DNA of 64,000 bases, taken from contig NZ_WARX01000006.1 of NCBI RefSeq assembly GCF_009720385.1, positions 310,001 through 374,000 of the forward strand, written 5' to 3'. The position numbers were made by a program, and so were the translations under genes. The notes beneath the pieces were generated by a model. That model searched no databases. It worked only from the letters and a program-made list of their open reading frames with translations, and had not been told where the DNA came from. The stretch is from Catellatospora vulcania (lineage in GTDB: Bacteria; Actinomycetota; Actinomycetes; Mycobacteriales; Micromonosporaceae). Positions 1 through 64,000 of the stretch are shown in pieces. Position 1 is the first letter of the stretch. The number at the start of each line of letters is the position of its first letter.

Positions 1-523
1 CGCCGCGGAGGCCGCCGCCGGGCAGACGCTCGGCGACCCGTTCGACGACGGCACCCGCCTCGGCCCGCTGGCCTCGGCCGCGCAGCGCGAGACGGTACGC
101 GGGTACATCGAGCAGGGCCTAGCCGACGGGGCACGCCTGATCGCGGGCGGGCTCGACGCGCCGGTGCCGGACCGGGGCCACTTTGTCGCGGCGACCGTGC
201 TGGCCGATGTGGACCCCGACAGCATCGTCGCCCAGGAGGAGATCTTCGGGCCGGTGCTGGTGGTGATCCCGTTCGACTCCGACGACGAGGCCGTCGCCAT
301 CGCCAACAACTCCCGGTACGGCCTGGCCGGGGCCGTCTGGTCCGGTGACGAGGACCGAGCGCTGGCCGTCGCGCGGCGGATGCGCACCGGGGCCGTCGAC
401 GTCAACGGCGGGGCGTTCAACCCGCTCGCCCCGTTCGGCGGGTTCAAGCAGTCCGGCATCGGCCGCGAGCTCGGCCGCCACGGCCTGGACGAGTTCCTCG
501 AGACGAAGGCGATCCAGCGATGA
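1..523 (+). CDS. Aldehyde dehydrogenase, C-terminal part (5' end outside window)
   Basis: NAD(P)-dependent aldehyde dehydrogenase that would oxidise an aldehyde to its carboxylic acid. The frame is open from base 2, and the visible 173 residues are the C-terminal third of the fold. The EEIFGPVL motif, the NNSRYGLAGAVW segment and the FGGFKQSGIGRELG end are all diagnostic. The catalytic cysteine and the cofactor-binding half lie upstream of the window. The stop overlaps the start of the next alcohol dehydrogenase (ATGA), so the two are translationally coupled and probably act in sequence on alcohol, aldehyde and acid. The substrate cannot be read from the sequence. Confidence 0.95.
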   Translation, partial: AAEAAAGQTLGDPFDDGTRLGPLASAAQRETVRGYIEQGLADGARLIAGGLDAPVPDRGHFVAATVLADVDPDSIVAQEEIFGPVLVVIPFDSDDEAVAIANNSRYGLAGAVWSGDEDRALAVARRMRTGAVDVNGGAFNPLAPFGGFKQSGIGRELGRHGLDEFLETKAIQR

Positions 524-1656
524 GCGCCGCGACTGCCTCGAACGGCGCGACAGACGGCACCGGTCCTGCTGTCGACCGCCCGGTGCGCGCGCTGCTGTGG
601 CGCGGCCCCGGATCGTCGCTGGAGATCGAGCCGATCCTGCTGCCCGCGCCGGGCCCCCGGGAGGTGCGGGTGCACATCCGCGCCGCCGGGGTGTGCCACT
701 CCGATCTGTCCATGGTGAACGGGACGCTCGCGCCCGCGTACCCCCTGGTGTTGGGTCATGAGGCGGCAGGCGTGGTGACCGCCGCCGGGCCGGAGGCGAG
801 CGTCGTCGTCGGCACACATGTGGTGCTGAACTGGGCCCCGCCGTGCCGGAAGTGCTGGTTCTGCGGCAACGGGCAGCCCTGGCTGTGCGAGACGGCCGGC
901 GCGCCGACCGCCGCCCGGGGGGCGACCGCCGACGGCGAGCCGCTGCACGTCACGCTGGGCCTCGGCGCGCTCGCCGAGGAGGTCGTCGTCGGCGACCACG
1001 CCGTCATCCCGGTGCCCGCTGAGCTGCCGTTCGCCACCGCCGCCCTGCTCGGCTGCGCCGTGCTCACGGGGGTCGGCGCGGTCGACCGCACCGCCGCGGT
1101 GCGGGCCGGCGAATCCGCGGTCGTGATCGGACTCGGCGGGGTCGGGCTGTCCACCGTGATGGCGGCCCGTGCCGCCGGGGCCGACCCGCTGATCGCCGTG
1201 GACGTCTCCGACGCCAAGCGCGAGCTGGCGCTGGCCGCCGGGGCGACCCACTTCCTGGTCTCCGGCGACGACCTGAGCGCCCAGGTCCGTGGGCTGACCG
1301 AGCGCCGGGGGGCCGACCACTCCTTCGAATGCGTGGGCCGCTCGGCCACCATCCGGGCCGCGTGGCGGGCCACCCGCCGTGGCGGTCAGGTGACCGTGGT
1401 GGGCATGGGCGCGAAGGACGACATGGTCAGCCTCGCCGCGCTGGACATATTCCACTCCGCCCGCACGCTGCGCTCGTCGGTGTACGGCAACTCCGACCCC
1501 GACCGCGACGTCCCCGCCCTGGCCCGCCAGGTCCTGGACGGCGATCTCGATCCGGCCGCGCTCATCACCGACCAGATCACTCTGGACGAGTCCCCCGAGG
1601 CCTTCGCCCGCATGTCCCGGGGCGAGGGCGCCCGCTCGGTCATCCTCCTCCCCTGA
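520..1656 (+). CDS. Zinc-dependent alcohol dehydrogenase (MDR superfamily)
   Basis: Medium-chain NAD(P)-dependent alcohol dehydrogenase of 378 residues, probably cytoplasmic. Catalytic zinc ligands appear as Cys59 in GVCHSD, His80-Glu81 in GHEAAG, and Cys179. The structural zinc site is Cys109, 112, 115 and 123. The Rossmann motif GLGGVG is at residues 204-209. The layout resembles class III/NDMA-type alcohol dehydrogenases, but substrate and cofactor partner cannot be read directly. The start ATG overlaps the stop of the aldehyde dehydrogenase by 4 bp, so together they form an alcohol-to-acid module. A strong hairpin follows the stop. The ADH family call is firm; the specificity is not. Confidence 0.93.
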   Translation: MSAATASNGATDGTGPAVDRPVRALLWRGPGSSLEIEPILLPAPGPREVRVHIRAAGVCHSDLSMVNGTLAPAYPLVLGHEAAGVVTAAGPEASVVVGTHVVLNWAPPCRKCWFCGNGQPWLCETAGAPTAARGATADGEPLHVTLGLGALAEEVVVGDHAVIPVPAELPFATAALLGCAVLTGVGAVDRTAAVRAGESAVVIGLGGVGLSTVMAARAAGADPLIAVDVSDAKRELALAAGATHFLVSGDDLSAQVRGLTERRGADHSFECVGRSATIRAAWRATRRGGQVTVVGMGAKDDMVSLAALDIFHSARTLRSSVYGNSDPDRDVPALARQVLDGDLDPAALITDQITLDESPEAFARMSRGEGARSVILLP

Positions 1657-1664
1657 CCCTGCCC

Positions 1665-1692
1665 GCCCCGCGCCCACCTCGGGGCGCGGGGC
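1665..1692 (+). terminator. GC-rich hairpin after the alcohol dehydrogenase
   Basis: Inverted repeat with arms GCCCCGCGCCC and GGGGCGCGGGGC, beginning 8 bp after the alcohol dehydrogenase stop. It has no clear T tract, as is common in actinomycetes. Probably the intrinsic terminator of the aldehyde/alcohol dehydrogenase operon. Confidence 0.6.
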
Positions 1693-1695
1693 GAT

Positions 1696-1758
1696 CGCAA
1701 CTCTTGAAGAGTCGCGTCCTTCGGCTGGGCCGGAAGACGCGACTCTTCAAGAGTTGCG
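1696..1758. repeat. Palindromic repeat, family A, copy 1
   Basis: Perfect 23-bp inverted repeat whose arms contain CAACTCTTGAAGAGTCGCG, with a short GC loop. It lies between the converging alcohol dehydrogenase and LuxR-type genes, so it could act as a bidirectional terminator. A related full copy is at 56376-56440 and a half copy at 48574-48591. Each arm is itself nearly palindromic (ACTCTTNAAGAGT), unlike a plain terminator. Confidence 0.75.
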
Positions 1759-1768
1759 GCAAGCGAGG

Positions 1769-4561
1769 TCAGGCCAGGGCTTTGGCCAGCTCGATGCGGG
1801 AGCGGATGTTCAGGCGGGCGAAGATGTTGCGCATGTGGTGGTCGACGGTGCGCGGGCTGAGGAAGAGCTGCGCGGCGACCTCGCGGTTGGTGGCGCCCTC
1901 GCAGACCAGGCGGACGATCTGGAGTTGCTGGGCGGTGAGCACGTCGGCGGCGCGTACCGCGGGGGTGTCGACGGCCTCGCCGGCCGCGCGCAGTTCGGCG
2001 CGGGCCTGGTCGGCCCAGGCCGGGGCGTCGAGCTGGAGGAAGGTCTCCAGTGCGCGGTGCAGGTGCTCGCGGGCGTCGCGCGGGCGGCGGGCGCGGCGCA
2101 GCTCCTGGCCGTAGAGCAGCTCGGTGCGGGCCTGCTCGAAGTCGGCCTCCCCGGCCAGGTGCAGCGCCAGGGCCTGCTGGAAGTGCTGCTCGGCCTCGGC
2201 GCTGCCGCGCGGGGCGAGCAGCGCGTGGCAGCGGGCCGACAGCGCCCGGCGCACCGGGTCGCCGGTGGACGCCGCCCACAGGTCGAACCCGGCCAGCGCG
2301 GCCACCGCCTGCTCCCGGTCGTCGGCCCGGACCGCCGCCTCGACCAGCCACGGCGTGGCCATGGCCTGCACCACGATGTGGCCCCGGCCGGTGACGGGAC
2401 AGGCGATGCCCGCGATCCGGGCCACCGTGTCGGCGGGACGGCCCGCGATCAGGTCGAGCACCGCCAGGGCCCACTGGCTCAGCGCCTTGGGACGGTTGGT
2501 CTGCCCCGTGCCGGGCGCGACCTCGATCTCGCGGATGTGCCGCAGGGCCTGCTCGCGGTCGCCGCGGATGGCGCACAGCACGGCCAGCATCGCCTGGTGG
2601 TCCCCGGCGTAGTTGCCCTGCCCGCAGGCCCGCGCGGCACGAAGCCCGTGCAGGCTGGTGGCGGCCGCGGCGTCGTAGCGGCCGAGCCAGTACTCCGCGT
2701 ACGCGGTCATCTCCAGGGCCAGCGGCAGCGCGGACACGTCGCCGCTCTCCCGGGCGACCTCGACCGCGCGGGCGGCCAGCCGGTGCGCGCCGACGTCGTC
2801 GGCCAGCAGCAGCGCGGCAGCGCTGGCGCAGGTCAGCGGGGCGGCGGTGTCCAGTACGGCACCGAGTTCGACGACGCGTCGCAGCGGGCGGATCGCGCGG
2901 TGGTGACGGCCGCCGAAGGTGTACGCGAACCCGGCGATGTGCTCGAACACCACCTCCAGCTCGGGCGGGTCGTCGGGGCGGCGCAGCGCCGCGGCCCGGC
3001 TCGCCACATCGGCGTAGCGAGGGTAGTCGCCGGAGAAGCAGACGGCCTCCCCGGCCCGCATCAGCGCCAGCACGGCCAGCTCGCGTTCGGTGCCCGCGAG
3101 CCGGTCGACGATGGTCAGCAGCGACTCCGCGGCGTTGGCGGTGGCTCCGGCGCGCAGCTCGATCTCGCCGGACAGCACCTCGCTCTCGGCGGACACGACC
3201 CGGTCCCGGACCGTGGGCCGGGCCCGGCGCAGCAGGCTGCGGGCCCGGCCCGCGCTGCCGGACTGCCAGGCGTACCGGGCGGCGGTGACCAGCCGGCTGG
3301 CCGCTCCCCCGGGTTCGGTGGTGAGCTGTGCGGCGTGCTCCAGCGCCGCGGAGGCGCGCGAGTAGCCGCCGCCGGTGGCGGCCTCCTCCAGCTCCTCGGC
3401 CAGCTCCGCGTCGGGGCCGTGCGCGGCCGCGGCCAGGTGCACGGCGCGGCGCAGCCGCTCGGTGTCACCGTCGAGGACCTGCGCCAGGTGCAGGTGTGCG
3501 GCCCGGCGCTGGGCCAGGGGCGCTTCCTCGTACGCCAGGGCGCGGGCGATGGGCTGCGGGAACACGATGCCGCCGCGGCTGACCCGGACCAGCCCGCCGC
3601 GTTCGGCGGGGGCGAGGGCGGCGATGTCCACTCCGGAGCTGTGCGCGGCCCGCATCAGGCCCGCGGCGTCGGTCTCCTCGTCGGCCGCGGCCAGCAGCAG
3701 CAGCCAGCGGGTGTCCGGCCCCAGCCGGTCGAGCCGGGCCCGGTACGTGCGCAGCAGCTCGCTGTCGGCGGGCAGCCGGGTGGGCAGCGGAGCCTCCCCG
3801 GCGAGCTGGCTGTCGCTGAGCGACGCGGCGAGGTCGGTGAGCGCGCGCGGGTTGCCGCCGCCGAGCGCGGCCAGCGCGGTGAGCACCTCGTCGCCCGGGC
3901 GCACGCCCCGGACGCCCCACATCCGCGGTTCCTCGTCCGCCCCGGGGTGGTGCAGCAGGTCGGCCAGCAGGGCGCGGCCGGACTGCGGGTCCAAGGGGCG
4001 CAGCGGGAGCCGGGGCACGCCGTTGAGCGGCAGCTCGCCGGTGGAGGTGAGCAGCAGCGTCACCCGGTGGGCACGCACCCGGCGGGCGGTGAAGGCGATG
4101 GCGTCCAGCGACGGCCGGTCCAGCGCGTCGGCGTCGTCGACGCAGCACAGCACGGGCTGTTCCCGGCCCAGCGTGGCCAGCAGCGTCAGCACCGCCATGG
4201 ACAGGGCGAGCCGGTCGTCGGCGGCGCAGCCCTCGCCGGACAGGGCGCGGGTCAGCGCCCGCGCCTGGTGGTCGGGCAGGTCCGCGATCCGCTCGACGAC
4301 GGGCTGCAGCAGGCTCTGCAGCCCGGCGTACGGCAGGTCGGACTCCTCCTCCAGGCCGGTGGCCCACAGGTGCACGGTCCCGTCCGGGGTGCCGGCCGCC
4401 GCGTGGCGCAGCAGGGCGGTCTTGCCGCCGCCCAGGTCGCCGTGCAGGAGCAGCGCTCCGCCGACGCCGCCGGCCGCGCCCGCCTGGAGCTCGGCGATCG
4501 TCTGCTGCTCGCGGTCACGACCGCGCAGCCTTGGTATGTGCACTGTCGATGCATTTACCAT
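1769..4561 (-). CDS. Large ATP-binding LuxR-family regulator (LAL/MalT type)
   Basis: Transcriptional regulator of 930 residues. An N-terminal STAND-type ATPase has Walker A GDLGGGKT at residues 41-48 and a Walker B-like VLCCVDDAD. A long alpha-helical, TPR-like middle region follows. The C-terminal LuxR helix-turn-helix occupies about the last 60 residues (LTAQQLQIVRLVCEGATNRE, SPRTVDHHMRNIF). This is the usual LAL size and order. The ATG at 4561 was chosen because the ATPase domain (LRGRDRE) starts 11 residues later; the frame stays open upstream but through tetR antisense. It lies 53 bp downstream of tetR on the same strand. Probably a pathway activator of the surrounding catabolic genes (inference). 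Confidence 0.9.
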   Translation of the reverse strand: MVNASTVHIPRLRGRDREQQTIAELQAGAAGGVGGALLLHGDLGGGKTALLRHAAAGTPDGTVHLWATGLEEESDLPYAGLQSLLQPVVERIADLPDHQARALTRALSGEGCAADDRLALSMAVLTLLATLGREQPVLCCVDDADALDRPSLDAIAFTARRVRAHRVTLLLTSTGELPLNGVPRLPLRPLDPQSGRALLADLLHHPGADEEPRMWGVRGVRPGDEVLTALAALGGGNPRALTDLAASLSDSQLAGEAPLPTRLPADSELLRTYRARLDRLGPDTRWLLLLAAADEETDAAGLMRAAHSSGVDIAALAPAERGGLVRVSRGGIVFPQPIARALAYEEAPLAQRRAAHLHLAQVLDGDTERLRRAVHLAAAAHGPDAELAEELEEAATGGGYSRASAALEHAAQLTTEPGGAASRLVTAARYAWQSGSAGRARSLLRRARPTVRDRVVSAESEVLSGEIELRAGATANAAESLLTIVDRLAGTERELAVLALMRAGEAVCFSGDYPRYADVASRAAALRRPDDPPELEVVFEHIAGFAYTFGGRHHRAIRPLRRVVELGAVLDTAAPLTCASAAALLLADDVGAHRLAARAVEVARESGDVSALPLALEMTAYAEYWLGRYDAAAATSLHGLRAARACGQGNYAGDHQAMLAVLCAIRGDREQALRHIREIEVAPGTGQTNRPKALSQWALAVLDLIAGRPADTVARIAGIACPVTGRGHIVVQAMATPWLVEAAVRADDREQAVAALAGFDLWAASTGDPVRRALSARCHALLAPRGSAEAEQHFQQALALHLAGEADFEQARTELLYGQELRRARRPRDAREHLHRALETFLQLDAPAWADQARAELRAAGEAVDTPAVRAADVLTAQQLQIVRLVCEGATNREVAAQLFLSPRTVDHHMRNIFARLNIRSRIELAKALA

Positions 4562-4571
4562 GCCGACAGTG
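4541..4571 (-). promoter_or_regulatory. Dyad spanning the start codon of the LAL regulator
   Basis: Perfect 8-bp arms CACTGTCG and CGACAGTG are separated by 15 bp that include the ATG of the LAL gene. In mRNA this would put the start codon in the loop of a hairpin; in DNA it could be an operator. A second small dyad, GTTAC-N6-GTAAC, lies at about 4571-4586. No function is proven. Confidence 0.4.
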
Positions 4572-4614
4572 TTACCTATAAGTAACGACTTTGGAAAGAC
4601 GCAGACCGTGCCGC

Positions 4615-5235
4615 TTATGCCATTCCCGAAGCCATCGCGTTGAGCAGCAGCGCGGTCACGGTGCGCACCATGACGCCACGGGCGGCGTCGACGTCCAGGT
4701 CCAGCCCGTCGAGCAGCATCGACCAGGCCGGCCACATGGTGGAGGCGATCAGCGCGGCCAGCAGCTGGTCCCGTCCCGGCCCGGCCATCTCCAGCTCGGC
4801 CGCGAACAGCACGGACACCTCGTCGCGTACGCGGTCGATGTGCTTGAGCCGGTTGCGGCGCAGCTGGGCCGAGACCGGCTCGCGCATCGCCGCGGCGCGC
4901 GCCATCGGCGCGATCAGCTGCAGCAGCTCGGCGCGCTGGCGGCAGTACTCCTCCACCCGCCGGTGCAGCGGCAGCGACGGGTCCACCGGCTGGTGGGCGG
5001 CGTCCTGGCCGGCGAGCACGCGCGCGCCGCTGGCCTCGAACAGGGTCTCCATGTCGGAGAAGTTGGTCCACAGGGCGCGCAGCGAGACCCCGGCCCGCTC
5101 GGCGATGCGCTCACCGGTCGGCCGCAGGTCACCCTCAGTGATCAGGGCCAGGTGCGCGTCGACGATCGCGGCCCGGGTGCGCTCGGCACGGGCGGTGCGC
5201 CCGTCGACCCTGCCCTCGGTGCCGGTCCTGCTCAT
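4615..5235 (-). CDS. TetR-family transcriptional regulator
   Basis: DNA-binding regulator of 206 residues, the usual TetR length. The N-terminal helix-turn-helix spans roughly residues 14-60 (RAAIVDAHLALI, IAERAGVSLRALWTNFSDME), followed by an all-helical ligand-binding and dimerisation domain. Next on the same strand is the LAL regulator. A 15-bp dyad 51 bp upstream of the start (5286-5300) matches sites before the neighbouring SDR, thiolase, Liv transporter and acyl-CoA dehydrogenase genes. It therefore probably represses itself and the locus, released by an acyl-CoA or pathway intermediate. The family call is firm; the regulon is inferred from shared sites. Confidence 0.92.
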   Translation of the reverse strand: MSRTGTEGRVDGRTARAERTRAAIVDAHLALITEGDLRPTGERIAERAGVSLRALWTNFSDMETLFEASGARVLAGQDAAHQPVDPSLPLHRRVEEYCRQRAELLQLIAPMARAAAMREPVSAQLRRNRLKHIDRVRDEVSVLFAAELEMAGPGRDQLLAALIASTMWPAWSMLLDGLDLDVDAARGVMVRTVTALLLNAMASGMA

Positions 5236-5285
5236 ACCGCTCCTACCGACCTCGGCACGGTCCCACCGACCGCGCTGACCGAACG

Positions 5286-5300
5286 TGCACGCAGAGTGTA
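5286..5300. promoter_or_regulatory. Putative TetR operator before tetR
   Basis: TGCACGCAGAGTGTA, matching the dyad TGCACT-N3-AGTGCA found at four other promoters in this locus, with one mismatch in each half-site. It lies 51-65 bp upstream of the tetR start, suggesting autoregulation. Confidence 0.55.
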
Positions 5301-5365
5301 GTCGGGCCGCCCACGGCGCGATCCGGCCGATCGTCGCCGTCCCACTGCCCCGACGGGCGCGGACC

Positions 5366-6148
5366 TCACGAGTCCGACAGCCGTTGCTCCAGGTCCTGCT
5401 GCAACCGGTTCATGCCGCGCAGCCACCGGTCCGGGTCGGCGGCCCGCCGCTCGTAGTAGGCGGCCACCTCGGCGTGCGGCAGCACCAGGAAGGTGTCGCC
5501 GCGCAGCGCGGTGACCACGGCCTCGGCGCACTCCTCGGCGCTGATCGCGCCCGGGTCCAGCAGCACGCTGCCGCCGGGGCCGGACGACTCCAGCATCGGG
5601 GTGCGCACGCCCTGCGGGCACAGCGCCTGCACGACGACGCCGCGGTGGGCGTAGGTGGCCCGCAGCCATTCCGCGTGGGCCACGGCAGCGTGCTTGGTGA
5701 CCGCGTACGGCGCGTTGCCGAGCATGGTGAGCAGTCCCGCCGCGGACGCGGTCACCAGCAGGCGGCCCTGCCCGGCGGCCAGCCAGCGCGGCAGCAGCGC
5801 CTGCGCGGCCAGCACGTGCGACTGCACGTTGACCCGCCAGGCCAGGTCCCATGCGCCGGCCCCCTCGGCGGCCGGCGCGACACCGGCGTTGGCGCAGAAC
5901 AGGTCCAGCGCCCCGAACGACTCCCAGGCGTAGTCCACCAGGGCGGCCACCTGTGCCTCGTCGGCCACGTCGGCGGGGAAGGCCAGCCCGCCGGTCTCCG
6001 CGGCGACGCGCTGCGCCGCGACGGGGTCGCGGTCGTTGACGACCACCCGGGCGCCGGCCGCGGTGAAGCGGCGGGCCAGGGCGGCGCCGATGCCGGAGCC
6101 GGCGCCGGTGATGACGACCGCGGCGCCGTCGAGGTTGAGGGCGGTCAC
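5366..6148 (-). CDS. Short-chain dehydrogenase/reductase (SDR)
   Basis: Classical SDR oxidoreductase of 260 residues. The cofactor-binding motif TGAGSGIG is at residues 14-21, NAG at about 87-89, the catalytic serine near 135, and the YxxxK pair is Tyr148/Lys152. An aspartate after the second beta strand (VVNDRDP) favours NAD(H). It is transcribed divergently from the thiolase, and an operator-like dyad lies just upstream of its start. Together with the thiolase and acyl-CoA dehydrogenases it could supply the hydroxyacyl oxidation step of a beta-oxidation-like pathway; the actual substrate is unknown. Confidence 0.93.
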   Translation of the reverse strand: MTALNLDGAAVVITGAGSGIGAALARRFTAAGARVVVNDRDPVAAQRVAAETGGLAFPADVADEAQVAALVDYAWESFGALDLFCANAGVAPAAEGAGAWDLAWRVNVQSHVLAAQALLPRWLAAGQGRLLVTASAAGLLTMLGNAPYAVTKHAAVAHAEWLRATYAHRGVVVQALCPQGVRTPMLESSGPGGSVLLDPGAISAEECAEAVVTALRGDTFLVLPHAEVAAYYERRAADPDRWLRGMNRLQQDLEQRLSDS

Positions 6149-6174
6149 GTGGCTCCTCCATTAACGAGCTTAGT

Positions 6175-6189
6175 TGCACTGGCAGTGCC
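6175..6189. promoter_or_regulatory. Putative TetR operator before the SDR gene
   Basis: TGCACTGGCAGTGCC, a near-perfect dyad of the TGCACT-N3-AGTGCA type, 27-41 bp upstream of the SDR start in the divergent SDR/thiolase promoter region. It is followed by ATATTAG, as in the site at 15400 (ATATAAG). Confidence 0.65.
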
Positions 6190-6281
6190 GATATTAGGGA
6201 CCGCCGAGCAGGCGGTCAACGGAGCACGGTCATCGTGACATGCCCCACCTGGCGCGGCATTGACAGGGCCTTGTCGGAAGA

Positions 6282-6296
6282 TGCAGCTTGAGTGCA
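6282..6296. promoter_or_regulatory. Degenerate TetR operator before the thiolase gene
   Basis: TGCAGCTTGAGTGCA: the right half-site is perfect and the left half keeps four of six bases of the shared dyad. It lies 34 bp upstream of the thiolase start, so each side of the divergent promoter has its own site. Confidence 0.45.
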
Positions 6297-6329
6297 CAAA
6301 GTTAGCCGTACTCGCGAAAGGATCCGACC

Positions 6330-7550
6330 GTGCCTGAAGCTGTGGTGGTCGCCGCGGCCCGCTCCCCCATCGGCCGCGCCAACAAGGGCTCGCTGGCCAC
6401 GAAACGCCCCGACGACCTCGCCGCCGACATCGTGCGCGCGGCACTGGGCCAGGTGCCCGCCCTGGACCCGCGCGAGATCGGCGACCTGGTGCTCGGCTGC
6501 GGCCAGCCCGCCGGCGAGCAGGGCCACAACCTCGGCCGGGTGGTCGCCACCATGCTGGGGTTCGATCACCTGCCGGGCACCACCGTCAACCGATACTGCT
6601 CGTCGTCGCTGCAGACCACCCGGATGGCCCTGCACGCGATCCGGGCCGGCGAGGGCGACGTGTTCCTGTCGGTCGGCGTCGAGTCGGTGTCGCACTACGG
6701 CAACGGCCGCAGCGACGGCATGCCCGGCACCCGCAATCCGGTGTACGACGACGCGCTCGCGCGCACCGAACGGCGGGCCGGGCTCGCCGCGCCCACCTGG
6801 CACGACCCGCGTGAGGACGGCGAACTGCCCGACGTCTACATCGCGATGGGCCAGACCGCCGAGAACGTCGCCCAGCTCAGGGGCGTGTCCCGGCAGCTGC
6901 AGGACGAGTTCGCCTGCCGCTCGCAGAACCTGGCCGAGCAGGCGATCAAGGACGGGTTCTGGGCGCGCGAGATCACCCCTGTCACCCTGCCCGACGGCAC
7001 GGTGGTCAGCGCCGACGACGGCCCGCGCGCCGGGGTCACCATGTCCGCGCTGGCCGGGCTGGCCCCGGTGTTCCGGCCCGACGGCACCGTCACCGCGGGC
7101 AACTGCTGCCCGCTCAACGACGGCGCGGCGGCGCTGGTCATCATGTCCGACACCCGCGCCGCCGAGCTGGGCATCACCCCGCTGGCCCGGATCGTCTCGA
7201 CCGGCCTGTCCGCGCTCTCCCCCGAGATCATGGGCCTGGGCCCGGTGGAGGCCTCGAAGCAGGCCCTCGCCCGCGCCGGGATGTCCATCAACGACGTCGA
7301 CCTCGTCGAGATCAACGAGGCGTTCGCCGTCCAGGTCGTCGCCAGCGCCGCCGAACTGGGCCTCGACTGGGACAAGCTCAACGTCAACGGCGGCGCGATC
7401 GCCGTCGGCCACCCCTTCGGTATGACCGGCGCCCGCATCACCACCACCCTGCTCAACTCACTGAGCTGGCACGACAAGTCCATCGGCCTGGAGACCATGT
7501 GCGTCGGCGGCGGCCAGGGCATGGCCATGGTCCTCGAACGCCTCTCCTGA
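6330..7550 (+). CDS. Thiolase family acetyl-CoA C-acyltransferase
   Basis: Thiolase of 406 residues, likely cleaving a 3-ketoacyl-CoA with CoA to release acetyl- or propionyl-CoA. The acyl-accepting cysteine is Cys90 in NRYCSSSLQT. The NEAFAVQ motif, the GHPFGMTGAR histidine motif and the C-terminal CVGGGQGMA cysteine are all present, so the full catalytic set is intact. The length is normal for degradative thiolases. It is divergent from the SDR and carries its own operator-like site. It fits the final step of the CoA-ester catabolism implied by the acyl-CoA dehydrogenases and Liv-type importer nearby. Confidence 0.95.
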   Translation: MPEAVVVAAARSPIGRANKGSLATKRPDDLAADIVRAALGQVPALDPREIGDLVLGCGQPAGEQGHNLGRVVATMLGFDHLPGTTVNRYCSSSLQTTRMALHAIRAGEGDVFLSVGVESVSHYGNGRSDGMPGTRNPVYDDALARTERRAGLAAPTWHDPREDGELPDVYIAMGQTAENVAQLRGVSRQLQDEFACRSQNLAEQAIKDGFWAREITPVTLPDGTVVSADDGPRAGVTMSALAGLAPVFRPDGTVTAGNCCPLNDGAAALVIMSDTRAAELGITPLARIVSTGLSALSPEIMGLGPVEASKQALARAGMSINDVDLVEINEAFAVQVVASAAELGLDWDKLNVNGGAIAVGHPFGMTGARITTTLLNSLSWHDKSIGLETMCVGGGQGMAMVLERLS

Positions 7551-7563
7551 CCCCGCCCACCCC

Positions 7564-7598
7564 ATCGGCCCGGCACGCAGCTCGCGTGCCGGGCCGAT
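7564..7598 (+). terminator. Strong hairpin after the thiolase
   Basis: Perfect 15-bp stem (arms ATCGGCCCGGCACGC and GCGTGCCGGGCCGAT) with a 5-base loop, 13 bp downstream of the thiolase stop. Probable intrinsic terminator, possibly also serving the converging Liv operon. Confidence 0.75.
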
Positions 7599-7612
7599 GC
7601 TCACCGGGCGTT

Positions 7613-7667
7613 GATCATGAGGTTATGGCAGGGACACACCGTCGAGCCGTGCCATAAGTTCATGATC
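7613..7667. repeat. Palindromic repeat, family B, copy 1
   Basis: Imperfect palindrome with GATCATGA ends and arms resembling GATCATGAACTTATGGCACGG, with loop sequence ending CACCGTCGAG. It is almost identical over its whole length, loop included, to the copy at 17636-17690 and related to 17459-17513. It lies between the converging thiolase and Liv binding-protein genes, beside a separate terminator. Confidence 0.75.
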
Positions 7668-7681
7668 GACGCGGAAAGGGG

Positions 7682-8959
7682 TCAGGCTGCCGGGATGGTG
7701 TTGGCGGCGGGGGCGGGGCGCTCGTCCTTGAACTCGTTGACGGGGCCGGCGGCGGAGTCGGTCTCGTAGACGGGGCCGAAGAACTCCTGGTTGCCGGCGG
7801 TGACCTTGGTCAGCTTGCCGCCGCCCATGCCGGAGTGGTTCTCCTTGCTGTAGCGGAACGGGGCGAAGCCGGGGCCCTTGAAGCCGCCCTTCTCCACGGC
7901 CGCGATCAGGCCCTCACGGGTGAGGTCCTTGCCGGCCGCCAGCAGCGACTGCACGAACAGGTACGCCACCGACATGCCGTACACGGTGTTGCCGTTGAAC
8001 GGGGCGCTGCCGTTGTACTGGTCGTGGATCTTCTTGAACGCCGCGGTCCACGGGTCGTTCAGGTCCACCGGCGACGGCAGGTTGGAGATGCCGACCATGC
8101 CCTCCAGCAGGACCTTGCCCTCACCGAGCACCTTGGACAGGGTCAGGTAGTCCGAGCCGACGTTGGACACGACCCACGACGGCTTGAAGCCGAGGCGGGC
8201 GGCGGTGCCCACGGACAGCGCGGTGAAGCCCGGCACGGTGGCCAGCACGACGACCTCGCACCCGGCCGCCTTCAGGGCGCCGATCTGCGGGGCGACGTTC
8301 TGGTTGCTGGTGACGTACTTCTCCTTGGCGACCACGGCGCCCGCGCCGAGCACCTGCTCGACGCCGACCAGGCTGTCCCGGCCGAAGTCGTCGTCCTGGC
8401 CGAAGAAGCAGGTCTTCTTGCCCGGGTGGGTGGCCTTGATGTGGGTGGCCAGGATCTTGCCCTCGACCGTGTAGTCGGTGTTGAACCCGAACGTGCCCGG
8501 GTACTTGTCCGGCTGGTTCCAGCTGCGGCTGCCGGAGGCGACGAACAGGTCCGGCACCCGGTTGGTCTTCAGGAAGTCCAGCACGCCGGTGTGGGTGGGG
8601 GTGCCCAGGCCGTTGAGGACGGCGAAGACCTTGTCCTCCAGCACCAGCTTGCGCACCACGGTCTGGGTGTTGGCCGGGTTGTAGCCGTCGTCCAGGAACT
8701 TGTACGTGATCTTGCGGCCGTTCACGCCGCCGTTGGCGTTGACGTAGTCGAAGTACGCCTTGCTCGCCGGGGCGATCTCGGAGTAGCCGGCCGCGGCGGG
8801 ACCGGTCAGCGGCATGTGCGTGCCGACCACGATCTCGCCGGCGGTCACGCCGGGCACCTCGGCCGGCGGGGTGTTCGCGTCCTCACTGCAGGCCGCGACA
8901 GCCGCGAGCAGCACGGCGGCCGTGGCGAGCGAGAGCCCGCGTCGGGTCAGGGCGTTCAT
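7682..8959 (-). CDS. ABC transporter substrate-binding lipoprotein (Liv type)
   Basis: Extracellular binding protein of 425 residues for a branched-chain-amino-acid-type (HAAT) importer. A signal peptide ends in the lipobox AVAAC (Cys24), giving a membrane lipoprotein. The mature part starts ITVG-like (GEIVVGTHMPLTGPAA) and has the periplasmic-binding fold features of LivJ homologues (FGQDDDFGRD, ALKAAGCEVVVLAT). The ATG at 8959 was chosen because the signal peptide begins there, although the frame is open further upstream. It is the last gene of a five-gene importer operon. Given the neighbouring acyl-CoA enzymes, the ligand may be a carboxylic acid rather than an amino acid (inference). Confidence 0.93.
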   Translation of the reverse strand: MNALTRRGLSLATAAVLLAAVAACSEDANTPPAEVPGVTAGEIVVGTHMPLTGPAAAGYSEIAPASKAYFDYVNANGGVNGRKITYKFLDDGYNPANTQTVVRKLVLEDKVFAVLNGLGTPTHTGVLDFLKTNRVPDLFVASGSRSWNQPDKYPGTFGFNTDYTVEGKILATHIKATHPGKKTCFFGQDDDFGRDSLVGVEQVLGAGAVVAKEKYVTSNQNVAPQIGALKAAGCEVVVLATVPGFTALSVGTAARLGFKPSWVVSNVGSDYLTLSKVLGEGKVLLEGMVGISNLPSPVDLNDPWTAAFKKIHDQYNGSAPFNGNTVYGMSVAYLFVQSLLAAGKDLTREGLIAAVEKGGFKGPGFAPFRYSKENHSGMGGGKLTKVTAGNQEFFGPVYETDSAAGPVNEFKDERPAPAANTIPAA

Positions 8960-9048
8960 GGGAAACACCGATCCTTCCGTCACGATTACATTGATGATTA
9001 TCGATATAACAAGGGTGGAGCGGTTGGTACGGTGGTGCGGCCGTGAGG

Positions 9049-10167
9049 TCAGCGGGCAGGCGCCCGCCGCCGGACCCTCGCGCCGATCCGGCGCAGCAGG
9101 CCCTGTACACCGCCCGGGGCGGCGATCATCACGACGATCAGGGTCAGCCCGAACACGGCCAGCGGGAGGTTGCCCTCCAGCCGCTGCGCCACCGCGGGCG
9201 ACAGGGACACCAGCTGCGCGCTGTCGTGGGTGAGGTCGGGCAGCGCGACGAGCAGGACCGCTCCCCACACCGCGCCCGACAGACTGCCCAGGCCGCCGAT
9301 CACGACGGCCATCAGCAGGAACAGCGACAGGGTCAGCGAGAACGCGCCCGGCGAGACACTCTGTGCCAGCAGCGCCATCAGGCCGCCGCCGAGCCCGGCG
9401 CTGGCCGCGCTCACCACGAAGGCCAGCACCTGGGTACGTCCGACGTGGATGCCGGCCAGCCGGGCGGCCACCTCGTCGTCGCGTACCGCGCGCAGGTTGC
9501 GCCCGACCCGGCTGCGCACCAGGTTGGCCAGCAGCAGCATGGTCAGCAGCGCCCCGGTCAGGGCCACCCAGGCCTGCCAGCGCTCGTTCGGGAAGTACAG
9601 CCCGAGCGACAGCGGCGGCGGCTCGACAGCCACCGACAGCCCCTGCTCGCTGTTGAAGGTCTCGTCGAAGGTGACCGTCGCCGCGGGCACCGCGACCGCC
9701 ACGGCCAGCGTCACGCCGGCCAGGTACGGCCCGCGCAGCCGGGCGGCGGCCAGCCCGATGACCGCGCCCGCGGCCATGGTGACCAGCACCCCCAGCGCCA
9801 ACGACAGCGGCAGCACTTGGTTGCCGGTGATCCCCTTGTCGGCGAACGCGTTCTGCGCCAGCGCCACGGTGTACGCGCCGACGGCCATCAGCGCGCCGTG
9901 CCCCAGCGACAGCTGCCCGTTCATGCCGACCAGCAGGGTCAGCCCGGCCGTCGCGCACAGGTAGGCGGCGACCGTGGCCAGCTGGAAGTTGCGGAACGGG
10001 TCGAGCTGCTGGGTGAGCAGGAACAGCAGCACCCCGGCGAGCACCGCGAGCACCAGGTGACGCAGCAGCGTCGACCCGCTCAGGAAGCCCGGCAGCGCCA
10101 CGGAGCGCTTCGGCGCAGGAGCGGGCGCCGCCGCAGGTGCGGCCGGAGTGATGGTCTGCTCGCTCAT
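9049..10167 (-). CDS. livM: Branched-chain-type ABC transporter permease LivM
   Basis: Integral membrane permease of 372 residues with about ten hydrophobic segments and a short Ala/Pro-rich cytoplasmic N-terminus. The LivM signatures GMNGQLSLGHGALMAVGAYT and the GGLGSLSGAVWGA segment of the coupling region are present. The start overlaps the stop of the preceding LivH permease (ATGA), and the binding-protein gene follows after about 90 bp. It pairs with LivH to form the translocation path. The family assignment is firm; the transported compound is unknown. Confidence 0.93.
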   Translation of the reverse strand: MSEQTITPAAPAAAPAPAPKRSVALPGFLSGSTLLRHLVLAVLAGVLLFLLTQQLDPFRNFQLATVAAYLCATAGLTLLVGMNGQLSLGHGALMAVGAYTVALAQNAFADKGITGNQVLPLSLALGVLVTMAAGAVIGLAAARLRGPYLAGVTLAVAVAVPAATVTFDETFNSEQGLSVAVEPPPLSLGLYFPNERWQAWVALTGALLTMLLLANLVRSRVGRNLRAVRDDEVAARLAGIHVGRTQVLAFVVSAASAGLGGGLMALLAQSVSPGAFSLTLSLFLLMAVVIGGLGSLSGAVWGAVLLVALPDLTHDSAQLVSLSPAVAQRLEGNLPLAVFGLTLIVVMIAAPGGVQGLLRRIGARVRRRAPAR

Positions 10168-11042
10168 GCCTGCCTCGCCACGGTGCTGGAGAAGAGGCCG
10201 CCCGGACGGACCAGCAGCACCGCGAGCAGCAGCACGAGCACTGCCATCGGGGTGACGTCGCTGCCCAGGTAGCCGCTGACGTACGAGAGGATCAGGCCGA
10301 CGGTCAGGCCGCCGACCACCGCGCCCGGTGGGCTGTCCAGCCCGCCGACCACGGCCGCGGTGAACGCGGACACGAACACCAGGTCCATGGCGTGCGGGTG
10401 CAGGCCCAGCTCGGTGGGGATGACCAGCAGCGCGGCGAGCGCGCCGACCGCCGACGCCAGCGCCCAGCCCAGTGTCAGCATGCCGCCGACGTTCACGCCG
10501 AGCAGCCTTGACACCTCGGGGGCGAAGGCCGAGGCGCGCATGCGCAGGCCGACGGAGGTACGCGTGAACAGCAGCGCGAGCCCCAGCAGCACCAGCAGCA
10601 CGGCCCCGAAGACGAACAGGTCGTAACGCGACAGCAGCGGCACGTCGCCCACGCTCAGCGCGTTGCGGCTGAACGGGGTGCCCGCGGGCAGGAACTCGTT
10701 GCCGTACACCATGCCCAGCACCGCCTGCACGACCAGGACCAGGCCCAGTGCCACGATCACCTCGGACAGCGGCGAGCTGTGGTCCACGAACCGCATCACC
10801 GCCCGCTCGACGACCACGCCGATCAGCAGCCCGCCGACCAGCGCCGCGGCGAAGCCCAGCCAGTACGAGCCGGTCGCCGAGGTGACGCTGTAGCCGGCGT
10901 ACGCCGCGGCCACCGCCATCGCCCCCTGGGCGAAGTTGACGATGCGCGCGGCCCGCCAGATCAGCACCAGGGCCAGCGCGAACGCGGCCAGCACCGCCCC
11001 CTTGGACAGGCCGTCGAAGGTGAGGAAGACGAAGCGGTCCAA
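10164..11042 (-). CDS. livH: Branched-chain-type ABC transporter permease LivH
   Basis: Integral membrane permease of 292 residues, typical for LivH. Hydrophobic segments run throughout. Family motifs include IVNFAQGAMAVAAAYAGY near the N-terminus and FTAAVVGGLDSPPGAVVGG in the C-terminal coupling region. It is third in the operon livG-livF-livH-livM-binding protein: 34 bp separate it from livF and it overlaps livM by 4 bp. It would form the heterodimeric membrane channel with LivM. Confidence 0.93.
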   Translation of the reverse strand: MDRFVFLTFDGLSKGAVLAAFALALVLIWRAARIVNFAQGAMAVAAAYAGYSVTSATGSYWLGFAAALVGGLLIGVVVERAVMRFVDHSSPLSEVIVALGLVLVVQAVLGMVYGNEFLPAGTPFSRNALSVGDVPLLSRYDLFVFGAVLLVLLGLALLFTRTSVGLRMRASAFAPEVSRLLGVNVGGMLTLGWALASAVGALAALLVIPTELGLHPHAMDLVFVSAFTAAVVGGLDSPPGAVVGGLTVGLILSYVSGYLGSDVTPMAVLVLLLAVLLVRPGGLFSSTVARQA

Positions 11043-11076
11043 CGGAAACCTCCTTCTAGCAGTCGTAGGGGCGGGC

Positions 11077-11802
11077 TCAGAAGCCCAGGTAGGCGTGGCG
11101 CAGTTCCTCGTCGTCGCGCAGCCGGTCGGCGCTGGTCGCCGTGACGATCCGGCCCAGCGACATGACCACCGCCTCGTCGGCCACCGACAGCGCGCTGCGC
11201 ACGTTCTGCTCCACCAGCAGCACGGTCAGCCCGGTGCTGTCGCGCAGCTGCCGCAGCAGCGCCATGATCTGCGCGATCACGCGCGGTGCGAGGCCGAGCG
11301 ACGGCTCGTCCAGCAGCAGCAGCTTGGGGCGGGCCACCAGGGCGCGGCCCAGCGCCAGCATCTGCCGCTCGCCGCCGGAAAGCTGGTGCCCGGCGCTGCG
11401 GCGGCGCTGCGCGAGCGGCTCGAACAGCTCGTACACCTCGGTCAGCGCCTTCGCCGCGTCCTCGCGGTCGCGCCGCCACAGGCCGCCGAGCCGCAGGTTC
11501 TCGTCGACGGTCAGCTCGGCGACCACGCCGCGGCCCTCCGGCACGTGCGCCATGCCCCGGCGCACCAGCTGCTCCACCGGCACGTCGCGCAGCGGCTGCC
11601 CGCCGTAGACGATCTCGCCACCACTCGGCCGGACCAGCCCGGACAGGGTGCGCAGCAGCGTGGTCTTGCCCGCGCCGTTGGCCCCGAGCACCGCCGCGAT
11701 GGTCCCGGCCCGCACGGTGAGGTCCACCTCCTGCAGTACGGGGGCTGCGCCGTACCCGGCGGTCAGGCCCTTCACCTGCAGGATCACGTCGTCAGCGGTC
11801 AT
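11077..11802 (-). CDS. livF: Branched-chain-type ABC transporter ATPase LivF
   Basis: Nucleotide-binding subunit of 241 residues, the normal LivF size. Walker A is GANGAGKTT, the signature is LSGGERQMLALGRAL, and Walker B is LLLLDEPSLGLAP, followed by an intact switch histidine segment (VLLVEQNV). It overlaps livG by 4 bp upstream. With LivG it energises uptake through LivH/LivM at the cytoplasmic face. Confidence 0.95.
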   Translation of the reverse strand: MTADDVILQVKGLTAGYGAAPVLQEVDLTVRAGTIAAVLGANGAGKTTLLRTLSGLVRPSGGEIVYGGQPLRDVPVEQLVRRGMAHVPEGRGVVAELTVDENLRLGGLWRRDREDAAKALTEVYELFEPLAQRRRSAGHQLSGGERQMLALGRALVARPKLLLLDEPSLGLAPRVIAQIMALLRQLRDSTGLTVLLVEQNVRSALSVADEAVVMSLGRIVTATSADRLRDDEELRHAYLGF

Positions 11803-12641
11803 GCCGATGCCTCCTGGCGGCTGAGGGACGGGGTGGCCGCGTCGACCTCGGCGCCGAGGTAGGCCTCGGCCACGGCGGGGTCGTCGCGCACCTCCTGCGG
11901 GGTGCCGGTGGCGATGAGCCGTCCGAAGTCGAGCACGGCGATCCGGTCGCAGACAGCCATCACCAGGTCCATGTGGTGCTCGACCAGCATCACCGAGCAG
12001 CCCGCCTCGGCCGGCAGGGTCGTGATCAGCGCCCCCAGCTCCTCGATGTCCTGCGCGCCCAGCCCGCCCGCGGGCTCGTCCAGCAGCAGCAGGCGCGGGC
12101 GGGCGGCCAGCGCGCGGGCCAGCGCGACCCGCTTGCCGACGGCATAGGGCAGCGTGCCGGGCAGCGCTCCCGCATACGCCGCGACGTCGAAGCGTTCGAG
12201 CAGCGTCATCGCCTGCTCGCGCAGCCGCCGCTCGTCGCGGTCGCTGCGGGGCAGGCCGAGCAGCCCGGAGAAGAAGCCGGCGCGGGCGGTGCAGGTCGCG
12301 CCCGCCATCACGTTCTCCAGCACGGTCAGCCCGCGGAACAGCCCGACGCCCTGCAGGGTGCGGGCGATGCCGAGGCCGGCCAGCCGGTGCGGCGCCGGCG
12401 ACAACCGCGTGCCGTTGAGCTCCAGCATGCCCGAGGTCGGCCGGACCAGCCCGCAGACCACGTTGAACAGCGTGGTCTTGCCGGCCCCGTTCGGGCCGAT
12501 GACGCCGACCACCTGGCCGGGGGCCACCTCGAGGGACACGTCGTCCAGGGCGGTCAGCCCGCCGAAGCGCACCCCGATGCCCCGCAGGAACAGGCTGTGG
12601 CCTGCCGCGTGTGTCTCGCCGGACGGCGGTTTCATCGTCAC
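11799..12641 (-). CDS. livG: Branched-chain-type ABC transporter ATPase LivG
   Basis: Nucleotide-binding subunit of 280 residues and the first gene of the importer operon. Walker A GPNGAGKTTLFN, Walker B LLLLDEPAGGL and the H-loop segment MLVEHHMD are intact. The ABC signature is unusual: where most LivG proteins have a serine/glycine LSxGQ-like motif, this one reads LPYAVGKRVALARAL. The protein may still work, because LivG family members vary here. An operator-like dyad lies 46-60 bp upstream of the start, placing the transporter in the putative TetR regulon. Confidence 0.93.
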   Translation of the reverse strand: MTMKPPSGETHAAGHSLFLRGIGVRFGGLTALDDVSLEVAPGQVVGVIGPNGAGKTTLFNVVCGLVRPTSGMLELNGTRLSPAPHRLAGLGIARTLQGVGLFRGLTVLENVMAGATCTARAGFFSGLLGLPRSDRDERRLREQAMTLLERFDVAAYAGALPGTLPYAVGKRVALARALAARPRLLLLDEPAGGLGAQDIEELGALITTLPAEAGCSVMLVEHHMDLVMAVCDRIAVLDFGRLIATGTPQEVRDDPAVAEAYLGAEVDAATPSLSRQEASA

Positions 12642-12686
12642 CTCTACAGGTCGGGATGTGGTCGATGTGAGGGAGGGCTAAGTTAT

Positions 12687-12701
12687 TACACTAGGAGTGT
12701 A
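12687..12701. promoter_or_regulatory. Putative TetR operator before the Liv operon
   Basis: TACACTAGGAGTGTA is a perfect 15-bp dyad (6-bp arms, 3-bp spacer) of the same form as the sites at 5286, 6175 and 15400. It lies 46 bp upstream of the livG start. The remaining 12702-12863 shows no gene. Confidence 0.65.
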
Positions 12702-12863
12702 GGTTTGAGAAACGGCTCGTCAATACCCTTGTTACGACCCCGTGACCTCACCGCACGAACTCGTTCAAATCATCTGTATCCGCAACCGCGACTGCCCCGG
12801 CATCCTTTCCGGACACCGCCAAGTCGATCTCTATATGCACACTCGGTGAAGCAACTTCCGTGA

Positions 12864-12939
12864 CCCGGCCTGCAGTTTCGGGGCAACTGCGGCTACCGCG
12901 TCGTGCATTCGCGCACTTTCCCCGAAACTGCAGGCCGGG
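12864..12939. repeat. Palindromic repeat, family E, copy 1
   Basis: Nearly perfect inverted repeat with about 20-bp arms (CCCGGCCTGCAGTTTCGGGG and its complement) around a 36-bp spacer. It lies just downstream of the acyl-CoA dehydrogenase stop. A weaker relative is at 25250-25314. It may serve as terminator of the acyl-CoA dehydrogenase operon. Confidence 0.7.
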
Positions 12940-12962
12940 GGGCGGGCGCGTGGGGTGTCGGG

Positions 12963-14177
12963 TCAGGCGGGGGTGAGGTCGGTGAGGGTGGCGAGGGTGG
13001 CGCGGTGGTGGGCGGCGGTGCCGTAGGCGACGGCAGTGCTCTTGGCTCGCTTCAGGTAGAGGTGGGCCGGGTGTTCCCAGGTGAAGCCGATGCCGCCGTG
13101 CATCTGCACGCACTCCTCCGCCGCCCGCAGCGCCACCGGGCCGCAGTGCGCCTGGGCCAGGGCCGCCGCCAGCCGCGCGTCGGGATCACCCTGCGCGGCG
13201 CAGGCCGCGGCATGGCGGGCCACCGCCCTCGCCTGCACCAGCTCCACCCACAGATCGGCGAGCCGGTGCTTGAGCGCCTGGAACGAGCCCACCGGCCGAC
13301 CGAACTGGTAGCGGGTCTTCAGGTGCGCGACCGTCGTGTCCAGACACCACTGGGCCAGCCCGAGCTGCTCGGAGGCCAGCAGCGCGGCGCCCGCGACCAG
13401 TGCGGCGTCGAGCGTCGAGGCGGCCCGATCACCGGCGGCCAGCAGCCGAGCGGGCGCGTTCCACATCGAGATGTCGCAGAGTGGCCGCGTCTCGTCCAGA
13501 GACACCACCGGCGTCCGGGTCAGCCCGGCCGCGTCCGCTTCGACCGCGAACAGCGCCCCGCCCGCCGGCACCAGCAGCACCCGCGCTCGCAGCGCGTCGG
13601 CGATGCTGCTCACCGTGCCGTTGAGCAGTGGACTGCCGTCCGCCGCCGTCGAAACCTCGACGCTCGGCAGCCGCAGCCGCGACTCCGGCGACGATCCGGA
13701 ACCCGGGGCCGACCCGAACACCGCCGACCGGGCTCCGGCCGTCGCTCCCCTGGCAGACACCGCCGACGATCCTGTCGGCGGCACGGACCCGGCCGGGCCG
13801 ACGTCGAACGGCAGGGCCAACGCGATGACCTCGCCACCCGCCAGTTCCCGCAGCAGCTCGCTCTCGCCGAGGTGCAGCAGGAGCTGCGCGGCGACGGCGG
13901 TGCCCAGGTACGGCACGGGTGCGGCGGCGCGGCCGAGTTCCTCCAGCACCACCGCGGTCTCGGCGAGGGTCGCGCCCGCGCCGCCGAGGTGCTCGGGCAC
14001 GGCGAGGGCGGCCAGCCCGGTCTCCACGGACAGCAGCCGCCACAGGTCGGCGTCGTCGGGTTCCGGGCTCTCGGCGACCTTGAGCACGCGCGCCCACGGG
14101 GCGTGGTCGGCGAGCATGGCCCGCACCGAGTCGCGCAGCTGCTCCTGCTCGTCGGTGTAGCGCAGGTCGAGGGTCAT
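12963..14177 (-). CDS. Acyl-CoA dehydrogenase, second subunit (FadE-like)
   Basis: FAD-dependent acyl-CoA dehydrogenase fold of 404 residues. The N-terminal helical domain covers about residues 1-120, and the C-terminal helical domain holds YQFGRPVGSFQALKHRLAD and the conserved HGGIGFTWEHPAHLYLKR segment. The middle beta domain is odd: residues about 126-172 form a Ser/Gly/Ala-rich stretch, and the usual flavin-contacting motifs of that domain are not recognisable. The start overlaps the stop of the preceding acyl-CoA dehydrogenase (ATGA). Such adjacent divergent pairs form alpha2-beta2 enzymes in steroid side-chain degradation (FadE26/27, FadE28/29), so a heteromer is likely here. Confidence 0.9.
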   Translation of the reverse strand: MTLDLRYTDEQEQLRDSVRAMLADHAPWARVLKVAESPEPDDADLWRLLSVETGLAALAVPEHLGGAGATLAETAVVLEELGRAAAPVPYLGTAVAAQLLLHLGESELLRELAGGEVIALALPFDVGPAGSVPPTGSSAVSARGATAGARSAVFGSAPGSGSSPESRLRLPSVEVSTAADGSPLLNGTVSSIADALRARVLLVPAGGALFAVEADAAGLTRTPVVSLDETRPLCDISMWNAPARLLAAGDRAASTLDAALVAGAALLASEQLGLAQWCLDTTVAHLKTRYQFGRPVGSFQALKHRLADLWVELVQARAVARHAAACAAQGDPDARLAAALAQAHCGPVALRAAEECVQMHGGIGFTWEHPAHLYLKRAKSTAVAYGTAAHHRATLATLTDLTPA

Positions 14178-15361
14178 CGGGGCAGGTCCTTCCAGGCGAC
14201 GCCGGTGTCCTGTCGGGGCTCGGCGGGCAGGCCGAGCACCCGCTCGGCGACGATGTTGCGCAGCACCTCGGAGGTGCCGCCCTCGATGGAGTTGCCCTTG
14301 GCCCGCAGCCAGCGATACGTGGGACCGCGGCCGAGCAGGTCGAGTTCCTCGGGCCGGTCGGCCCGCCAGTGGTCGTGGCGCAGGCCCTCCGCGCCGAGCA
14401 GCTCCACCTCGGCGCCGGAGATCTGCTGGGTGAGCGCGGCGAAGGCGAGCTTCATCGCCGAGCCCTCGGGGCCGGGCTCGCCCGCGGCCAGTTGCTGGCG
14501 CAGCCGGATGCCGGTCAGCCGCAGCGCCTCGGCACGCACCCACAGCCGCAGCACCTCGTCGTGCAGGGCGGGGGTGCGCAGCTCGGGCCGCGTACGCCAG
14601 GTGCGGGTGAGCACGCCGATCATCCCGCCCTCGCGGGGCAGTGCAGCCCCGCCGATGGCCACCCGCTCGTTCATCAGCGTGGTGCGCGCCACCGCCCAGC
14701 CCTCGCCGACCGCGCCGAGCCGGAGCTCGTCGCCCAGCCGTACGCCGGACAGGAAGACCTCGTTGAACTCGGCCTCGCCGGTGGCCTGCCGCAGCGGCCG
14801 CACCTCGACGCCGGGGGCGTGCATGTCGCACAGGAAATAGGTCAACCCGGCGTGTTTCGGCGCGGCCGGGTCGGTGCGGGCGAGCAGGATGCCCCAGCGC
14901 GCCTGGTGCGCCATCGACGTCCACACCTTCTGCCCGTCGACGAGCCAGCCGTCGCCGTCGCGTACCGCGCGGGTGGCGACGCCGGCCAGGTCGGACCCGG
15001 CGCCGGGCTCGCTGAACAGCTGGCACCAGACCTCCTGCGCCGTCCACAGCGGACGCAGGAAGCGCGCGCGCTGCTCGGCCGTGCCGTGGCGCAGGATCGT
15101 CGGGGCGGCCATACCCAGGCCGATGCCGATGCGGCGCGGGCTGTTGTCCGGCGCGCCCGCCGCGGCGAAGCGCTGGTCCACCACCGGTTGCAGCACCCTC
15201 GGTGCACCGAGTCCGCCGAGACCGACCGGGTAGTGCACCCACGCCAGCCCGGCGTCGAACCGTGCCCGCAGGAACTCCAGCCGGTCGCCCGCCACATCGT
15301 GCCCGGCCAGGAAGCCGTCGACCCGCTCCTGCAGGTCCTCGGCCGTAACCGGCTCCGCCAC
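14174..15361 (-). CDS. Acyl-CoA dehydrogenase, first subunit (FadE-like)
   Basis: FAD-dependent acyl-CoA dehydrogenase of 395 residues that would introduce an alpha-beta double bond into an acyl-CoA. It keeps the flavin-domain segment WCQLFSEPGAGSDLAG, the WLVDGQKVWTSMAHQARW core and the C-terminal EGGTSEVLRNIVAERVLGLP. The GTG at 15361 was chosen because a GGGAGGG ribosome site lies just upstream and because a longer start would run through the operator at 15400-15414. It overlaps the second dehydrogenase gene, suggesting an obligate partner. Confidence 0.92.
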   Translation of the reverse strand: MAEPVTAEDLQERVDGFLAGHDVAGDRLEFLRARFDAGLAWVHYPVGLGGLGAPRVLQPVVDQRFAAAGAPDNSPRRIGIGLGMAAPTILRHGTAEQRARFLRPLWTAQEVWCQLFSEPGAGSDLAGVATRAVRDGDGWLVDGQKVWTSMAHQARWGILLARTDPAAPKHAGLTYFLCDMHAPGVEVRPLRQATGEAEFNEVFLSGVRLGDELRLGAVGEGWAVARTTLMNERVAIGGAALPREGGMIGVLTRTWRTRPELRTPALHDEVLRLWVRAEALRLTGIRLRQQLAAGEPGPEGSAMKLAFAALTQQISGAEVELLGAEGLRHDHWRADRPEELDLLGRGPTYRWLRAKGNSIEGGTSEVLRNIVAERVLGLPAEPRQDTGVAWKDLPR

Positions 15362-15399
15362 GTGCCCTCCCACCCTCGGTCCCCGTTGAGCAAACTTGA

Positions 15400-15414
15400 T
15401 GCACTGCGAGTGCA
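15400..15414. promoter_or_regulatory. Putative TetR operator before the acyl-CoA dehydrogenase operon
   Basis: TGCACTGCGAGTGCA is a perfect dyad and the best example of the shared motif, 39 bp upstream of the GTG start of the first acyl-CoA dehydrogenase. It is followed by ATATAAG, resembling the flank of the SDR site. Confidence 0.7.
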
Positions 15415-15591
15415 ATATAAGCGCGGGACGGCCACGACGGAAGAGGGCGGGCACCGGCGATGATCGCGAGCCGCAAGACCGGTGATTTCGCCGATGTCTC
15501 CGGCGCGTTACGACCGGACAGTGTCCTGATCACCCAGCGTGCATATCGGTGCGTCCGATCGTCGCCGGGACAGGACGAGAGGAGACGTCAG

Positions 15592-15801
15592 GTGCCCGAA
15601 CTCGGCGCACGTCCGGCACGGCAGGGATGGCGGTGGCTGCTGCTGATCCCGATCCTCGCCCCGCTGCCGGTCGGCCTCTACAACCGGCTGGAGCCGCAGC
15701 TGTGGGGCGTCCCGTTCTTCTACTGGTACCAGGTGGGCTGCGCGGTGCTGGCGATGGCCGTCACCACGCTCGTACACCGGCTGACCAGGCCGGGGCGGTG
15801 A
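15592..15801 (+). CDS. Small membrane protein, DUF3311 family
   Basis: Small protein of 69 residues with two predicted membrane helices (WLLLIPILAPLPVGLYN and YWYQVGCAVLAMAVTTLV) joined by a short loop containing a conserved-looking WGVPFFYWYQ. DUF3311 proteins characteristically precede sodium:solute symporter genes and are thought to be accessory subunits. The GTG at 15592 was chosen for its GAGGAG ribosome site. Its stop overlaps the symporter start (GTGA). The molecular role is unknown. Confidence 0.85.
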   Translation: MPELGARPARQGWRWLLLIPILAPLPVGLYNRLEPQLWGVPFFYWYQVGCAVLAMAVTTLVHRLTRPGR

Positions 15802-17444
15802 CCGTGACCGCACGTCAGGTCGAGATCGGCGTATTCGCCGCGCTGCTGGGCGCCATGCTGGTGCTCGGCTTCTCCGCCGCCCGCTGGCGCCGGCCGCACA
15901 GCCTGCACTCGCTGGAGGAGTGGGGCGTCGGCGGGCGCGCGTTCGGCAACTGGGTCACCTGGTTCCTGCTCGGCGGCAGCATGTACACCGCGTACACCTA
16001 CATCGCGGTGCCCGCCCTGGTGTACGGCGTCGGCGCGGCCGGGTTCTTCGCGGTGCCGTTCGCCATCATCACCGCCCCGCTGGCGTACCTGATCAGCACC
16101 CGTACCTGGTCGGTCTCGCACGCGCACGGCTTCGTCACCTCGGCAGAGTTCACCCGGGCCCGGTTCGGCTCGCGCGGGCTGGCGGCCCTGGTCGCGGTCA
16201 CCGGGATCGTGGCCACCATGCCGTACATCGCGGTGCAGCTGATCGCGCTGCAGGCGATGATGAAGACGCTCGGCGTCACCGGCGAATGGCCGCTGACCGT
16301 GGCCGTCATCCTCGCGTCGATCTGCACCTTCCGGTCCGGGCTGCGCGCGCCGGCCCTGCTGTCCATCGCCAAGGACGTGCTGCTGCTGTGGCTGGTGCTG
16401 GCGATCGTGCTGCTGGTCGCCATGTCCGGCGGCTGGTCGGCGGCGTTCCGCGGGGCCGGCGAGCGCTTCACCAACGACGTCTCCCCCGCCAGCGGGCTGC
16501 TGCTGCCCGAGGGCGGCTGGGTCGGCTACCTCACCCTGGTGCTCGGCTCCGCGCTGGCCATCTTCGCGTACCCGCACGCGCTGACCGGGATCCTGGCCGC
16601 CCGCGACCGGGCCACGGTGCAGCGCAACGCCGCCGCGCTGCCGGTCTACTGCCTGGCGCTGGGGCTGGTCGCGATGCTCGGCTTCTTCGCGATCGGCCAG
16701 GGCGTGCGCCCGGTCGGCGGGGACCTGAACACGGTCGTGCCGCAGCTGTTCCACGAGGTGTTCCCGGCCTGGTGCGCCGGCATCGCGTACGCCGCCGTCG
16801 GTGTCGCCGCCCTCATCCCGGCCGCGGTCATGTCCATCGCCGCCGCGAACCTGTTCACCCGCTCCATCTACCGCGAGTACCTGCGCCCCGGCGCGTCACC
16901 GCGCGAGGAGGCCAGGGTCAGCCGCTGGGTGTCACTGCTGGCCAAGTTCGGCGCGCTGGTCTTCATCCTGGTGCTGGACCCGCAGTTCTCCATCGAGTTC
17001 CAGCTGATCGGCGGCGTCATCGTGCTGCAGACCGTGCCCGCCGTCGTGCTCGGCCTGTGGACCGCCTGGTTCCACCGCTGGGCGCTGGCCGCGGGCCTGC
17101 TCGGCGGCCTCGGCACCGGCCTGCTCCTGCTCTACCTGGTCCCCCAGCGCGCCCCCGACGGCCGCATCCTCAAAGCCCACTTCGGCGGCTCCAACCTCCC
17201 GCTGTCCCAGCTCGGCTTCGACAGCCGCTCGGCCGTCTACACCGGCCTGGTCGCCCTGGCCGTCAACCTGATCATCACGGTCGCCGCCACCCTGCTCCTG
17301 CGCGCCCTGCGCGTCCCCGCCGGCCCCGACGCCACGCACCCCACCGACTACTACGCCGACGCCACCACCACCGCCCCCCGCCACTCCGACGCCCTCCTAG
17401 ACGGCCCCACCCGCCCCCGCGTAGGCGCCCACGCCGCCAGATGA
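15798..17444 (+). CDS. Sodium:solute symporter family transporter
   Basis: Secondary transporter of 548 residues with about 13 hydrophobic segments, the usual SSS size. Recognisable features are EEWGVGGRAFGNWVTWFLLGG at the start of the transport core, YAAVGVAALIPAAVMSIAAAN and the C-terminal IGGVIVLQTVPAVVLGLW. The pairing with DUF3311 is typical of monocarboxylate (acetate/pyruvate, MctP/MctC-like) symporters, so a short organic acid is the best guess. The GTG start overlaps the DUF3311 stop, so the two are coupled. The C-terminal tail is rich in Thr, His and Pro and looks disordered. Confidence 0.9.
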   Translation: MTVTARQVEIGVFAALLGAMLVLGFSAARWRRPHSLHSLEEWGVGGRAFGNWVTWFLLGGSMYTAYTYIAVPALVYGVGAAGFFAVPFAIITAPLAYLISTRTWSVSHAHGFVTSAEFTRARFGSRGLAALVAVTGIVATMPYIAVQLIALQAMMKTLGVTGEWPLTVAVILASICTFRSGLRAPALLSIAKDVLLLWLVLAIVLLVAMSGGWSAAFRGAGERFTNDVSPASGLLLPEGGWVGYLTLVLGSALAIFAYPHALTGILAARDRATVQRNAAALPVYCLALGLVAMLGFFAIGQGVRPVGGDLNTVVPQLFHEVFPAWCAGIAYAAVGVAALIPAAVMSIAAANLFTRSIYREYLRPGASPREEARVSRWVSLLAKFGALVFILVLDPQFSIEFQLIGGVIVLQTVPAVVLGLWTAWFHRWALAAGLLGGLGTGLLLLYLVPQRAPDGRILKAHFGGSNLPLSQLGFDSRSAVYTGLVALAVNLIITVAATLLLRALRVPAGPDATHPTDYYADATTTAPRHSDALLDGPTRPRVGAHAAR

Positions 17445-17458
17445 CCCCCCGCCTGGTC

Positions 17459-17513
17459 GATCATGAACTTATGGCACGGTTCACCGGCGTGTCCCCGCCA
17501 CAACTTCATGATC
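17459..17513. repeat. Palindromic repeat, family B, copy 2
   Basis: GATCATGAACTTATGGCACGG arm paired imperfectly with a CACAACTTCATGATC arm, starting 15 bp after the symporter stop. First of three palindromes packed into the 335-bp gap 17445-17779, which shows no gene. Confidence 0.7.
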
Positions 17514-17544
17514 ACCAACGCCGGCGGCGTCGGTCCGGGGCGAT

Positions 17545-17605
17545 GATCGCCGTTTGAGGTCAAAACCTGTGGCCAGACCGCAGATCATGACCAGAAACAG
17601 CGATC
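17545..17605. repeat. Palindromic repeat, family C, copy 1
   Basis: Imperfect palindrome whose arms read GATCGCCGTTTGAGGTC and, on the other strand, GATCGCTGTTTCTGGTC. A related, stronger copy sits at 37786-37864. It lies between two family B copies. Confidence 0.6.
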
Positions 17606-17635
17606 TATGCGGCGCCACGGGCCGCCCTGCTAGTC

Positions 17636-17690
17636 GATCATGAGGTTAGGGCAGCGACACGCCGTCGAGCCGTGCCATAAGTTCATGATC
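17636..17690. repeat. Palindromic repeat, family B, copy 3
   Basis: Nearly identical to the copy at 7613-7667 (only a few differences over 55 bp, loop included) and in the same orientation. It lies before the convergent end of the transglycosylase-like gene. Confidence 0.75.
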
Positions 17691-17779
17691 GACGAGGGAG
17701 TGCAAGCGCGAACAACTCCGGCCGCACCTGTCCGAGGACGGGCGCGGCCGGAGCTGCGTACTGCGGTCACTGCAATATG

Positions 17780-18535
17780 TCAGGCGGCGTACGGACCCTG
17801 GCCGTACTTGGCCAGGACCAGGTCCGCGGCCAGCTTCTCCCACTTGGCGTAGTGGTTCGGGAAGGCCGAGACCTGCACGGTCTGCGCCGCGTCGGTCAGC
17901 GCCATCTTGTCGTACCCCTCGACGTTCTTCAGGCCGTTGTAGAAGGCCTTCGAGGAGTACACCGGGTCCGTGATCTCGGCCGGGGTGCCCCAGCCGGCCG
18001 ACGGACGCTGCTGGAACAGGCCCAGCGAGTCGTGGTCGTTCATGTCACCGAGGTGACCCAGGTTGTTCAGGGTCGACTCCTGCGCGGCGGTCGCGACCGC
18101 GATCACCCACGCGCGCGGGGGCAGGCCCATCTTCTGGCCGGTCTCGATGATGACCTCCGCGTTGCGCTTCTGCTCCGCGGTGGGCTTGAAAGTCTCCTGG
18201 TATTCCGCTACGGGAGCCGGCATCAGCTGTTGGCGGCTCGGTGCCTTGGCGGCCTGCTCGGCCTTCTTGGCTGCGGCGGGCGCCTTGGTCGCCGGCTTGG
18301 CGACCGGCGCTGCGGCGACTGCCGCGGCCGACTCGGTCTTGGTGGCGGTGGCGGGTGCCGCTGCGGCCCGTGCCACTGCCTTCGCCTCAGGGGCGGTGGC
18401 GGTGGCGGGGCTGGCGCTGGCCGGTGCTCCGGCGATGCCGGTGAGCACTGCCATGCCGGTGGCGGCGAGTACTGCCCGGAAGGACACGCGCTTGAGTGCG
18501 GGCAGGTGCCGTGCCATCAGGTCGACGTTGACCAC
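17780..18535 (-). CDS. Secreted transglycosylase-like peptidoglycan hydrolase
   Basis: Exported protein of 251 residues. A signal peptide with a hydrophobic core at about residues 19-40 (ASA-type cleavage) is followed by a long Ala/Lys/Pro-rich low-complexity linker to about residue 115. The C-terminal lysozyme-like domain contains the probable catalytic glutamate in ATAAQESTLNN, plus DHDSLGLFQQRPSAGWG and PNHYAKWEKLAADL. This architecture is common in actinomycete cell-wall hydrolases. The GTG at 18535 has an AGGG element about ten bases upstream. A long leader (to about 18740) precedes it. Activity is inferred from the family. Confidence 0.8.
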   Translation of the reverse strand: MVNVDLMARHLPALKRVSFRAVLAATGMAVLTGIAGAPASASPATATAPEAKAVARAAAAPATATKTESAAAVAAAPVAKPATKAPAAAKKAEQAAKAPSRQQLMPAPVAEYQETFKPTAEQKRNAEVIIETGQKMGLPPRAWVIAVATAAQESTLNNLGHLGDMNDHDSLGLFQQRPSAGWGTPAEITDPVYSSKAFYNGLKNVEGYDKMALTDAAQTVQVSAFPNHYAKWEKLAADLVLAKYGQGPYAA

Positions 18536-18793
18536 GAGTAGGTCCCTTCGTTGGGATTGCGTACGAGGGGATTCAACCGAGGGAGCATTTCCGGTGTTCC
18601 GGACTTGTACCCTTTGTGGTCCAGGTCTCGCGTTCCCGGTCGCCGACCCTCCGGTAGCCGGGACGAACTACGCAGGTAGCCCCTGACCTGGCCATATCTC
18701 TCGCCGTCAGTACACTGCGCGACGATAAGATAGGCGAAAAGCTGTCATAATTGGCTAATTCGGGCCGCTTGCCGCCCCGCCGGAAGGAGGAGC

Positions 18794-21700
18794 GTGTCAG
18801 CCCGCAAAGTGATGGCCTGGTACGGCGTCTGGATGGCCGTCCTGGCGGCGCTGTTCTACGCACTGCCGAGCTGGCACATCCCGCTGTGGAGTGCGATCGG
18901 CCTGAGCAGCGCCGGCGCGATCGGGTACGGCATGTACCGCTACCGCCCGCGCCGCTGCGCTCCCTGGGTCTGGATCATCGCCGGCCTGCTGCTGCTCTCC
19001 TCGGGCGACACGCTCTACAACGTCATGACCGACGTGCTCGGCCGGGTGAACCCGTTCCCGTCCCCGGCGGACATGCTCTACCTGGCGATGTACCCCGCGG
19101 TCACGATCGGCCTGCTCGGCCTGTCGAAGGCGGGCGCGGCCAGCCGGGACCGCACCGTGCCGCTGGACGCGCTGATCGTCACGGCCGGGCTGGGCCTGCT
19201 CTCGTGGATCTTCCTGATCAGCCCGCAGATCCTCAACCAGGACCTGACCATGAGTCAGCGCCTGGTCTCCGTCGCCTATCCGCTGGGCGACATCCTCATC
19301 CTGGCCACGGTGGGCCGGCTGATCTCCGTGGTGCCGTTCAGCCCCACCGTCGCGCTGCTGACCGTGGGCGCGGTCGGCCTGCTGGCCGCCGACGTCATGT
19401 ACGGCCTGGTCCAGCTGCACGGCTACTGGACCGTCGGGGGCCCCGTCGACCTGGGCTGGATCGTCTTCTACGCCTGCTGGGGGGCTGCCGCGCTGCACCC
19501 TTCGATGGCCGACCTCACCACCCCGCGGGTGGTCAGACCCCGCGAGATGCGCGCGCTGCACCAGGCGCTGCTCACCCTGTTCGTGCTCATCCCGCTCGGG
19601 GTGCTGGTGGTCGGCGTGGGCCAGGGGCGGCTGAAGTACCCGATGGTCATCGTCGCCTTCGTGGTCTGCACGGTCCTGCTGGTGCTGGTCCGCCTGTTCG
19701 GCGTGATCAACAGCTATCGCGGCAACACCATGCGCACCAGCGGCATCCGCGCCAGCAACGCCGCGCTGATGTCCGCGACCACGGTCGAGGGCGTCACCTG
19801 GGCCCTCAAACGCACCGCCGAACGGCTGCTGCCGCCCGGCTCCGACTACCGCGTCGCCATGGTGATGAACGACGGCACCGCACCCGACCTGTTCCACCCC
19901 GCGCCGACCACGATGGGCTCCCGGCTGCGCTTCACCAAGTCGCTGCCCCCGGACATCGCGGCCCAGATGGGCGATTTCGAGATCACCATGATCTGCCCGC
20001 TCGCGCTGGAGGACCGCCCCACCGGCGACCCGCACATCGGCATGCTGCTGATCTCCTCGGACGAGAACGCGCTCAGCTACCTGCAGCTGCCCATGGAGCT
20101 GGTCGCCTCGCAGGCGGCACTGGCCATCGAGCGGATCATGCTCAGCAACGAGATCACCCGGCACAACAGTGAGCAGTACTTCCGCACCCTGGTGCACAAC
20201 ACCTCGGACGTGATCCTGATCCTCGAACCGGACGGCGGGCGCATCCGGTACGCCAGCCCGTCGGCGCCAACCGTCTTCGGCACCGCGGAACTTCCCGGCA
20301 AGAACCTCTCCCAGCTGGTCGACAGCCCGCACCACACCCTGGTGGCAGACCTGTTCCGGCTGGCCGCGGCCGAGGACGACGCGGTCGACACCGCGGACTG
20401 GACCGTGCTGCGCCCCGACGGCACCGCCGTGCAGACCGAGGTCTCCTGCCGGGACCTGCGCGACGAGCCGACCGTCAACGGCCTGGTGGTGACCCTGCGC
20501 GACGTCACCGACCAGCGGCGGATGGAGTCCGAGCTGACCCACCTGGCGTATCACGACTCGCTCACCGGCCTGGCCAACCGGGTGCGCTTCGCCGAGCGCA
20601 TCGGCCAGGCCATCGCCCGCGCCGACGCCGACGGTTCCATCGTCGGGGTGCTCTTCATCGACCTCGACGACTTCAAGGTGGTCAACGACACCCTCGGCCA
20701 CGAGCACGGGGACCGGCTGCTGCGCGCGGTCGGCCAGCGGCTGGCGGCCGTGCTGCGCGCCGACGACGTGGCGGCGCGGCTCGGCGGTGACGAGTTCGCC
20801 GCGCTGATCGAGGGCGCGCCCGACGCGGCCACCATCGACGACGTCGCCGACCGCATCGTGGAGGCGCTGGCCGAGCCGTTCACCATCGACGACCGGCTCG
20901 TCTCCGGCATCGCCAGCATCGGCATCGCCACCAGCGCCGACGCCCGCAGCGCCCCGGAGTTGCTCCGCCAGGCCGACCTGGCGCTGTACGTCGCCAAGGG
21001 CGAGGGCAAGGGCCAGTGGCGCCGCTACCAGCCCGACCTGCACACCGCGATCGTGGAGCGGCTGGAACTGCGCGCCGAGCTGGACCAGGCCATCGCCGGC
21101 AAGGAGTTCACGGTCGAGTTCCAGCCCATCGTCGAGCTGCGCACCGGCGTCACGGCCGGCTACGAGGCGCTGGTGCGGTGGAACCACCCCACCCGCGGCC
21201 GGCTGCTGCCCGGCGAGTTCATCGAGGTCGCCGAGGAGTCCGGGCAGATCGTGGCGATCGGCGACCAGGTGCTGCGGGGCGCCGTGGCCGCCGCGGCGCA
21301 GTGGCAGCGCAAGGCCGGGCCGACCACGGTGCCGTACGTCAGCATCAACGTCTCCGCGCGCCAGTTCCGCACTCCCGGTTTCGTGGCCAGCCTGCACGAG
21401 ACGCTGGCCGAGGAGGGCCTGCCGCCGCAACAGCTCATGCTGGAGATCACCGAGAGCCTGCTGCTGCGCGACGACGACGGGGTCTGGGAGGACCTCACCG
21501 AGCTGCGCACCACCGGCATCCGGGTGGCCATCGACGACTTCGGCACCGGGTACTCCTCGCTGAGCTACCTGCGCCACGTGCCGCTGGACGTCGTGAAGAT
21601 CGACCGGCTGTTCACCAGCACCATCGCCTCGTCGGCGCAGCAGGCCGCGCTCGTCGACGGCATCGTCCGGCTGGCCCACACGCTGGGCCTGCAGGTGATC

Positions 21701-21841
21701 GCCGAGGGCATCGAGCGCACCGTCGAACGCGACCTGCTCTCCCGCATCGGCTGCCGCTACGGCCAGGGCTTCCTGTTCGCCCGCCCGCTCACCAGTGAGC
21801 AGGCCATCAGCTTCATCACCGAGCAGAAGGTGGCCGCATGA
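18794..21841 (+). CDS. Membrane PAS-GGDEF-EAL protein (c-di-GMP metabolism)
   Basis: Large signalling protein of 1015 residues. The N-terminal third (about residues 1-310) holds eight or nine membrane helices. A cytoplasmic GAF-like stretch is followed by a PAS domain near residue 455-580 (FRTLVHNTSDVILILEPDGG). The GGDEF domain carries an intact active-site motif (RLGGDEF near residue 663), and the EAL domain has an intact YEALVRW motif (near 789) and DDFGTGYSSL. Both cyclase and phosphodiesterase activities are therefore possible. The GTG at 18794 follows a GGAAGGAGGAG ribosome site. It lies 22 bp upstream of an aminotransferase gene. Confidence 0.93.
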   Translation: MSARKVMAWYGVWMAVLAALFYALPSWHIPLWSAIGLSSAGAIGYGMYRYRPRRCAPWVWIIAGLLLLSSGDTLYNVMTDVLGRVNPFPSPADMLYLAMYPAVTIGLLGLSKAGAASRDRTVPLDALIVTAGLGLLSWIFLISPQILNQDLTMSQRLVSVAYPLGDILILATVGRLISVVPFSPTVALLTVGAVGLLAADVMYGLVQLHGYWTVGGPVDLGWIVFYACWGAAALHPSMADLTTPRVVRPREMRALHQALLTLFVLIPLGVLVVGVGQGRLKYPMVIVAFVVCTVLLVLVRLFGVINSYRGNTMRTSGIRASNAALMSATTVEGVTWALKRTAERLLPPGSDYRVAMVMNDGTAPDLFHPAPTTMGSRLRFTKSLPPDIAAQMGDFEITMICPLALEDRPTGDPHIGMLLISSDENALSYLQLPMELVASQAALAIERIMLSNEITRHNSEQYFRTLVHNTSDVILILEPDGGRIRYASPSAPTVFGTAELPGKNLSQLVDSPHHTLVADLFRLAAAEDDAVDTADWTVLRPDGTAVQTEVSCRDLRDEPTVNGLVVTLRDVTDQRRMESELTHLAYHDSLTGLANRVRFAERIGQAIARADADGSIVGVLFIDLDDFKVVNDTLGHEHGDRLLRAVGQRLAAVLRADDVAARLGGDEFAALIEGAPDAATIDDVADRIVEALAEPFTIDDRLVSGIASIGIATSADARSAPELLRQADLALYVAKGEGKGQWRRYQPDLHTAIVERLELRAELDQAIAGKEFTVEFQPIVELRTGVTAGYEALVRWNHPTRGRLLPGEFIEVAEESGQIVAIGDQVLRGAVAAAAQWQRKAGPTTVPYVSINVSARQFRTPGFVASLHETLAEEGLPPQQLMLEITESLLLRDDDGVWEDLTELRTTGIRVAIDDFGTGYSSLSYLRHVPLDVVKIDRLFTSTIASSAQQAALVDGIVRLAHTLGLQVIAEGIERTVERDLLSRIGCRYGQGFLFARPLTSEQAISFITEQKVAA

Positions 21842-21863
21842 GCGAGCGCAGCGAGGAGCCGGT

Positions 21864-23114
21864 ATGAAGGTTTCCCCGCACCTGCCGGATGCGCACAAGA
21901 TTCCGTCGACCGACCAGCTCGACCGGCTGCGCGAGCAGACCCCGATGTACGACGCCGTCATCGAGGAGGTCGACGGCCGGCGCATCCGCGTCGGCGACAC
22001 CTGGCTGACCGACTTCGCCTCCTGCAACTACCTCGGCTTCGATCTGGACGAGGAGATCATCACCGCCGGCGAGCGGGCGGTACGCCGCTGGGGCACCCAT
22101 CCGGGCTGGTCACGCCTGCTGGGCAACCCCCGGCTCTACCCGCAGATCGAGGAGCGGCTCACCGAGCTGCTCGGCGCGCCCGACACCCTGGTACTACCGA
22201 CGATCACACACATCCACATGTCGGTGCTGCCCGCGCTGGTCGACGGCGGGGCTGTGTTCGTCGAGGCCAGCGCCCACAAGACGATCTACGACGGCGGCTC
22301 GTACGCCCGCGGGCTCGGCGCGCAGCTGTACCGCTGGCACGCCGACGACCCCGACGAGCTGGTGCGGCTGCTGCGCTCGGCCGACGCCGGCCGTCCCCGC
22401 GTGGTCTGCCTCGACGGCGTGAACAGCATGACCGGCAACATCCCCGACCTGCCCGCGCTGGCGGAGATCTGCCGCGAGTGGGGCGCCCTGCTCTACGTCG
22501 ACGACGCGCACGGCTTCGGCGTGATCGGCGAACGCGACGGCGAAGCCCCCACGCCGTACGGGTCGCGCGGCAACGCGGTGGTGCGCCACTGCGGGCAGAG
22601 CTACGACAACGTGGTGCTCGTCGGCGGGTTCTCCAAGGCGTACTCGGCGCTGCTGGCGTTCGTCGCCGTGCCGACGCGGGTGAAGGAGCACCTGAAGCTG
22701 GCCGCGCCGCCCTACCTCTACTCCGGACCGTCGCCGGTGCACTCGCTGGCGGCGGTGCTGGCCGGGTTCGACGTCAACGAGACCCGCGGCGAGCAGCTGC
22801 GTTTCACACTGCACCGGCTGACGGCCCGGGTGCTGGCGCACATCCGGTCGCTGGGCGTGCACACCCCGAACCGGCACCAGACGCCGGTGATCGAGCTGCC
22901 GCTGTCGCCCGGCTACGACCTGGCCGCGGTGGCGAAGCTGCTGTGGCGGCGCGGCGTCTACGTGACGCTGGCCGCGTACCCGCTGGTGCCCCGGGGGCAG
23001 GTCGGCTTCCGGATCCAGCTCACCTCGGCGCACACCGACGAGCACGTCGACCAGCTCAACAGCGTGCTGACCGAGCTGAACGGACACGGCGCGCTCCGCC
23101 GCGCCCTCGCCTGA
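21864..23114 (+). CDS. PLP-dependent acyltransferase/aminotransferase (AONS-like)
   Basis: Fold-type I PLP enzyme of 416 residues in the alpha-oxoamine synthase group (8-amino-7-oxononanoate synthase, 2-amino-3-ketobutyrate ligase, serine palmitoyltransferase). These condense an amino acid with an acyl-CoA. The PLP lysine is in VLVGGFSKAYSALLAF, and the cofactor aspartate is in YVDDAHGFGVIGE. The ATG at 21864 has a GAGGAG ribosome site and lies 22 bp after the GGDEF-EAL stop. No biotin or sphingolipid genes adjoin, so the product is unknown; a lipid-type amino ketone is possible. Confidence 0.88.
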   Translation: MKVSPHLPDAHKIPSTDQLDRLREQTPMYDAVIEEVDGRRIRVGDTWLTDFASCNYLGFDLDEEIITAGERAVRRWGTHPGWSRLLGNPRLYPQIEERLTELLGAPDTLVLPTITHIHMSVLPALVDGGAVFVEASAHKTIYDGGSYARGLGAQLYRWHADDPDELVRLLRSADAGRPRVVCLDGVNSMTGNIPDLPALAEICREWGALLYVDDAHGFGVIGERDGEAPTPYGSRGNAVVRHCGQSYDNVVLVGGFSKAYSALLAFVAVPTRVKEHLKLAAPPYLYSGPSPVHSLAAVLAGFDVNETRGEQLRFTLHRLTARVLAHIRSLGVHTPNRHQTPVIELPLSPGYDLAAVAKLLWRRGVYVTLAAYPLVPRGQVGFRIQLTSAHTDEHVDQLNSVLTELNGHGALRRALA

Positions 23115-23147
23115 GCAGCCTCGCCGGCACCACCGCCGGGCTGCGGA

Positions 23148-24152
<1,005 letters not shown>

Positions 24153-24239
24153 GAGCGGCGAGCGTAGAGGATCAACGCAAGGCGCGCGGTCCCGCGAACC
24201 GATGTGCCGAGACCCGGCGGCCCGGGGCAGGATGGACGG

Positions 24240-24734
24240 ATGAGCGTTGCCCCCGATCGTGACCGTGACGGCTCGGGCCGGGCGCGCAACGCCCGACCCC
24301 GCGACGAGCTGGGCCGACCGCTGCCCCGAGGCGCGGCAGGCGTGCCGACCACTCCGGACGAACTGCGGCTGCCGCCGGACGAGGCGCTCGCACAGGCGCA
24401 GCGACTGCTCGCCGAGGGCCGCGCGTTCCACGCGCACGAGGTGCTGGAAGGCGCGTGGAAGGCCGCGCCCGAACCGGAGCGCGAACTGTGGCGCGGTCTC
24501 GCCCAGCTGGCGGTCGGTCTCACCCACGCCCGCCGCGGCAACGCGACCGGCGCGGCCAGGCTGCTGGGACGCGCCGCCGACCGCATCGAGGAGTACGCGG
24601 CAGCACCGCCGCACGGCGTCGCGGTCACCGGCCTGGTGGCCTGGTCCCGGGCGCTGGCCACCCGCATTCAGCAGGACGGCCTGGCCCGCCTCGAACCGGG
24701 CGCGCTGGTCCCCCGCCTGCGCGACGGGCGGTGA
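24240..24734 (+). CDS. DUF309 family protein
   Basis: Protein of 164 residues. The C-terminal part is a compact helical DUF309 domain recognised by FHAHEVLEGAWKAAPEPERE and LWRGLAQLAVGLTHARRGN. The first 50 residues are charged and probably disordered. The ATG at 24240 was chosen; it is divergent from the cyclophilin gene, whose start is 88 bp away, and there is no clear Shine-Dalgarno. The function of DUF309 is not known. The gene ends 10 bp before the convergent DUF1851-like gene. Confidence 0.82.
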   Translation: MSVAPDRDRDGSGRARNARPRDELGRPLPRGAAGVPTTPDELRLPPDEALAQAQRLLAEGRAFHAHEVLEGAWKAAPEPERELWRGLAQLAVGLTHARRGNATGAARLLGRAADRIEEYAAAPPHGVAVTGLVAWSRALATRIQQDGLARLEPGALVPRLRDGR

Positions 24735-24744
24735 CCCGGGCGGG

Positions 24745-25203
24745 TCAGCCGAGCGTGATACCGGTGACCGAGGCGCCCGGTGGCAGGTCGCGGACCTGTT
24801 CGTGGATCTGGCCGGCGATGTTCACCGCGACGACGAAACTCTCCACGACGACGGACTCGACGGTCACGCCTCCGCCGATGACCGGCGGCGGCATGAACGT
24901 GTACACCTGATCCGGCCCGAGTTCCAGACCCCGGGCCTGCGCCTGCGCCGCCAGCCCGCCCAGCAGGTAGCGATCCTGCCCCTGCTCGGCGGACAGGTCG
25001 AGGGCCAGCTCGTCGGCCGAGGCCCAGACCCGGGTCAGGGCGCCCTCGATGGTGTCGAGATACCAGCAGCCGTCCTTGCCGGCCAGGAACACGTCGCCGA
25101 ACAGCGAGGTGAACAGCGGCTTCCTGCCCTCGAGCCCGAGCCACGCCCAGGAGTCGAGGGCCTGGGCGTACTGCTGCTCGCTGAACGTCTTGGTGAACCG
25201 CAT
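24745..25203 (-). CDS. DUF1851-like (T6SS immunity Tdi1-like) domain protein
   Basis: Protein of 152 residues with no signal peptide. The central sequence SLFGDVFLAGKDGCWYLDTIEGALTRVWAS resembles DUF1851 domains, which occur in Tdi1-type immunity proteins and in stand-alone proteins of unknown role. No toxin gene adjoins, so an immunity function is not supported here. It is convergent with the DUF309 gene, and a family E palindrome lies upstream of its start. The domain call is from memory of the family pattern and is moderately confident. Confidence 0.6.
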   Translation of the reverse strand: MRFTKTFSEQQYAQALDSWAWLGLEGRKPLFTSLFGDVFLAGKDGCWYLDTIEGALTRVWASADELALDLSAEQGQDRYLLGGLAAQAQARGLELGPDQVYTFMPPPVIGGGVTVESVVVESFVVAVNIAGQIHEQVRDLPPGASVTGITLG

Positions 25204-25249
25204 CCCCGCAGTATGCCCGAGCCATCGGCAGCCCGGCCCACGGCCCGGC

Positions 25250-25314
25250 CTGCGGTTTCGGGGGGAACTGCGGCTTCCGGGGCCTGCGGTGCGGCGGCTT
25301 CGGCGAAACTGCAG
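25250..25314. repeat. Palindromic repeat, family E, copy 2 (degenerate)
   Basis: Arms CTGCGGTTTCGG and CGAAACTGCAG, related to the copy at 12864-12939 but with more mismatches. It lies between two divergent genes, so it is not a terminator of either. Confidence 0.5.
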
Positions 25315-25327
25315 TACCGTCTCGGCC

Positions 25328-26020
25328 GTGACACGGGGTGAGATCACGGTTGGCGGGGTGCGGCTGTCCTTTCTGGAGGAGGGGACGGCGGGGACGCCTG
25401 TGGTGGTGTTGCTGCACGGGCTGCCCAATGAGGCGGGGACCTGGACGCACGCGATGGCAGGGCTGGCCGCGACGCATCATCTCTACGCGCTGGACCAGCG
25501 CGGGCAGGGTCGCAGCGCGCACCCGGGGGCGTACTCGTTCGAGCTGATGCGCGACGATGTGCTCGGCTTCGTGGCGGCGCTGGGTCTGCGCGACGTGACG
25601 CTGGTCGGGCACTCCGCCGGGGCGACCGTGGCCTGCCTGGTCGCCCAGGAGCAGCCGGACTGGCTGGCGCGGCTGGTGCTGGAGGACTCCCCGCCGCCGT
25701 GGCCGGGCGGCCCGCGCTTTGCGATCCCCACCCGGCCGGACGGCGAGCTGGATTACGACTGGGCCGTGGTCGCGAGCCTGATGGCACAGGTCAACGACCC
25801 GGATCCGGCCTGGTGGGAGCGCCTGGACCGGATCGCCGTGCCGACCCTGCTGATCCACGGCGGCACGGCCAGCCCGATCCCGGCGGACAGAGCCGCGGCG
25901 GCCGTCGCGCGTATCCCTGACGCCCGCGCGGTCACCGTCGAGGCCGGGCATCAGGTGCACCGCGAGCGGCCGGAGGAGTTCCTCGCCGCGTTGCGGGCCT
26001 TCCTGGCGCCGCCGTCCTGA
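25328..26020 (+). CDS. Alpha/beta-fold hydrolase
   Basis: Serine hydrolase of 230 residues. Oxyanion-hole motif LLHGLPNEAGTW, nucleophile elbow LVGHSAGA, a likely acid residue in the HGGTASPIPAD region and the final histidine in EAGHQVHRERP complete a normal catalytic triad. The order and size fit the epoxide hydrolase/haloperoxidase-like group, but the substrate cannot be predicted. The GTG at 25328 was chosen because the hydrolase fold starts there; the open frame extends upstream only through the palindrome. The next gene follows 20 bp downstream. Confidence 0.88.
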   Translation: MTRGEITVGGVRLSFLEEGTAGTPVVVLLHGLPNEAGTWTHAMAGLAATHHLYALDQRGQGRSAHPGAYSFELMRDDVLGFVAALGLRDVTLVGHSAGATVACLVAQEQPDWLARLVLEDSPPPWPGGPRFAIPTRPDGELDYDWAVVASLMAQVNDPDPAWWERLDRIAVPTLLIHGGTASPIPADRAAAAVARIPDARAVTVEAGHQVHRERPEEFLAALRAFLAPPS

Positions 26021-26040
26021 CCTGACACGGCGGCCGCCGG

Positions 26041-26610
26041 ATGACAGGATCGTCTTCCGTGAACCTTGCCGAGCTGGCCGCTGAGGTCGACACCGCCTGC
26101 CGCCTGCGCGGCGAATTCCTGCTCCGCTCCGGGCGCACCGCCACCGAGTACTTCGACAAGTACCGCTTCGAGGCCGATCCCGTGCTGCTCGACGCGCTCG
26201 CCGGGCGGATGGCCGCGCTCGTCCCGGCGGGCACCGAGGTGCTGGCCGGGCTGGAGATGGGCGGCATCGCCGTGGTCACCGCGCTGGGCCGGCACACCGG
26301 CCTGCCGTGCGCGTTCGTGCGCAAGACCGCCAAGGCGTACGGCACCGCCCGGCTCGCCGAGGGCGCGGACGTCTCCGGGCGGCAGGTGCTGGTCGTCGAG
26401 GACGTGGTGACATCCGGCGGCCAGATCGCGATCTCCACACAGCAGCTGCGCGAGCTGGGCGCGACCGTCGACGCCGCGTTGTGTGTCATCGACCGGGACG
26501 AGGGCGGCGCGGGCGCGCTGGCCGCCGACGGCATCAGGCTGAGCGCCCTGCTGACCCGCGCCGACCTCGACCGGGCACGGGCTGACGGGCATAGCCGACG
26601 TCGAGACTAG
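26041..26610 (+). CDS. pyrE: Orotate phosphoribosyltransferase-like protein
   Basis: Type I phosphoribosyltransferase of 189 residues. The PRPP-binding loop is VLVVEDVVTSGGQ. Orotate-type features include YFDKYRFEADP near the N-terminus, LAGLEMGGIAVVTAL and the lysines in FVRKTAKAYG. Most likely it converts orotate and PRPP to OMP in pyrimidine synthesis. No other pyr genes adjoin, which is usual for actinobacterial pyrE. The start is uncertain: ATG 26041 or GTG 26059. A perfect hairpin terminator follows. Confidence 0.85.
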   Translation: MTGSSSVNLAELAAEVDTACRLRGEFLLRSGRTATEYFDKYRFEADPVLLDALAGRMAALVPAGTEVLAGLEMGGIAVVTALGRHTGLPCAFVRKTAKAYGTARLAEGADVSGRQVLVVEDVVTSGGQIAISTQQLRELGATVDAALCVIDRDEGGAGALAADGIRLSALLTRADLDRARADGHSRRRD

Positions 26611-26664
26611 GTCCTGGGGTGTCGGGTCCGGGCCGCAACCGTGCCGGCCCTGGTCGACAGTGCG

Positions 26665-26700
26665 GCCGGCGGTCGCTCACCCCCGTTAGCGACCGCCGGC
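26665..26700 (+). terminator. Intrinsic terminator after pyrE
   Basis: Perfect 13-bp stem (GCCGGCGGTCGCT and AGCGACCGCCGGC) with a 10-base loop, followed by CTTTCACT. It lies 54 bp downstream of the pyrE stop. Confidence 0.8.
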
Positions 26701-27046
26701 CTTTCACTGTCCGGGTGAACGCCGTCCCCCAACGGCATCTGTCCACCCATCCCCCTGTGCACTTCGCTCGGCGCCGTCGACCAGAAAACGAGTTCTCCGG
26801 CCGGGCCGGCCCGCTGGGACCCCTGGGGCCTTCATCGAGCGTCGCGCCACTGGGGATCACGCTACGTCGCCTGACCTGGGGTCGTCCAGGGCAAACTCAA
26901 GATTTTTTCACTGAAAGTAATCGGCACTCCACTCTCCGCGTTCGCCACTGAGAACGGATTCCGTACGCGACCACCGCTCGGGCACGCACGATTCGACCGT
27001 TTTGCGAGCCACGCACCACCGGATCACGCCCCGATGGGCGGTTCGG
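26701..27046. other. Non-coding gap without recognised features
   Basis: About 350 bp between the pyrE terminator and the end of the GNAT gene. It includes an unusually AT-rich patch near 26890-26940 (a run of six T followed by ACTGAAAGTAAT-like sequence). No gene, tRNA or clear palindrome was seen. Confidence 0.5.
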
Positions 27047-27532
27047 CTACAGCCGCTGGTACATCACGTGCAGGCCGACCCGGCCGTGCGCCGGGTGCTC
27101 GAACGCCTCCGGCACCGTGGCGAGGATCTCGAAGCCGATCGCCTGCCAGAGGCGCACGGCCGCGGTGTTGGTCTCCACCACCGCGTTGAACTGCATGCCG
27201 TGGTACCCCTGCGCCCGCGCCCAGTCCAGCACATGCCCGCCCAGCGCCCGGCCCACGCCGCGGCCCCGGTGGGCCGGGTCGACCATGAAGCTCGCGGTCG
27301 CGATGTGCGCGCCCCGTCCGGGCCGGTTCGGGCCCATCTTGGCCGAGCCGAGCACGGTGTCGGCGTCCACCGCCACCACGGTCCGGCCCGGGGCCTGCTC
27401 CATCCACCACGGGCGCGCCTGCTCCAGATCCATGCCCTCCGGAAAGGCGTAGGTCTGGCCCGCCGCGACGATCTCGGTGAAGAACGGGTAGATCTTCGGC
27501 CAGTCCTGGCCGGTCGCCTCTCGAATGATCAC
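27047..27532 (-). CDS. GNAT family N-acetyltransferase
   Basis: Acetyltransferase of 161 residues covering a full GNAT domain. The acetyl-CoA-binding motif is in VDPAHRGRGVGRALGGHVLD, and the C-terminal half has FNAVVETNTAAVRLWQAIGFE, typical of phosphinothricin/amino-acid acetyltransferase relatives. Probably cytoplasmic, modifying a small amine. A family D palindrome lies just upstream of its start, in the gap to the next minus-strand gene. Confidence 0.9.
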   Translation of the reverse strand: MIIREATGQDWPKIYPFFTEIVAAGQTYAFPEGMDLEQARPWWMEQAPGRTVVAVDADTVLGSAKMGPNRPGRGAHIATASFMVDPAHRGRGVGRALGGHVLDWARAQGYHGMQFNAVVETNTAAVRLWQAIGFEILATVPEAFEHPAHGRVGLHVMYQRL

Positions 27533-27592
27533 GCCCGGACCCTACCGCCCCGCCCGCGCGCCCCTCGACCGCCTTTCCCGCCCGAGACCACC

Positions 27593-27653
27593 CGACTTGC
27601 CTGGCACCTGTGCGTATCTTGAGCGGCGTTTCGCCCGGTTGCCAGGCAAGTCG
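27593..27653. repeat. Palindromic repeat, family D, copy 1
   Basis: Arms CGACTTGCCTGGCA and TGCCAGGCAAGTCG enclose a 33-base loop beginning CCTGTGCGTATCTTG. TGTGCGTATCTTG recurs in the loops at 39752-39826 and 48401-48475. It is followed by GATCATGAG, as at the ends of family B. Confidence 0.8.
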
Positions 27654-27687
27654 AGTGATCATGAGGCGCGTGGGGCGGGGACGTGGG

Positions 27688-28428
27688 CTAGATCAGGTCG
27701 GCGAGGGTCGCGTCGGTGGACGGGGTGACCCGGCGGGTGACACGGCGGGCGCGCACGTGGGCGGCGTGGGCGGCGGCGCGCAGGGACGCCGCCGCGGCCG
27801 TCGCGGCCTCGGTGGCCAGCCAGGCCTGCTTCTCGGTGTCGGCCGCCCGGCGGTACGCGGTGCGCAGCGAAGCCCGGGCGAACTGCGACAGCATCGTCTC
27901 CTGCTCGATCGGGTGCCGGCGCGGGTCCCAGCCGGCGCGGTGGGCCAGCGCGTCGCTGAGCTCCAGTGCGGACAGCTGCTGGTGCGAGCAGGCCGACATC
28001 GCCGAGCGGTGCAGGTGGCGCTCGCGGAAGGCGTACTCGGCGGGGGTCTGCGGGGTGCGCGGCAGCGGCAGTGCGGCGGCCACCAGCTTGCGGCGCGCGT
28101 CGGAGTCGGCCTCGTCGTAGCGCTGCCAGGCGGTCTCGGCCACGTCCTGCGCGGCCAGCCACTCCTCACGCCGCCGGCGGGCGGTCGTCGCGGCGCGCTC
28201 CGCGGCGGCGGTCGCCTCGCGGGCCTTGCGGACCAGCGCCTGCGCGTGCGCGGCCAGCAGCGCCTGCTGCTCCAGCTCCTCCGGCGCCGGCGTCACCGGC
28301 TGCGGCTCCGGCTGGCGGGTGTACAGGGTCAGCGCGCCGATGGCCACGACGGCGAGCACGGCGAGCAGCGACCAGACGAGCGCGGCGTTCGGCAGGTCAC
28401 GGAGGAACAGGTCCAGGACGACATTCAT
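27688..28428 (-). CDS. Hypothetical membrane-anchored coiled-coil protein
   Basis: Unrecognised protein of 246 residues. One membrane helix at about residues 15-37 (AALVWSLLAVLAVVAIGALTL) is followed by a long Ala/Glu/Arg-rich helical region (about 48-110) likely to form a coiled coil. The rest is also helical, with His-, Arg- and Ala-rich segments. The ATG at 28428 was chosen because the membrane helix follows directly; the longer frame upstream is low-complexity. The basic C-terminus (RARRVTRRVTP) would be cytoplasmic. No function can be assigned. Confidence 0.7.
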   Translation of the reverse strand: MNVVLDLFLRDLPNAALVWSLLAVLAVVAIGALTLYTRQPEPQPVTPAPEELEQQALLAAHAQALVRKAREATAAAERAATTARRRREEWLAAQDVAETAWQRYDEADSDARRKLVAAALPLPRTPQTPAEYAFRERHLHRSAMSACSHQQLSALELSDALAHRAGWDPRRHPIEQETMLSQFARASLRTAYRRAADTEKQAWLATEAATAAAASLRAAAHAAHVRARRVTRRVTPSTDATLADLI

Positions 28429-28700
28429 GATCGACACCTCGGGGTGGTGGAGGGGTGGACGCGACACCAGGGTTCGTCGCGAGGTGGGGGTGTTGCGGTG
28501 ACGAGGTCCGCGCGGACGTTCGCGCAGCGGCCTCAGGTCCGTGCCGGACGCCGTGGTGTCGAAACCTGGCCCCGGCCGGGCGGTGACGACGCACCACGGC
28601 ACCGTCGCGCGATCCGTTCCGGCGGACCGGGACGCGACGGCGTCAAGGGCACGCGGACGGCTTCCACGCCGCAGAAAAGGGGCGGCGACGCGACGGGAGG

Positions 28701-29021
28701 TTACGCAGGCGGGGCGCGACTGCCCTGGGCCCGCGGGTGGGCCGAGCCCGGCAGCCGGGCGGTGTCCACGGCGGCGCGGAGCACCACAGCCGGCTCGATG
28801 ATTCCGATCCGGACGGGCGTGGCCGCCGGGGCGGGTTGTGCCTCGTGCTCGGCGACGGCGGTGCTCGCCGCGACCTGCCCGGCCTGCGGCCGCGGGGCCG
28901 GTTGCGCCGCCTGCGCTGCCGAGGGGGCGAGCAGCAGGCTCATCAGGGCCAGCGCGGTCAGCATCCGCGCCGAAAGGCGCACGACCCACCGGATTGGACC
29001 GGTGAGCGCGCTGAATGTCAC
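28701..29021 (-). CDS. Small putative exported protein
   Basis: Possible gene of 106 residues starting at GTG 29021. A basic start and hydrophobic stretch (MLTALALMSLLLAPSAAQA) ending in an AQA-type cleavage site look like a signal peptide. The mature part is short, Ala/Pro/Gln-rich and has no known domain. The ribosome site is weak. It fills the gap between two better genes, divergent from the MBL hydrolase. It could be a spurious frame in GC-rich DNA. Confidence 0.45.
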   Translation of the reverse strand: MTFSALTGPIRWVVRLSARMLTALALMSLLLAPSAAQAAQPAPRPQAGQVAASTAVAEHEAQPAPAATPVRIGIIEPAVVLRAAVDTARLPGSAHPRAQGSRAPPA

Positions 29022-29145
29022 GAAACGAAAACTACCCCGTTCGGGCGAACGTCGCATCCGGAGTGATCGACACCACAGCACGCGGGCGGGCGGGTTCTCT
29101 GACAGACTGGCGACCGTCGCTGCCCGACGAACCCCGGGGGATCAC

Positions 29146-30075
29146 ATGAGCAGCACGGCATCGCCCGTGGCACCCACGCCGTCCCTGACCCGCCTCGCCC
29201 CTGACGTGTACGCATACCTGCAGCCCGACGGCGGCTGGTGCGTCAGCAATGCCGGCGTGCTGCTCGGCGAGGACGCGGTGACCCTGGTCGACGCGACCGC
29301 CACCGAACGCCGCGCCCGCCTGCTCGCCGAACACATCGCCACGCTGACCTGGGCGCCGGTGCGCACCCTGGTGGTCACCCACCGGCACGGCGACCACCAC
29401 TACGGCGCGCGCACGGTCGCGCCGGACGCGGTCGTCGTCGCGCACGCCAACGCGCGCGCCGACATCATCGGCGACGGCCTGAACCTGCCCGGCATCTGGC
29501 CCGACGTGGCCTGGGGCGAGGTCGCCCCGGCGGTGCCCACGCTCACCTACACCGACCGGCTCACCCTGTATGCCGGGGCGCTGCGGGTGGAACTGTGGCA
29601 CCCCGGTCCGGCGCACACCACCGGCGACACCGTGGTGTGGATCCCCGAGCACCGGGTGCTGTTCACGGGGGACGTCACGTTCTCCGAGGTCACCCCGCTG
29701 TGCCTGATGGGCTCGATCGAGGGCTCGCTGGAGGTGCTGTCGCGGCTGGCCGAACTCGACCCCGCGGTCGTGGTCAGCGGGCACGGGCCGCTCGCCGGTC
29801 CGGAGGTGTTCGAGGACAACGCCGATTACCTGCGCCTCGTGCAGGAGCTGGCCGCGGACGGCCTTGCCGCCGGGCTCACCCCGCTGGAGGCCGCCCGCCG
29901 CGCTGACCTGGGCCGGTTCAAGACGTGGCTCGACGCCGAGCGGCTGGTCGCCAACCTGCACCGGGCGTACGCCGAGGCGCAGGGCGCGCAGCGGGGCGCC
30001 GAACTCGACAACTACGCGATCCTCGCCGACGTGGCCGCGTTCAACGGCGGCCGGATCCCGACCTGCTTCGCCTGA
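29146..30075 (+). CDS. MBL-fold metallo-hydrolase
   Basis: Metallo-beta-lactamase-fold hydrolase of 309 residues. The first metal motif is HRHGDHH, followed by a later histidine in GPAHTTGDTVVW, an aspartate in LFTGDVTF and the final histidine in VVSGHGP, so the dinuclear site is complete. The C-terminal helical part is typical of cyclase-like or quinoprotein-relay MBL enzymes. The ATG at 29146 follows GGGGGATC. The next MFS gene begins 1 bp after the stop, so the two are co-transcribed and the exporter may handle the product. The substrate is unknown. Confidence 0.9.
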   Translation: MSSTASPVAPTPSLTRLAPDVYAYLQPDGGWCVSNAGVLLGEDAVTLVDATATERRARLLAEHIATLTWAPVRTLVVTHRHGDHHYGARTVAPDAVVVAHANARADIIGDGLNLPGIWPDVAWGEVAPAVPTLTYTDRLTLYAGALRVELWHPGPAHTTGDTVVWIPEHRVLFTGDVTFSEVTPLCLMGSIEGSLEVLSRLAELDPAVVVSGHGPLAGPEVFEDNADYLRLVQELAADGLAAGLTPLEAARRADLGRFKTWLDAERLVANLHRAYAEAQGAQRGAELDNYAILADVAAFNGGRIPTCFA

Positions 30076-30076
30076 C

Positions 30077-31306
30077 GTGGCGGGCTGGTTCCCGCCACCG
30101 GGCGAGCTGCGCGACGCCGCCTACGCCACCTTCGCCAACACCGTCGGCGGCGGGCTGTGGACCGCGGGCAGCGCGCTGTACCTGATCAAAGTCGCCGGCC
30201 TGACCCCGACCACGGTCGGCGCGGGGCTGTCCGCCGCCGCGCTGGTCGGCCTGGCCGCGAGCGTGCCCGCGGGCCGGCTGGCCGACCGCGGCGATCCGCG
30301 CTCGCTGCGTGCCGCGCTGCAGGTGCTGCAGGCCGCCGCCGCGCTGACGTACCTGCTCGTCGGCTCGGCGGCGAGCTTCCTGGCGGTCGCCGCCGTCGAC
30401 GCGCTGCTGTTCACCGGCAACCTGACCATGCGGGCCGCGCTGGTCGGCGCGCTCGGCCGCGCGGTCGGGCGGGTGCACGTCTTCGCGACGCTGCGCACCG
30501 CCGCGAACGCGGGCACGGCCATCGGCGCTGGACTGGCCGGGCTGGCGCTGGCCGTCGACAGCCCGGCCGCGTACCGCCTGCTCGTCGTCGCCGACGCGGC
30601 CACCTACCTGATCTCGGCGGCGCTGCTGATGCGGCTGCCCCGCTACCCCGCCGCCGACGCCGAGCAGCGGCCGCGCACCTGGGAGGTGTGGCGCGACGGC
30701 CGCTTCCTCGCCGTCACCGCGGCCACTTCGGCGATGTACCTGCGCCGGGTCGTGCTGACGCTGGTGCTGCCGCTGTGGATCGCCACCCGGGCCGACGTGC
30801 CCACGGTCGTCGTCTCGGCCGTGCTCGTGACGTACACGGTGCTGACCGTGGTGCTGTCGGCCCGCTCCGGCCGGCGGGCCGAGCAACCCGAACCCGCCGC
30901 CCGTATGGTCCGCCGCGGCGCGCTGGTGCTGGCCGTCGCGATGCTCGGGTTCGCCGCCGCGACCACGCTGTCCACCGCCGCCACGGTCACCCTGCTGCTC
31001 GCCTCCACCGTCGTCTACTCCGTGGGCGAGCTGTGGCACGTGAACGGCGCGACCGGGCTGTCCTACGCGCTCGCGCCCGAACACGCCATCGGGCAGTACC
31101 AGGGCGTCACCGTGCTGCTCAACGGCCTGGCCCTAGCCGCCGGCCCGGCCCTGCTCACCGTCGTGATCGTCGACTCCGGATCGCCGGCCGGCTGGCTGGT
31201 GCCCATCGTCCTGCTGACCGGGTGCGGGCTCGCCGTGCCGCCGCTGACCCGGTGGGCCGCAGCGGGCATCGCGAAACAACCGCGCGGGCCTGAGCTGCGC
31301 TTCTAG
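30077..31306 (+). CDS. MFS transporter
   Basis: Major facilitator superfamily protein of 409 residues with about twelve hydrophobic segments. The loop 2-3 signature appears as PAGRLADRGDPRSLRA. Transport direction and substrate are unknown; the pattern resembles small drug/metabolite exporters. The GTG at 30077 is immediately after the MBL hydrolase stop, and the LLM oxidoreductase follows 9 bp after its end. These three genes therefore look like one operon. Confidence 0.88.
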   Translation: MAGWFPPPGELRDAAYATFANTVGGGLWTAGSALYLIKVAGLTPTTVGAGLSAAALVGLAASVPAGRLADRGDPRSLRAALQVLQAAAALTYLLVGSAASFLAVAAVDALLFTGNLTMRAALVGALGRAVGRVHVFATLRTAANAGTAIGAGLAGLALAVDSPAAYRLLVVADAATYLISAALLMRLPRYPAADAEQRPRTWEVWRDGRFLAVTAATSAMYLRRVVLTLVLPLWIATRADVPTVVVSAVLVTYTVLTVVLSARSGRRAEQPEPAARMVRRGALVLAVAMLGFAAATTLSTAATVTLLLASTVVYSVGELWHVNGATGLSYALAPEHAIGQYQGVTVLLNGLALAAGPALLTVVIVDSGSPAGWLVPIVLLTGCGLAVPPLTRWAAAGIAKQPRGPELRF

Positions 31307-31315
31307 GCTCGGGCT

Positions 31316-32248
31316 GTGGAACTGCGCGTGTTCACCGAGCCCCAGCAGGGTGCCACGTACGAGCAGCTGCTCGCGGTGGCGCGAGCCGCGGAGGACGCCG
31401 GGTACGCCGCGTTCTTCCGCTCCGACCACTACCTGAAGATGGGCGACGTGACCGGGCTGCCGGGGCCGACCGACGCCTGGACCACCCTGGCCGGGCTGGC
31501 CCGCGACACCAGCCGGATCCGGCTGGGCACGCTGATGACCGCGGCGACGTTCCGCCACCCGGGGCCGCTGGCGATCAGCGTGGCGCAGGTCGACGCGATG
31601 AGCGGCGGCCGGGTCGAGCTGGGCATCGGCACCGGCTGGTACGCCGAGGAGCACGAAGCGTACGGCCTGCCGTTCCCGCCCGTCGGCGAGCGCTTCGACC
31701 GGCTCGGCGAGCAGCTGCACATCATCACCGGGCTGTGGTCCACCCCGGTCGGCGGCGCGTTCGACTTCCACGGCACGCACTACACGCTGACCCGGTCACC
31801 GGCGCTGCCCAAGCCGGTGCAGCAGCCGTACCCCCCGATCCTGATCGGCGGCGGCGGCAAGCGGCGCACGCCGGTGCTCGCGGCCCGGTTCGCCGACGAG
31901 TTCAACCTGCCGTTCGCGAGCGTCGAGGACTCGGCGGCGCAGTTCGGCCGGGTGCGCGACGCCTGCGTGCGCACCGGCCGTGACCCGGACGCGCTGCGCC
32001 TGTCGAACGCTTTGGTGCTGTGCTGCGGGCGCACCGACGCCGAGGTGGCCCGGCGCGCCGGGGCGATCGGGCGGCAGGTCGACGAGCTGCGGGCCAACGG
32101 TCTGGCCGGTTCCCCGGCCGAGATCACCGAGAAGATCGGCCGGTATGCCGAGATCGGCGCGCAGCGCGTCTACCTACAGGTCCTCGACCTGTCCGACCTG
32201 GACCACCTGGAGCTGGTCGCCGCCGAGGTCGCCCCCCAGGTCCGCTGA
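31316..32248 (+). CDS. LLM-class F420-dependent oxidoreductase
   Basis: Luciferase-like (beta/alpha) barrel oxidoreductase of 310 residues. Characteristic segments are FFRSDHYLKMG, LGTLMTAATFRHPGPLAISVAQVD, GRVELGIGTGWYAEEHEAYG and PPILIGGGGKRRTP. This pattern fits the F420-dependent subgroup common in actinomycetes rather than FMN monooxygenases. It is third in the MBL-MFS-LLM operon and ends at the divergence with the ADP-ribosylglycohydrolase. The GTG at 31316 starts directly at the barrel. The reaction is probably a hydride transfer to or from a small molecule. Confidence 0.88.
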   Translation: MELRVFTEPQQGATYEQLLAVARAAEDAGYAAFFRSDHYLKMGDVTGLPGPTDAWTTLAGLARDTSRIRLGTLMTAATFRHPGPLAISVAQVDAMSGGRVELGIGTGWYAEEHEAYGLPFPPVGERFDRLGEQLHIITGLWSTPVGGAFDFHGTHYTLTRSPALPKPVQQPYPPILIGGGGKRRTPVLAARFADEFNLPFASVEDSAAQFGRVRDACVRTGRDPDALRLSNALVLCCGRTDAEVARRAGAIGRQVDELRANGLAGSPAEITEKIGRYAEIGAQRVYLQVLDLSDLDHLELVAAEVAPQVR

Positions 32249-32415
32249 CCTCCACGCCCACCGCTCCGCGCAGCCGCACCCGCAGCCGCAGCCGCCGCCG
32301 CCGCACGCGACCCGGCCCGCCGTGCAGACAGCCCGGCGGGGCTCGGGTTCGACCCACCCGCCGCCCGGCAGCGCCGGGGCTCGGCCTGTCGGCACGGCCC
32401 CGGCCTGCCGGTAGG

Positions 32416-33324
32416 TCAGCCCGCCCAGTCCGGCAGCGGCTCGCGCGAGGCCAGCCACTCCGGCGGGATGCCCGCGACTCCCGTGTACGCGGCCACGATG
32501 CCGCCGACGATCGCGGCAGTCGTGTCGACGTCCCCGCCCGCCTGGACGCAGGTGCGGATCGCGGCCGGATAGTCGTGCAGCATCCGCGCCGCGACCCAGA
32601 CCGTGAACGGCACCGTGTCCTGCGCCGTGATCGCGGCGCCGTTGCCCAGCTCGTACGCCGCCTCGGCAGCCGGCAGGTGCAGCATCCGACGGGCCCTGCC
32701 CAGCCCGCGGTGCACCCGGCCGGGCGGCGTCAGCGCCCGGACCGCGTCCACGAACGGCCCCGGCTTAGGGCGGGTGCCCGACAGCCGTCCCGCGCAGGCG
32801 AGGCTGGCCGCGACCGCGATCGCCACCGCGCCGGCCACCCCCTCCGGGTGGGCGTGGGTGACCATCGCCGAAGCGACGGCCTCCTCTGCGGCCCGCCCCG
32901 GATCGTCGGGGAAGTACGCCCCCAGCGGCGCGACCCGCATCGCGGCCCCGTTGCCGCACGAGCCCTGCCCGTCGAACGCCTCGGTGGCGGCCTGCTGCCA
33001 GGGCGCGCCGCCGCGCACCCGCCGCAGGATGATGAACGCGCCGACGCCGTACCCCCGGTTGGGCTCGATGCGTTCGGCGAACGCCTCGACGAGCCGGTCC
33101 GGGTCGATCCGGCCCGCCTCGTTCAGCATCCAGGTGATGGAACACGCCATCTCGGTGTCGTCGGTCCATTCCCAGACCGGCGGCGGGACGATGCCCGCCA
33201 CGAGGTCGGCGACCCTGCGCCCGACCATGAAGTACTGCGCTCCCAGCGCATCGCCGACGGACAGACCCGCCAGGCTCTCGGCGGCGTATCCGCGCCGCGT
33301 GTTCTCGTGTAGGACGAACCTCAT
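32416..33324 (-). CDS. ADP-ribosylglycohydrolase family protein
   Basis: ADP-ribosylglycohydrolase-like protein of 302 residues, expected to remove ADP-ribose from proteins or small molecules using two magnesium ions. Metal-binding motifs are visible: GDALGAQY at the N-terminus, WTDDTEMA, and GGDVDTTAAIVGGIV near the C-terminus. The ATG at 33324 was chosen because the family normally starts just before the GDALG motif; ATG 33339 and 33363 are alternatives. A 167-bp gap to the LLM gene (32249-32415) shows nothing recognisable. Confidence 0.88.
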   Translation of the reverse strand: MRFVLHENTRRGYAAESLAGLSVGDALGAQYFMVGRRVADLVAGIVPPPVWEWTDDTEMACSITWMLNEAGRIDPDRLVEAFAERIEPNRGYGVGAFIILRRVRGGAPWQQAATEAFDGQGSCGNGAAMRVAPLGAYFPDDPGRAAEEAVASAMVTHAHPEGVAGAVAIAVAASLACAGRLSGTRPKPGPFVDAVRALTPPGRVHRGLGRARRMLHLPAAEAAYELGNGAAITAQDTVPFTVWVAARMLHDYPAAIRTCVQAGGDVDTTAAIVGGIVAAYTGVAGIPPEWLASREPLPDWAG

Positions 33325-33375
33325 CGTGCCGCCGATCATGGCCCACCACGTCCACCCCGGCAATCGGGTAACGGG

Positions 33376-33900
33376 TCAGGAGTCCAGCACGGCTTCGATG
33401 AAAGGAGCCTTGCCCGCCCGGTACGCGACCCGGTCGCGCCGGTTGCGTCCGGCGAGCTCGGTCTTCAGCGCCGCATAACGCGCCGCGGCGGCGGGGGCGG
33501 CGCGCAGCCGGTCCCGGAACGCCAGCCAGGTCGGCCACCCGTCCGAGGCGTGCTCGACCACGTGCAGGTGGTGGCTGCGCCGGGCGACGTCGGGATAGCA
33601 GTACGACCACCGCCGTAGCGCCCCGTCCGACGGCTCCGGCGCGGCCACCCAGCCGATCTCCACCAGCCGGGCCGCCACCGGACCGGCCGCCTCGTGATCG
33701 CTCACCCGGGCCAGCATGTCGATGATCGGCTTGGCCGGCAGCCCCGGCACCGCGGTGCTGCCGATGTGCTCGACCGGGCCGACCAGTACCGGTGCCAGCA
33801 CTTCCACCACCCGCGACCGCTGCGCCTCGAACAGCTCCGGCCAGCGCGGGTCGTACGGCACGATCACGATCTCGTCCCGTCGGACGTCAGGTGACTGCAC
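33376..33900 (-). CDS. GrpB/UPF0157 family protein
   Basis: GrpB family protein (nucleotidyltransferase-like fold) of 174 residues. Family motifs include VPYDPRWPELFEAQ, VEHIGSTAVPGLPAKPIIDML and a C-terminal YAALKTELA with KAPFIEAVL. Some relatives are fused to CoaE dephospho-CoA kinase, but here it stands alone. The function is not established. The GTG at 33900 is chosen because the family starts with I/V-V-P-Y-D about ten residues in; the upstream frame has no family similarity. Confidence 0.85.
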   Translation of the reverse strand: MQSPDVRRDEIVIVPYDPRWPELFEAQRSRVVEVLAPVLVGPVEHIGSTAVPGLPAKPIIDMLARVSDHEAAGPVAARLVEIGWVAAPEPSDGALRRWSYCYPDVARRSHHLHVVEHASDGWPTWLAFRDRLRAAPAAAARYAALKTELAGRNRRDRVAYRAGKAPFIEAVLDS

Positions 33901-34080
33901 CTGCCCACGGTGCCTCACCGGTCCGCGAAACGGAAGCCCCGCGAGCACCCGGCACAACGCGAGCTCCCCGCGTACGAACCAGGGTCCGGTCCACAGAATC
34001 CGCGCCCACCAGCCGAGCCGCCGCATAACGTGGAGATACACCCTGGTCGTCCGCCAGGCGAACAGCGCGAAAGGCGAGCG

Positions 34081-35670
34081 ATGGCGCCGAGCAGGGCGGT
34101 GGCCGATGCGGCTCCCCCGCGCCCGGCGCTGGTGCTGGGCGCGCTGATCCTGGTCGCCGCGGTGGCGAACCTCAACCTGAGCGTGGCCAATGTGGCGCTG
34201 CCCGAGATCGGGCGCGCGTTCGACTCGTCGCAGACCATGCTCAACCTGGTCGCGGTCGGCTACTCGCTCGGCCTGGCCGCCTCCGTGCTCTACCTCGGCG
34301 CGTTCGGCGACCGGTACGGCCGCAAGCTGCTGCTGATACTCGGCGTCAGCCTGTCCGTGCCGGCCTGCCTGCTGGCAGCCCACTCCACCTCGGACGTGAT
34401 GCTGGTCTGCGCCCGGGTGCTGGGCGGGATCGCCGCGGGCATGGCCTACCCGACCACGCTCGCCCTGATCGCCGCGCTGTGGCGCGGCGCGCCCCGCATC
34501 CACGCGATCGCGCTCTGGTCGGGCATCGGCGGCGCGATCTCGGCGATGGGCCCGCTGCTGGCCGGTGCGGCCCTGCAGCGCTACTGGTGGGGCTCGGTCT
34601 TCCTGCTCACCCTGCCGCTCGCGGTGGTCGCGCTGATCCTGGCGGTCCGGTGCGTCCCGGCGCACGTCAACGAGTCCACCGAACCGGTCGACCACCTCGG
34701 CGGCGTGCTGTCCGTGGTGCTGGTGGGCTCACTGGTACTGGCCGTCAACTTCGCGCCCTCCCCCGGAGCGGGAGCGGCCGCGGCCGGGCTGGCGGTGGTC
34801 GCCGTCGCGGCGACGATCGCGTTCGTGCTGCGCCAGCGCCGGGCCGCCAATCCGCTGTACGACCTGAACATCGCGTCGCGGCGCACGTTCTGGGTGGCGG
34901 GCCTGGCCGGGGTCATCGTGTTCGGCTCGCTGATGGGGTCGCTGTTCATCGGGCAGCAGTTCATGCAGAACGTGCTCGGCTACACCGCGCTGCAGGGCGG
35001 GGCGGCGATCCTGCCGTCGCCGGTGGCGATGACCCTGGCCGCCCCGTACTCGGCGAAGCTGGTGGAGCGTCACGGCTCGCGGTTCACCCTGCTGCTCGGC
35101 TACCTGTTCTGCCTGCTGGCATTCCTCACCATGCTGCTGCTGTGGCACGAGGACGTCGCCTACTGGCGGATCGGGCTGGCGTACGCGCTGATCGGGGTCG
35201 GGATCGGGTTCGCCGGCACCCCGGCGTCGCGCTCGCTGACCGGCTCGGTGCCGGTACGCCGGGTCGGCATGGCCTCGGGCACCGCCGACCTGCAGCGTGA
35301 CCTCGGCGGCGCGATCATGCAGTCGCTGCTCGGGGCACTGCTCACCCTCGGTTACACGAGGTCGATCGCCAAGCAGGTGCACGAGGCGCCGCAGTCACCG
35401 GAGATCGCCCAGGCAGTTGTGTCCGAGCTGCAGAAGTCGTTCGCGAGCGCTGCCGACACCGCCCAGCGGTACCCGAAGCACGCCGCGGAGATCATCGAGG
35501 GCGCCCGCAACGCGTTCCTGGCCGGCGACCGCTGGGCCTACTCGGCCGCGATCGTAGCCATCCTGCTCGGCATGGCACTGGTGTACCGCTGCTACCCCCG
35601 CCATGCCGAGGAGAACCGGCTGCTCGCCTCCTATCAGGCCGAGTCCGTTGCCGACGGGGCGGCCGTGTGA
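34081..35670 (+). CDS. MFS transporter, DHA2 (EmrB/QacA) type
   Basis: Proton-coupled exporter of 529 residues with about 14 membrane segments. The first helix contains the DHA2-type NLNLSVANVALPEIGRAF, and the loop 2-3 signature is GAFGDRYGRKLLL. A hydrophilic stretch at about residues 440-490 separates the last segments. It probably exports a drug or metabolite; no dedicated regulator is visible beside it. The ATG at 34081 has weak GGCG just upstream. A small lipoprotein gene follows 47 bp downstream on the same strand. Confidence 0.9.
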   Translation: MAPSRAVADAAPPRPALVLGALILVAAVANLNLSVANVALPEIGRAFDSSQTMLNLVAVGYSLGLAASVLYLGAFGDRYGRKLLLILGVSLSVPACLLAAHSTSDVMLVCARVLGGIAAGMAYPTTLALIAALWRGAPRIHAIALWSGIGGAISAMGPLLAGAALQRYWWGSVFLLTLPLAVVALILAVRCVPAHVNESTEPVDHLGGVLSVVLVGSLVLAVNFAPSPGAGAAAAGLAVVAVAATIAFVLRQRRAANPLYDLNIASRRTFWVAGLAGVIVFGSLMGSLFIGQQFMQNVLGYTALQGGAAILPSPVAMTLAAPYSAKLVERHGSRFTLLLGYLFCLLAFLTMLLLWHEDVAYWRIGLAYALIGVGIGFAGTPASRSLTGSVPVRRVGMASGTADLQRDLGGAIMQSLLGALLTLGYTRSIAKQVHEAPQSPEIAQAVVSELQKSFASAADTAQRYPKHAAEIIEGARNAFLAGDRWAYSAAIVAILLGMALVYRCYPRHAEENRLLASYQAESVADGAAV

Positions 35671-35717
35671 GGCGTGCGGGGACAGCGCGCCGCGGTCGAT
35701 GTTGTTAGCCTCCCGCG

Positions 35718-36215
35718 GTGACCCCGAACCGTGTACTGCTCACTGCACTGCTCCTGGCCACTGCTTCCCTCACCGCGTGTGCCGACGGCGGTTCCGCCGC
35801 GCCCGTCGCACCCGCGGCGTCGGCGGGTGCGACGGCCCTCGCCACTCCCGGCACCGCAGCCGGCCCTTCCGGCGACTGCCCCGCGGTCGCGACCGCGCTG
35901 CTGCTCGTGTCGATGCGGACAGCCGGCATGTCGGTCTCCGTCACCTTGGCCGAGCAGGGGACGAAGACTCCCCGCGAGGGGTTGGACCAGGCCGCGGAGA
36001 AGCTCGACCTGCCGCTGACCACGCTCGACGAGGCGCTCGCGAAGACCACCGACGCGGACCTGACGGCGCTCGCCCGCTCGGTCCGGGACGAGGCCGCCGC
36101 GCTGCAGCAGTCCCTGCGCTCCGGCACCGACCCGGCCGCGGCGATGGCGTCGATCGAGAAGTTCGCCGCCTCGATAGACCAGAAGACGCAGGTTCTCGAG
36201 ACCCGCTGCTCGTAA
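35718..36215 (+). CDS. Putative lipoprotein of unknown function
   Basis: Exported protein of 165 residues. The signal peptide ends in a lipobox LTAC (Cys21), so it is probably anchored to the outer face of the membrane. An Ala/Thr/Pro-rich linker reaches to about residue 50, then a helical domain with two cysteines (one in SGDCPA, one at the C-terminal ETRCS) that could form a disulfide. No known domain was recognised. The GTG at 35718 starts the signal peptide directly. A hairpin lies between it and the convergent next gene. Confidence 0.75.
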   Translation: MTPNRVLLTALLLATASLTACADGGSAAPVAPAASAGATALATPGTAAGPSGDCPAVATALLLVSMRTAGMSVSVTLAEQGTKTPREGLDQAAEKLDLPLTTLDEALAKTTDADLTALARSVRDEAAALQQSLRSGTDPAAAMASIEKFAASIDQKTQVLETRCS

Positions 36216-36221
36216 AGCCCG

Positions 36222-36266
36222 ACGTGCGGCCGCGCGCGGCGAGCGCACGGCCGCGCGCCGCCACGT
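36222..36266. terminator. Imperfect GC-rich hairpin between convergent genes
   Basis: Long inverted repeat of CG-rich sequence (ACGTGCGGC and GCCGCCACGT outer arms, more CG pairs inside) starting 7 bp after the lipoprotein stop and ending at the stop of the opposite gene. Likely a bidirectional terminator. Confidence 0.55.
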
Positions 36267-36614
36267 TCAGGCGTGGAACTCGTGCACGACCTCGATCAGG
36301 CCCACGAGGTGCCGGTTGAACTCGTCCAACTCCTCGGCGGGCACCCACAGTTCGAGGATGTCCCGCCCTCCGACCTGCCGCACCGGGTAACGCTCGGCGA
36401 ACGCCCGCTCCACCGCGAACCGCGTGACGTAGCCCGAGCCGCTCGCGGGCACGTTCCAGTCCCGGGCGATCATGATGGCGTACTGCTCGTTGAGCACCGG
36501 GTAGAAGATCGGCTGGTCCGGCAGGCGCGGCGGCCAAGCCCGCCAGCCGGACTCGCGTACCAGGTTCAGCTCTTTCGGGCCGGTGGGCCGCCACAGGGTC
36601 AAGGTCTCGGTCAT
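36267..36614 (-). CDS. Conserved small protein of unknown function
   Basis: Cytoplasmic-looking protein of 115 residues with no signal peptide or membrane helix. Conserved-looking stretches are LNLVRESGWRAWPPRLPDQP, FYPVLNEQYAIMIARDWNV, SGYVTRFAVE and LELWVPAEELDEFNRHLVG. It matches a widespread short actinobacterial family that databases sometimes label ADP-ribosylation/crystallin J1, but no catalytic motif supports such a function here. ATG 36614 follows a GAGAGGAGC ribosome site. Its role is unknown. Confidence 0.75.
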   Translation of the reverse strand: MTETLTLWRPTGPKELNLVRESGWRAWPPRLPDQPIFYPVLNEQYAIMIARDWNVPASGSGYVTRFAVERAFAERYPVRQVGGRDILELWVPAEELDEFNRHLVGLIEVVHEFHA

Positions 36615-36713
36615 CGCGCGCTCCTCTCGCAGCGGCGCACGTTACCGTCCGGCGCGGCGGCCCGGCCAGCGGTTTGCCCGGATCGGCGGGTCACGCCGAG
36701 CAGCCGCCCGGCG

Positions 36714-37709
36714 TCAGGCGGCCGGGGCGGGGCCGGTCGAGGCGCGCACCACCAGTTCCGGCTCGAACAGCAGCTCGTCGTCGGGCACCTGCTCGGCGTC
36801 GATCTGGCTGAGCAGCAGCGCGACGGCGGCCTGCCCCATGGCGACGATCGGCTGGCGCACCGTGGTCAGCGGCGGGTCGGTGAACGCCATCAGCCCCGAG
36901 TCGTCGAAGCCGACCACGGACACGTCGGCGGGCACCTGCTTGCCGGCCCGGCGTACCGCCCGCATCGCGCCGATGGCCAGCACGTCGCTGGCGCAGATCA
37001 GACCCGTCGCGCCCTCGGCGACCAGGCGGGCTGCGGCGGCGTGGCCCTCCTCCATGGTGAGCGCGCCGTGCGCGACCAGCTCGGGCGCGCCCTTGCGGGC
37101 GGCCCGGTAGGCGGCCAGCTTGCGGGCCGAGGGCACGTGGTCCGGCGGGCCGAGCACCAGCCCGATCCGTTCGTGGCCGAGCGCCGTCAGGTGGGCGTAC
37201 GCCTGCTCCACCGCGTGCTCCTCGTCCGTGCACACCCGGGGGAAGGCCAGCCCGTCCGCGCTGGCGTTGATCAGCACCGTGGGCAGGCCGCGCTCGCTCA
37301 GCCGCGCGTAGTGCTCGTGGGCCGCCCGGGTCTGCTGGTAGAGGCCGCTGGCGAAGATCACGCCGGAGACGTTCTGCTCCAGCAGGATGGTGATGTACTC
37401 CGACTCGGCGACCCCGTCGACGGTCCGCGCGCACAGCACCGGGGTGAACCCCTTCTTGGCCAGCGCGCCCGCCATGACCTCGGCGAACCCGGGGAAGATC
37501 GGGTTCTGCATCTCCGGGAGCACGATGCCGACCAGCCGGGCGCGCTCGCCGCGCAGCTTGGTGGGGCGCTCGTAGCCGAGCACGTCGAGCGCCGACAGCA
37601 CGGCCGCCCGGGTGGCCTCGGAGATGCCGGGCTTGTTGTTCAGCACCCGGGACACGGTGGCTTCGCTGACACCGACATGTTGGGCCACTTCGGCCAGCCT
37701 CCGCGCCAT
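36714..37709 (-). CDS. LacI-family regulator of the alpha-glucan locus
   Basis: LacI/GalR-type repressor of 331 residues. The N-terminal helix-turn-helix and hinge are in RLAEVAQHVGVSEATVSRVL and the following NNKPGISEATR. The periplasmic-binding-like effector domain follows (VGIVLPEMQNPIFPG, VVGFDDSGLMAFTDPPLTTV). The ATG at 37709 puts the HTH at the very start, as in the family. Its gene lies at the downstream end of a same-strand alpha-glucan enzyme and transporter locus. A perfect LacI-type dyad lies 24 bp before its start, and a similar dyad precedes the binding-protein gene, so it probably represses both, with an oligosaccharide as inducer. Confidence 0.92.
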   Translation of the reverse strand: MARRLAEVAQHVGVSEATVSRVLNNKPGISEATRAAVLSALDVLGYERPTKLRGERARLVGIVLPEMQNPIFPGFAEVMAGALAKKGFTPVLCARTVDGVAESEYITILLEQNVSGVIFASGLYQQTRAAHEHYARLSERGLPTVLINASADGLAFPRVCTDEEHAVEQAYAHLTALGHERIGLVLGPPDHVPSARKLAAYRAARKGAPELVAHGALTMEEGHAAAARLVAEGATGLICASDVLAIGAMRAVRRAGKQVPADVSVVGFDDSGLMAFTDPPLTTVRQPIVAMGQAAVALLLSQIDAEQVPDDELLFEPELVVRASTGPAPAA

Positions 37710-37732
37710 CGCGCAAGTGTAGAACACCCGGG

Positions 37733-37747
37733 TGCAAGCCACTTGCA
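37733..37747. promoter_or_regulatory. LacI-type operator before lacI
   Basis: TGCAAGCCACTTGCA, a perfect dyad with CTTGCA half-sites, 24-38 bp upstream of the LacI start. It shares half-sites with the dyad at 48292-48311. Autoregulation is likely. Confidence 0.6.
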
Positions 37748-37785
37748 GAAACCGAACCGATTCACTGAGATCCGCGCACCGCCAC

Positions 37786-37864
37786 GGGGCGATGATCGCT
37801 GTTTGCGGTCAGAACCTGCGGTCGAACCGCACTTTCCGACCGTGGACCGCGATCATCGCCCCCC
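37786..37864. repeat. Palindromic repeat, family C, copy 2
   Basis: Long imperfect palindrome with outer arms GGGGCGATGATCGC and GCGATCATCGCCCC and an inner GCGGTC/GACCG stem. Related to 17545-17605, where the same CGATGATCGC sequence opens the element. It lies in the lacI upstream region. Confidence 0.7.
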
Positions 37865-37907
37865 CAGCGCGCACGCAACCCAGCCGCCCAGCCCGGTCAA
37901 CGGTTAA

Positions 37908-37951
37908 GAAGGGCACCTTCTACAACGCATAGCGAGGTGAAGGTGCCCTTC
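37908..37951 (-). terminator. GAAGGGCACCTTC palindrome ending the glucan gene
   Basis: Arms GAAGGGCACCTTC and GAAGGTGCCCTTC with an 18-base loop, 3 bp beyond the stop of the GH87-like gene and followed on the minus strand by TTAA. It acts as a likely terminator between this gene and lacI. GAAGGGCACCTTC/TTAAGAAGG elements are, from memory, frequent in Micromonosporaceae genomes. Confidence 0.75.
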
Positions 37952-37954
37952 CTT

Positions 37955-39712
37955 TCACAGGAAGGGGCCGCAATAGGCGGGGGTCAGGGAAGTGCCAGTG
38001 AGGGTGAAGGTGACGGCGTCGGGGCAGTGGAAGAGGGGTGACGCAGCGACGCCGTCGGCGGTGAGGCCGGTGAGGGTGAGCGAGCCGGCGGACTGGATCT
38101 GGAGGAGGTGGGTGCCGGTGCGGTGGACGCGCAGGCCGGTGACGGTCACGTCGGTGACGGAGGAGCCGAAGACCTGGAGCGCGGCGTACGTGCTGTCGAG
38201 CAGGTCGTTGTCGGTGACGCGCACGTCGCCGGTGAGCGGGGCGTCCTTGGCGTAGAACCAGAGCGCGCCGATCGGGGTGGCCAGGAACGGGTGGTCGGCT
38301 CCGGCGCGCAGGGTGGTGTTGCGCTCGATCCGGGTGGTGCCGCGCAGCAAGGTCGCCGAGAAGCGGTTGCCGACGTGGATGCCGCCGCCCTCGACCTGGA
38401 TGTCGGCGACGACGTTCTCGCGGACCGTGTTGTCGTGGCCGCCGTACATCGCGATGCCGTTGGCCAGCATGGGCAGTTGCACGGTGTTGCGTTCGATGGT
38501 GACGTCGCGGTCCGCGCCGAACTCGCCGTCGAAGCCGTCCGCTCCGGCCTCCGACCACAGGGCGATGCCGTCGTCGCCGGTGTTGCGCACCAGGTTGCCG
38601 CTGATGACGGTGTTGCTGACGCCCTGGTGCAGGTTGATGCCGTCGGCGGTGACGTCCAGGATGCGGCAGCCGGTGATGCGCAGCCCGTCGAACGGGCCGT
38701 CCAGCCACATGCCGACCTTGACGTGCTGGATCCACAGGCGTTCGAGCACCGAGCCGCCGCCGAGCGCGCCGCCGACCCCGGCCAGCGCCGCGTGGTCGTC
38801 GCGCTCGTCCACCTCGCCGATGATCGCCAGGTCGGTTACCCGCACCTGCCGGGAGGGCTTCGGGGCGGGGTTGCCGTAGACGCCGACGCCCTTGCCACGC
38901 AGTTCGGTGTGCCACAGGCCCGCGCCCTGCACGGTGACGCCGTCGAGCAGCAGGTGCTGCCCCACCGCGTAACGGCCCTCCGGTACGAAGAGCACCTTGC
39001 GCTGGGCGCGGGCCGCCTCGATCGCCTTGGTGAAGGCCTCCCCCGCAGGCTTCGCGCCGCCCGGGTCGGCCCCGAAATCGGCGACCGACAGCGCACCGGC
39101 TGGTCGCGGCAACGGGGCTTCGACCTGTTCGAACTCCACCAGGTCGAGGGTGGTCACCCTGCCCGCGCGCAGGGTGACCGTCGCGCCCGCGGGCAGGTCG
39201 GTGCCGAGCAGGGTACGGGCGCTGTCGTACAGGTGCCGCTCCCCGCCCTGGGCGGGGTTGTTCGTGAACGGGAAGCCGCCGTAGAACCAGCTGTAGCGCG
39301 AGGTCAGCGCCAGCGGCGGCAGGGTCGCCCCGGCCGCCTCCAGCACGAGCGAGGAGTCCTGGCCTCTCCCGTCGGCACTGTCCGGGATCGAGAAGCGGAC
39401 GTTGACCGCGTTCGCCGGGGCGGCCAGGGTGACCGTCAGCCGCTGTCCGGGCTGGAGTGTCACCGCCATCCGGCCGGAGGCCTCCCCCGCGAGCGTCCCG
39501 TGGCGGCGGTCCGGCCCGATCACGGTCCCGTCGGTGCTCACGTGCTCCGCCTCGTACGCCTGCCAAGGCAGCGACGCCCCACGCCCGGCGATGTCGCCGA
39601 CGGCGGTCAGGCGCGGCGGCGCGCTCGCAGGCTCGTCCTCCCCCGGCCACGCGAGCGCGACGGCCGCCACGACCACACCCACGACCAGCGGGATCAACAC
39701 CTTGCGAGACAT
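37955..39712 (-). CDS. GH87-like alpha-1,3-glucanase (beta-helix), single domain
   Basis: Exported or membrane-anchored protein of 585 residues. An N-terminal hydrophobic segment (about 5-22) is followed by a beta-sandwich domain (YEAEHVSTDGTVIGP, RFSIPDSADG, RYSWFYGGFPFTNNP) and a right-handed beta-helix. In the helix, ADGINLHQG (near residue 357) and NTGDDGIALW (near 379) supply the three aspartates expected for GH87 alpha-1,3-glucanase (mutanase/mycodextranase) catalysis. The same two-domain plan recurs in the larger enzyme at 41591-44554. ATG 39712 directly precedes the signal segment. It would cut alpha-1,3-glucan outside or at the cell surface. The family assignment is by motif and architecture, not by search. 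Confidence 0.8.
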   Translation of the reverse strand: MSRKVLIPLVVGVVVAAVALAWPGEDEPASAPPRLTAVGDIAGRGASLPWQAYEAEHVSTDGTVIGPDRRHGTLAGEASGRMAVTLQPGQRLTVTLAAPANAVNVRFSIPDSADGRGQDSSLVLEAAGATLPPLALTSRYSWFYGGFPFTNNPAQGGERHLYDSARTLLGTDLPAGATVTLRAGRVTTLDLVEFEQVEAPLPRPAGALSVADFGADPGGAKPAGEAFTKAIEAARAQRKVLFVPEGRYAVGQHLLLDGVTVQGAGLWHTELRGKGVGVYGNPAPKPSRQVRVTDLAIIGEVDERDDHAALAGVGGALGGGSVLERLWIQHVKVGMWLDGPFDGLRITGCRILDVTADGINLHQGVSNTVISGNLVRNTGDDGIALWSEAGADGFDGEFGADRDVTIERNTVQLPMLANGIAMYGGHDNTVRENVVADIQVEGGGIHVGNRFSATLLRGTTRIERNTTLRAGADHPFLATPIGALWFYAKDAPLTGDVRVTDNDLLDSTYAALQVFGSSVTDVTVTGLRVHRTGTHLLQIQSAGSLTLTGLTADGVAASPLFHCPDAVTFTLTGTSLTPAYCGPFL

Positions 39713-39751
39713 CAGCGACTCCTGGGAGTAGGTGTGCTCGCCGTGGCCCAA

Positions 39752-39826
39752 GATCGCCGGACTTGCCTGGCACCTGTGCGTATCTTGAAGGCGCTTTCGC
39801 CCGGTTGCCAGGCAAGTCCGGCGATC
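39752..39826. repeat. Palindromic repeat, family D, copy 2
   Basis: Perfect long arms (GATCGCCGGACTTGCCTGGCA and complement) around a loop with TGTGCGTATCTTG. Lies between the GH13 and GH87-like genes of the same strand, where it may terminate or attenuate transcription. Confidence 0.85.
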
Positions 39827-39935
39827 ATGACGAGCGACGCGGCCCGCGAGGGAAGGCGGGTCGCGGTGGCGGGTGGGCGGGTGCGGGGAGGAACCCGCGG
39901 CGGTGGTCCGCTCAACCACCGCCGCGGGCGGTCTG

Positions 39936-41555
39936 TCAGGCCGTGCGCAGCCAGGCCGAGGCGTCGGCGGGCAGTCGCCCGTCGGTCAGCTCGATGCTGG
40001 TCAGCAGCACTGCCGTGTGCGCGGGCAGGTCGACCGGTTCGGTGGACAGGTTCACCACGCAGGTGAAGCCGCCGGGCCGGGTGAACGCGACGACCTGCTC
40101 GGGGGTGTCCAGCCAGGTCATCGGCCCGTCGCCGAGCCCGGCCTCGCCGCCCCGGATGGCCAGGGCGGCCTGGTAGAGGCGCAGCATCGAGCCGGGGTCG
40201 GCCTGCTGCGCTTCGACGGTCAGGTGCGCCCAGTCCGGCTGCGGCAGCCAGGCTGGCTCGGCGCCGGAAGGGCTGAAACCGTGCGAGGAACCGGTCGACG
40301 ACCAGGGCAGCGGCACCCGGCAGCCGTCGCGGCCCGGGTCGGTGCCGCCGGAGCGGTGGTAGATCGGGTCCTGGCGGGTGTCGTCGGGCAGCCGCTCGAC
40401 GTCGGGCAGGCCCAGCTCCTCGCCCTGGTACACGTACACCGAGCCGGGCAGCGCCAGGGTCAGCAGCGCCGCCGCGCGGGCCCGGCGCAGGCCGAGCGCC
40501 TCGTCGGTGGGCATGAGGTGGCGGGCCTGGCGCAGGGCGTGCTCGAAGCCGGTGTCGGTGCGGCCGTAGCGGGTCACCGTACGGGTGACGTCGTGGTTGG
40601 CCAGCACCCAGCTGCTCGGTGCGCCGACCGGGGCGTGCGAGGCCAGGGTCGCGTCGACGCAGTGGCGCAGCGACTTGGCGTCCCACGGGCAGCCGAGGAA
40701 GTGGAAGTTGAACGCGGCGTGCATCTCGTCGGGCCGCAGGTACAGCGCGAACCGGTCGATGTCGGCGAGCAGGACCTCGCCGATGAGCGCCCGCGGCTGC
40801 TCGTACGAGTCGGCGATGACGCGCCACGACCGGTAGATGTCGTGGATGGCGTCGCGGTCCTCGAACGGGTGCGGCGAGGGCGGGGCGGCCGGGTCGAAGT
40901 CGGCCAGCGTCGGGTCCTTCACGCACAGGGCGGCGGAGTCGATGCGGATGCCGTCGATGCCGCGGTCGAACCAGAACCGCAGGATGTCCTCGAACTCGGC
41001 CCGGACCAGGGGGTTCTCCCAGTTCAGGTCGGGCTGCTCGGGGGCGAACAGGTGCAGGTACCACTCGCCGTCGGCGACCCGGGTCCAGGCCGGTCCGTTG
41101 AAGATGGAGTTCCAGTCGTTGGGCGGCAGCTCGCCGTGCTCCCCCCGACCGGCCCGGAACCAGAACAGGTCCCGGGCCGGTGAGCCCGGCCCCTCGGCTA
41201 GCGCGCGCTGGAACCACGCGTGGGCGTCGGAGCAGTGGTTGGGCACGATGTCGATGATGATGCGGATGTCGCGCTCGTGCGCCTCCGCGATCAGCAGCTC
41301 CGCCTCTTCGAGGGTGCCGAAGGACGGGTCGATGTCGCGGTAGTCGGCCACGTCGTAGCCGGCGTCCGCCATCGGCGATGGGTACCAGGGGCTGAACCAG
41401 ATCGCGTTGATGCCGAGGGAGTGCAGGTACCCGAGCTTGGCGCGGATACCCGCCAGGTCGCCCACGCCGTCGCCGTTCGCGTCGGCGAAGGAGCGCGGGT
41501 AGACCTGGTAGATGGCGGCGTGGTGCCACCAGTCGCGGGTGTCGTTGTGGAACAC
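39936..41555 (-). CDS. GH13 alpha-glucosidase
   Basis: Cytoplasmic glycoside hydrolase of 539 residues, normal length for oligo-1,6-/alpha-glucosidases. It has a TIM-barrel start AAIYQVYPRSFADANGDGVGD and IIIDIVPNHCSDAH. The catalytic residues are visible: nucleophile Asp in GIRIDSA (near 202), acid/base Glu in ALIGEV (near 260) and the third Asp in LANHDV (near 318). No signal peptide, so it would hydrolyse imported oligosaccharides to glucose. It lies 35 bp downstream of the GH87-CBM gene. Linkage preference (alpha-1,3 or 1,4) cannot be read; context favours nigero-oligosaccharides. Confidence 0.92.
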   Translation of the reverse strand: MFHNDTRDWWHHAAIYQVYPRSFADANGDGVGDLAGIRAKLGYLHSLGINAIWFSPWYPSPMADAGYDVADYRDIDPSFGTLEEAELLIAEAHERDIRIIIDIVPNHCSDAHAWFQRALAEGPGSPARDLFWFRAGRGEHGELPPNDWNSIFNGPAWTRVADGEWYLHLFAPEQPDLNWENPLVRAEFEDILRFWFDRGIDGIRIDSAALCVKDPTLADFDPAAPPSPHPFEDRDAIHDIYRSWRVIADSYEQPRALIGEVLLADIDRFALYLRPDEMHAAFNFHFLGCPWDAKSLRHCVDATLASHAPVGAPSSWVLANHDVTRTVTRYGRTDTGFEHALRQARHLMPTDEALGLRRARAAALLTLALPGSVYVYQGEELGLPDVERLPDDTRQDPIYHRSGGTDPGRDGCRVPLPWSSTGSSHGFSPSGAEPAWLPQPDWAHLTVEAQQADPGSMLRLYQAALAIRGGEAGLGDGPMTWLDTPEQVVAFTRPGGFTCVVNLSTEPVDLPAHTAVLLTSIELTDGRLPADASAWLRTA

Positions 41556-41590
41556 GGGTACCTGCCTTCAGTGTCTAGCGGTGGGTTCGG

Positions 41591-44554
41591 TCAGAAACCG
41601 CTGTTGCCGGGGCCGCGGTTGAGCGTGTAACCCAGCCGGTTGATCAATCCGCCGCTCGCGGCGCCGGAGACGGCGACGTACGTGACGTACGCGCTGCCCG
41701 CGGCGTTGAGCTCGATCCCGTACGTCCCGGCGCCGTTGACGGTGACGTGGTCGAGCGTGAGGTTGGTGATGTTGCGCTGGAAGCTGAGCAGGATGCCCTG
41801 GTAGGTGGAGTCGATGATGTCGACGTCCAAGACCTGGACCGGGGCCGTGATGTCGGTGGCCTCCGCGTAGATCCACAGCCCGCCGAGCGAGGAGTTCCAG
41901 TTGCGCTCGAAGCTCGACGTGCGGGTCAGCGTGTTGCGCTGCACCGAGGTCGTGTTGCTGAACGGCAGCGCCCCGTGCCAGGTGCTGATGGCGATGCCGG
42001 ACCCGGCGTACACCGAGTCGCTGATCAGGTTGTCCTCGATGCGGTTGCCGTTGCCGCCGTAGATCGCCGCGCCATTGGCCAGCATCGGCAGCGCCACCGT
42101 GTTGAAGGTGAACGCGCCGTTGGTGACCGGTGCCGAGTTGGACCACATGGCCAGCGCGTCGTCACCGGTGTTGCGCAGCGTGCTCTGGTCGACGCGCACG
42201 TTGGTCGCGCCGCCGTTGACGTTCACGCCGTCGGCGAAGATGTTGCGCATCCGGGTGCCGACGACGTACAGGCCGTTGGTGCCGGTGGACGGCCACATGC
42301 CGACCTTGGTGTGCTCCAGCCAGACGTTGCTGACCAGCGAGCCGGTGCCGAAGTTGCCCTCGATGCCGGCGTCGAACGCGCTGTCGTCGCGGTAGCGCAC
42401 GTCGCCGGCCAGGGTGAAGTCGGCCAGCCGCACGTTCGACCCGGTCGCGAAGAAGCCGCCCTTGCCGTTGGTGCCCCTGATGACGGTGTGCCATACGCCC
42501 GCGCCGCGCAGGGAGACGTTGGCGATGTTGACCCGCGCGTTCACGATGAACGTGCCGGCCGGCACCCACAGCCCCTTGCCCTGGCTCTGCGCCGCAGAGA
42601 TCGCGCTGTTGAACGCGTTGGTGTCGTCACCGCTGTCGTTGGCGACGGCCCCGTAGGAGGTCAGGTTCAGGAAGTCGGCCGGGGCGGACAGCGCCGCCGG
42701 GGCGACCTCGGCCTCGATCAGGTCGATCGTGTAGTACGCCGCCGACGAGGACGCGTCCTTCTGCAGCTTGATGACCGTGCCCGCCGGGTACGTGGTGCCC
42801 AGCAGCACCCGCACGTCGTCGAAGAACCGGTGCGGCTCGCCGCCCGCCGGGTTGTTGTTGTACGGGTAGGCCCCGTACACCCAGCTGTAGACCGAGCTGA
42901 GGCTGACGTCCTGGATCTTCGTCGAGCCCGCGTACAGCGCCAGCGGGTTGGTGTTGCCGGTGCCCGCCGCGTTGTCCGGGATCGAGTAGCGGATCACGAA
43001 CGCGTTCGCCGGCTTGGTCAGCGTGACCTGCACGTACTGCCCGGTCGAGGACAGCTTCACGGCCCGGCGGCCGGACGCCTCCGACGCCTCGGTCAGGTAG
43101 GCCCGGTTCGGCCCGATGACGGAGGCGTTGTTGCTGCCCGACTCCGCCTCGTAGACGGTGTACGGCAGGGTCGCGCCGCGGGTGGCCAGGGCCGTGCCGC
43201 TGCCGACGGTGACGTTGTCCAGCAGCACGTTGCCGGAGTCGCCCGAGTCGTACTGGTACCCGATGATGTTCAGCCCGGCGCGCAGGGTGAGGCTCTGCGC
43301 GGCGTTGAGCCAGCCCGAACCGGCGGGCAGCGCCAACTGGCCGGTCTTGAGGCCGTTGACGTACACCGACACCGTGCGGGCCGCGCCGTTGCTGTTGGTG
43401 TAGCGCAGCGTCACCGTGGTCGCCCCCGCCGTGGTGGCGTTGACGGTGCGGATGACCCGCGCGCCGGCCGTGGTCAGGCCGGTCACGTAACCGCTACCGG
43501 TGTAACCGCCGGTGCCGGTCGCGGTGGACGTGCCACCGGAGAGGAAACCGGTCTCCAGCTCGTACGCCACACCGGTGACCGGCGGGGTCGGGCTGGTGCT
43601 CGGGGTCGGCGACGGGCTGCTCGGCGGGGTCGTCCCGGACACGCTGATGTTGTCCAGGTTGATGTTGCCCGAGTCGGTGCTGTCGAACTTCATCGCGACC
43701 GTGTTGTTCCCGGCGTTGAGCGTGACGCCCTCGGCCGTGGTGCCCCAGGTGTCCCAGTTGGCGGTCGCCGGGAGGTTGATCTGGCGCAGCTTGGCGCCGT
43801 TGACGTACAGCGACAGGGTCATGTTCGCGCCGGTGCCGTTGGCGTAGCGCACCGTGACCGTGGCCGTGCCCGCGCTCGCGGTGCTCACGGTGAACGACGT
43901 GTTCGCATTGCCCTTGTTGCCATCGGTGTAACCGCCCACGAAACCGGAGCCGGTGAAGCCCGGGTGGTCGGTGGCCACGGTCGCGCCGCCGGACAGCGAA
44001 GCCGACTCGGCCTCGTACTGGCCCGCGGGCGGGGCCGCGATGTCGGCGACGGTCAGGCTGTCCAGGTTGACGTTGCCCGAGTCGGCCGTGTCGAACTTGT
44101 AGGACACGGTGCTGCTGCCGCCGGGCAGCGACACCGTCTCGACCTGGTTGCCCCAGGTGTCCCAGTTCGCGGTGGCGTTGAGGCTGATCTGCTTGAGCTT
44201 CGTGCCGTTGACGTACAGCGACAGGGTCTTGGTCGCCGTGGTGCCGTTGGCGTAGCGCAGGGTCAGCGTGCGGCTGGCCGTCCCGGACACGTTCACGGTG
44301 AACGTCAGGTTGGCGTTGCCCTTGTTCGTGTCGGTGTAGCCGCCCACGAACCCGGAACCGGTGTAACCGGTGTGGTCGGTGGCGACCACGGTCCCGCCGG
44401 CCCGCGCGGCCGACTCGGCCTGGTAGGTCGTCGTCGCGGCGGACGCGGGCAGGGCCGTGAGCAGGCCCGCGGCCAGGGTGAGCACGGCCGCGGCGAGAGC
44501 GGCCAGCAGGGTGCGAGCGGGGATGCGTGGAGCGGTGCGATGGTGCAGCGTCAT
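41591..44554 (-). CDS. Secreted GH87-like alpha-1,3-glucanase with three carbohydrate-binding modules
   Basis: Exported multidomain enzyme of 987 residues. After a signal peptide (to about 39) come two tandem CBM35/CBM6-like modules (about 40-160 and 165-290, each opening YxAESA and ending with DSGNxNLD), a Ser/Pro/Thr linker (about 300-330) and a third module (about 333-460). A beta-sandwich (SVIGPNRAYLTEASEASGRR) and a beta-helix with ADGVNVNGG (near 773) and NTGDDALAMW (near 796) complete it. The last two domains match the single-domain paralogue at 37955-39712. The modules should bind insoluble glucan. A hairpin upstream separates it from the transporter genes. Confidence 0.85.
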   Translation of the reverse strand: MTLHHRTAPRIPARTLLAALAAAVLTLAAGLLTALPASAATTTYQAESAARAGGTVVATDHTGYTGSGFVGGYTDTNKGNANLTFTVNVSGTASRTLTLRYANGTTATKTLSLYVNGTKLKQISLNATANWDTWGNQVETVSLPGGSSTVSYKFDTADSGNVNLDSLTVADIAAPPAGQYEAESASLSGGATVATDHPGFTGSGFVGGYTDGNKGNANTSFTVSTASAGTATVTVRYANGTGANMTLSLYVNGAKLRQINLPATANWDTWGTTAEGVTLNAGNNTVAMKFDSTDSGNINLDNISVSGTTPPSSPSPTPSTSPTPPVTGVAYELETGFLSGGTSTATGTGGYTGSGYVTGLTTAGARVIRTVNATTAGATTVTLRYTNSNGAARTVSVYVNGLKTGQLALPAGSGWLNAAQSLTLRAGLNIIGYQYDSGDSGNVLLDNVTVGSGTALATRGATLPYTVYEAESGSNNASVIGPNRAYLTEASEASGRRAVKLSSTGQYVQVTLTKPANAFVIRYSIPDNAAGTGNTNPLALYAGSTKIQDVSLSSVYSWVYGAYPYNNNPAGGEPHRFFDDVRVLLGTTYPAGTVIKLQKDASSSAAYYTIDLIEAEVAPAALSAPADFLNLTSYGAVANDSGDDTNAFNSAISAAQSQGKGLWVPAGTFIVNARVNIANVSLRGAGVWHTVIRGTNGKGGFFATGSNVRLADFTLAGDVRYRDDSAFDAGIEGNFGTGSLVSNVWLEHTKVGMWPSTGTNGLYVVGTRMRNIFADGVNVNGGATNVRVDQSTLRNTGDDALAMWSNSAPVTNGAFTFNTVALPMLANGAAIYGGNGNRIEDNLISDSVYAGSGIAISTWHGALPFSNTTSVQRNTLTRTSSFERNWNSSLGGLWIYAEATDITAPVQVLDVDIIDSTYQGILLSFQRNITNLTLDHVTVNGAGTYGIELNAAGSAYVTYVAVSGAASGGLINRLGYTLNRGPGNSGF

Positions 44555-44708
44555 TGCGTACTCCCTTCACTTGCGTCGGTGTGTCCCCCGTGGCGGTGGA
44601 ACCCGGCCGTCCGTCGCCGGGCGGCGACAGCAGACCGTGTTCCGGGCAGCACCGACCGGCCCCCGGGCATGGCGGAGCCGGGCGGCGGTGCGTGAGCGGA
44701 TCTACGAT

Positions 44709-44735
44709 CCGGCCGCCACCGGGCGGGGCGGCCGG
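44709..44735 (-). terminator. Hairpin after the permease genes
   Basis: Perfect 9-bp stem CCGGCCGCC/GGCGGCCGG, 13 bp beyond the stop of the MalG-type permease on the minus strand. It may end the transporter transcript before the glucanase genes or set a lower expression of them. Confidence 0.6.
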
Positions 44736-44747
44736 AAACTTGATGGG

Positions 44748-45635
44748 TTACCCCTTGAGGGCTCCCGCGGACAGGCCGTTGAGAATGCTGCGCTGGAAGA
44801 CCATGAAGATGACGACCATCGGGATGCTGGCGATGGCCAGGCCCGCGAACATCTCGTTGTTGGTGACCCGGCCGGTGCTGGCCAGGCGGCTCAGCGCCAC
44901 GCTGATGGTCTGGCCCTCCGCCTCCTGCAGGACCAGCAGCGGCCAGAGGAAGTCCTTCCAGGACCCGATGATCGCGAAGATGGAGACGACCGCCAGCACC
45001 GGGCGCGACAGCGGCAGGATGATGTGCCACAGCAGCCGCAGCCGCCCCGCGCCGTCGATGCCCGCCGAGTCCAGCAGGTCGTTCGGGATCTGGTCGAAGA
45101 AGCGCTTGAGCACGTAGATGTTGAACGCGTTCGCCGCGCCCGGCAGCCACAGCGCCCACGGGGTGTTGAGCAGGTTGACCCCGAAGATCGGCACCTCGGC
45201 GACGGTCAGGTAGGCGGGCACCAGCAGTGCCGCGGCGGGCAGCATCAGGCTGGCCAGCATGCCGCCCAGCACCACATTGCCGAGGATCGGCCGCAACTTC
45301 GACAGGGCGTACGCAGCCGCGACGTCGACGATCAGCTGGATGAGCCAGCCGCCGAGCGCGTAGAACGCCGTGTTGGCCAGGTAGCGGCCGATCTCCAGCC
45401 GCCGCCACGCCTCAAGATAGGTCTCGGGGTGCCACTCGGTCGGCCACAGCGTCGGCGACGGCTGCGCCAGCTCGATCGGCGTCTTCATCGCGCCGGTGAC
45501 CATCCAGTACAGCGGGAAGATGAAGGCCAGCACGAAGGCCACCGCCAGCGTGCCCAGCACCAGGCGGTAGATCAGTCGGCCGTTGCCGCGGCGCAGGTCG
45601 GCGTCGGAGATCAGGGATCGCGTCAGGGAACTCAT
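44748..45635 (-). CDS. Carbohydrate ABC transporter permease, MalG type
   Basis: Inner-membrane permease of 295 residues with six hydrophobic segments. The EAA-type coupling loop is DSAGIDGAGRLRLLWHIILP. The C-terminal KG end is typical of MalG-like CUT1 permeases. It lies 11 bp downstream of the MalF-type gene. With its partner it would import the oligosaccharide released by the GH87-like enzymes. No ATPase gene is present in the locus, so a shared MsiK-type ATPase elsewhere is expected, as in many actinomycetes. Confidence 0.93.
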   Translation of the reverse strand: MSSLTRSLISDADLRRGNGRLIYRLVLGTLAVAFVLAFIFPLYWMVTGAMKTPIELAQPSPTLWPTEWHPETYLEAWRRLEIGRYLANTAFYALGGWLIQLIVDVAAAYALSKLRPILGNVVLGGMLASLMLPAAALLVPAYLTVAEVPIFGVNLLNTPWALWLPGAANAFNIYVLKRFFDQIPNDLLDSAGIDGAGRLRLLWHIILPLSRPVLAVVSIFAIIGSWKDFLWPLLVLQEAEGQTISVALSRLASTGRVTNNEMFAGLAIASIPMVVIFMVFQRSILNGLSAGALKG

Positions 45636-45646
45636 CGGGGATCCTC

Positions 45647-46609
45647 TCAGTCGGCCTTGCGGGTGAGCCGCAGGTAGAGGGCCGAGAACGCGCCGAGCAC
45701 GATGAACAGGAGCACGCTCATCGCGGCGGCCATGCCGAAGTCGTGGTTGATGGTGAAGGCGTACCGGTAGATCAGCACCATCACCGTGATCGTCTCGGGG
45801 TTGGTGGTGCCGGTGAGCTGGAACGGCTCGATGAAGACCTGCATCGTGGCGACGATCTGCAGCAGCAGCAGGACCAGCATGATGAAGCGCATCTGCGGGA
45901 TGGTCACGTGCCGGATGCGCTGCCAGACGGTCGCGCCGTCGAGCTCGGCGGCCTCGTACAGCTCGCCCGGGATGCCGGCCAGGCCGGCCAGGTACATGAT
46001 GGTCGCGCCGCCCATGTTCGACCAGGTCGAGACCAGCACCAGCGAGATCATCGCCATCTTCGGCGACTGGTTCCAGTCGGAGGTCGGCAGGCCGACGCCG
46101 GACAGCACAGCGTTGAACAGGCCGTTGCCGGGGTCATAGAAGTACTGCCAGAGCAGCACGCTGACGATCGGCGGCAGCATCACCGGCAGGTACACCGCGA
46201 ACCGGAAGAAGCCCTTGGCGTGCCGGAACTCGTTGATGACCAGCGCCAGCACGAACGGCACCGCGAACCCGAACAGCAGCGCCAGGCCGGTGAACTCCAG
46301 CGTGTTCAGCCACGCGGTGGCGAACAGCGGATCGTCGAGCACGGCCGTGTAGTTGTCCATGCCGACCCAGATCGGGTCGGTGACGAAGTTGTCCTGCTGG
46401 AAGCTGAGGATGATGCCCTTGACCAGCGGCCACCAGGAGAACAGGGCGAAGCAGAGCAGGCCGGTCGCGAGGAACGCGTACGCCTGGAGGTTGTCCCCGA
46501 TTCTGCGGCGCAACCGCGCCGCGCGGGCCGAACCCGGCCCACCGGGCGCATCGGCGCGCCCCGTCCCCCGTGTCACCGCTGCCGAGCTCTGCGGCGCGAT
46601 CACCGTCAT
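45647..46609 (-). CDS. Carbohydrate ABC transporter permease, MalF type
   Basis: Inner-membrane permease of 320 residues with six hydrophobic segments and an extra 35-residue basic N-terminus. The coupling EAA loop reads YEAAELDGATVWQRIRHVTIP. The last segment ends LYLRLTRKAD, a common CUT1 end. It is downstream of the binding-protein gene, with a long hairpin in the 117-bp gap, and just upstream of the MalG-type gene. Confidence 0.93.
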   Translation of the reverse strand: MTVIAPQSSAAVTRGTGRADAPGGPGSARAARLRRRIGDNLQAYAFLATGLLCFALFSWWPLVKGIILSFQQDNFVTDPIWVGMDNYTAVLDDPLFATAWLNTLEFTGLALLFGFAVPFVLALVINEFRHAKGFFRFAVYLPVMLPPIVSVLLWQYFYDPGNGLFNAVLSGVGLPTSDWNQSPKMAMISLVLVSTWSNMGGATIMYLAGLAGIPGELYEAAELDGATVWQRIRHVTIPQMRFIMLVLLLLQIVATMQVFIEPFQLTGTTNPETITVMVLIYRYAFTINHDFGMAAAMSVLLFIVLGAFSALYLRLTRKAD

Positions 46610-46650
46610 CGTCTTGCTTCCTTCCCTGCTGTGCTGAACCTGGGGCAGGT

Positions 46651-46719
46651 GGGTCCCGGACCCGCGCCGGCGGACCGTCCTTCCAGACGTGCCACCGGCG
46701 CCCCCGCGGCCCGGGACCC
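46651..46719 (-). terminator. Stem-loop between binding protein and permease genes
   Basis: Two nested stems: outer arms GGGTCCCGG (46651-46659) and CCGGGACCC (46711-46719), and inner GCGCCGG with CCGGCGC. It starts 8 bp after the binding-protein stop. Such partial terminators usually make the binding protein more abundant than the permeases. Confidence 0.6.
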
Positions 46720-46726
46720 TACCGCG

Positions 46727-48085
46727 TCACTTGACGGTCGACAGGATCTGGTTGACCTGCTTCTCGGCGTCCGCCAGCAGCTTGGCGATGTCGGCGTTCT
46801 GGTCCGTCAGCACCTTCTGCATGGCCGTGTCCAGCACCGCATAGATCTGCTGCGCCAGCGGCGGCTCCAGCTTCAGCGGGATGGTGGTGGCGGTGGCGAG
46901 GAACGGCCCGAAGTTCTCCGACGGGATGTTGGCGTGCTTCTTGGTCGCCTCCTCCCACTTGGCCAGCGAGGCGCCGGTCCAGATGTTCGGCTGCGGGAGA
47001 CCCACGGGCTGGCCCTTGGCGGCCGCCTTCTCGTTGTCGGCCGCGATGCGGTCCGGGTCGAGCGCGCCGCCCTTGAAGGACAGCCAGGTCAGACCGGCCT
47101 TGATCTTCTCCGGACTGAGGCCGGCCTTGAACATGTAGCCGTCGCCGCCGCCCAGGGTGCCCTGGCCGCCGGGGATGCCGCCGAGACCGAAGTCCTCGTA
47201 CTTGGCCTTGTACTGGTTCACGATGACGGGGAAGTTGTCAGCGGAGCCGATGTACATGCCGAGCTTGCCCGACGCCATCATCTGCAGCAGGTCGGCCCAC
47301 TCGAGCAGCTGACGCTGGCCCATCGTGTTGTCCGTCCAGCGCATGTCCTTCAGCTGCTGCAGGACCTGCTTGCCCTTGTCGTTGTTGAAGGCGGCCCTCC
47401 AGGTGTCGCCTTCCTTGACCGCGACGTCACCGCCGACGGAGTACATTTCCGCGGTGAAGTGCCAGCCGCCGGTGTTGTTCTTGCTGTAGTCGCCGTAGCC
47501 GACGGTGCCGTTGCCCAGCGCCGCGATCTTCTTGGCCGCCTCACGGACCTCTTCCCAGGTCTTCGGCGGGCTGGCCGGGTCGAGACCGGCCTTGGTGAAC
47601 AGTGTCCGGTTGTAGACCAGGCCCAGCGAGTAGTTCGCCACCGGCACGCCGAAGATCTTGCCGTCGGAGCCGGTGAAGACCTTCATCAGGTCCGGCTTGA
47701 CGTCCTTGATCGACGGGAAGTCCGCCAGCTGCGCCGAGATGTCCTGCACCTGGCGCTTGGCGATCAGAGCCGCCGGGTCGGTCAGGTAGACGTAGAAGAC
47801 GTCCTCCAGCTGACCGCCGGCCAGCTTGGTGGCGAACGTCTGGGGGTCCATGAACCCCTCTTTGGCGTCAATCTTGATGTTCGGGTACTTGGCCTCGAAC
47901 GCCTTGACGTCGTCCTTGAAGTTCTGGTGGTTGACCGCGTCCGTCGCCGGGGGCATCCCGTTGACGGTGATGGTCACCGGACCGCTGGGGGTCTCCGGCT
48001 CCTCGCTGGCGCAGGCCGCGCCGAGCATCGTCGTGCCGGCCACCAGCGCGAGCGCCAGCGACTTGCCGAGCAAACGTCGGTTCAT
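46727..48085 (-). CDS. Sugar-binding lipoprotein of a CUT1 ABC importer
   Basis: Extracellular solute-binding protein (family 1) of 452 residues. The signal peptide ends in lipobox LGAAC (Cys25). Typical binding-protein features are DVFYVYLTDPAALIAKRQVQ and FGVPVANYSLGLVYNRTLFT, and the second lobe follows. ATG 48085 was chosen because MNRRLLGK starts a normal signal peptide. First gene of the transporter operon, with a LacI-type dyad about 207 bp upstream of its start. It probably binds the oligosaccharides made by the GH87-like enzymes; the sequence itself does not show the specificity. Confidence 0.92.
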   Translation of the reverse strand: MNRRLLGKSLALALVAGTTMLGAACASEEPETPSGPVTITVNGMPPATDAVNHQNFKDDVKAFEAKYPNIKIDAKEGFMDPQTFATKLAGGQLEDVFYVYLTDPAALIAKRQVQDISAQLADFPSIKDVKPDLMKVFTGSDGKIFGVPVANYSLGLVYNRTLFTKAGLDPASPPKTWEEVREAAKKIAALGNGTVGYGDYSKNNTGGWHFTAEMYSVGGDVAVKEGDTWRAAFNNDKGKQVLQQLKDMRWTDNTMGQRQLLEWADLLQMMASGKLGMYIGSADNFPVIVNQYKAKYEDFGLGGIPGGQGTLGGGDGYMFKAGLSPEKIKAGLTWLSFKGGALDPDRIAADNEKAAAKGQPVGLPQPNIWTGASLAKWEEATKKHANIPSENFGPFLATATTIPLKLEPPLAQQIYAVLDTAMQKVLTDQNADIAKLLADAEKQVNQILSTVK

Positions 48086-48291
48086 CGGTTCTCCGATCCC
48101 TTCTGTATGCACACCCCGGACCTCAGCCGGCCCGGCTGCTCCGGCAGCGGCGAGCGCTCCGGGTTGTTAATTGCGCATTGCGGCCGCGTCGCTCGGGGGT
48201 TACAGCGCCGTGGCGTGAGCAGAAGGATAGGCGCGCTCGCGCCCGGAAGTCCAGAGGATGACGCAAAAACGTGATGACTCGTTTGCCATCC

Positions 48292-48311
48292 ACTTGCACA
48301 GTCCCGCAAGT
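48292..48311. promoter_or_regulatory. LacI-type dyad before the sugar importer
   Basis: ACTTGC-N8-GCAAGT perfect 6-bp arms, sharing ACTTGC/GCAAG half-sites with the lacI-proximal operator. A further imperfect dyad (GCAAACG and CGTTTTTGC on the minus strand) lies at about 48262-48285 toward the gene. Probable control region of the alpha-glucan transporter operon. Confidence 0.5.
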
Positions 48312-48400
48312 TCGTGACTCATCGATATGACGCGCGATGAAGGGCGCGACCAGCGCAATCCCTAGATCGCCACCGCCCCCACACCCCCGCACGACCCCTT

Positions 48401-48475
48401 GATCGTCCGACTTGCCTGGCAGGTGTGCGTATCTTGCACGCCCATACCCCCACTTGCCAGGCAAGTCGAGCGATC
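48401..48475. repeat. Palindromic repeat, family D, copy 3
   Basis: Arms GATCGTCCGACTTGCCTGGC and GCCAGGCAAGTCGAGCGATC around a loop that again starts with TGTGCGTATCTTG. Lies upstream of the sugar importer promoter, in a 640-bp gap (48086-48725) that holds no gene. Confidence 0.85.
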
Positions 48476-48573
48476 ACCCACCCCGCACCCCGACGACCCA
48501 CGGCCCGACCACACGCGGCCCGGCGGCCCGGCGGCCCGCCCCGGCCGCGACCGCGCCCGCGCCCCACCCCAGG

Positions 48574-48715
<142 letters not shown>

Positions 48716-48725
48716 ACCGTGTTCG

Positions 48726-51383
48726 CTACTGCTTCAGGAACTGCTGGGCGGCGCTGCCGTTGCAGTCCCACAGCCGCAGGCGCGAGCCGTTGGCGGTGGA
48801 GCCGTTGGGCGAGTCGAGGCAGCGGCCGGACTGCGGGTTGCGCAGCGAGCCGTTGGCCTGCGGTATCCACTGCTGGGCGCCACCGGCGTTGCAGTCCCAC
48901 AGCTGGATGAGGGTGCCGTTGGCGGTGCCGTTGCCGGTGGCGTCCATGCAGCGGCCGAGGGTACGCAGGGTGGTGGTGTCCCACGCCCACTTCTGGTCCA
49001 CGGCCGCGGACTGGCAGTCCCACAGCTGGACGGCCGCCCCGTTGACCCCGGTGTCGTCGGCGGCCACGTCGACGCACTTGCCGCCCGGCCCGATGATGTT
49101 GGTGGCGGCGGTGGACCCGCCGCCGACCCGGAACACCTGCGCCACGCTGCCGTTGCAGTCGTAGAGCTGCAGCCGGGCCCCGTTGGCGGTGGAGCCGCTC
49201 GGCGAGTCGAGGCAGCGGTTCGACTGCGGGTTGCGCAGCGAGCCGTTGGCCTGCTGCACCCACTGCTGGGCGCCGCCGCCGTTGCAGTCCCACAGCTGGA
49301 TGAGGGTGCCGTTGGCGGTGCCGTTGCCGGTGGCGTCCATGCAGCGGCCGAGGGTGCGCAGCGAGCTGCCGTCCCAGGTCCAGCGCTGGTCACCGGAGGT
49401 CGCCTGGCAATCCCACAGCTGGACGGCCGAGCCGTTGCCGCCGGTGTCGTCGGCGGCAACGTCCACGCACTTGCCGCCGGGGCCGATGATGCGCTGGCCG
49501 GGCGGCGGGCCGGTGTTGAGCGCCTTGGACGCGGCGATGATGCCCTGGTTGGCGGCCCGCACCCGGGCGGCGTCGAACTTCAGGATCTGCCGGTCGTACG
49601 TCCAGAAGCCGTTGACCTCGCCCTCGACGTCGAAGGGCTGCGTGTAGACCAGGCCGGACAGGCCCCGGGTGTACATCAGGTTGGTCGACGAGTTGATCAG
49701 GCCCACGAAGCGGTCGGTGATGGACTGGGTGCTGGTGTGCATCTCGTACGCCCCGAACTGGCCGTTCGGGCTGTACTCGTGACCGGGCGAGCGCAGGCCC
49801 ATGCCGCCGTACTCGCCGAGCATCGCGACGCGGGTCGCGGTCGGGGTCGGGGAGTCGGGGCCGACGTACATGTGCCAGTCCATGATGTCGCCGTTGCCGG
49901 GGTCGCCCTTGGACGCGCAGCAGTTGTAGCCGCTGTGCGGGTTGACGAGCCTGGTCGGATCCTGGTTCTTGACGTTCGTGGCGACCCGGGACGTGTCGGC
50001 GAGGTTCCACTCGCCCCAGCCCTCGTTGAACGGCACGTACACGACGACGGCGGGGGAGGAGCGGTGCTCGTCGACGACCTCGCGCAGTTCGGTCTCCCAC
50101 TGCGTCTGCTGGGCCGCGGTGCCGGGGTCGCCCTTGCTCGGCATGTCCTGCCAGACCAGCAGGCCTAGGCGGTCGGCGTGGTAGAACCAGCGCTGCGGCT
50201 CGACCTTGATGTGCTTGCGGACCATGTTGAAGCCGAGGTCCTTGATCTTCTGGAGGTCGCCGGCCAGTGCCGCGTCGGTCGGCGCGGTGTACAGGCCGTC
50301 GGGCCAGAAGCCCTGGTCGAGGGTGCCGTTGTGCATGACGAACTGGCCGTTGAGGGTCGGTATCAGCTTGCCGTTGAGCACGGCCTTGCCGACCTCGCGC
50401 ATGCCGAAGTAGTGCATGGTCTGGTCGACGGTCGCACCCGAGCTGTTACGCAGGGACAGCCGCAGGTTGTAGAGGAACGGGTCGTCGGGCGACCAGCGGC
50501 GGGCGCTGGGCACCGGGACGGTGAACTCGGTGAAGCCGCCGGTCGCGGCGCCGACGACGGTGGCGCCGTTGAGCGCTTCGGCGTACACGGTGTGCCCGGT
50601 GACGTCGCCGCGGGTGAACACCCGGATCCGCAGGGTGTTGTTGCTCAGGTTGGCGTAGAGGTCGGCGCTGTAGATCGACGAGGTCGGGGTGGGCTCCATC
50701 CAGACCGTCTGCCAGATGCCCGAGGTGGGGATGTAGAAGATCCCGCCGGGGTTGCGGACCTGCTTGCCGCGGGCCGGGTTGGCGCCTTCGGCGCCGGAGT
50801 CGGTGGGGTCGAAGACCCGCACGATCAGCTCGTTGGCGCCCCCGTTGAGCTGCGCCGTGACGTCGAACTCGAACCGGTCGTAGCCGCCGGTGTGGGTGCC
50901 GACCTGCACGCCGTTGACCCATACCGTGGTGCGCCAGTCGACCGCGCCGAAGTGCAGCTGCACGCGGCGGCCGGCCCAACCGGCCGGGACGGTGAAGGTG
51001 CGCCGGTAGGTCAGGTAGTAGCGGTTGTCGTTGGCGGGGCGCTTGATGCCCGACAGCGCCGACTCGACCGGGAAGGGCACGTTGACCCGCTCGGGCAGAG
51101 TCTGGCCGAACACGGGCGCGCCGTTGGTGGTGGACTGGCTCAGCTGCCACTCGCCGTTGAGATTGAGCCAGTCGGGTCGGGTCATCTGCGGGCGCGGGTA
51201 CTCCGGCAGCGGGGTGCCGTTGAGCGCCTGGCCGGTCCACGGGGTGGTCAGCGGGGAGGGCTGCGCGGGGGCGGCCGCGGCCGGAGCCGCGGCGGCGGCG
51301 AGGCCGCCGATGACGGTGAGGATGCCGAGGGCGCCGTGCAGGACGGCGGTCAGCAGGCGCCGTCGGTGACGTGCTGGGTGCAT
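48726..51383 (-). CDS. Secreted GH2 glycoside hydrolase with two ricin-type lectin domains
   Basis: Exported enzyme of 885 residues. After a signal peptide (to about 38) come the GH2 sugar-binding domain (LNLNGEWQLS, RYYLTYRRTFTVPAGW), the immunoglobulin-like domain and the barrel. The acid/base is in VVVYVPFNEGWGEW, and a probable nucleophile glutamate is in AMLGEYGGMG. The C-terminus has two tandem ricin B (beta-trefoil) domains beginning IIGPGGKCVDVAADDTG with repeated QLWDCN motifs. It may be a beta-galactosidase, glucuronidase or mannosidase; GH2 specificity cannot be read by eye. The lectins should bind polysaccharide. The 3' end abuts a suspect poly-G region, but the stop codon lies outside it. 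Confidence 0.9.
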   Translation of the reverse strand: MHPARHRRRLLTAVLHGALGILTVIGGLAAAAAPAAAAPAQPSPLTTPWTGQALNGTPLPEYPRPQMTRPDWLNLNGEWQLSQSTTNGAPVFGQTLPERVNVPFPVESALSGIKRPANDNRYYLTYRRTFTVPAGWAGRRVQLHFGAVDWRTTVWVNGVQVGTHTGGYDRFEFDVTAQLNGGANELIVRVFDPTDSGAEGANPARGKQVRNPGGIFYIPTSGIWQTVWMEPTPTSSIYSADLYANLSNNTLRIRVFTRGDVTGHTVYAEALNGATVVGAATGGFTEFTVPVPSARRWSPDDPFLYNLRLSLRNSSGATVDQTMHYFGMREVGKAVLNGKLIPTLNGQFVMHNGTLDQGFWPDGLYTAPTDAALAGDLQKIKDLGFNMVRKHIKVEPQRWFYHADRLGLLVWQDMPSKGDPGTAAQQTQWETELREVVDEHRSSPAVVVYVPFNEGWGEWNLADTSRVATNVKNQDPTRLVNPHSGYNCCASKGDPGNGDIMDWHMYVGPDSPTPTATRVAMLGEYGGMGLRSPGHEYSPNGQFGAYEMHTSTQSITDRFVGLINSSTNLMYTRGLSGLVYTQPFDVEGEVNGFWTYDRQILKFDAARVRAANQGIIAASKALNTGPPPGQRIIGPGGKCVDVAADDTGGNGSAVQLWDCQATSGDQRWTWDGSSLRTLGRCMDATGNGTANGTLIQLWDCNGGGAQQWVQQANGSLRNPQSNRCLDSPSGSTANGARLQLYDCNGSVAQVFRVGGGSTAATNIIGPGGKCVDVAADDTGVNGAAVQLWDCQSAAVDQKWAWDTTTLRTLGRCMDATGNGTANGTLIQLWDCNAGGAQQWIPQANGSLRNPQSGRCLDSPNGSTANGSRLRLWDCNGSAAQQFLKQ
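48735..49490. repeat. Tandem duplication of lectin-domain coding sequence
   Basis: Two units of about 370 bp (roughly 48735-49107 and 49126-49490) encode the two ricin-type domains. Long stretches are identical at the DNA level, for example the segment coding LGRCMDATGNGTANGTLIQL, implying recent duplication or gene conversion. Confidence 0.8.
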
Positions 51384-51601
51384 GGGGTCTCCCAGGGTCG
51401 TTACCGGGCCTGATGAGGCGTCGCCGAAAGCCTCATCGTGGTCGGGGAAGGCGGCGGCGACAGTCCGTAGTGGATCATCACCGTCCCAGAGCTCACGGCT
51501 CTATAACGTTATTTGCAGCTAATTGATACTCGTATAAATACATGACTGTCAAGGTCTGGACATCGTCCGGAAACGAGCCGCGGTGCGGCTCGCGGCTGCG
51601 A

Positions 51602-51955
51602 TCAGGAGCGGCGCGAGGACAGCACGCAGAACTCGTTGCCCTCCGGGTCGGCCAGCACGACCCAGTGCTGCTCGCCCTGTCCGATGTCGGCGCGCGTCGC
51701 GCCGAGCGCGAGCAGCCGGTCCACCTCGGCGTCGCGGTCGTCGGGGCGGAAGTCGAGGTGCAACCGGTTCTTGCCGGTCTTGGCTTCGGGCACCGGCACG
51801 AAGATGAGACCGGGCAGCCGGTCGAGGGCGGGGCGGATCTCGTACCAGCGCGGGTCGTCGTCGACGACCACCCAGCCGAGCGCCTCCCGCCACCAGCGGC
51901 CCAGTGCCGCAGGGTCGTGCGCGTCCACGACGGTCTGCTCCCACTCCAGGCTCAC
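51602..51955 (-). CDS. VOC (glyoxalase-like) family protein
   Basis: Small protein of 117 residues covering one vicinal-oxygen-chelate fold (two beta-alpha-beta-beta-beta units). Family features are VVDAHDPAALGRWWREALGW, NRLHLDFRPDDRDAEVDRLLALGA and HWVVLADPEGNEFCVL. Probably dimeric; possible roles are a small-molecule lyase or resistance-type binding protein. It lies alone between two promoter regions. The 51384-51601 gap before it contains a TA-rich promoter-like stretch and an ATAACGTTAT palindrome (51503-51512) that may belong to the GH2 gene. Confidence 0.88.
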   Translation of the reverse strand: MSLEWEQTVVDAHDPAALGRWWREALGWVVVDDDPRWYEIRPALDRLPGLIFVPVPEAKTGKNRLHLDFRPDDRDAEVDRLLALGATRADIGQGEQHWVVLADPEGNEFCVLSSRRS

Positions 51956-52098
51956 GGGCTCAGCCTAGACACGCTGCGAGCGACTGTCCTGCCCGCGCCG
52001 ACGGGTATCAAAAAGAGACAGTAGCCCTGTAACAGCACCTTCACGCATTAATGGAGATAATCGGTCATAAGGGTACTGTCAGCCTATATATCTCAGCT

Positions 52099-54852
52099 AT
52101 GCAGCTAACCCGGATGCGCGGCATAGTGGCCGCCACCGCATCGTTGAGCGCGACTGCCGCCGCGATGCTAATCATGATCACCGCCGATCCAGCCCATGCG
52201 GTGAGCCCGTCCGCGCCGACCGCCGCGGCGCTCGGCTTCAACGTCTTCGTCGCGGGCAATGCCACCCTCACCAGCAACGAGTCCGAAGGGCCGGTCGCGC
52301 TGGGCGGCGCGCTCACCATCGGCGGCAACTACCAGGTCGGCGGGAACTCGTCGGGCACCTTCATCGCCCCCGGCGACAGCGTCCCCAGCGCCCTGGTCAT
52401 CGGCGGCACCATCAACTTCCCCGGCAGCACCGCCTCCATCCTGTCGGTGCAGAACAACGCGTACGCCAAGCTGGGCAACCCGGCCGGAGCCGACGTCCGC
52501 GACATCGACGACAGCAACAACCCGGGCCCCACCCACATCGTCGCCGAGAACGCCGCCTACAACTCGATGCCGCGCGTGCAGCTCGGCGTCACGCAGCCGG
52601 TCGTCTCCGTGCTGGCCGCCACCGGCATCAACTTCGCCACCGCCTTCGCCGACTTCCGCAGCTCGTCGAGCGACCTGGCCACCTGCGTCAACAACGTCAT
52701 CTTGAGGGACGCCAACGGCGGGCTCCTGCCGCCGAACCTGCCCCCTGGGACGAACGCCTTCATCACCCTGGCTCCCGGCACCAACGTCCTCAATCTCACG
52801 GCCGCCAACCTCACGAACATCTCCACCCTCACCTTCCTGAACCAGCCGTCCGCGGCTGCACCCCTGCTGATCAACGTCGACACCGGTCCCGGCAACGTCT
52901 TCAACTGGACCGTGCCCAACCAGGCCGGCATCAGCGGTGCCAACGCGCCATACCTGCTCTGGAACTTCCCGACGGCGACTGCGATCACCCTGGCCACGAA
53001 CGGGGCGACGCTGGAGGGCACCCTTTACGCCCCCAATGCCGCGCTGACCGATCTGAGCTCCTCCAACATTGAAGGCCAGGTCATCGCGGCCAGCCTCATC
53101 CACGGCACTGCCGCCGCCAACGGCGGCGAGATGCACCACTTCCCGTTCGCCGCCACGCTGAGCTGCGTCGCCACTCCCACCCCGGACCTCAGCACGGACG
53201 CGTCCGGCAACATCACGTTGGGCGGCCAGATCCACGACGTGGCGACCCTCGCGGGCGGCGAGAACCCGACGGGCACGATCACGTTCACCCTGTACGGCCC
53301 CAACGACGCGACGTGCACGGGCACGGCAGTGGACACGTCGGTGGCGACGGTCGTCGGGGACGGGGAGTACATGTCGGACGACTTCACCCCGACCCAGGCG
53401 GGTGTCTACCGGTGGATCGCCAGCTACAGCGGCGACGACGACAACGCGGGCGTGACCCAGCCGTGCAACGCCGCGAACGAGTCGGTGGTCGTCGGCCCGG
53501 CGGTGGTGACGCCGACGCTGACGACGGACGCGTCCGATGACATCACGCTCGGCGGCCAGGTCAGCGACACCGCGACGCTCGCGGGCGGGCAGAACCCGAC
53601 CGGCACGATCACCTTCAGCCTGTACGGCCCGAACAACGCGACGTGCACGGGCACTCCGGTGTTCACCACCGCGGTGCCGGTGTCGAACAACGGCATCTAC
53701 CCGTCGCTGCCGTTCCCGCCGACCCAGCCCGGCACCTACCGATGGATCGCCAGCTACAGCGGCGACGCCGCCAATGCGGGAGTCACCCTGCTGTGCAACG
53801 CTCCGAACGAGTCGGTGGTCGTCCGGCCGGCGGTGGTGACGCCGACGCTGACGACCGACGCCTCGGACAACATCACGCTGGGCGGCCAGATCAACGACAC
53901 CGCGACGCTCGCGGGCGGGCAGAACCCGACCGGCACGATCACCTTCAGCCTGTACGGCCCGAACAACGCGACGTGCACCGGCGATCCGGTGTTCACCTCG
54001 ACGGTGCCGGTGTCGGGCAACAGCACCTACCTGTCGCAGGCGTTCGCCCCGACGCTGGCAGGCACCTACCGGTGGATCGCGTCCTACAGCGGTGACGCCG
54101 CGAACGCGGGCGTGACCAGGCCGTGCAACGACCCGAACGAGTCCGTGGTCGTCAGCGCGGGCACGGTGACCCCGACTCTGTCGACGGACGCCTCGGATGA
54201 CATCACGCTGGGCGGCCAGATCCGCGACACCGCCACGCTCGCCGGCGGCCAGAGCCCGACCGGCACGATCACCTTCAGCCTGTACGGCCCGGACAACGCC
54301 ACCTGCACGGGCACTCCGGTGTTCACCTCGACGGTGCCGGTGACGGGCAACGGAAACTATCCGTCGCAGCAGTTCACGCCGACGCTGGCAGGCACCTACC
54401 GGTGGATCGCCTCCTACAGTGGTGACGCCGTCAACGCGGGTGTGACCAGGCCGTGCAACGACCCGAACGAGTCCGTGGTCGTCAGCCAGGGCACGGTGAC
54501 CCCGACGCTGACCACGGACGCGTCGCGTGACACCTACGTCGGCAAGGAGATCTACGACCGGGCCACCCTGGCCGGCGGGATCGCGCCGACCGGCACGATC
54601 ACGTTCCGCCTGTACGGACCGGGCGACGCGACCTGTTCCCGTACGCCGGTGTTCACGTCCACGGTCGACGTCTCCGGCAACGGCGACTACCGCTCGGACC
54701 CGTTCCGGGCCCGCGAACCCGGCACCTACCAGTGGGTTGCCTCCTACAGCGGCGACGACGGCAACCAGGCCGTGCAGACCAGCTGCGGCGACCCGGCCGA
54801 GCGGGTCGTGATCAAGAAGAAGAGGCCGTACGGCGGCAAGCCCCGGCCCTGA
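52099..54852 (+). CDS. Secreted choice-of-anchor A adhesin with five Ig-like repeats
   Basis: Exported protein of about 917 residues. After a signal peptide (ending near AHA) comes a choice-of-anchor A domain (LGFNVFVAGNATLTSNESEG, PVALGGALTIGGNYQVGG) up to about residue 355. Five Ig-like repeats of 110 residues each follow, each containing LGGQ, TGTITFxLYGP, one cysteine in ATC and one in PCN or SCG. The end is basic (KKKRPYGGKPRP) with no sortase LPXTG motif, so it may be secreted or wall-bound by charge. ATG 52099 was chosen for the signal peptide; a TATATA element just before it and the lack of a ribosome site suggest a leaderless mRNA. ATG 52051 and 52114 are alternatives. Confidence 0.85.
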   Translation: MQLTRMRGIVAATASLSATAAAMLIMITADPAHAVSPSAPTAAALGFNVFVAGNATLTSNESEGPVALGGALTIGGNYQVGGNSSGTFIAPGDSVPSALVIGGTINFPGSTASILSVQNNAYAKLGNPAGADVRDIDDSNNPGPTHIVAENAAYNSMPRVQLGVTQPVVSVLAATGINFATAFADFRSSSSDLATCVNNVILRDANGGLLPPNLPPGTNAFITLAPGTNVLNLTAANLTNISTLTFLNQPSAAAPLLINVDTGPGNVFNWTVPNQAGISGANAPYLLWNFPTATAITLATNGATLEGTLYAPNAALTDLSSSNIEGQVIAASLIHGTAAANGGEMHHFPFAATLSCVATPTPDLSTDASGNITLGGQIHDVATLAGGENPTGTITFTLYGPNDATCTGTAVDTSVATVVGDGEYMSDDFTPTQAGVYRWIASYSGDDDNAGVTQPCNAANESVVVGPAVVTPTLTTDASDDITLGGQVSDTATLAGGQNPTGTITFSLYGPNNATCTGTPVFTTAVPVSNNGIYPSLPFPPTQPGTYRWIASYSGDAANAGVTLLCNAPNESVVVRPAVVTPTLTTDASDNITLGGQINDTATLAGGQNPTGTITFSLYGPNNATCTGDPVFTSTVPVSGNSTYLSQAFAPTLAGTYRWIASYSGDAANAGVTRPCNDPNESVVVSAGTVTPTLSTDASDDITLGGQIRDTATLAGGQSPTGTITFSLYGPDNATCTGTPVFTSTVPVTGNGNYPSQQFTPTLAGTYRWIASYSGDAVNAGVTRPCNDPNESVVVSQGTVTPTLTTDASRDTYVGKEIYDRATLAGGIAPTGTITFRLYGPGDATCSRTPVFTSTVDVSGNGDYRSDPFRAREPGTYQWVASYSGDDGNQAVQTSCGDPAERVVIKKKRPYGGKPRP
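53179..54828 (+). repeat. Five direct repeats of exactly 330 bp
   Basis: The same Thr codon of the repeat start falls at 53179, 53509, 53839, 54169 and 54499, an exact 330-bp period. Units 2-4 are very similar in DNA, whereas units 1 and 5 are more diverged. They encode the five Ig-like domains of the adhesin. Confidence 0.92.
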
Positions 54853-54880
54853 CCGGGAGCCTGACGCACCGTTCAGGTGA

Positions 54881-54917
54881 AGTGATGCACGCCGGCCCAC
54901 CGCCGGCGTGCATCACT
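54881..54917. terminator. Bidirectional terminator between convergent genes
   Basis: Perfect 16-bp stem (AGTGATGCACGCCGGC and GCCGGCGTGCATCACT) with a 5-base loop, between the adhesin stop and the stop of the opposite-strand cyclase-fold gene. Confidence 0.85.
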
Positions 54918-54923
54918 GTCCTC

Positions 54924-55889
54924 CTACCGCTCCCACCACCTGAGCACCCGCATCGCCCGCAGCGTCACCCAGCGCGAGGGCCTGCCCGGCCCGTCCTCCA
55001 TCTCGAACCAGACCCGGCCCGGCAGTCTGCGGTCGAGGGCCCAGGTGCCGTCCGGCAGGCGCCGGGAACGCAGGTAATCGACCGCGTCGCCCAGCCTCGG
55101 GTCGGGCGCGGCGCCGGTCAGGGCGGCGGCGGCACGGAAGTAGTCCAGCGCCCGCAGCACGTCGTAGTGCCAGCGGTTCGGATACGCGAAGCTCAGGAAC
55201 TGCTCGTCGGCCGGTTCGCCGGTGCTCAGGCGGCGGAAGAGGCCGCGCGTCAGGAGATACTCCCCGCCCGAGGTGCGCGCCTGGCGGATCTGCGGCGTGC
55301 CGCCGGTGGCCCGCTCCTGCTCCAGGAGCCCCTCCAGCACGTTGATGGTGCTGTGGAATGACGAGCGGACCGAGCCACGCTCCCGCTCGCAGTTCCAGCC
55401 GCCGTCGGCCAGGCGCTCGCCGCTGAGCCGATCGGCCAGCGGCGAGACGTCGACGCCGAAGTAGGCGCCGTCGGCGACGGTCCGGCCGTTGATGCACTCC
55501 TCGACCTCGCCCTCCCAGTAGGGCTGGCCCTCGTGCTCCCAGCGTGCATGGGCGCCGATCAGCGCGACGGCGCGGGCGGCCCGCGCCGAGCCGGGATCGA
55601 GACCGAACTCCCGCAGCTGCGACAGGGTGAACGAGGTGGCCGTCCACGGCTGACCGACCTCGCGCCACTCCCGTGAGTCGAACGCGCGCGGGATGAAGGC
55701 GCCGCCCGCCCACTGCCCGTCGTCGTCCTCCAGGCTGAGCAGCCTGGCTCCCCAGCCGCTCGTCTCGACCTGCGCGCGTTCGGCCGCCCACTGCGGCTGC
55801 GGGGCATCGAGCAGGTCGCGCATCACCTGCCATCGGATCGCGGGATCCGAGTCGAGCAGCCAGTCGATCACCGGGTCGGTGTCGGTCAT
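54924..55889 (-). CDS. Terpenoid-cyclase/prenyltransferase-fold protein of unknown function
   Basis: Protein of 321 residues rich in alpha-helix, with repeated aromatic/Gly motifs (DDGQWAGGAFIPRAF, ERLADGGWNCERERGS, RRLPDGTWALDRR) typical of the alpha/alpha-toroid found in squalene cyclases and prenyltransferases. The cyclase acid motif (DXDD) and zinc-binding residues of prenyltransferases are not apparent, so it may be a binding protein rather than an enzyme. No signal peptide. ATG 55889 was chosen over 55925 because MTDTDPVIDWLLDSDPAIRW starts the helical pattern. Its neighbours give no hint. Confidence 0.75.
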   Translation of the reverse strand: MTDTDPVIDWLLDSDPAIRWQVMRDLLDAPQPQWAAERAQVETSGWGARLLSLEDDDGQWAGGAFIPRAFDSREWREVGQPWTATSFTLSQLREFGLDPGSARAARAVALIGAHARWEHEGQPYWEGEVEECINGRTVADGAYFGVDVSPLADRLSGERLADGGWNCERERGSVRSSFHSTINVLEGLLEQERATGGTPQIRQARTSGGEYLLTRGLFRRLSTGEPADEQFLSFAYPNRWHYDVLRALDYFRAAAALTGAAPDPRLGDAVDYLRSRRLPDGTWALDRRLPGRVWFEMEDGPGRPSRWVTLRAMRVLRWWER

Positions 55890-55993
55890 GCCGGACAGCT
55901 TAGGAACTGCGGTGCGTTCGTCCAAGGGGGGATCGCGCGGCGGGTCGGCGTGGTTCCCAGCGTCTGCCCAGCGTGGCTGGCTACGGTGGGGTC

Positions 55994-56365
55994 ATGGATG
56001 AGAACCGTGCTCGGCGCGTGGTGGACCGCCTGCGGGACCGCGGGGTGCCCGCGCACCTGTCGCTGGGTGGCGGACACCGGAAGGTCGGCGTCCGGATCGC
56101 CCTGCCCGACGGCCGCGAGGCGCTCTGGGACACCGACGGCACCGCGGGCCTGGAGGCGCAGGTGCTGCGTGACGGGATGCTCGTCGGGTTCGTCCCGCAC
56201 ATCACCGGCTCGGAGGAATTCACCGAGGAGCAGGTCGTCGACGCCATCGCACGCACCGACTACGACCAGCCGATCGCCCGCCAGCGCGCCGTGGCCCCGC
56301 CACCGGCGGCCCCCCTCCCCATGGAGGGCGGCTTCTTCCGCCGCCTCCGCGACGGCTTCCGCTGA
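55994..56365 (+). CDS. Hypothetical cytoplasmic protein
   Basis: Small protein of 123 residues. The first 90 residues look folded (RVVDRLRDRGVPAHLSLGGG, ALPDGREALWDTDGTAGLEAQ, VGFVPHITGSE); the rest is Pro-rich with a hydrophobic-basic end (GGFFRRLRDGFR). ATG 55994 has a GGTGGGG ribosome site just upstream. No known domain was recognised. It is divergent from the cyclase-fold gene and followed by a family A palindrome. Confidence 0.7.
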   Translation: MDENRARRVVDRLRDRGVPAHLSLGGGHRKVGVRIALPDGREALWDTDGTAGLEAQVLRDGMLVGFVPHITGSEEFTEEQVVDAIARTDYDQPIARQRAVAPPPAAPLPMEGGFFRRLRDGFR

Positions 56366-56375
56366 CCTTCACCTG

Positions 56376-56440
56376 CCGCAACTCTTAAAGACTCGGGCCC
56401 AACCGCGTACACGGTGGGCCCAAGTCTTTAAGAGTTGCGG
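56376..56440. repeat. Palindromic repeat, family A, copy 2
   Basis: Near-perfect arms (CCGCAACTCTTAAAGACT, then GGGCCCA) and complement, 11 bp after the stop of the hypothetical gene and before the next same-strand gene. Same core as 1696-1758. Confidence 0.8.
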
Positions 56441-56564
56441 CTCGAGTTTGCGGGGGACGCGGGTCGACGTGGGCGATGTCGGCATAGCGATACGGTCCGA
56501 AAACGGATACGCCCGGCGGGGCGGCCTGCCTAGGCTGGGACGGTCATCGATATGGGGGAGTGCG

Positions 56565-58895
56565 ATGTCTGTCGCGGGCGGTGCCGCCCAGCAGTTGCTG
56601 GGCCGGCTCTGCGACGACCTGCGCCTGCTGCGTGAAGAGGCGGGCGGGCCGAGCCTGCGGGTGCTCGCGGCCGAGGTCGGGCTCGGCAAGAGCCAGCTCG
56701 GCGCGATCCTCAACGGGCGGGTCGAGCGGCTGCCGGACTGGCGTGTCGTCCGGGCCGTGGCGGCCCGCTGCCACGCCTACGCAGGGCAGCACGGCCGGTC
56801 GGCGAGCCTGTCGGCCAGGTTCGGCGTCGAGGAGTACTGGCGGCGGCGTCACGCGGCCATCGAGCAGCTGCTCAGCGAGTCGCCCGTCGCCCGGGACCTG
56901 CCCGCGCCCGAGCAGGATCGCCCGCGCGGGCTGCCGCCCCGGGGCCCGCACTTCGTCGGGCGCGGGCCGGAACTGGCCGCGCTGACGGCCGCCGACGGCA
57001 CGGTGATCGTCACCGGCCCGCCCGGCATCGGCAAGACGTCCCTGGCCGTGCACTGGGCGCACCGGGCCGCGGACCGGTTCCCGGACGGCCAGCTGTACGT
57101 CGACCTGCGCGGGTTCGAGCCGTCCGGGGCCGTGCTGACGCCGGCCGAGGCGACGCGCGGCTTCCTCGAAGCACTCGGGGTCGCCCCGGATCGCCTGCCG
57201 GCCAGCCCGGATGCCCAGCTCGCGCTGTACCGCAGCCTGCTCGCGGACCGGCGGATGCTGGTCGTGCTCGACAACGCCCGCGACGCGGAGCAGGTGCTCT
57301 CGCTGCTGCCGAGCGGTCCGGGCTGCCAGGCGGTGGTCACCAGCCGCAGCCGCCTGGCCGGGCTGGTCGTGGCGCAGGCCGCGCAGGTGCTGCACCTGGA
57401 CCCGCTCAGCGCCGGGGAGTCGGCGGAGCTGCTCGCCGCGCGTGTCGGCGAGCCGCGGGTGCAGGCCGAACGCGCCGCCGCCGAGGCGATCGTGCAGGCG
57501 TGCGCCCGGCTGCCACTGGCGCTGAGCGTCGCCGCGTGCCGGGTCGCGTTGCAGCCCGCGCTGTCGCTGGCGGAACTGGTGCGCGAACTGCGGGAGGAGC
57601 CGGGGGAGCTGGAGGCGCTGCGCACCGGCGACGGGTCCACCGACGTGCGGGCGGTCTTCTCCTGGTCGTATCGCACCCTCGACGCTGCGGCGGCCCGCAC
57701 GCTGCGGCTGCTCGGGCTGACCTCGGGCGGCGACCTCGCCCCCGCCGCGGCGGCGAGTCTCGCGGCACTGCCGGTCGGCACGGCCCGGCGCGTGCTGGCC
57801 GAGCTGAGCGACGCCGGGCTGCTCAGCGAGCACCGCCCCGGGCGGTATGCGATGCACGACCTGGTGCGGGCGTACGCGCGGGAGCTGGCGCACGACGTCG
57901 ACAGTCCGGCCGACCGCACGCAGGCCACGCGGCGGCTGCTCGACCACTACCTGCACACCGCCCACCGCGCCGCGGCCCTGCTGCATCCGCTGTTCAGCGA
58001 CATCGCCCCGGCGCCGAGCAGCGACGGCGCGACGGCCGTGGAGCTCGGCGACGCCCAGGCGGCCCAGGCCTGGTTCGACGCCGAGCACGCCGTGCTGCTG
58101 GCGGAGATCGGCCGGGCCTGCGGCACCGGGTTCGGCAGGCACGCCTGGCAGCTCGTGTGGACCCTGTCCGGTTATCTCGACCGGCGGGCGATGTGGGTGC
58201 GGTGGCACGAGATCCAGGAGCTCGTCCTGCAGGCGGCGGAGCGGGACGGCGACCTGCCGGGGCAGGCGCACGGGCACCGCGACCTGGCCCGGGTCTGCTC
58301 CCGGCTGGGCCGCCACGACGAGTCACACGGGCAGCTCAAGCAGGCGCTGGACGACTTCGCCGACCTCGGTGACAACGACGGCCTGGCCCAGACGCACCTG
58401 AACCTCGGCCAGACGCTGGAGCGGGCGCACCGGCACCGCGAGGCACTGGAGCATTCGCGGCGGGCGCTGGAGCTGTTCACCGCGTCGGGCAACACGGCCG
58501 GCGAGGCGTACACCCTCAATGCGGTGGGCTGGCAGCTGGGGCTGCTCGGCGACCACCGCCAGGCGGTCGCCTACTGCCGGCGGGCGCTGGAGCGGCTGCA
58601 GCGCCTCGCCGACCCGCAGGGCGTCGCGGACACCCTGGACAGCCTCGGCTACGCGCACCACCATCTGGGGGATCTGCCCGCGGCCGTGGCGTGCTACGAA
58701 CGCGCGCTGGCGATGTTCCGCGCCGACGGCGACCGGTTCGGCGCGGCCGCCACGCTGCGCAACCTCGCCGAGAGCCGGCTCGCCGCCGGCGACCGCGACG
58801 CTGCGCGGGCGGCGCTGCAGGAGGCGTGGGAGATCCTGGACCGCATCGGCCACGAGAGCGCGCACGCGGTGCGCGCCCGGCTGGACGCCGCCTGA
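56565..58895 (+). CDS. HTH-NB-ARC-TPR regulator (AfsR/STAND-like)
   Basis: Signal-transducing ATPase of 776 residues. An N-terminal XRE-like helix-turn-helix (about 15-60: LRVLAAEVGLGKSQLGAILN) replaces the SARP domain of AfsR. The NB-ARC domain has P-loop VTGPPGIGKTSLAVHW and Walker B MLVVLDNARD. The winged-helix region (AVFSWSYRTLDAAAARTLRLL) and a tail of tetratricopeptide repeats (LNLGQTLERAHRHREALEHS and others) follow. ATG 56565 follows GGGGGAG. Probably a cytoplasmic transcriptional switch driven by ligand or partner binding. Targets are unknown; a small secreted lectin gene converges on its end. Confidence 0.92.
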   Translation: MSVAGGAAQQLLGRLCDDLRLLREEAGGPSLRVLAAEVGLGKSQLGAILNGRVERLPDWRVVRAVAARCHAYAGQHGRSASLSARFGVEEYWRRRHAAIEQLLSESPVARDLPAPEQDRPRGLPPRGPHFVGRGPELAALTAADGTVIVTGPPGIGKTSLAVHWAHRAADRFPDGQLYVDLRGFEPSGAVLTPAEATRGFLEALGVAPDRLPASPDAQLALYRSLLADRRMLVVLDNARDAEQVLSLLPSGPGCQAVVTSRSRLAGLVVAQAAQVLHLDPLSAGESAELLAARVGEPRVQAERAAAEAIVQACARLPLALSVAACRVALQPALSLAELVRELREEPGELEALRTGDGSTDVRAVFSWSYRTLDAAAARTLRLLGLTSGGDLAPAAAASLAALPVGTARRVLAELSDAGLLSEHRPGRYAMHDLVRAYARELAHDVDSPADRTQATRRLLDHYLHTAHRAAALLHPLFSDIAPAPSSDGATAVELGDAQAAQAWFDAEHAVLLAEIGRACGTGFGRHAWQLVWTLSGYLDRRAMWVRWHEIQELVLQAAERDGDLPGQAHGHRDLARVCSRLGRHDESHGQLKQALDDFADLGDNDGLAQTHLNLGQTLERAHRHREALEHSRRALELFTASGNTAGEAYTLNAVGWQLGLLGDHRQAVAYCRRALERLQRLADPQGVADTLDSLGYAHHHLGDLPAAVACYERALAMFRADGDRFGAAATLRNLAESRLAAGDRDAARAALQEAWEILDRIGHESAHAVRARLDAA

Positions 58896-58922
58896 GGCGA
58901 CGCCCGCCGGGCGCGGACGGAC

Positions 58923-59477
58923 TCACTGGTAGTAGAACTGCTGCGCGGTCTCGTACAGCTTGCACTCGATGACCTGCAGCGGGGCGTCGTTGTTGCTCGA
59001 GCGCCCCAGCACGTCGATGCACAGGCCCTTGACCTTGTTCTGGAACAGGTAGATGCCGGTGCCGAAGTACGAGATCGGGTACCACTCCTCGCTGGTGTAC
59101 GCCGTCGAGCAGGTGAACTGCTGCGCCCGGGTGCCGATGACCACCTCGTCCTCGCTGTTGGCCGCGAGGTCGAGGCAGAGTCCGCTGCCCTGGTTGACGA
59201 TCCAGTAGTACCCGCCGCTGGTGGGGAACAGCGCCCAGCGGTGCTGGGTCCGGTTCTCGCAGGTGCGCTGCACGATGGGGGCGTTGGGAATGTTCGAGTT
59301 GCCCTTCGGGATCACGCACTTGCGGGAGAACTCGTTGCGTATCTGCTGGAACACCCCGACCCCCATGGTCTGGTGGTCCTGCCCCGTCGGTGCCGCGTTC
59401 GCGGGCCCTGCGGAGGCCGTCGCCGCCGCGACGGCGGTGGCCAGGACCAGCGCGACCAGCCTGTGCCGCATGTTCAT
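58923..59477 (-). CDS. Small secreted ricin-type lectin-like protein
   Basis: Exported protein of 184 residues. The signal peptide (MNMRHRLVALVLATAVAAAT, cleaved near ANA) is followed by one beta-trefoil-like domain with Cys pairs and ricin-type motifs (QHRWALFPTSGGYYWIVNQG, SGLCLDLAANSED, KGLCIDVLGRSSNNDAPLQV). ATG 59477 has a good AAGGAG site. It probably binds carbohydrate in the medium or wall; no catalytic domain is attached. It converges with the NB-ARC gene. The 289-bp gap 59478-59766 to the next gene shows only promoter-like sequence. Confidence 0.85.
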   Translation of the reverse strand: MNMRHRLVALVLATAVAAATASAGPANAAPTGQDHQTMGVGVFQQIRNEFSRKCVIPKGNSNIPNAPIVQRTCENRTQHRWALFPTSGGYYWIVNQGSGLCLDLAANSEDEVVIGTRAQQFTCSTAYTSEEWYPISYFGTGIYLFQNKVKGLCIDVLGRSSNNDAPLQVIECKLYETAQQFYYQ

Positions 59478-59766
59478 CCGGGACTCCTTCTGCTCGGCTC
59501 GGATGTCGTGGGATGACCGTGTCACCGGCGTCGCGCCGAGGCGTCGTCGTCCGGACAGGACGATCGAGACTCGCGGTTGACGGCCTGGCCATCGGGGGGT
59601 GTCCGGTCCCCGGTCACCGGACACGACCGGACGGCCCGCGGGGCGCCGCGGTGGCGGTCATGAGCGCCCTTCGCGTACCGCCGCGTACAGTTGGCCGGGA
59701 TCGTCGATGCCCGGCCCGCTCCTCCGGCGGACCGGCGTCCGCCCCGTACTAGCTGGTGAGGAACGC

Positions 59767-61053
59767 ATGCCCTCCTTCCCCCGCCCCGACCTCGGCCCGC
59801 TGACGCGCCGGTCCGCCCTGGCCGCCCTGGGTCTGACGGGCGCCGCGATCGGCCTGGCCGCCTGCACCGGCAGCAAGTCCCCGTCCGGCACCGGCTCGCC
59901 CGGCGGCGGCCAGAGCCCGGACGCCCCGCCGCCCAAGGCCACGGTCCTGATCACCGAGCCGGCTGCCGCCGCGGCAGAGGTCCCGGCGTCCGCCGAGATC
60001 GTGTTCACCGCGACCGACGCCGTCTCCACGCAGGTAGTGCTCAAGGACGCGGCCGGGACCGAACTGCCCGGGGAGATGCACCCCGACGGCAAGGGCTGGC
60101 TGCCCGCCAAGGCGCTGGCGTACGGGACGGCCCACACCGTCACGGTCACCGCGACCGGCGACGACGGCAGGCCCGCCACGGCCACGTCGACGTTCACGAC
60201 GATGGCCCAGCCGGACAAGACCGTCCGGGTCGTCAGCTTCCTGCCCGACGGCGCGGTGGTCGGCGTCGGCATGCCGCTGATCTTCCGGCTCAGCCGCAAG
60301 ATCCCTGAGGCGCAGCGGGCGGCGTTGCAGCGGCGGCTGCTGGTGCGGACGACTCCGGCGCAGGAGGGCATCTGGACCTGGTACACCGCCGACGAGCTGC
60401 ACTGGCGGCCGAAGGAGTTCTGGCAGTCGGGCACGAAGGTGTTCGTCGACGTGCGCGCGGGCGGGCTGCCCGTGGGCGACGGCTACTTCGGCGCGCGCAA
60501 CTCGACGCTGACCTGTTCCATCGGCCGCTCGCTGATCATGACGATCGACGACAAGGCCAAGCCGAAGGTGATGACCGTGGTGCGCGACGGCGTCACGCTG
60601 CGCAAGATCCGGGTCAGCCTCGGCCGCCCGAGCATGCCGTCGTCGAGCGGCACCACCGTCATCATCGAGCGCCTGGCCAAGACGGTGTTCGACACGACCA
60701 GCGATCCCAACCCTGGCAACCGCTACCGCACGAACATCGAGTATGCGCAGCGGCTGACCTGGGGTGGCGAGTTCATCCACGCCGCGCCGTGGTCGGTGTC
60801 GAACCAGGGCGTCCGCAACGTCTCGCACGGCTGCGTGAACATGTCGACCGCGGATGCCAAGTGGCTGTTCAACCTGACGATGATCGGCGACCCCGTCATC
60901 ACCAAGGGCACCCCGCGCAAGCTGCAGTACGGCAACGGCTGGACCGACTTCGACAAGCCCTGGGACGAGTACGTCAAGGGCAGCGCGATCCCCTACACCC
61001 CGGCTGCGGAAGCGTCGCCGGAGCCCACGCCCTCGCCCTCGCCGGTCGCCTGA
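59767..61053 (+). CDS. L,D-transpeptidase lipoprotein (YkuD)
   Basis: Cell-wall cross-linking enzyme of 428 residues. The signal sequence carries twin arginines (TRRSALAALGL) and a lipobox LAAC (Cys33), so it is a lipoprotein that may use the Tat route. Ig-like domains lie in the middle, and the YkuD domain has its catalytic cysteine in SHGCVNMS near residue 360. This is the normal order for actinobacterial Ldt enzymes making 3-3 peptidoglycan links. The tail is Pro/Ser-rich. ATG 59767 has a GAGGAA ribosome site. Confidence 0.93.
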   Translation: MPSFPRPDLGPLTRRSALAALGLTGAAIGLAACTGSKSPSGTGSPGGGQSPDAPPPKATVLITEPAAAAAEVPASAEIVFTATDAVSTQVVLKDAAGTELPGEMHPDGKGWLPAKALAYGTAHTVTVTATGDDGRPATATSTFTTMAQPDKTVRVVSFLPDGAVVGVGMPLIFRLSRKIPEAQRAALQRRLLVRTTPAQEGIWTWYTADELHWRPKEFWQSGTKVFVDVRAGGLPVGDGYFGARNSTLTCSIGRSLIMTIDDKAKPKVMTVVRDGVTLRKIRVSLGRPSMPSSSGTTVIIERLAKTVFDTTSDPNPGNRYRTNIEYAQRLTWGGEFIHAAPWSVSNQGVRNVSHGCVNMSTADAKWLFNLTMIGDPVITKGTPRKLQYGNGWTDFDKPWDEYVKGSAIPYTPAAEASPEPTPSPSPVA

Positions 61054-61148
61054 CCTTTCGCGTTCCTCCTCCGCCCGTGGTCCGCACCCGCGGACCGCGG
61101 GCGCGAGCGTGCGCGCCGGCCGTCCACGTCGGACGGACGCCGCGTGGA

Positions 61149-61196
61149 GCGGGCGGGGGTGCCGCTCTCACCGCATGAAGTGCCACCCCCGCCCGC
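61149..61196 (+). terminator. Long hairpin downstream of the L,D-transpeptidase
   Basis: Arms GCGGGCGGGGGTG and CACCCCCGCCCGC with an internal spacer, 96 bp after the stop. The 425-bp gap 61054-61478 otherwise holds only the ara control region. Confidence 0.65.
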
Positions 61197-61277
61197 CGTC
61201 GAGCTGCCGACGCCGGCCGGGCGCACGGCATGTCTGCGGACTCGATCCGGTCGAACTCCGGACTCAGTTGCAGCGAT

Positions 61278-61292
61278 AGTGTTAACGCACAC
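61278..61292. promoter_or_regulatory. Operator-like site 1 before araB
   Basis: AGTGTTAACGCACAC; its reverse complement GTGTGCGTTAACAC matches GTGAGCGCTAACAC (site 2) at 12 of 14 positions. It lies about 190 bp upstream of araB, suggesting a second binding site for a LacI/AraR-type repressor. Confidence 0.5.
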
Positions 61293-61435
61293 ATCGGTTC
61301 GCGTCAAGGGACGCCCGATGGCTGACCGCACCCGCCGCACGTCGCCTGCGTGAAGAGTTGCGCAAATTCTCGGGTCGTTCAGCACAAGCCGCCGTTACGC
61401 ATCTGTTGCGAACGCGTGTCTTGACGCACTTCCAT

Positions 61436-61449
61436 GTGAGCGCTAACAC
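61436..61449. promoter_or_regulatory. Operator-like site 2 before araB
   Basis: GTGAGCGCTAACAC, LacI-like with central CG, 29 bp upstream of the araB start and in inverse orientation to site 1. Two such sites about 160 bp apart would allow DNA looping. Confidence 0.55.
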
Positions 61450-61478
61450 TGTGTGCCAGCAACCGAGCGGAGGAAGAC

Positions 61479-63146
61479 ATGAGCGACCGGTACGTCGTGG
61501 GCGTCGACTACGGCACGCTGTCCGGCCGGGCCCTGGTGGTCCGCGTCAGCGACGGCGCCGAGGTCGGCACCGCGGTGCACGAGTACCGCCACGGCGTCAT
61601 GGACGGCGTGCTCGCCGCCTCCGGCGCGCCGCTGCCGCCGGACTGGGCGCTGCAGGACCCCGACGACTACCGCGACGTGCTGCGCAACGCGGTCCCGGCG
61701 GCGCTGGCCGCGGCGGGCATCGACCCGGCCGACGTGATCGGCATCGGCACCGACTTCACCGCGTGCACGGTGCTGCCGGCGCTGGCCGACGGCACGCCGC
61801 TGTGCGAGCTGCCGGAGCTGCGGCACCGCCCGCACGCCTGGGTGAAGCTGTGGAAGCACCACGCCGCCCAGCCGCACGCCGACCGCGTCAACGCCCTGGC
61901 CCACGAGCGCGGCGAGCCGTGGATCGGCCGTTACGGCGGCAAGATCTCCGCGGAGTGGCAGTACGCCAAGGGATTGCAGCTGCTGGAGGAGGACCCGGAG
62001 GTCTACGACCGGGCCGAGCGCTGGATCGAGGCGGCTGACTGGATCATCTGGCAGCTCTGCGGGGTCGAGACCCGCAACGTCTGCACCGCCGGTTACAAGG
62101 GCATCTTCCAGGACGGCAGCTACCCGTCGAAGGACTACCTGGCCGCGCTGAATCCCGGCTTCGCCGGCTTCGTCGCCAAGCTGGACGGTCCGCTGCTGCC
62201 GCTGGGCGCGCGGGCCGGCTCGCTGACCGCCGAGGCGGCCGCGTGGACGGGGCTGCCGGAGGGCATCGCGGTCGCGGTCGGCAACGTCGACGCGCACGTC
62301 ACCGCCGCCGCCGCGCAGGCCCTGGACCCGGGCCGGCTGGTCGCCATCATGGGCACCTCGACCTGCCACGTCGTCAACGGCACGGTCCCGGCCGAGGTGG
62401 CCGGCATGTGCGGCGTCGTCGACGGCGGCATCAGCCCCGGCGCCTGGGGATACGAGGCGGGGCAGAGCGGCGTCGGCGACATCTTCGGCTGGTTCGTGGA
62501 CCACGCCGCCCCGGCGGGCTTCGACTCGCACGAGCGGCTGTCCGAACTGGCCGCCGCCCAGCCGGTCGGCGGGCACGGGCTGATCGCCCTGGACTGGTGG
62601 AACGGCAACCGCTCGCTGCTGGTCAACCATGACCTGTCCGGCCTGATCGTAGGCCTGACCCTGGCGACCCGCCCGGCCGACGTCTACCGGGCGCTGCTGG
62701 AGTCCACCGCGTACGGCACCCGCATGATCATGGAGGCGTTCGCGGCGGCGGGGGTGCCGGTCACGGAGCTCGTGGTCGCGGGCGGCCTGACCACGAACCG
62801 GCTGCTGATGCAGATCTACGCCGACGTGACCGACCGGCCGCTGAGCATCATCGGCTCGGCACAGGGCCCGGCCCTGGGCTCGGCGATCCACGCCGCGGTC
62901 GCCGCCGGGGCGTACGCCGACGTGCACGAGGCGTCGGACGTGATGGGCCGCGTGGAGCGGGGCGTCTACCAGCCCGATCCGGCGCGCGCCCGCGCCTACG
63001 ACGCGCTCTACGCCGAGTACCGCACCCTGCACGACCACTTCGGACGCGGCGCCAACGACGTGATGTCGCGCCTGCGCGCCATCCGCAACGCCGCCCAGCT
63101 GCGCTCGGTCGACGAGCCGACGGTGGCACTGGGGGTGGCGGCATGA
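61479..63146 (+). CDS. araB: Ribulokinase
   Basis: FGGY-family sugar kinase of 555 residues, the normal AraB length, phosphorylating L-ribulose to L-ribulose-5-phosphate in the arabinose pathway. The ATP-binding start is VGVDYGTLSGRALVVRV. Substrate-side and phosphate motifs include GIGTDFTACTVLP, IMGTSTCHVVNG and the C-terminal VVAGGLTTNRLLMQIYADV. It overlaps the next gene (araD) by 4 bp, so the order is araB-araD. It is probably controlled by the two LacI-type sites upstream and induced by arabinose. Confidence 0.93.
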   Translation: MSDRYVVGVDYGTLSGRALVVRVSDGAEVGTAVHEYRHGVMDGVLAASGAPLPPDWALQDPDDYRDVLRNAVPAALAAAGIDPADVIGIGTDFTACTVLPALADGTPLCELPELRHRPHAWVKLWKHHAAQPHADRVNALAHERGEPWIGRYGGKISAEWQYAKGLQLLEEDPEVYDRAERWIEAADWIIWQLCGVETRNVCTAGYKGIFQDGSYPSKDYLAALNPGFAGFVAKLDGPLLPLGARAGSLTAEAAAWTGLPEGIAVAVGNVDAHVTAAAAQALDPGRLVAIMGTSTCHVVNGTVPAEVAGMCGVVDGGISPGAWGYEAGQSGVGDIFGWFVDHAAPAGFDSHERLSELAAAQPVGGHGLIALDWWNGNRSLLVNHDLSGLIVGLTLATRPADVYRALLESTAYGTRMIMEAFAAAGVPVTELVVAGGLTTNRLLMQIYADVTDRPLSIIGSAQGPALGSAIHAAVAAGAYADVHEASDVMGRVERGVYQPDPARARAYDALYAEYRTLHDHFGRGANDVMSRLRAIRNAAQLRSVDEPTVALGVAA

Positions 63147-63808
63147 GCGATGTCATCGCCGTGCTCCGCGAGACGGTCTCGTCGCTGCACGGGGAGCTGA
63201 CGCGATATGGACTCGTGGCCTGGACGGCGGGCAACGTGTCGGCCCGGGTGCCGGGGCAGGAGCTGCTGGTCATCAAGCCCAGCGGGGTGTCCTACGACGA
63301 CCTGAGCCCGGCCAACATGATCGTCTGTGACCTGGACGGCGTGGTCGTCGAGGGCGACCTGTCGCCGTCCAGCGACACGGCCGCCCACGCCTACGTCTAC
63401 CGGGCCATGCCCGAGGTGGGCGGGGTGGTGCACACGCACAGCACGTACGCCACCGCGTGGGCGGCGCGCGGCGAGGCGATCCCGTGCCACCTGACGGCGC
63501 AGGCCGACGAGTTCGGCGGGGAGATCCCGGTCGGGCCCTTCGCGCTGATCGGCGGCGACGACATCGGCAAGGGCATCGTGGCCACCCTGTCCGGGCACCG
63601 CTCGCCGGCGGTGCTGATGCGCAACCACGGGGTCTTCACCATCGGCAAGGACGCCCGCGCCGCGGTCAAGGCGGCGGTGATGTGCGAGGACGTGGCCCGC
63701 ACCGCCCACCTGGCCAGGGCGCTCGGGCAGCCGCTGCCGATGGCGCAGGCCGACGTGGACTCCCTCTACGACCGCTACCAGAACGTGTACGGCCAGACCG
63801 GCCGCTAG
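63143..63808 (+). CDS. araD: L-ribulose-5-phosphate 4-epimerase
   Basis: Class II aldolase/epimerase of 221 residues, expected to give D-xylulose-5-phosphate. The metal-binding histidines appear in VHTHSTYATAWAARG and the later NHGVFTIGKD, and SGVSYDDLSPANM holds the phosphate/substrate loop. The start overlaps the araB stop (ATGA). The end leaves a 145-bp gap before the next gene. The araBD order and length fit actinobacterial arabinose operons. Confidence 0.93.
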   Translation: MSDVIAVLRETVSSLHGELTRYGLVAWTAGNVSARVPGQELLVIKPSGVSYDDLSPANMIVCDLDGVVVEGDLSPSSDTAAHAYVYRAMPEVGGVVHTHSTYATAWAARGEAIPCHLTAQADEFGGEIPVGPFALIGGDDIGKGIVATLSGHRSPAVLMRNHGVFTIGKDARAAVKAAVMCEDVARTAHLARALGQPLPMAQADVDSLYDRYQNVYGQTGR

Positions 63809-63953
63809 ATGTCCGCCGGTTCGGCGCCGGCGGTGGCACCACCCCGATCCTCTCACCGCAGCTCCACCGCTCCACCAGCACCACAATGCAGGCCGCGCGC
63901 CGGCGTCCCACACGGCGCGCGGGGGTAGGCCCATCCTCATCCAAGGAGATCGC

Positions 63954-64000
63954 ATGCTCACCATGGGCAAGGCCATCACGCGACGCCGCGCCGTCGCGGT
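63954..64000 (+). CDS. Start of an exported protein, cut by the window edge
   Basis: Only 15 codons are visible, starting at ATG 63954 after an AAGGAG ribosome site. The sequence MLTMGKAITRRRAVAV is basic then hydrophobic, like the start of a signal peptide (possibly Tat, with its arginine run). After araBD the usual next gene is araA or a sugar-binding lipoprotein; the basic N-terminus favours an exported protein such as the latter. It is too short for a firm call. Confidence 0.55.
   Translation, partial: MLTMGKAITRRRAVA

Follow-up and report, generated by a model that had tools for sequence, protein, structure and literature searches.

A locus of Catellatospora vulcania that is predicted to import and oxidise a carboxylic acid is well supported, from its DNA sequence and that of relatives, as the regulon of a local TetR repressor. 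The first-pass annotation of the window (the whole 64-kb stretch of DNA that was analysed) had placed an importer, two acyl-CoA dehydrogenases, an SDR, a thiolase and the regulator itself in one TetR regulon, and this grouping gains support from the conservation of a short dyad before these genes and from its co-occurrence with TetR. The explanation as a whole, namely a TetR repressor acting through one dyad at six promoters on the import and oxidation of an acid, is given a probability of about 0.85.

The putative repressor, its predicted operators and target genes

The N-terminal HTH of the putative repressor scored 22.6 bits against Pfam TetR_N, just under the cut-off of 24, and the fold model, which was built from 3 sequences and is of modest quality (mean pLDDT 67.7, pTM 0.53), comprised nine helices, with a C-terminal half of low confidence and an uninformative pocket. 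This combination of HTH and all-helical fold is that of a predicted TetR-family protein. The 50 Foldseek matches listed for this model all look, judged by title, like TetR-type regulators (probability 1.00, but TM only 0.38–0.60), with 2 matches having E <= 0.001. Of 200 genomes sampled from the family, taken as the antibiotic-producing Micromonosporaceae, 122 have a TetR match. The phylum-wide search found it in 7 of 396 genomes, six besides Catellatospora vulcania at 34–45% identity.

Table 1. Predicted operators and genes of the locus, with positions in the window
Feature	Position	Strand	Basis or remark
LuxR/LAL-type regulator (AAA_16 + GerE)	1769..4561	-	Predicted sixth target
Operator O1 (TGCACTGTCGATGCA)	4539..4553	.	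Predicted; covers LuxR gene codons 3–8
TetR-family repressor of the regulon	4615..5235	-	Predicted; profile, fold model, co-occurrence with dyad
Operator O2 before tetR (autoregulation)	5286..5300	.	Predicted; dyad match, relatives
Short-chain dehydrogenase (SDR)	5366..6148	-	Profile
Operator O3 before SDR gene	6175..6189	.	Predicted; one base after -10 of TTGACC-N17-TAATAT promoter-like site
Operator O4 before thiolase gene	6282..6296	.	Predicted; degenerate in Catellatospora vulcania
Thiolase (PRK07851 type)	6330..7550	+	NCBIfam NF005890, 756 bits, cut-off 580
LivK, Liv-type substrate-binding protein	7682..8959	-	Profile
LivM permease	9049..10167	-	Profile
LivH permease	10164..11042	-	Profile
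LivF ATPase	11077..11802	-	Named from operon place and translation reading
LivG ATPase, first gene of importer operon	11799..12641	-	Profile
Operator O5 before livG, TACACT-N3-AGTGTA	12687..12701	.	Predicted; half-site is -10 of TTGACG-N16-TACACT promoter-like site
ACAD2	12963..14177	-	Best solved match Tcur3481
ACAD1	14174..15361	-	Best solved match Tcur3483 (PDB entries common with Tcur3481)
Operator O6 before ACAD1	15400..15414	.	Predicted; perfect dyad abutting TTATAT hexamer

The five copies of the dyad TGCACT-N3-AGTGCA listed in the first-pass annotation were all recovered, with 2, 1, 2, 2 and 0 mismatches before tetR, the SDR gene, the thiolase gene, livG and ACAD1, respectively (Table 1). 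The nearest site base lies 51, 27, 34, 46 and 39 bp from the respective start codons, and the distance of 25–65 bp given earlier is therefore right. The flank ATAT-AG, held to be common to the sites, was found at the SDR and ACAD1 operators, where it represents a -10-like hexamer beside the operator, and is lacking at the other three. For the degenerate thiolase site, one-mismatch counterparts lie near the thiolase gene in several more distant relatives. An Rfam search of positions 1–20000 gave no match.

A sixth copy, absent from the earlier list and carrying 2 mismatches, lies at the start of the LuxR gene. It has the same offset in 15 of the 17 genomes with a LuxR match in the TetR locus, with a GCA plus NNA codon in all 15, and the LuxR gene is accordingly placed among the likely targets of TetR. 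The first upstream count reached only 10 bases into the coding sequence and scored LuxR as 1/15, the site being further inside the gene.

Only two sigma-70-type promoter matches were detected in 11.3 kb (0.2 expected), and these lie on the SDR and livG operators; none was detected in the same scan at tetR, thiolase, LuxR or ACAD1. It is proposed that the pathway-specific TetR binds the dyad, approximately TATwTGCACT-N3-AGTGCAaATA, at six promoters, those of its own gene, the SDR, the thiolase, the Liv-type importer operon, the two-subunit acyl-CoA dehydrogenase and the LuxR-type regulator. The operators overlap the -10 region or lie against it, clearly at SDR and livG and more weakly at ACAD1, and bound TetR would therefore block RNA polymerase. 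The imported acid, as its CoA thioester, may then bind TetR and so open the six units together, a choice of inducer suggested by precedent. The acid would be imported, dehydrogenated once by the ACAD1/ACAD2 pair, oxidised by the SDR and cleaved thiolytically, with additional TetR and LuxR regulator made on induction as possible feedback.

The adjacent and unlike ACAD1 and ACAD2 each have as best match one chain of one solved complex (PDB 6wy8/6wy9, approximately 118–120 bits), as expected of a two-subunit (alpha2beta2) dehydrogenase; the complex, Tcur3481/Tcur3483, is a heterotetramer. No gene for a CoA ligase or an enoyl-CoA hydratase was recognised in the locus among the ORFs scanned. Next to the locus lies a gene for an MctP-like symporter.

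Conservation of the dyad and its co-occurrence with TetR

The TetR loci of 49 of the 122 genomes with a match were examined, and the dyad was counted when it lay within 200 bp before a gene with at most 2 mismatches, one count being allowed per TetR genome. On this count it precedes Thio in 14/14 genomes, LivG in 24/32, ACAD1 in 15/19, SDRb in 13/23 and SDR in 8/27, but TetR itself in only 9/48 (0.17 expected), with a shuffle expectation of at most 0.27 for each dyad-bearing gene class. Under the same settings no copy was found before LivK, LivM, LivH, LivF, ACAD2 or APH, nor before ACAD11, ADH, ALDH, ACAD0, SDR0 or TetR2. With 3 mismatches allowed ACAD11 scores 7/22 against 1.2 expected, and the contrast with non-target genes is therefore less clean at that setting. 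It should be noted that loci L056 and L057 are probably duplicates of genomes G125 and G109. Rows were left out at locus ends (ACAD1 in L057, LivG in L065), for ACAD1 of G057 and G103 (51–52% identity, below the 64% limit) and, as paralogues, for the LivG-like genes of G011, G069, G085 (genus g12) and G026 (52–54%).

To relate the dyad to the regulator, genomes were termed TetR-negative when no match was obtained at E <= 1e-15, with up to 15 candidates scored per genome. Out of the 66 genomes that had a match, 35 were examined for ACAD1, including 8 of the 10 TetR-negative ones. Within 1.8 kb, the dyad was present at the ACAD1 operon of 25/27 TetR-positive and 0/8 TetR-negative genomes (p 1.9e-6), or 12/14 and 0/6 when tallied by hand per genus (p 7e-4), and it was also found in 7 of the 8 genomes where TetR falls outside the fetched ACAD1 stretch. 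The search span had been enlarged from 200 bp after the first result because an extra gene was found to precede ACAD1; at 200 bp the values were 15/27 and 0/8, and 0/8 for the genomes with TetR elsewhere. Two TetR-positive genomes, G068 and G102, are without the dyad before this operon. At livG the dyad was found in 28/35 TetR-positive and 0/4 TetR-negative genomes (p 0.004), two of the 28 matches (G008, at 929 bp, and G192) looking like chance sites. Six of the 7 TetR-positive genomes without it have a weaker TACACT variant.

Where TetR is present livG carries TACACT-N3-AGTGTA, a motif which at up to one mismatch has its single occurrence in the Catellatospora vulcania genome at this gene. 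In the four TetR-negative genomes livG has instead a dyad resembling the one of TetR2, a second TetR (AACTAnCnnTGTTAGTTT), and a TetR2-like gene lies next to livK, which suggests that the regulator of livG has likely been swapped there; the ACAD1 operon of the TetR-negative genera is simply without the dyad. We lean, with some reserve, towards the view that the importer operon was passed between two TetR repressors in evolution and that TetR also commands LuxR through an operator in its first codons. If so, the livG promoter would be an example, provided by nature, of one operator being replaced by another.

The substrate and alternative readings

For the substrate, the likeliest candidate is a carboxylic acid that is branched, cyclic or gamma-hydroxylated, or the lactone of such an acid. 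ACAD10 and ACAD11 are enzymes of a 4-hydroxy-acid module, and an APH kinase and an ACAD11-type dehydrogenase lie within 6 kb of TetR in 21 of the 49 TetR genomes, between SDR and TetR in most of the matches listed; a protein of one locus (L069) gave 410–413 bits against ACAD11 chains. This pair in relatives hints at gamma-hydroxy acids or lactones. It is possible, if somewhat unlikely, that such a levulinate-like compound is the core substrate and that the locus is a reduced ACAD11-type pathway, a reading with which the flanking symporter gene also agrees. The Catellatospora vulcania APH/ACAD11 pair, however, is on a different contig, and to our knowledge neither an ACAD1/ACAD2-type pair nor a Liv importer belongs to the known lva pathway. 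The APH/ACAD11 pair was also considered as a distant member of the regulon and rejected, since its operon is preceded by no site with 2 or fewer mismatches; that step is therefore outside the regulon here. Chemistry of this kind is performed by the bacterial LvaA/LvaC pair, as described in an excerpt of PMC11342911.

A KstR2-like pathway for a steroid or bile-acid side chain or ring is doubtful. The best solved matches of ACAD1 and ACAD2, Tcur3483 and Tcur3481, belong to what we take to be a steroid-degrading enzyme, and IpdE2 is the nearest NCBIfam model of ACAD2, but similarity to the former is of a level at which substrate specificity is not transferable, and ACAD2 reached only 204 bits against a cut-off of 450 for the latter (NF050027). 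No protein of the genome exceeded that cut-off, in a search run without a positive control, and KshA_C had 0 matches in the genome (99.8% complete), whereas the same search was positive for 8 of 61 family genomes, one of them weakly. Five of these have TetR (G017, G029, G042, G055 and G056) and 3 do not; they serve as the KshA_C positive control, the 14 control genomes having given neither a KshA_C nor an IpdE2 match above cut-off. The KstR2 motif excerpted from PMC3068626, AnCAAGnnCTTGnT, is also different. Since KshA_C, expected for aerobic ring degradation, was not found in the genome and ACAD2 lies far below the IpdE2 cut-off, steroid ring degradation, part of the earlier guess at the substrate, is not supported, while its broader form, a bulky or alicyclic acid, is kept as a possibility by the likeness to Tcur3481/Tcur3483.

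There is little prospect that the dyad belongs to another regulator of the cluster, the LuxR/LAL protein or TetR2, with TetR a bystander. The dyad does lie on the LuxR start in 15 fetched genomes, and TetR2 occurs in 23 of 54 TetR loci, but dyads at ACAD1 or livG are found in fetched loci with no LuxR match (e.g., L071, L073, L074 and L079), TetR2 has its own, different dyad, and TetR2-bearing loci without TetR are also without the dyad at ACAD1 and livG.

The genome (8.83 Mb) holds 152 dyad sites at up to 2 mismatches and 0.19 are therefore expected per 10.9 kb, which for the 10.9-kb locus gives Poisson values of P(>=5) = 1.6e-6 and P(>=6) = 5.1e-8. The dyad might have proved equally frequent elsewhere, which would have told against the regulon; its clustering at the locus exceeds the genome background. 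At up to 3 mismatches the whole window is barely enriched (29 sites against 19.95 expected, sd 4.45), and 5 of 100 shuffles of the window reached 29. Nine one-mismatch sites lie outside the locus: 7 fall in stretches predicted to be coding, 1 is within a tRNA gene and 1 is just ahead of a gene read as infC, and inspection of each revealed no new target. A two-mismatch scan for targets was set aside as too noisy and as giving places for only about 50 of the 152 sites, the target check covering these nine sites. A chance grouping of a G+C-rich palindrome could appeal to the genome-wide copies and the modest excess in the window, but it has a negligible probability against the Poisson value for five sites and is already contradicted by positions conserved across genera.

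Comparison with known systems

The type of system is familiar, and the operator appears to belong to the TetR of this soil actinobacterium. A description of this operator or regulon was not found in the open-licence PMC literature, which is a weak negative. The analysis yields a predicted operator, a target list and a putative family-wide regulon for the TetR found in 122 of 200 genomes. KstR2 targets include a thiolase and acyl-CoA dehydrogenases, and the present locus differs from that regulon in having an importer within it, steroid C/D-ring genes not being shown here. As excerpted from PMC3068626, the KstR2 regulon of mycobacteria and rhodococci likewise has a local TetR repressor whose short dyad lies, mostly at a distance of 22–82 bp, before several operons belonging to one cluster, and also before the repressor's own gene; the sites here, TGCACT-N3-AGTGCA, do not conform to the KstR2 operator.

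The Thermus FadR, according to an excerpt of PMC5597230, is also of the TetR family, and its half-site TTRNACY is compatible with TTGCACT here, but its operator, TTRNACYNRGTNYAA, has a centre of 1 base and the sites here, with a centre of 3, do not fit it. Among the operons that FadR may regulate is TTHB016–TTHB014, which encodes an SDR-type dehydrogenase, an acyl-CoA dehydrogenase and a phosphotransferase, and a Liv importer and a two-subunit dehydrogenase are absent from the description compared (PMC5597230). The 4-hydroxy-acid module of LvaA/LvaC (PMC11342911) and ACAD10/ACAD11 has its like beside TetR in the 21 genomes noted above and none in the Catellatospora vulcania locus. The regulon narrows the search for a substrate and ties a Liv importer to a two-subunit dehydrogenase and, in relatives, to a 4-hydroxyacyl-CoA module.

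Operators, promoters and the LuxR start codon

The five copies of the dyad TGCACT-N3-AGTGCA, proposed in the first-pass annotation as the operators of one TetR regulon, were all found at exactly the positions claimed and lie 27–51 bp from start codons (25–65 bp had been given), and an additional, sixth dyad overlaps the first few codons of LuxR (see table). Within the 8.83 Mb genome the dyad was detected at 152 sites with up to two mismatches, six being in the stretch holding the regulon against 0.19 expected (P 5.1e-8 for six and 1.6e-6 for five), and the livG-type dyad (TACACT-N3-AGTGTA) occurs once with one mismatch permitted. Of the nine one-mismatch sites outside the locus, seven were in predicted coding sequence, one in a tRNA gene and one upstream, just before a gene read by us as infC. 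Judged from these nine one-mismatch sites, the regulon looks local in this genome.

A consensus promoter scan covering 11.3 kb detected only two sigma-70-type matches, with 0.2 expected: TTGACC-N17-TAATAT at the short-chain dehydrogenase gene SDR, ending one base ahead of the operator, and TTGACG-N16-TACACT at livG, overlapping the operator. At ACAD1, one of two adjacent acyl-CoA dehydrogenase genes, a TTATAT hexamer without a good −35 region directly touches the perfect dyad; the scan found no such match at the remaining three sites. As −10-like hexamers adjoin or overlap the operators at SDR, livG and ACAD1, the best interpretation of the 'ATAT' flank described earlier is that of a −10 element. 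It should also be noted that the perfect dyad sits in the gap common to ACAD1 and the DUF3311-like/MctP-like pair, which may be a candidate for regulation (the MctP-like symporter scores 577 bits in its profile match, below the cut-off of 625).

In 15 of the 17 genomes having a LuxR match within the TetR locus, a dyad TGCATC-N3-AGTGCA, differing from the main type by two bases, was located 8 bases past the first base of the predicted LuxR start codon. All 15 have GCA plus an NNA codon inside the dyad, even though in these LuxR genes GCA accounts for 4% of Ala codons and 5% of third positions are A. This codon choice suggests that selection acts at the DNA level, with the reservation that A/T-richness extends to the adjacent first codons and that the start codon is itself a prediction.

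Features of the regulon locus and of two further loci
Feature	Position	Remark
LuxR-type regulator, TetR, SDR, thiolase, Liv importer (K, M, H, F, G), ACAD2, ACAD1		gene content of region
TetR gene	window 4615-5235	minus strand
Sixth dyad	window 4539-4553	
CACTGTCG and CGACAGTG	window 4541 and 4564 (within 4541-4586)	8-base inverted repeat around LuxR start
GTTAC-N6-GTAAC	window 4571 and 4582 (within 4541-4586)	around LuxR start
DUF3311-like small protein, MctP-like symporter	window 15592-17444	divergent from ACAD1; DUF3311 likeness is our reading
TetR2 dyad, AAACTnGC-N3-GCnAGTTT	L016 16171-16189 and 16923-16941	left of window; first copy one base off
MaoC-like, quinone-reductase-like (our reading), APH kinase and ACAD11-type genes	L107 8059-11750	window's genome; in series, adjoining a gene reading like another TetR

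Conservation and co-occurrence with TetR

TetR shares 96–97% identity with that of two named relatives, on which basis the genome is placed in Catellatospora. Relatives of this TetR were present in 122 of 200 genomes of the family, and the TetR loci of 49 genomes were fetched. Counted per genome at up to two mismatches and within 200 bp upstream of the gene start, the dyad preceded the thiolase in 14/14, LivG in 24/32, ACAD1 in 15/19, SDRb (another short-chain dehydrogenase) in 13/23, SDR in 8/27 and TetR in 9/48 genomes, with a shuffle expectation of at most 0.27 each. The SDR/SDRb and thiolase counts are not independent as their starts often share one divergent gap. None of twelve other genes, operon-internal ones included, had an upstream dyad in any genome at this threshold; at up to three mismatches some of these twelve gain matches, the highest being the ACAD11-type dehydrogenase (7/22 against 1.2 expected). 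Conserved bases extend past the 15-mer, to approximately AAA--TACACT-N3-AGTGTAA-TA at livG and TATAT-TGCACT-N3-AGTGCAAATA at ACAD1.

A site within 1.8 kb of the ACAD1 operon was found in 25/27 TetR-positive but 0/8 TetR-negative genomes (Fisher 1.9e-6), or 12/14 against 0/6 in a hand tally by genus (p 7e-4), these and the following p-value being indicative only because the genomes are related. The two genomes of genus g31, one TetR-positive and one TetR-negative, both obey the rule. Where TetR lies beyond the fetched ACAD1 stretch the site was kept in seven of eight genomes, ACAD1 and TetR being on different contigs in five and separated by some 2 Mb of a single contig in two. A narrower 200-bp window gave 15/27 against 0/8, and 0/8 for genomes with a distant TetR, an undercount since an extra gene, an SDR gene in all three loci opened, stands ahead of ACAD1. 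For livG, the site was present in 28/35 TetR-positive genomes (two resembling chance matches, with a weaker TACACT variant visible in six of the seven misses) and in none of four TetR-negative genomes (p 0.004), which include the incomplete assemblies G005 and G025. By this comparative evidence the regulon predicted from sequence is real.

A possible second regulator at livG

A possible regulator swap was examined in 43 genomes with a matrix trained on sites linked to TetR2, a neighbouring TetR, away from livK. Four TetR-negative genomes have a livG of >57% identity, and in these the livG promoter carries a dyad scoring 25–31 bits, against 18.2 bits for the highest TetR-positive genome. The leading TetR-positive rows also exceed their own shuffles because both dyads have letters in common, and the separation therefore depends on the score gap. 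Four more TetR-negative genomes, with a livG paralogue (52–54%), fell outside the top 12. A TetR2-like gene lies beside livK on the same stretch in three of the four genomes with the 25–31-bit dyad, the contig of the fourth being short.

The TetR2 gene has an acyl-CoA dehydrogenase/SDR group on one side and, on the other, ALDH/ADH genes continuing into the window; with its own dyad, this looks like a neighbouring regulon. Upstream of LivG in the paralogous Liv/ACAD11 cluster of genus g12, ATACCGnCCGGnCGGTAT was present in the promoter region of 3/3 loci (L143, L144 and L145) and is a third predicted operator type; no exact copy precedes LivG in L142, from another genus.

Substrate and known systems

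The thiolase exceeds the cut-off of NF005890, and the closest solved structures to ACAD1 and ACAD2 are two chains from the same PDB entries, Tcur3483 and Tcur3481. An APH kinase and ACAD11-type dehydrogenase lie within 6 kb of TetR in 21/49 genomes, a pair that converts 4-hydroxyacyl-CoA via a phosphate ester (PMC11342911); in the window's genome such a pair is located elsewhere, without the operator. Of the substrates first suggested (a steroid, bile acid or terpenoid acid), degradation of steroid rings is unlikely here, with no KshA_C match in this genome (the same search was positive in 8/61 family genomes) and no protein reaching the IpdE2 cut-off. Steroid pathways are reported for some Actinoplanes and Salinispora (PMC4810484), and other family members may therefore use steroids. 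Given the dehydrogenase matches, the APH/ACAD11 pair of relatives and the unlikely ring degradation, a branched, cyclic or gamma-hydroxylated acid is favoured with moderate confidence.

A search of open-licence PMC literature, with weak coverage, found no description of this operator or regulon. The regulon is of an ordinary type, although its evolution seems to have taken an interesting turn. By analogy, TetR would act as KstR2 or FadR-type local repressors do, differing from KstR2 in its operator and from Thermus FadR in the spacing within its dyad.
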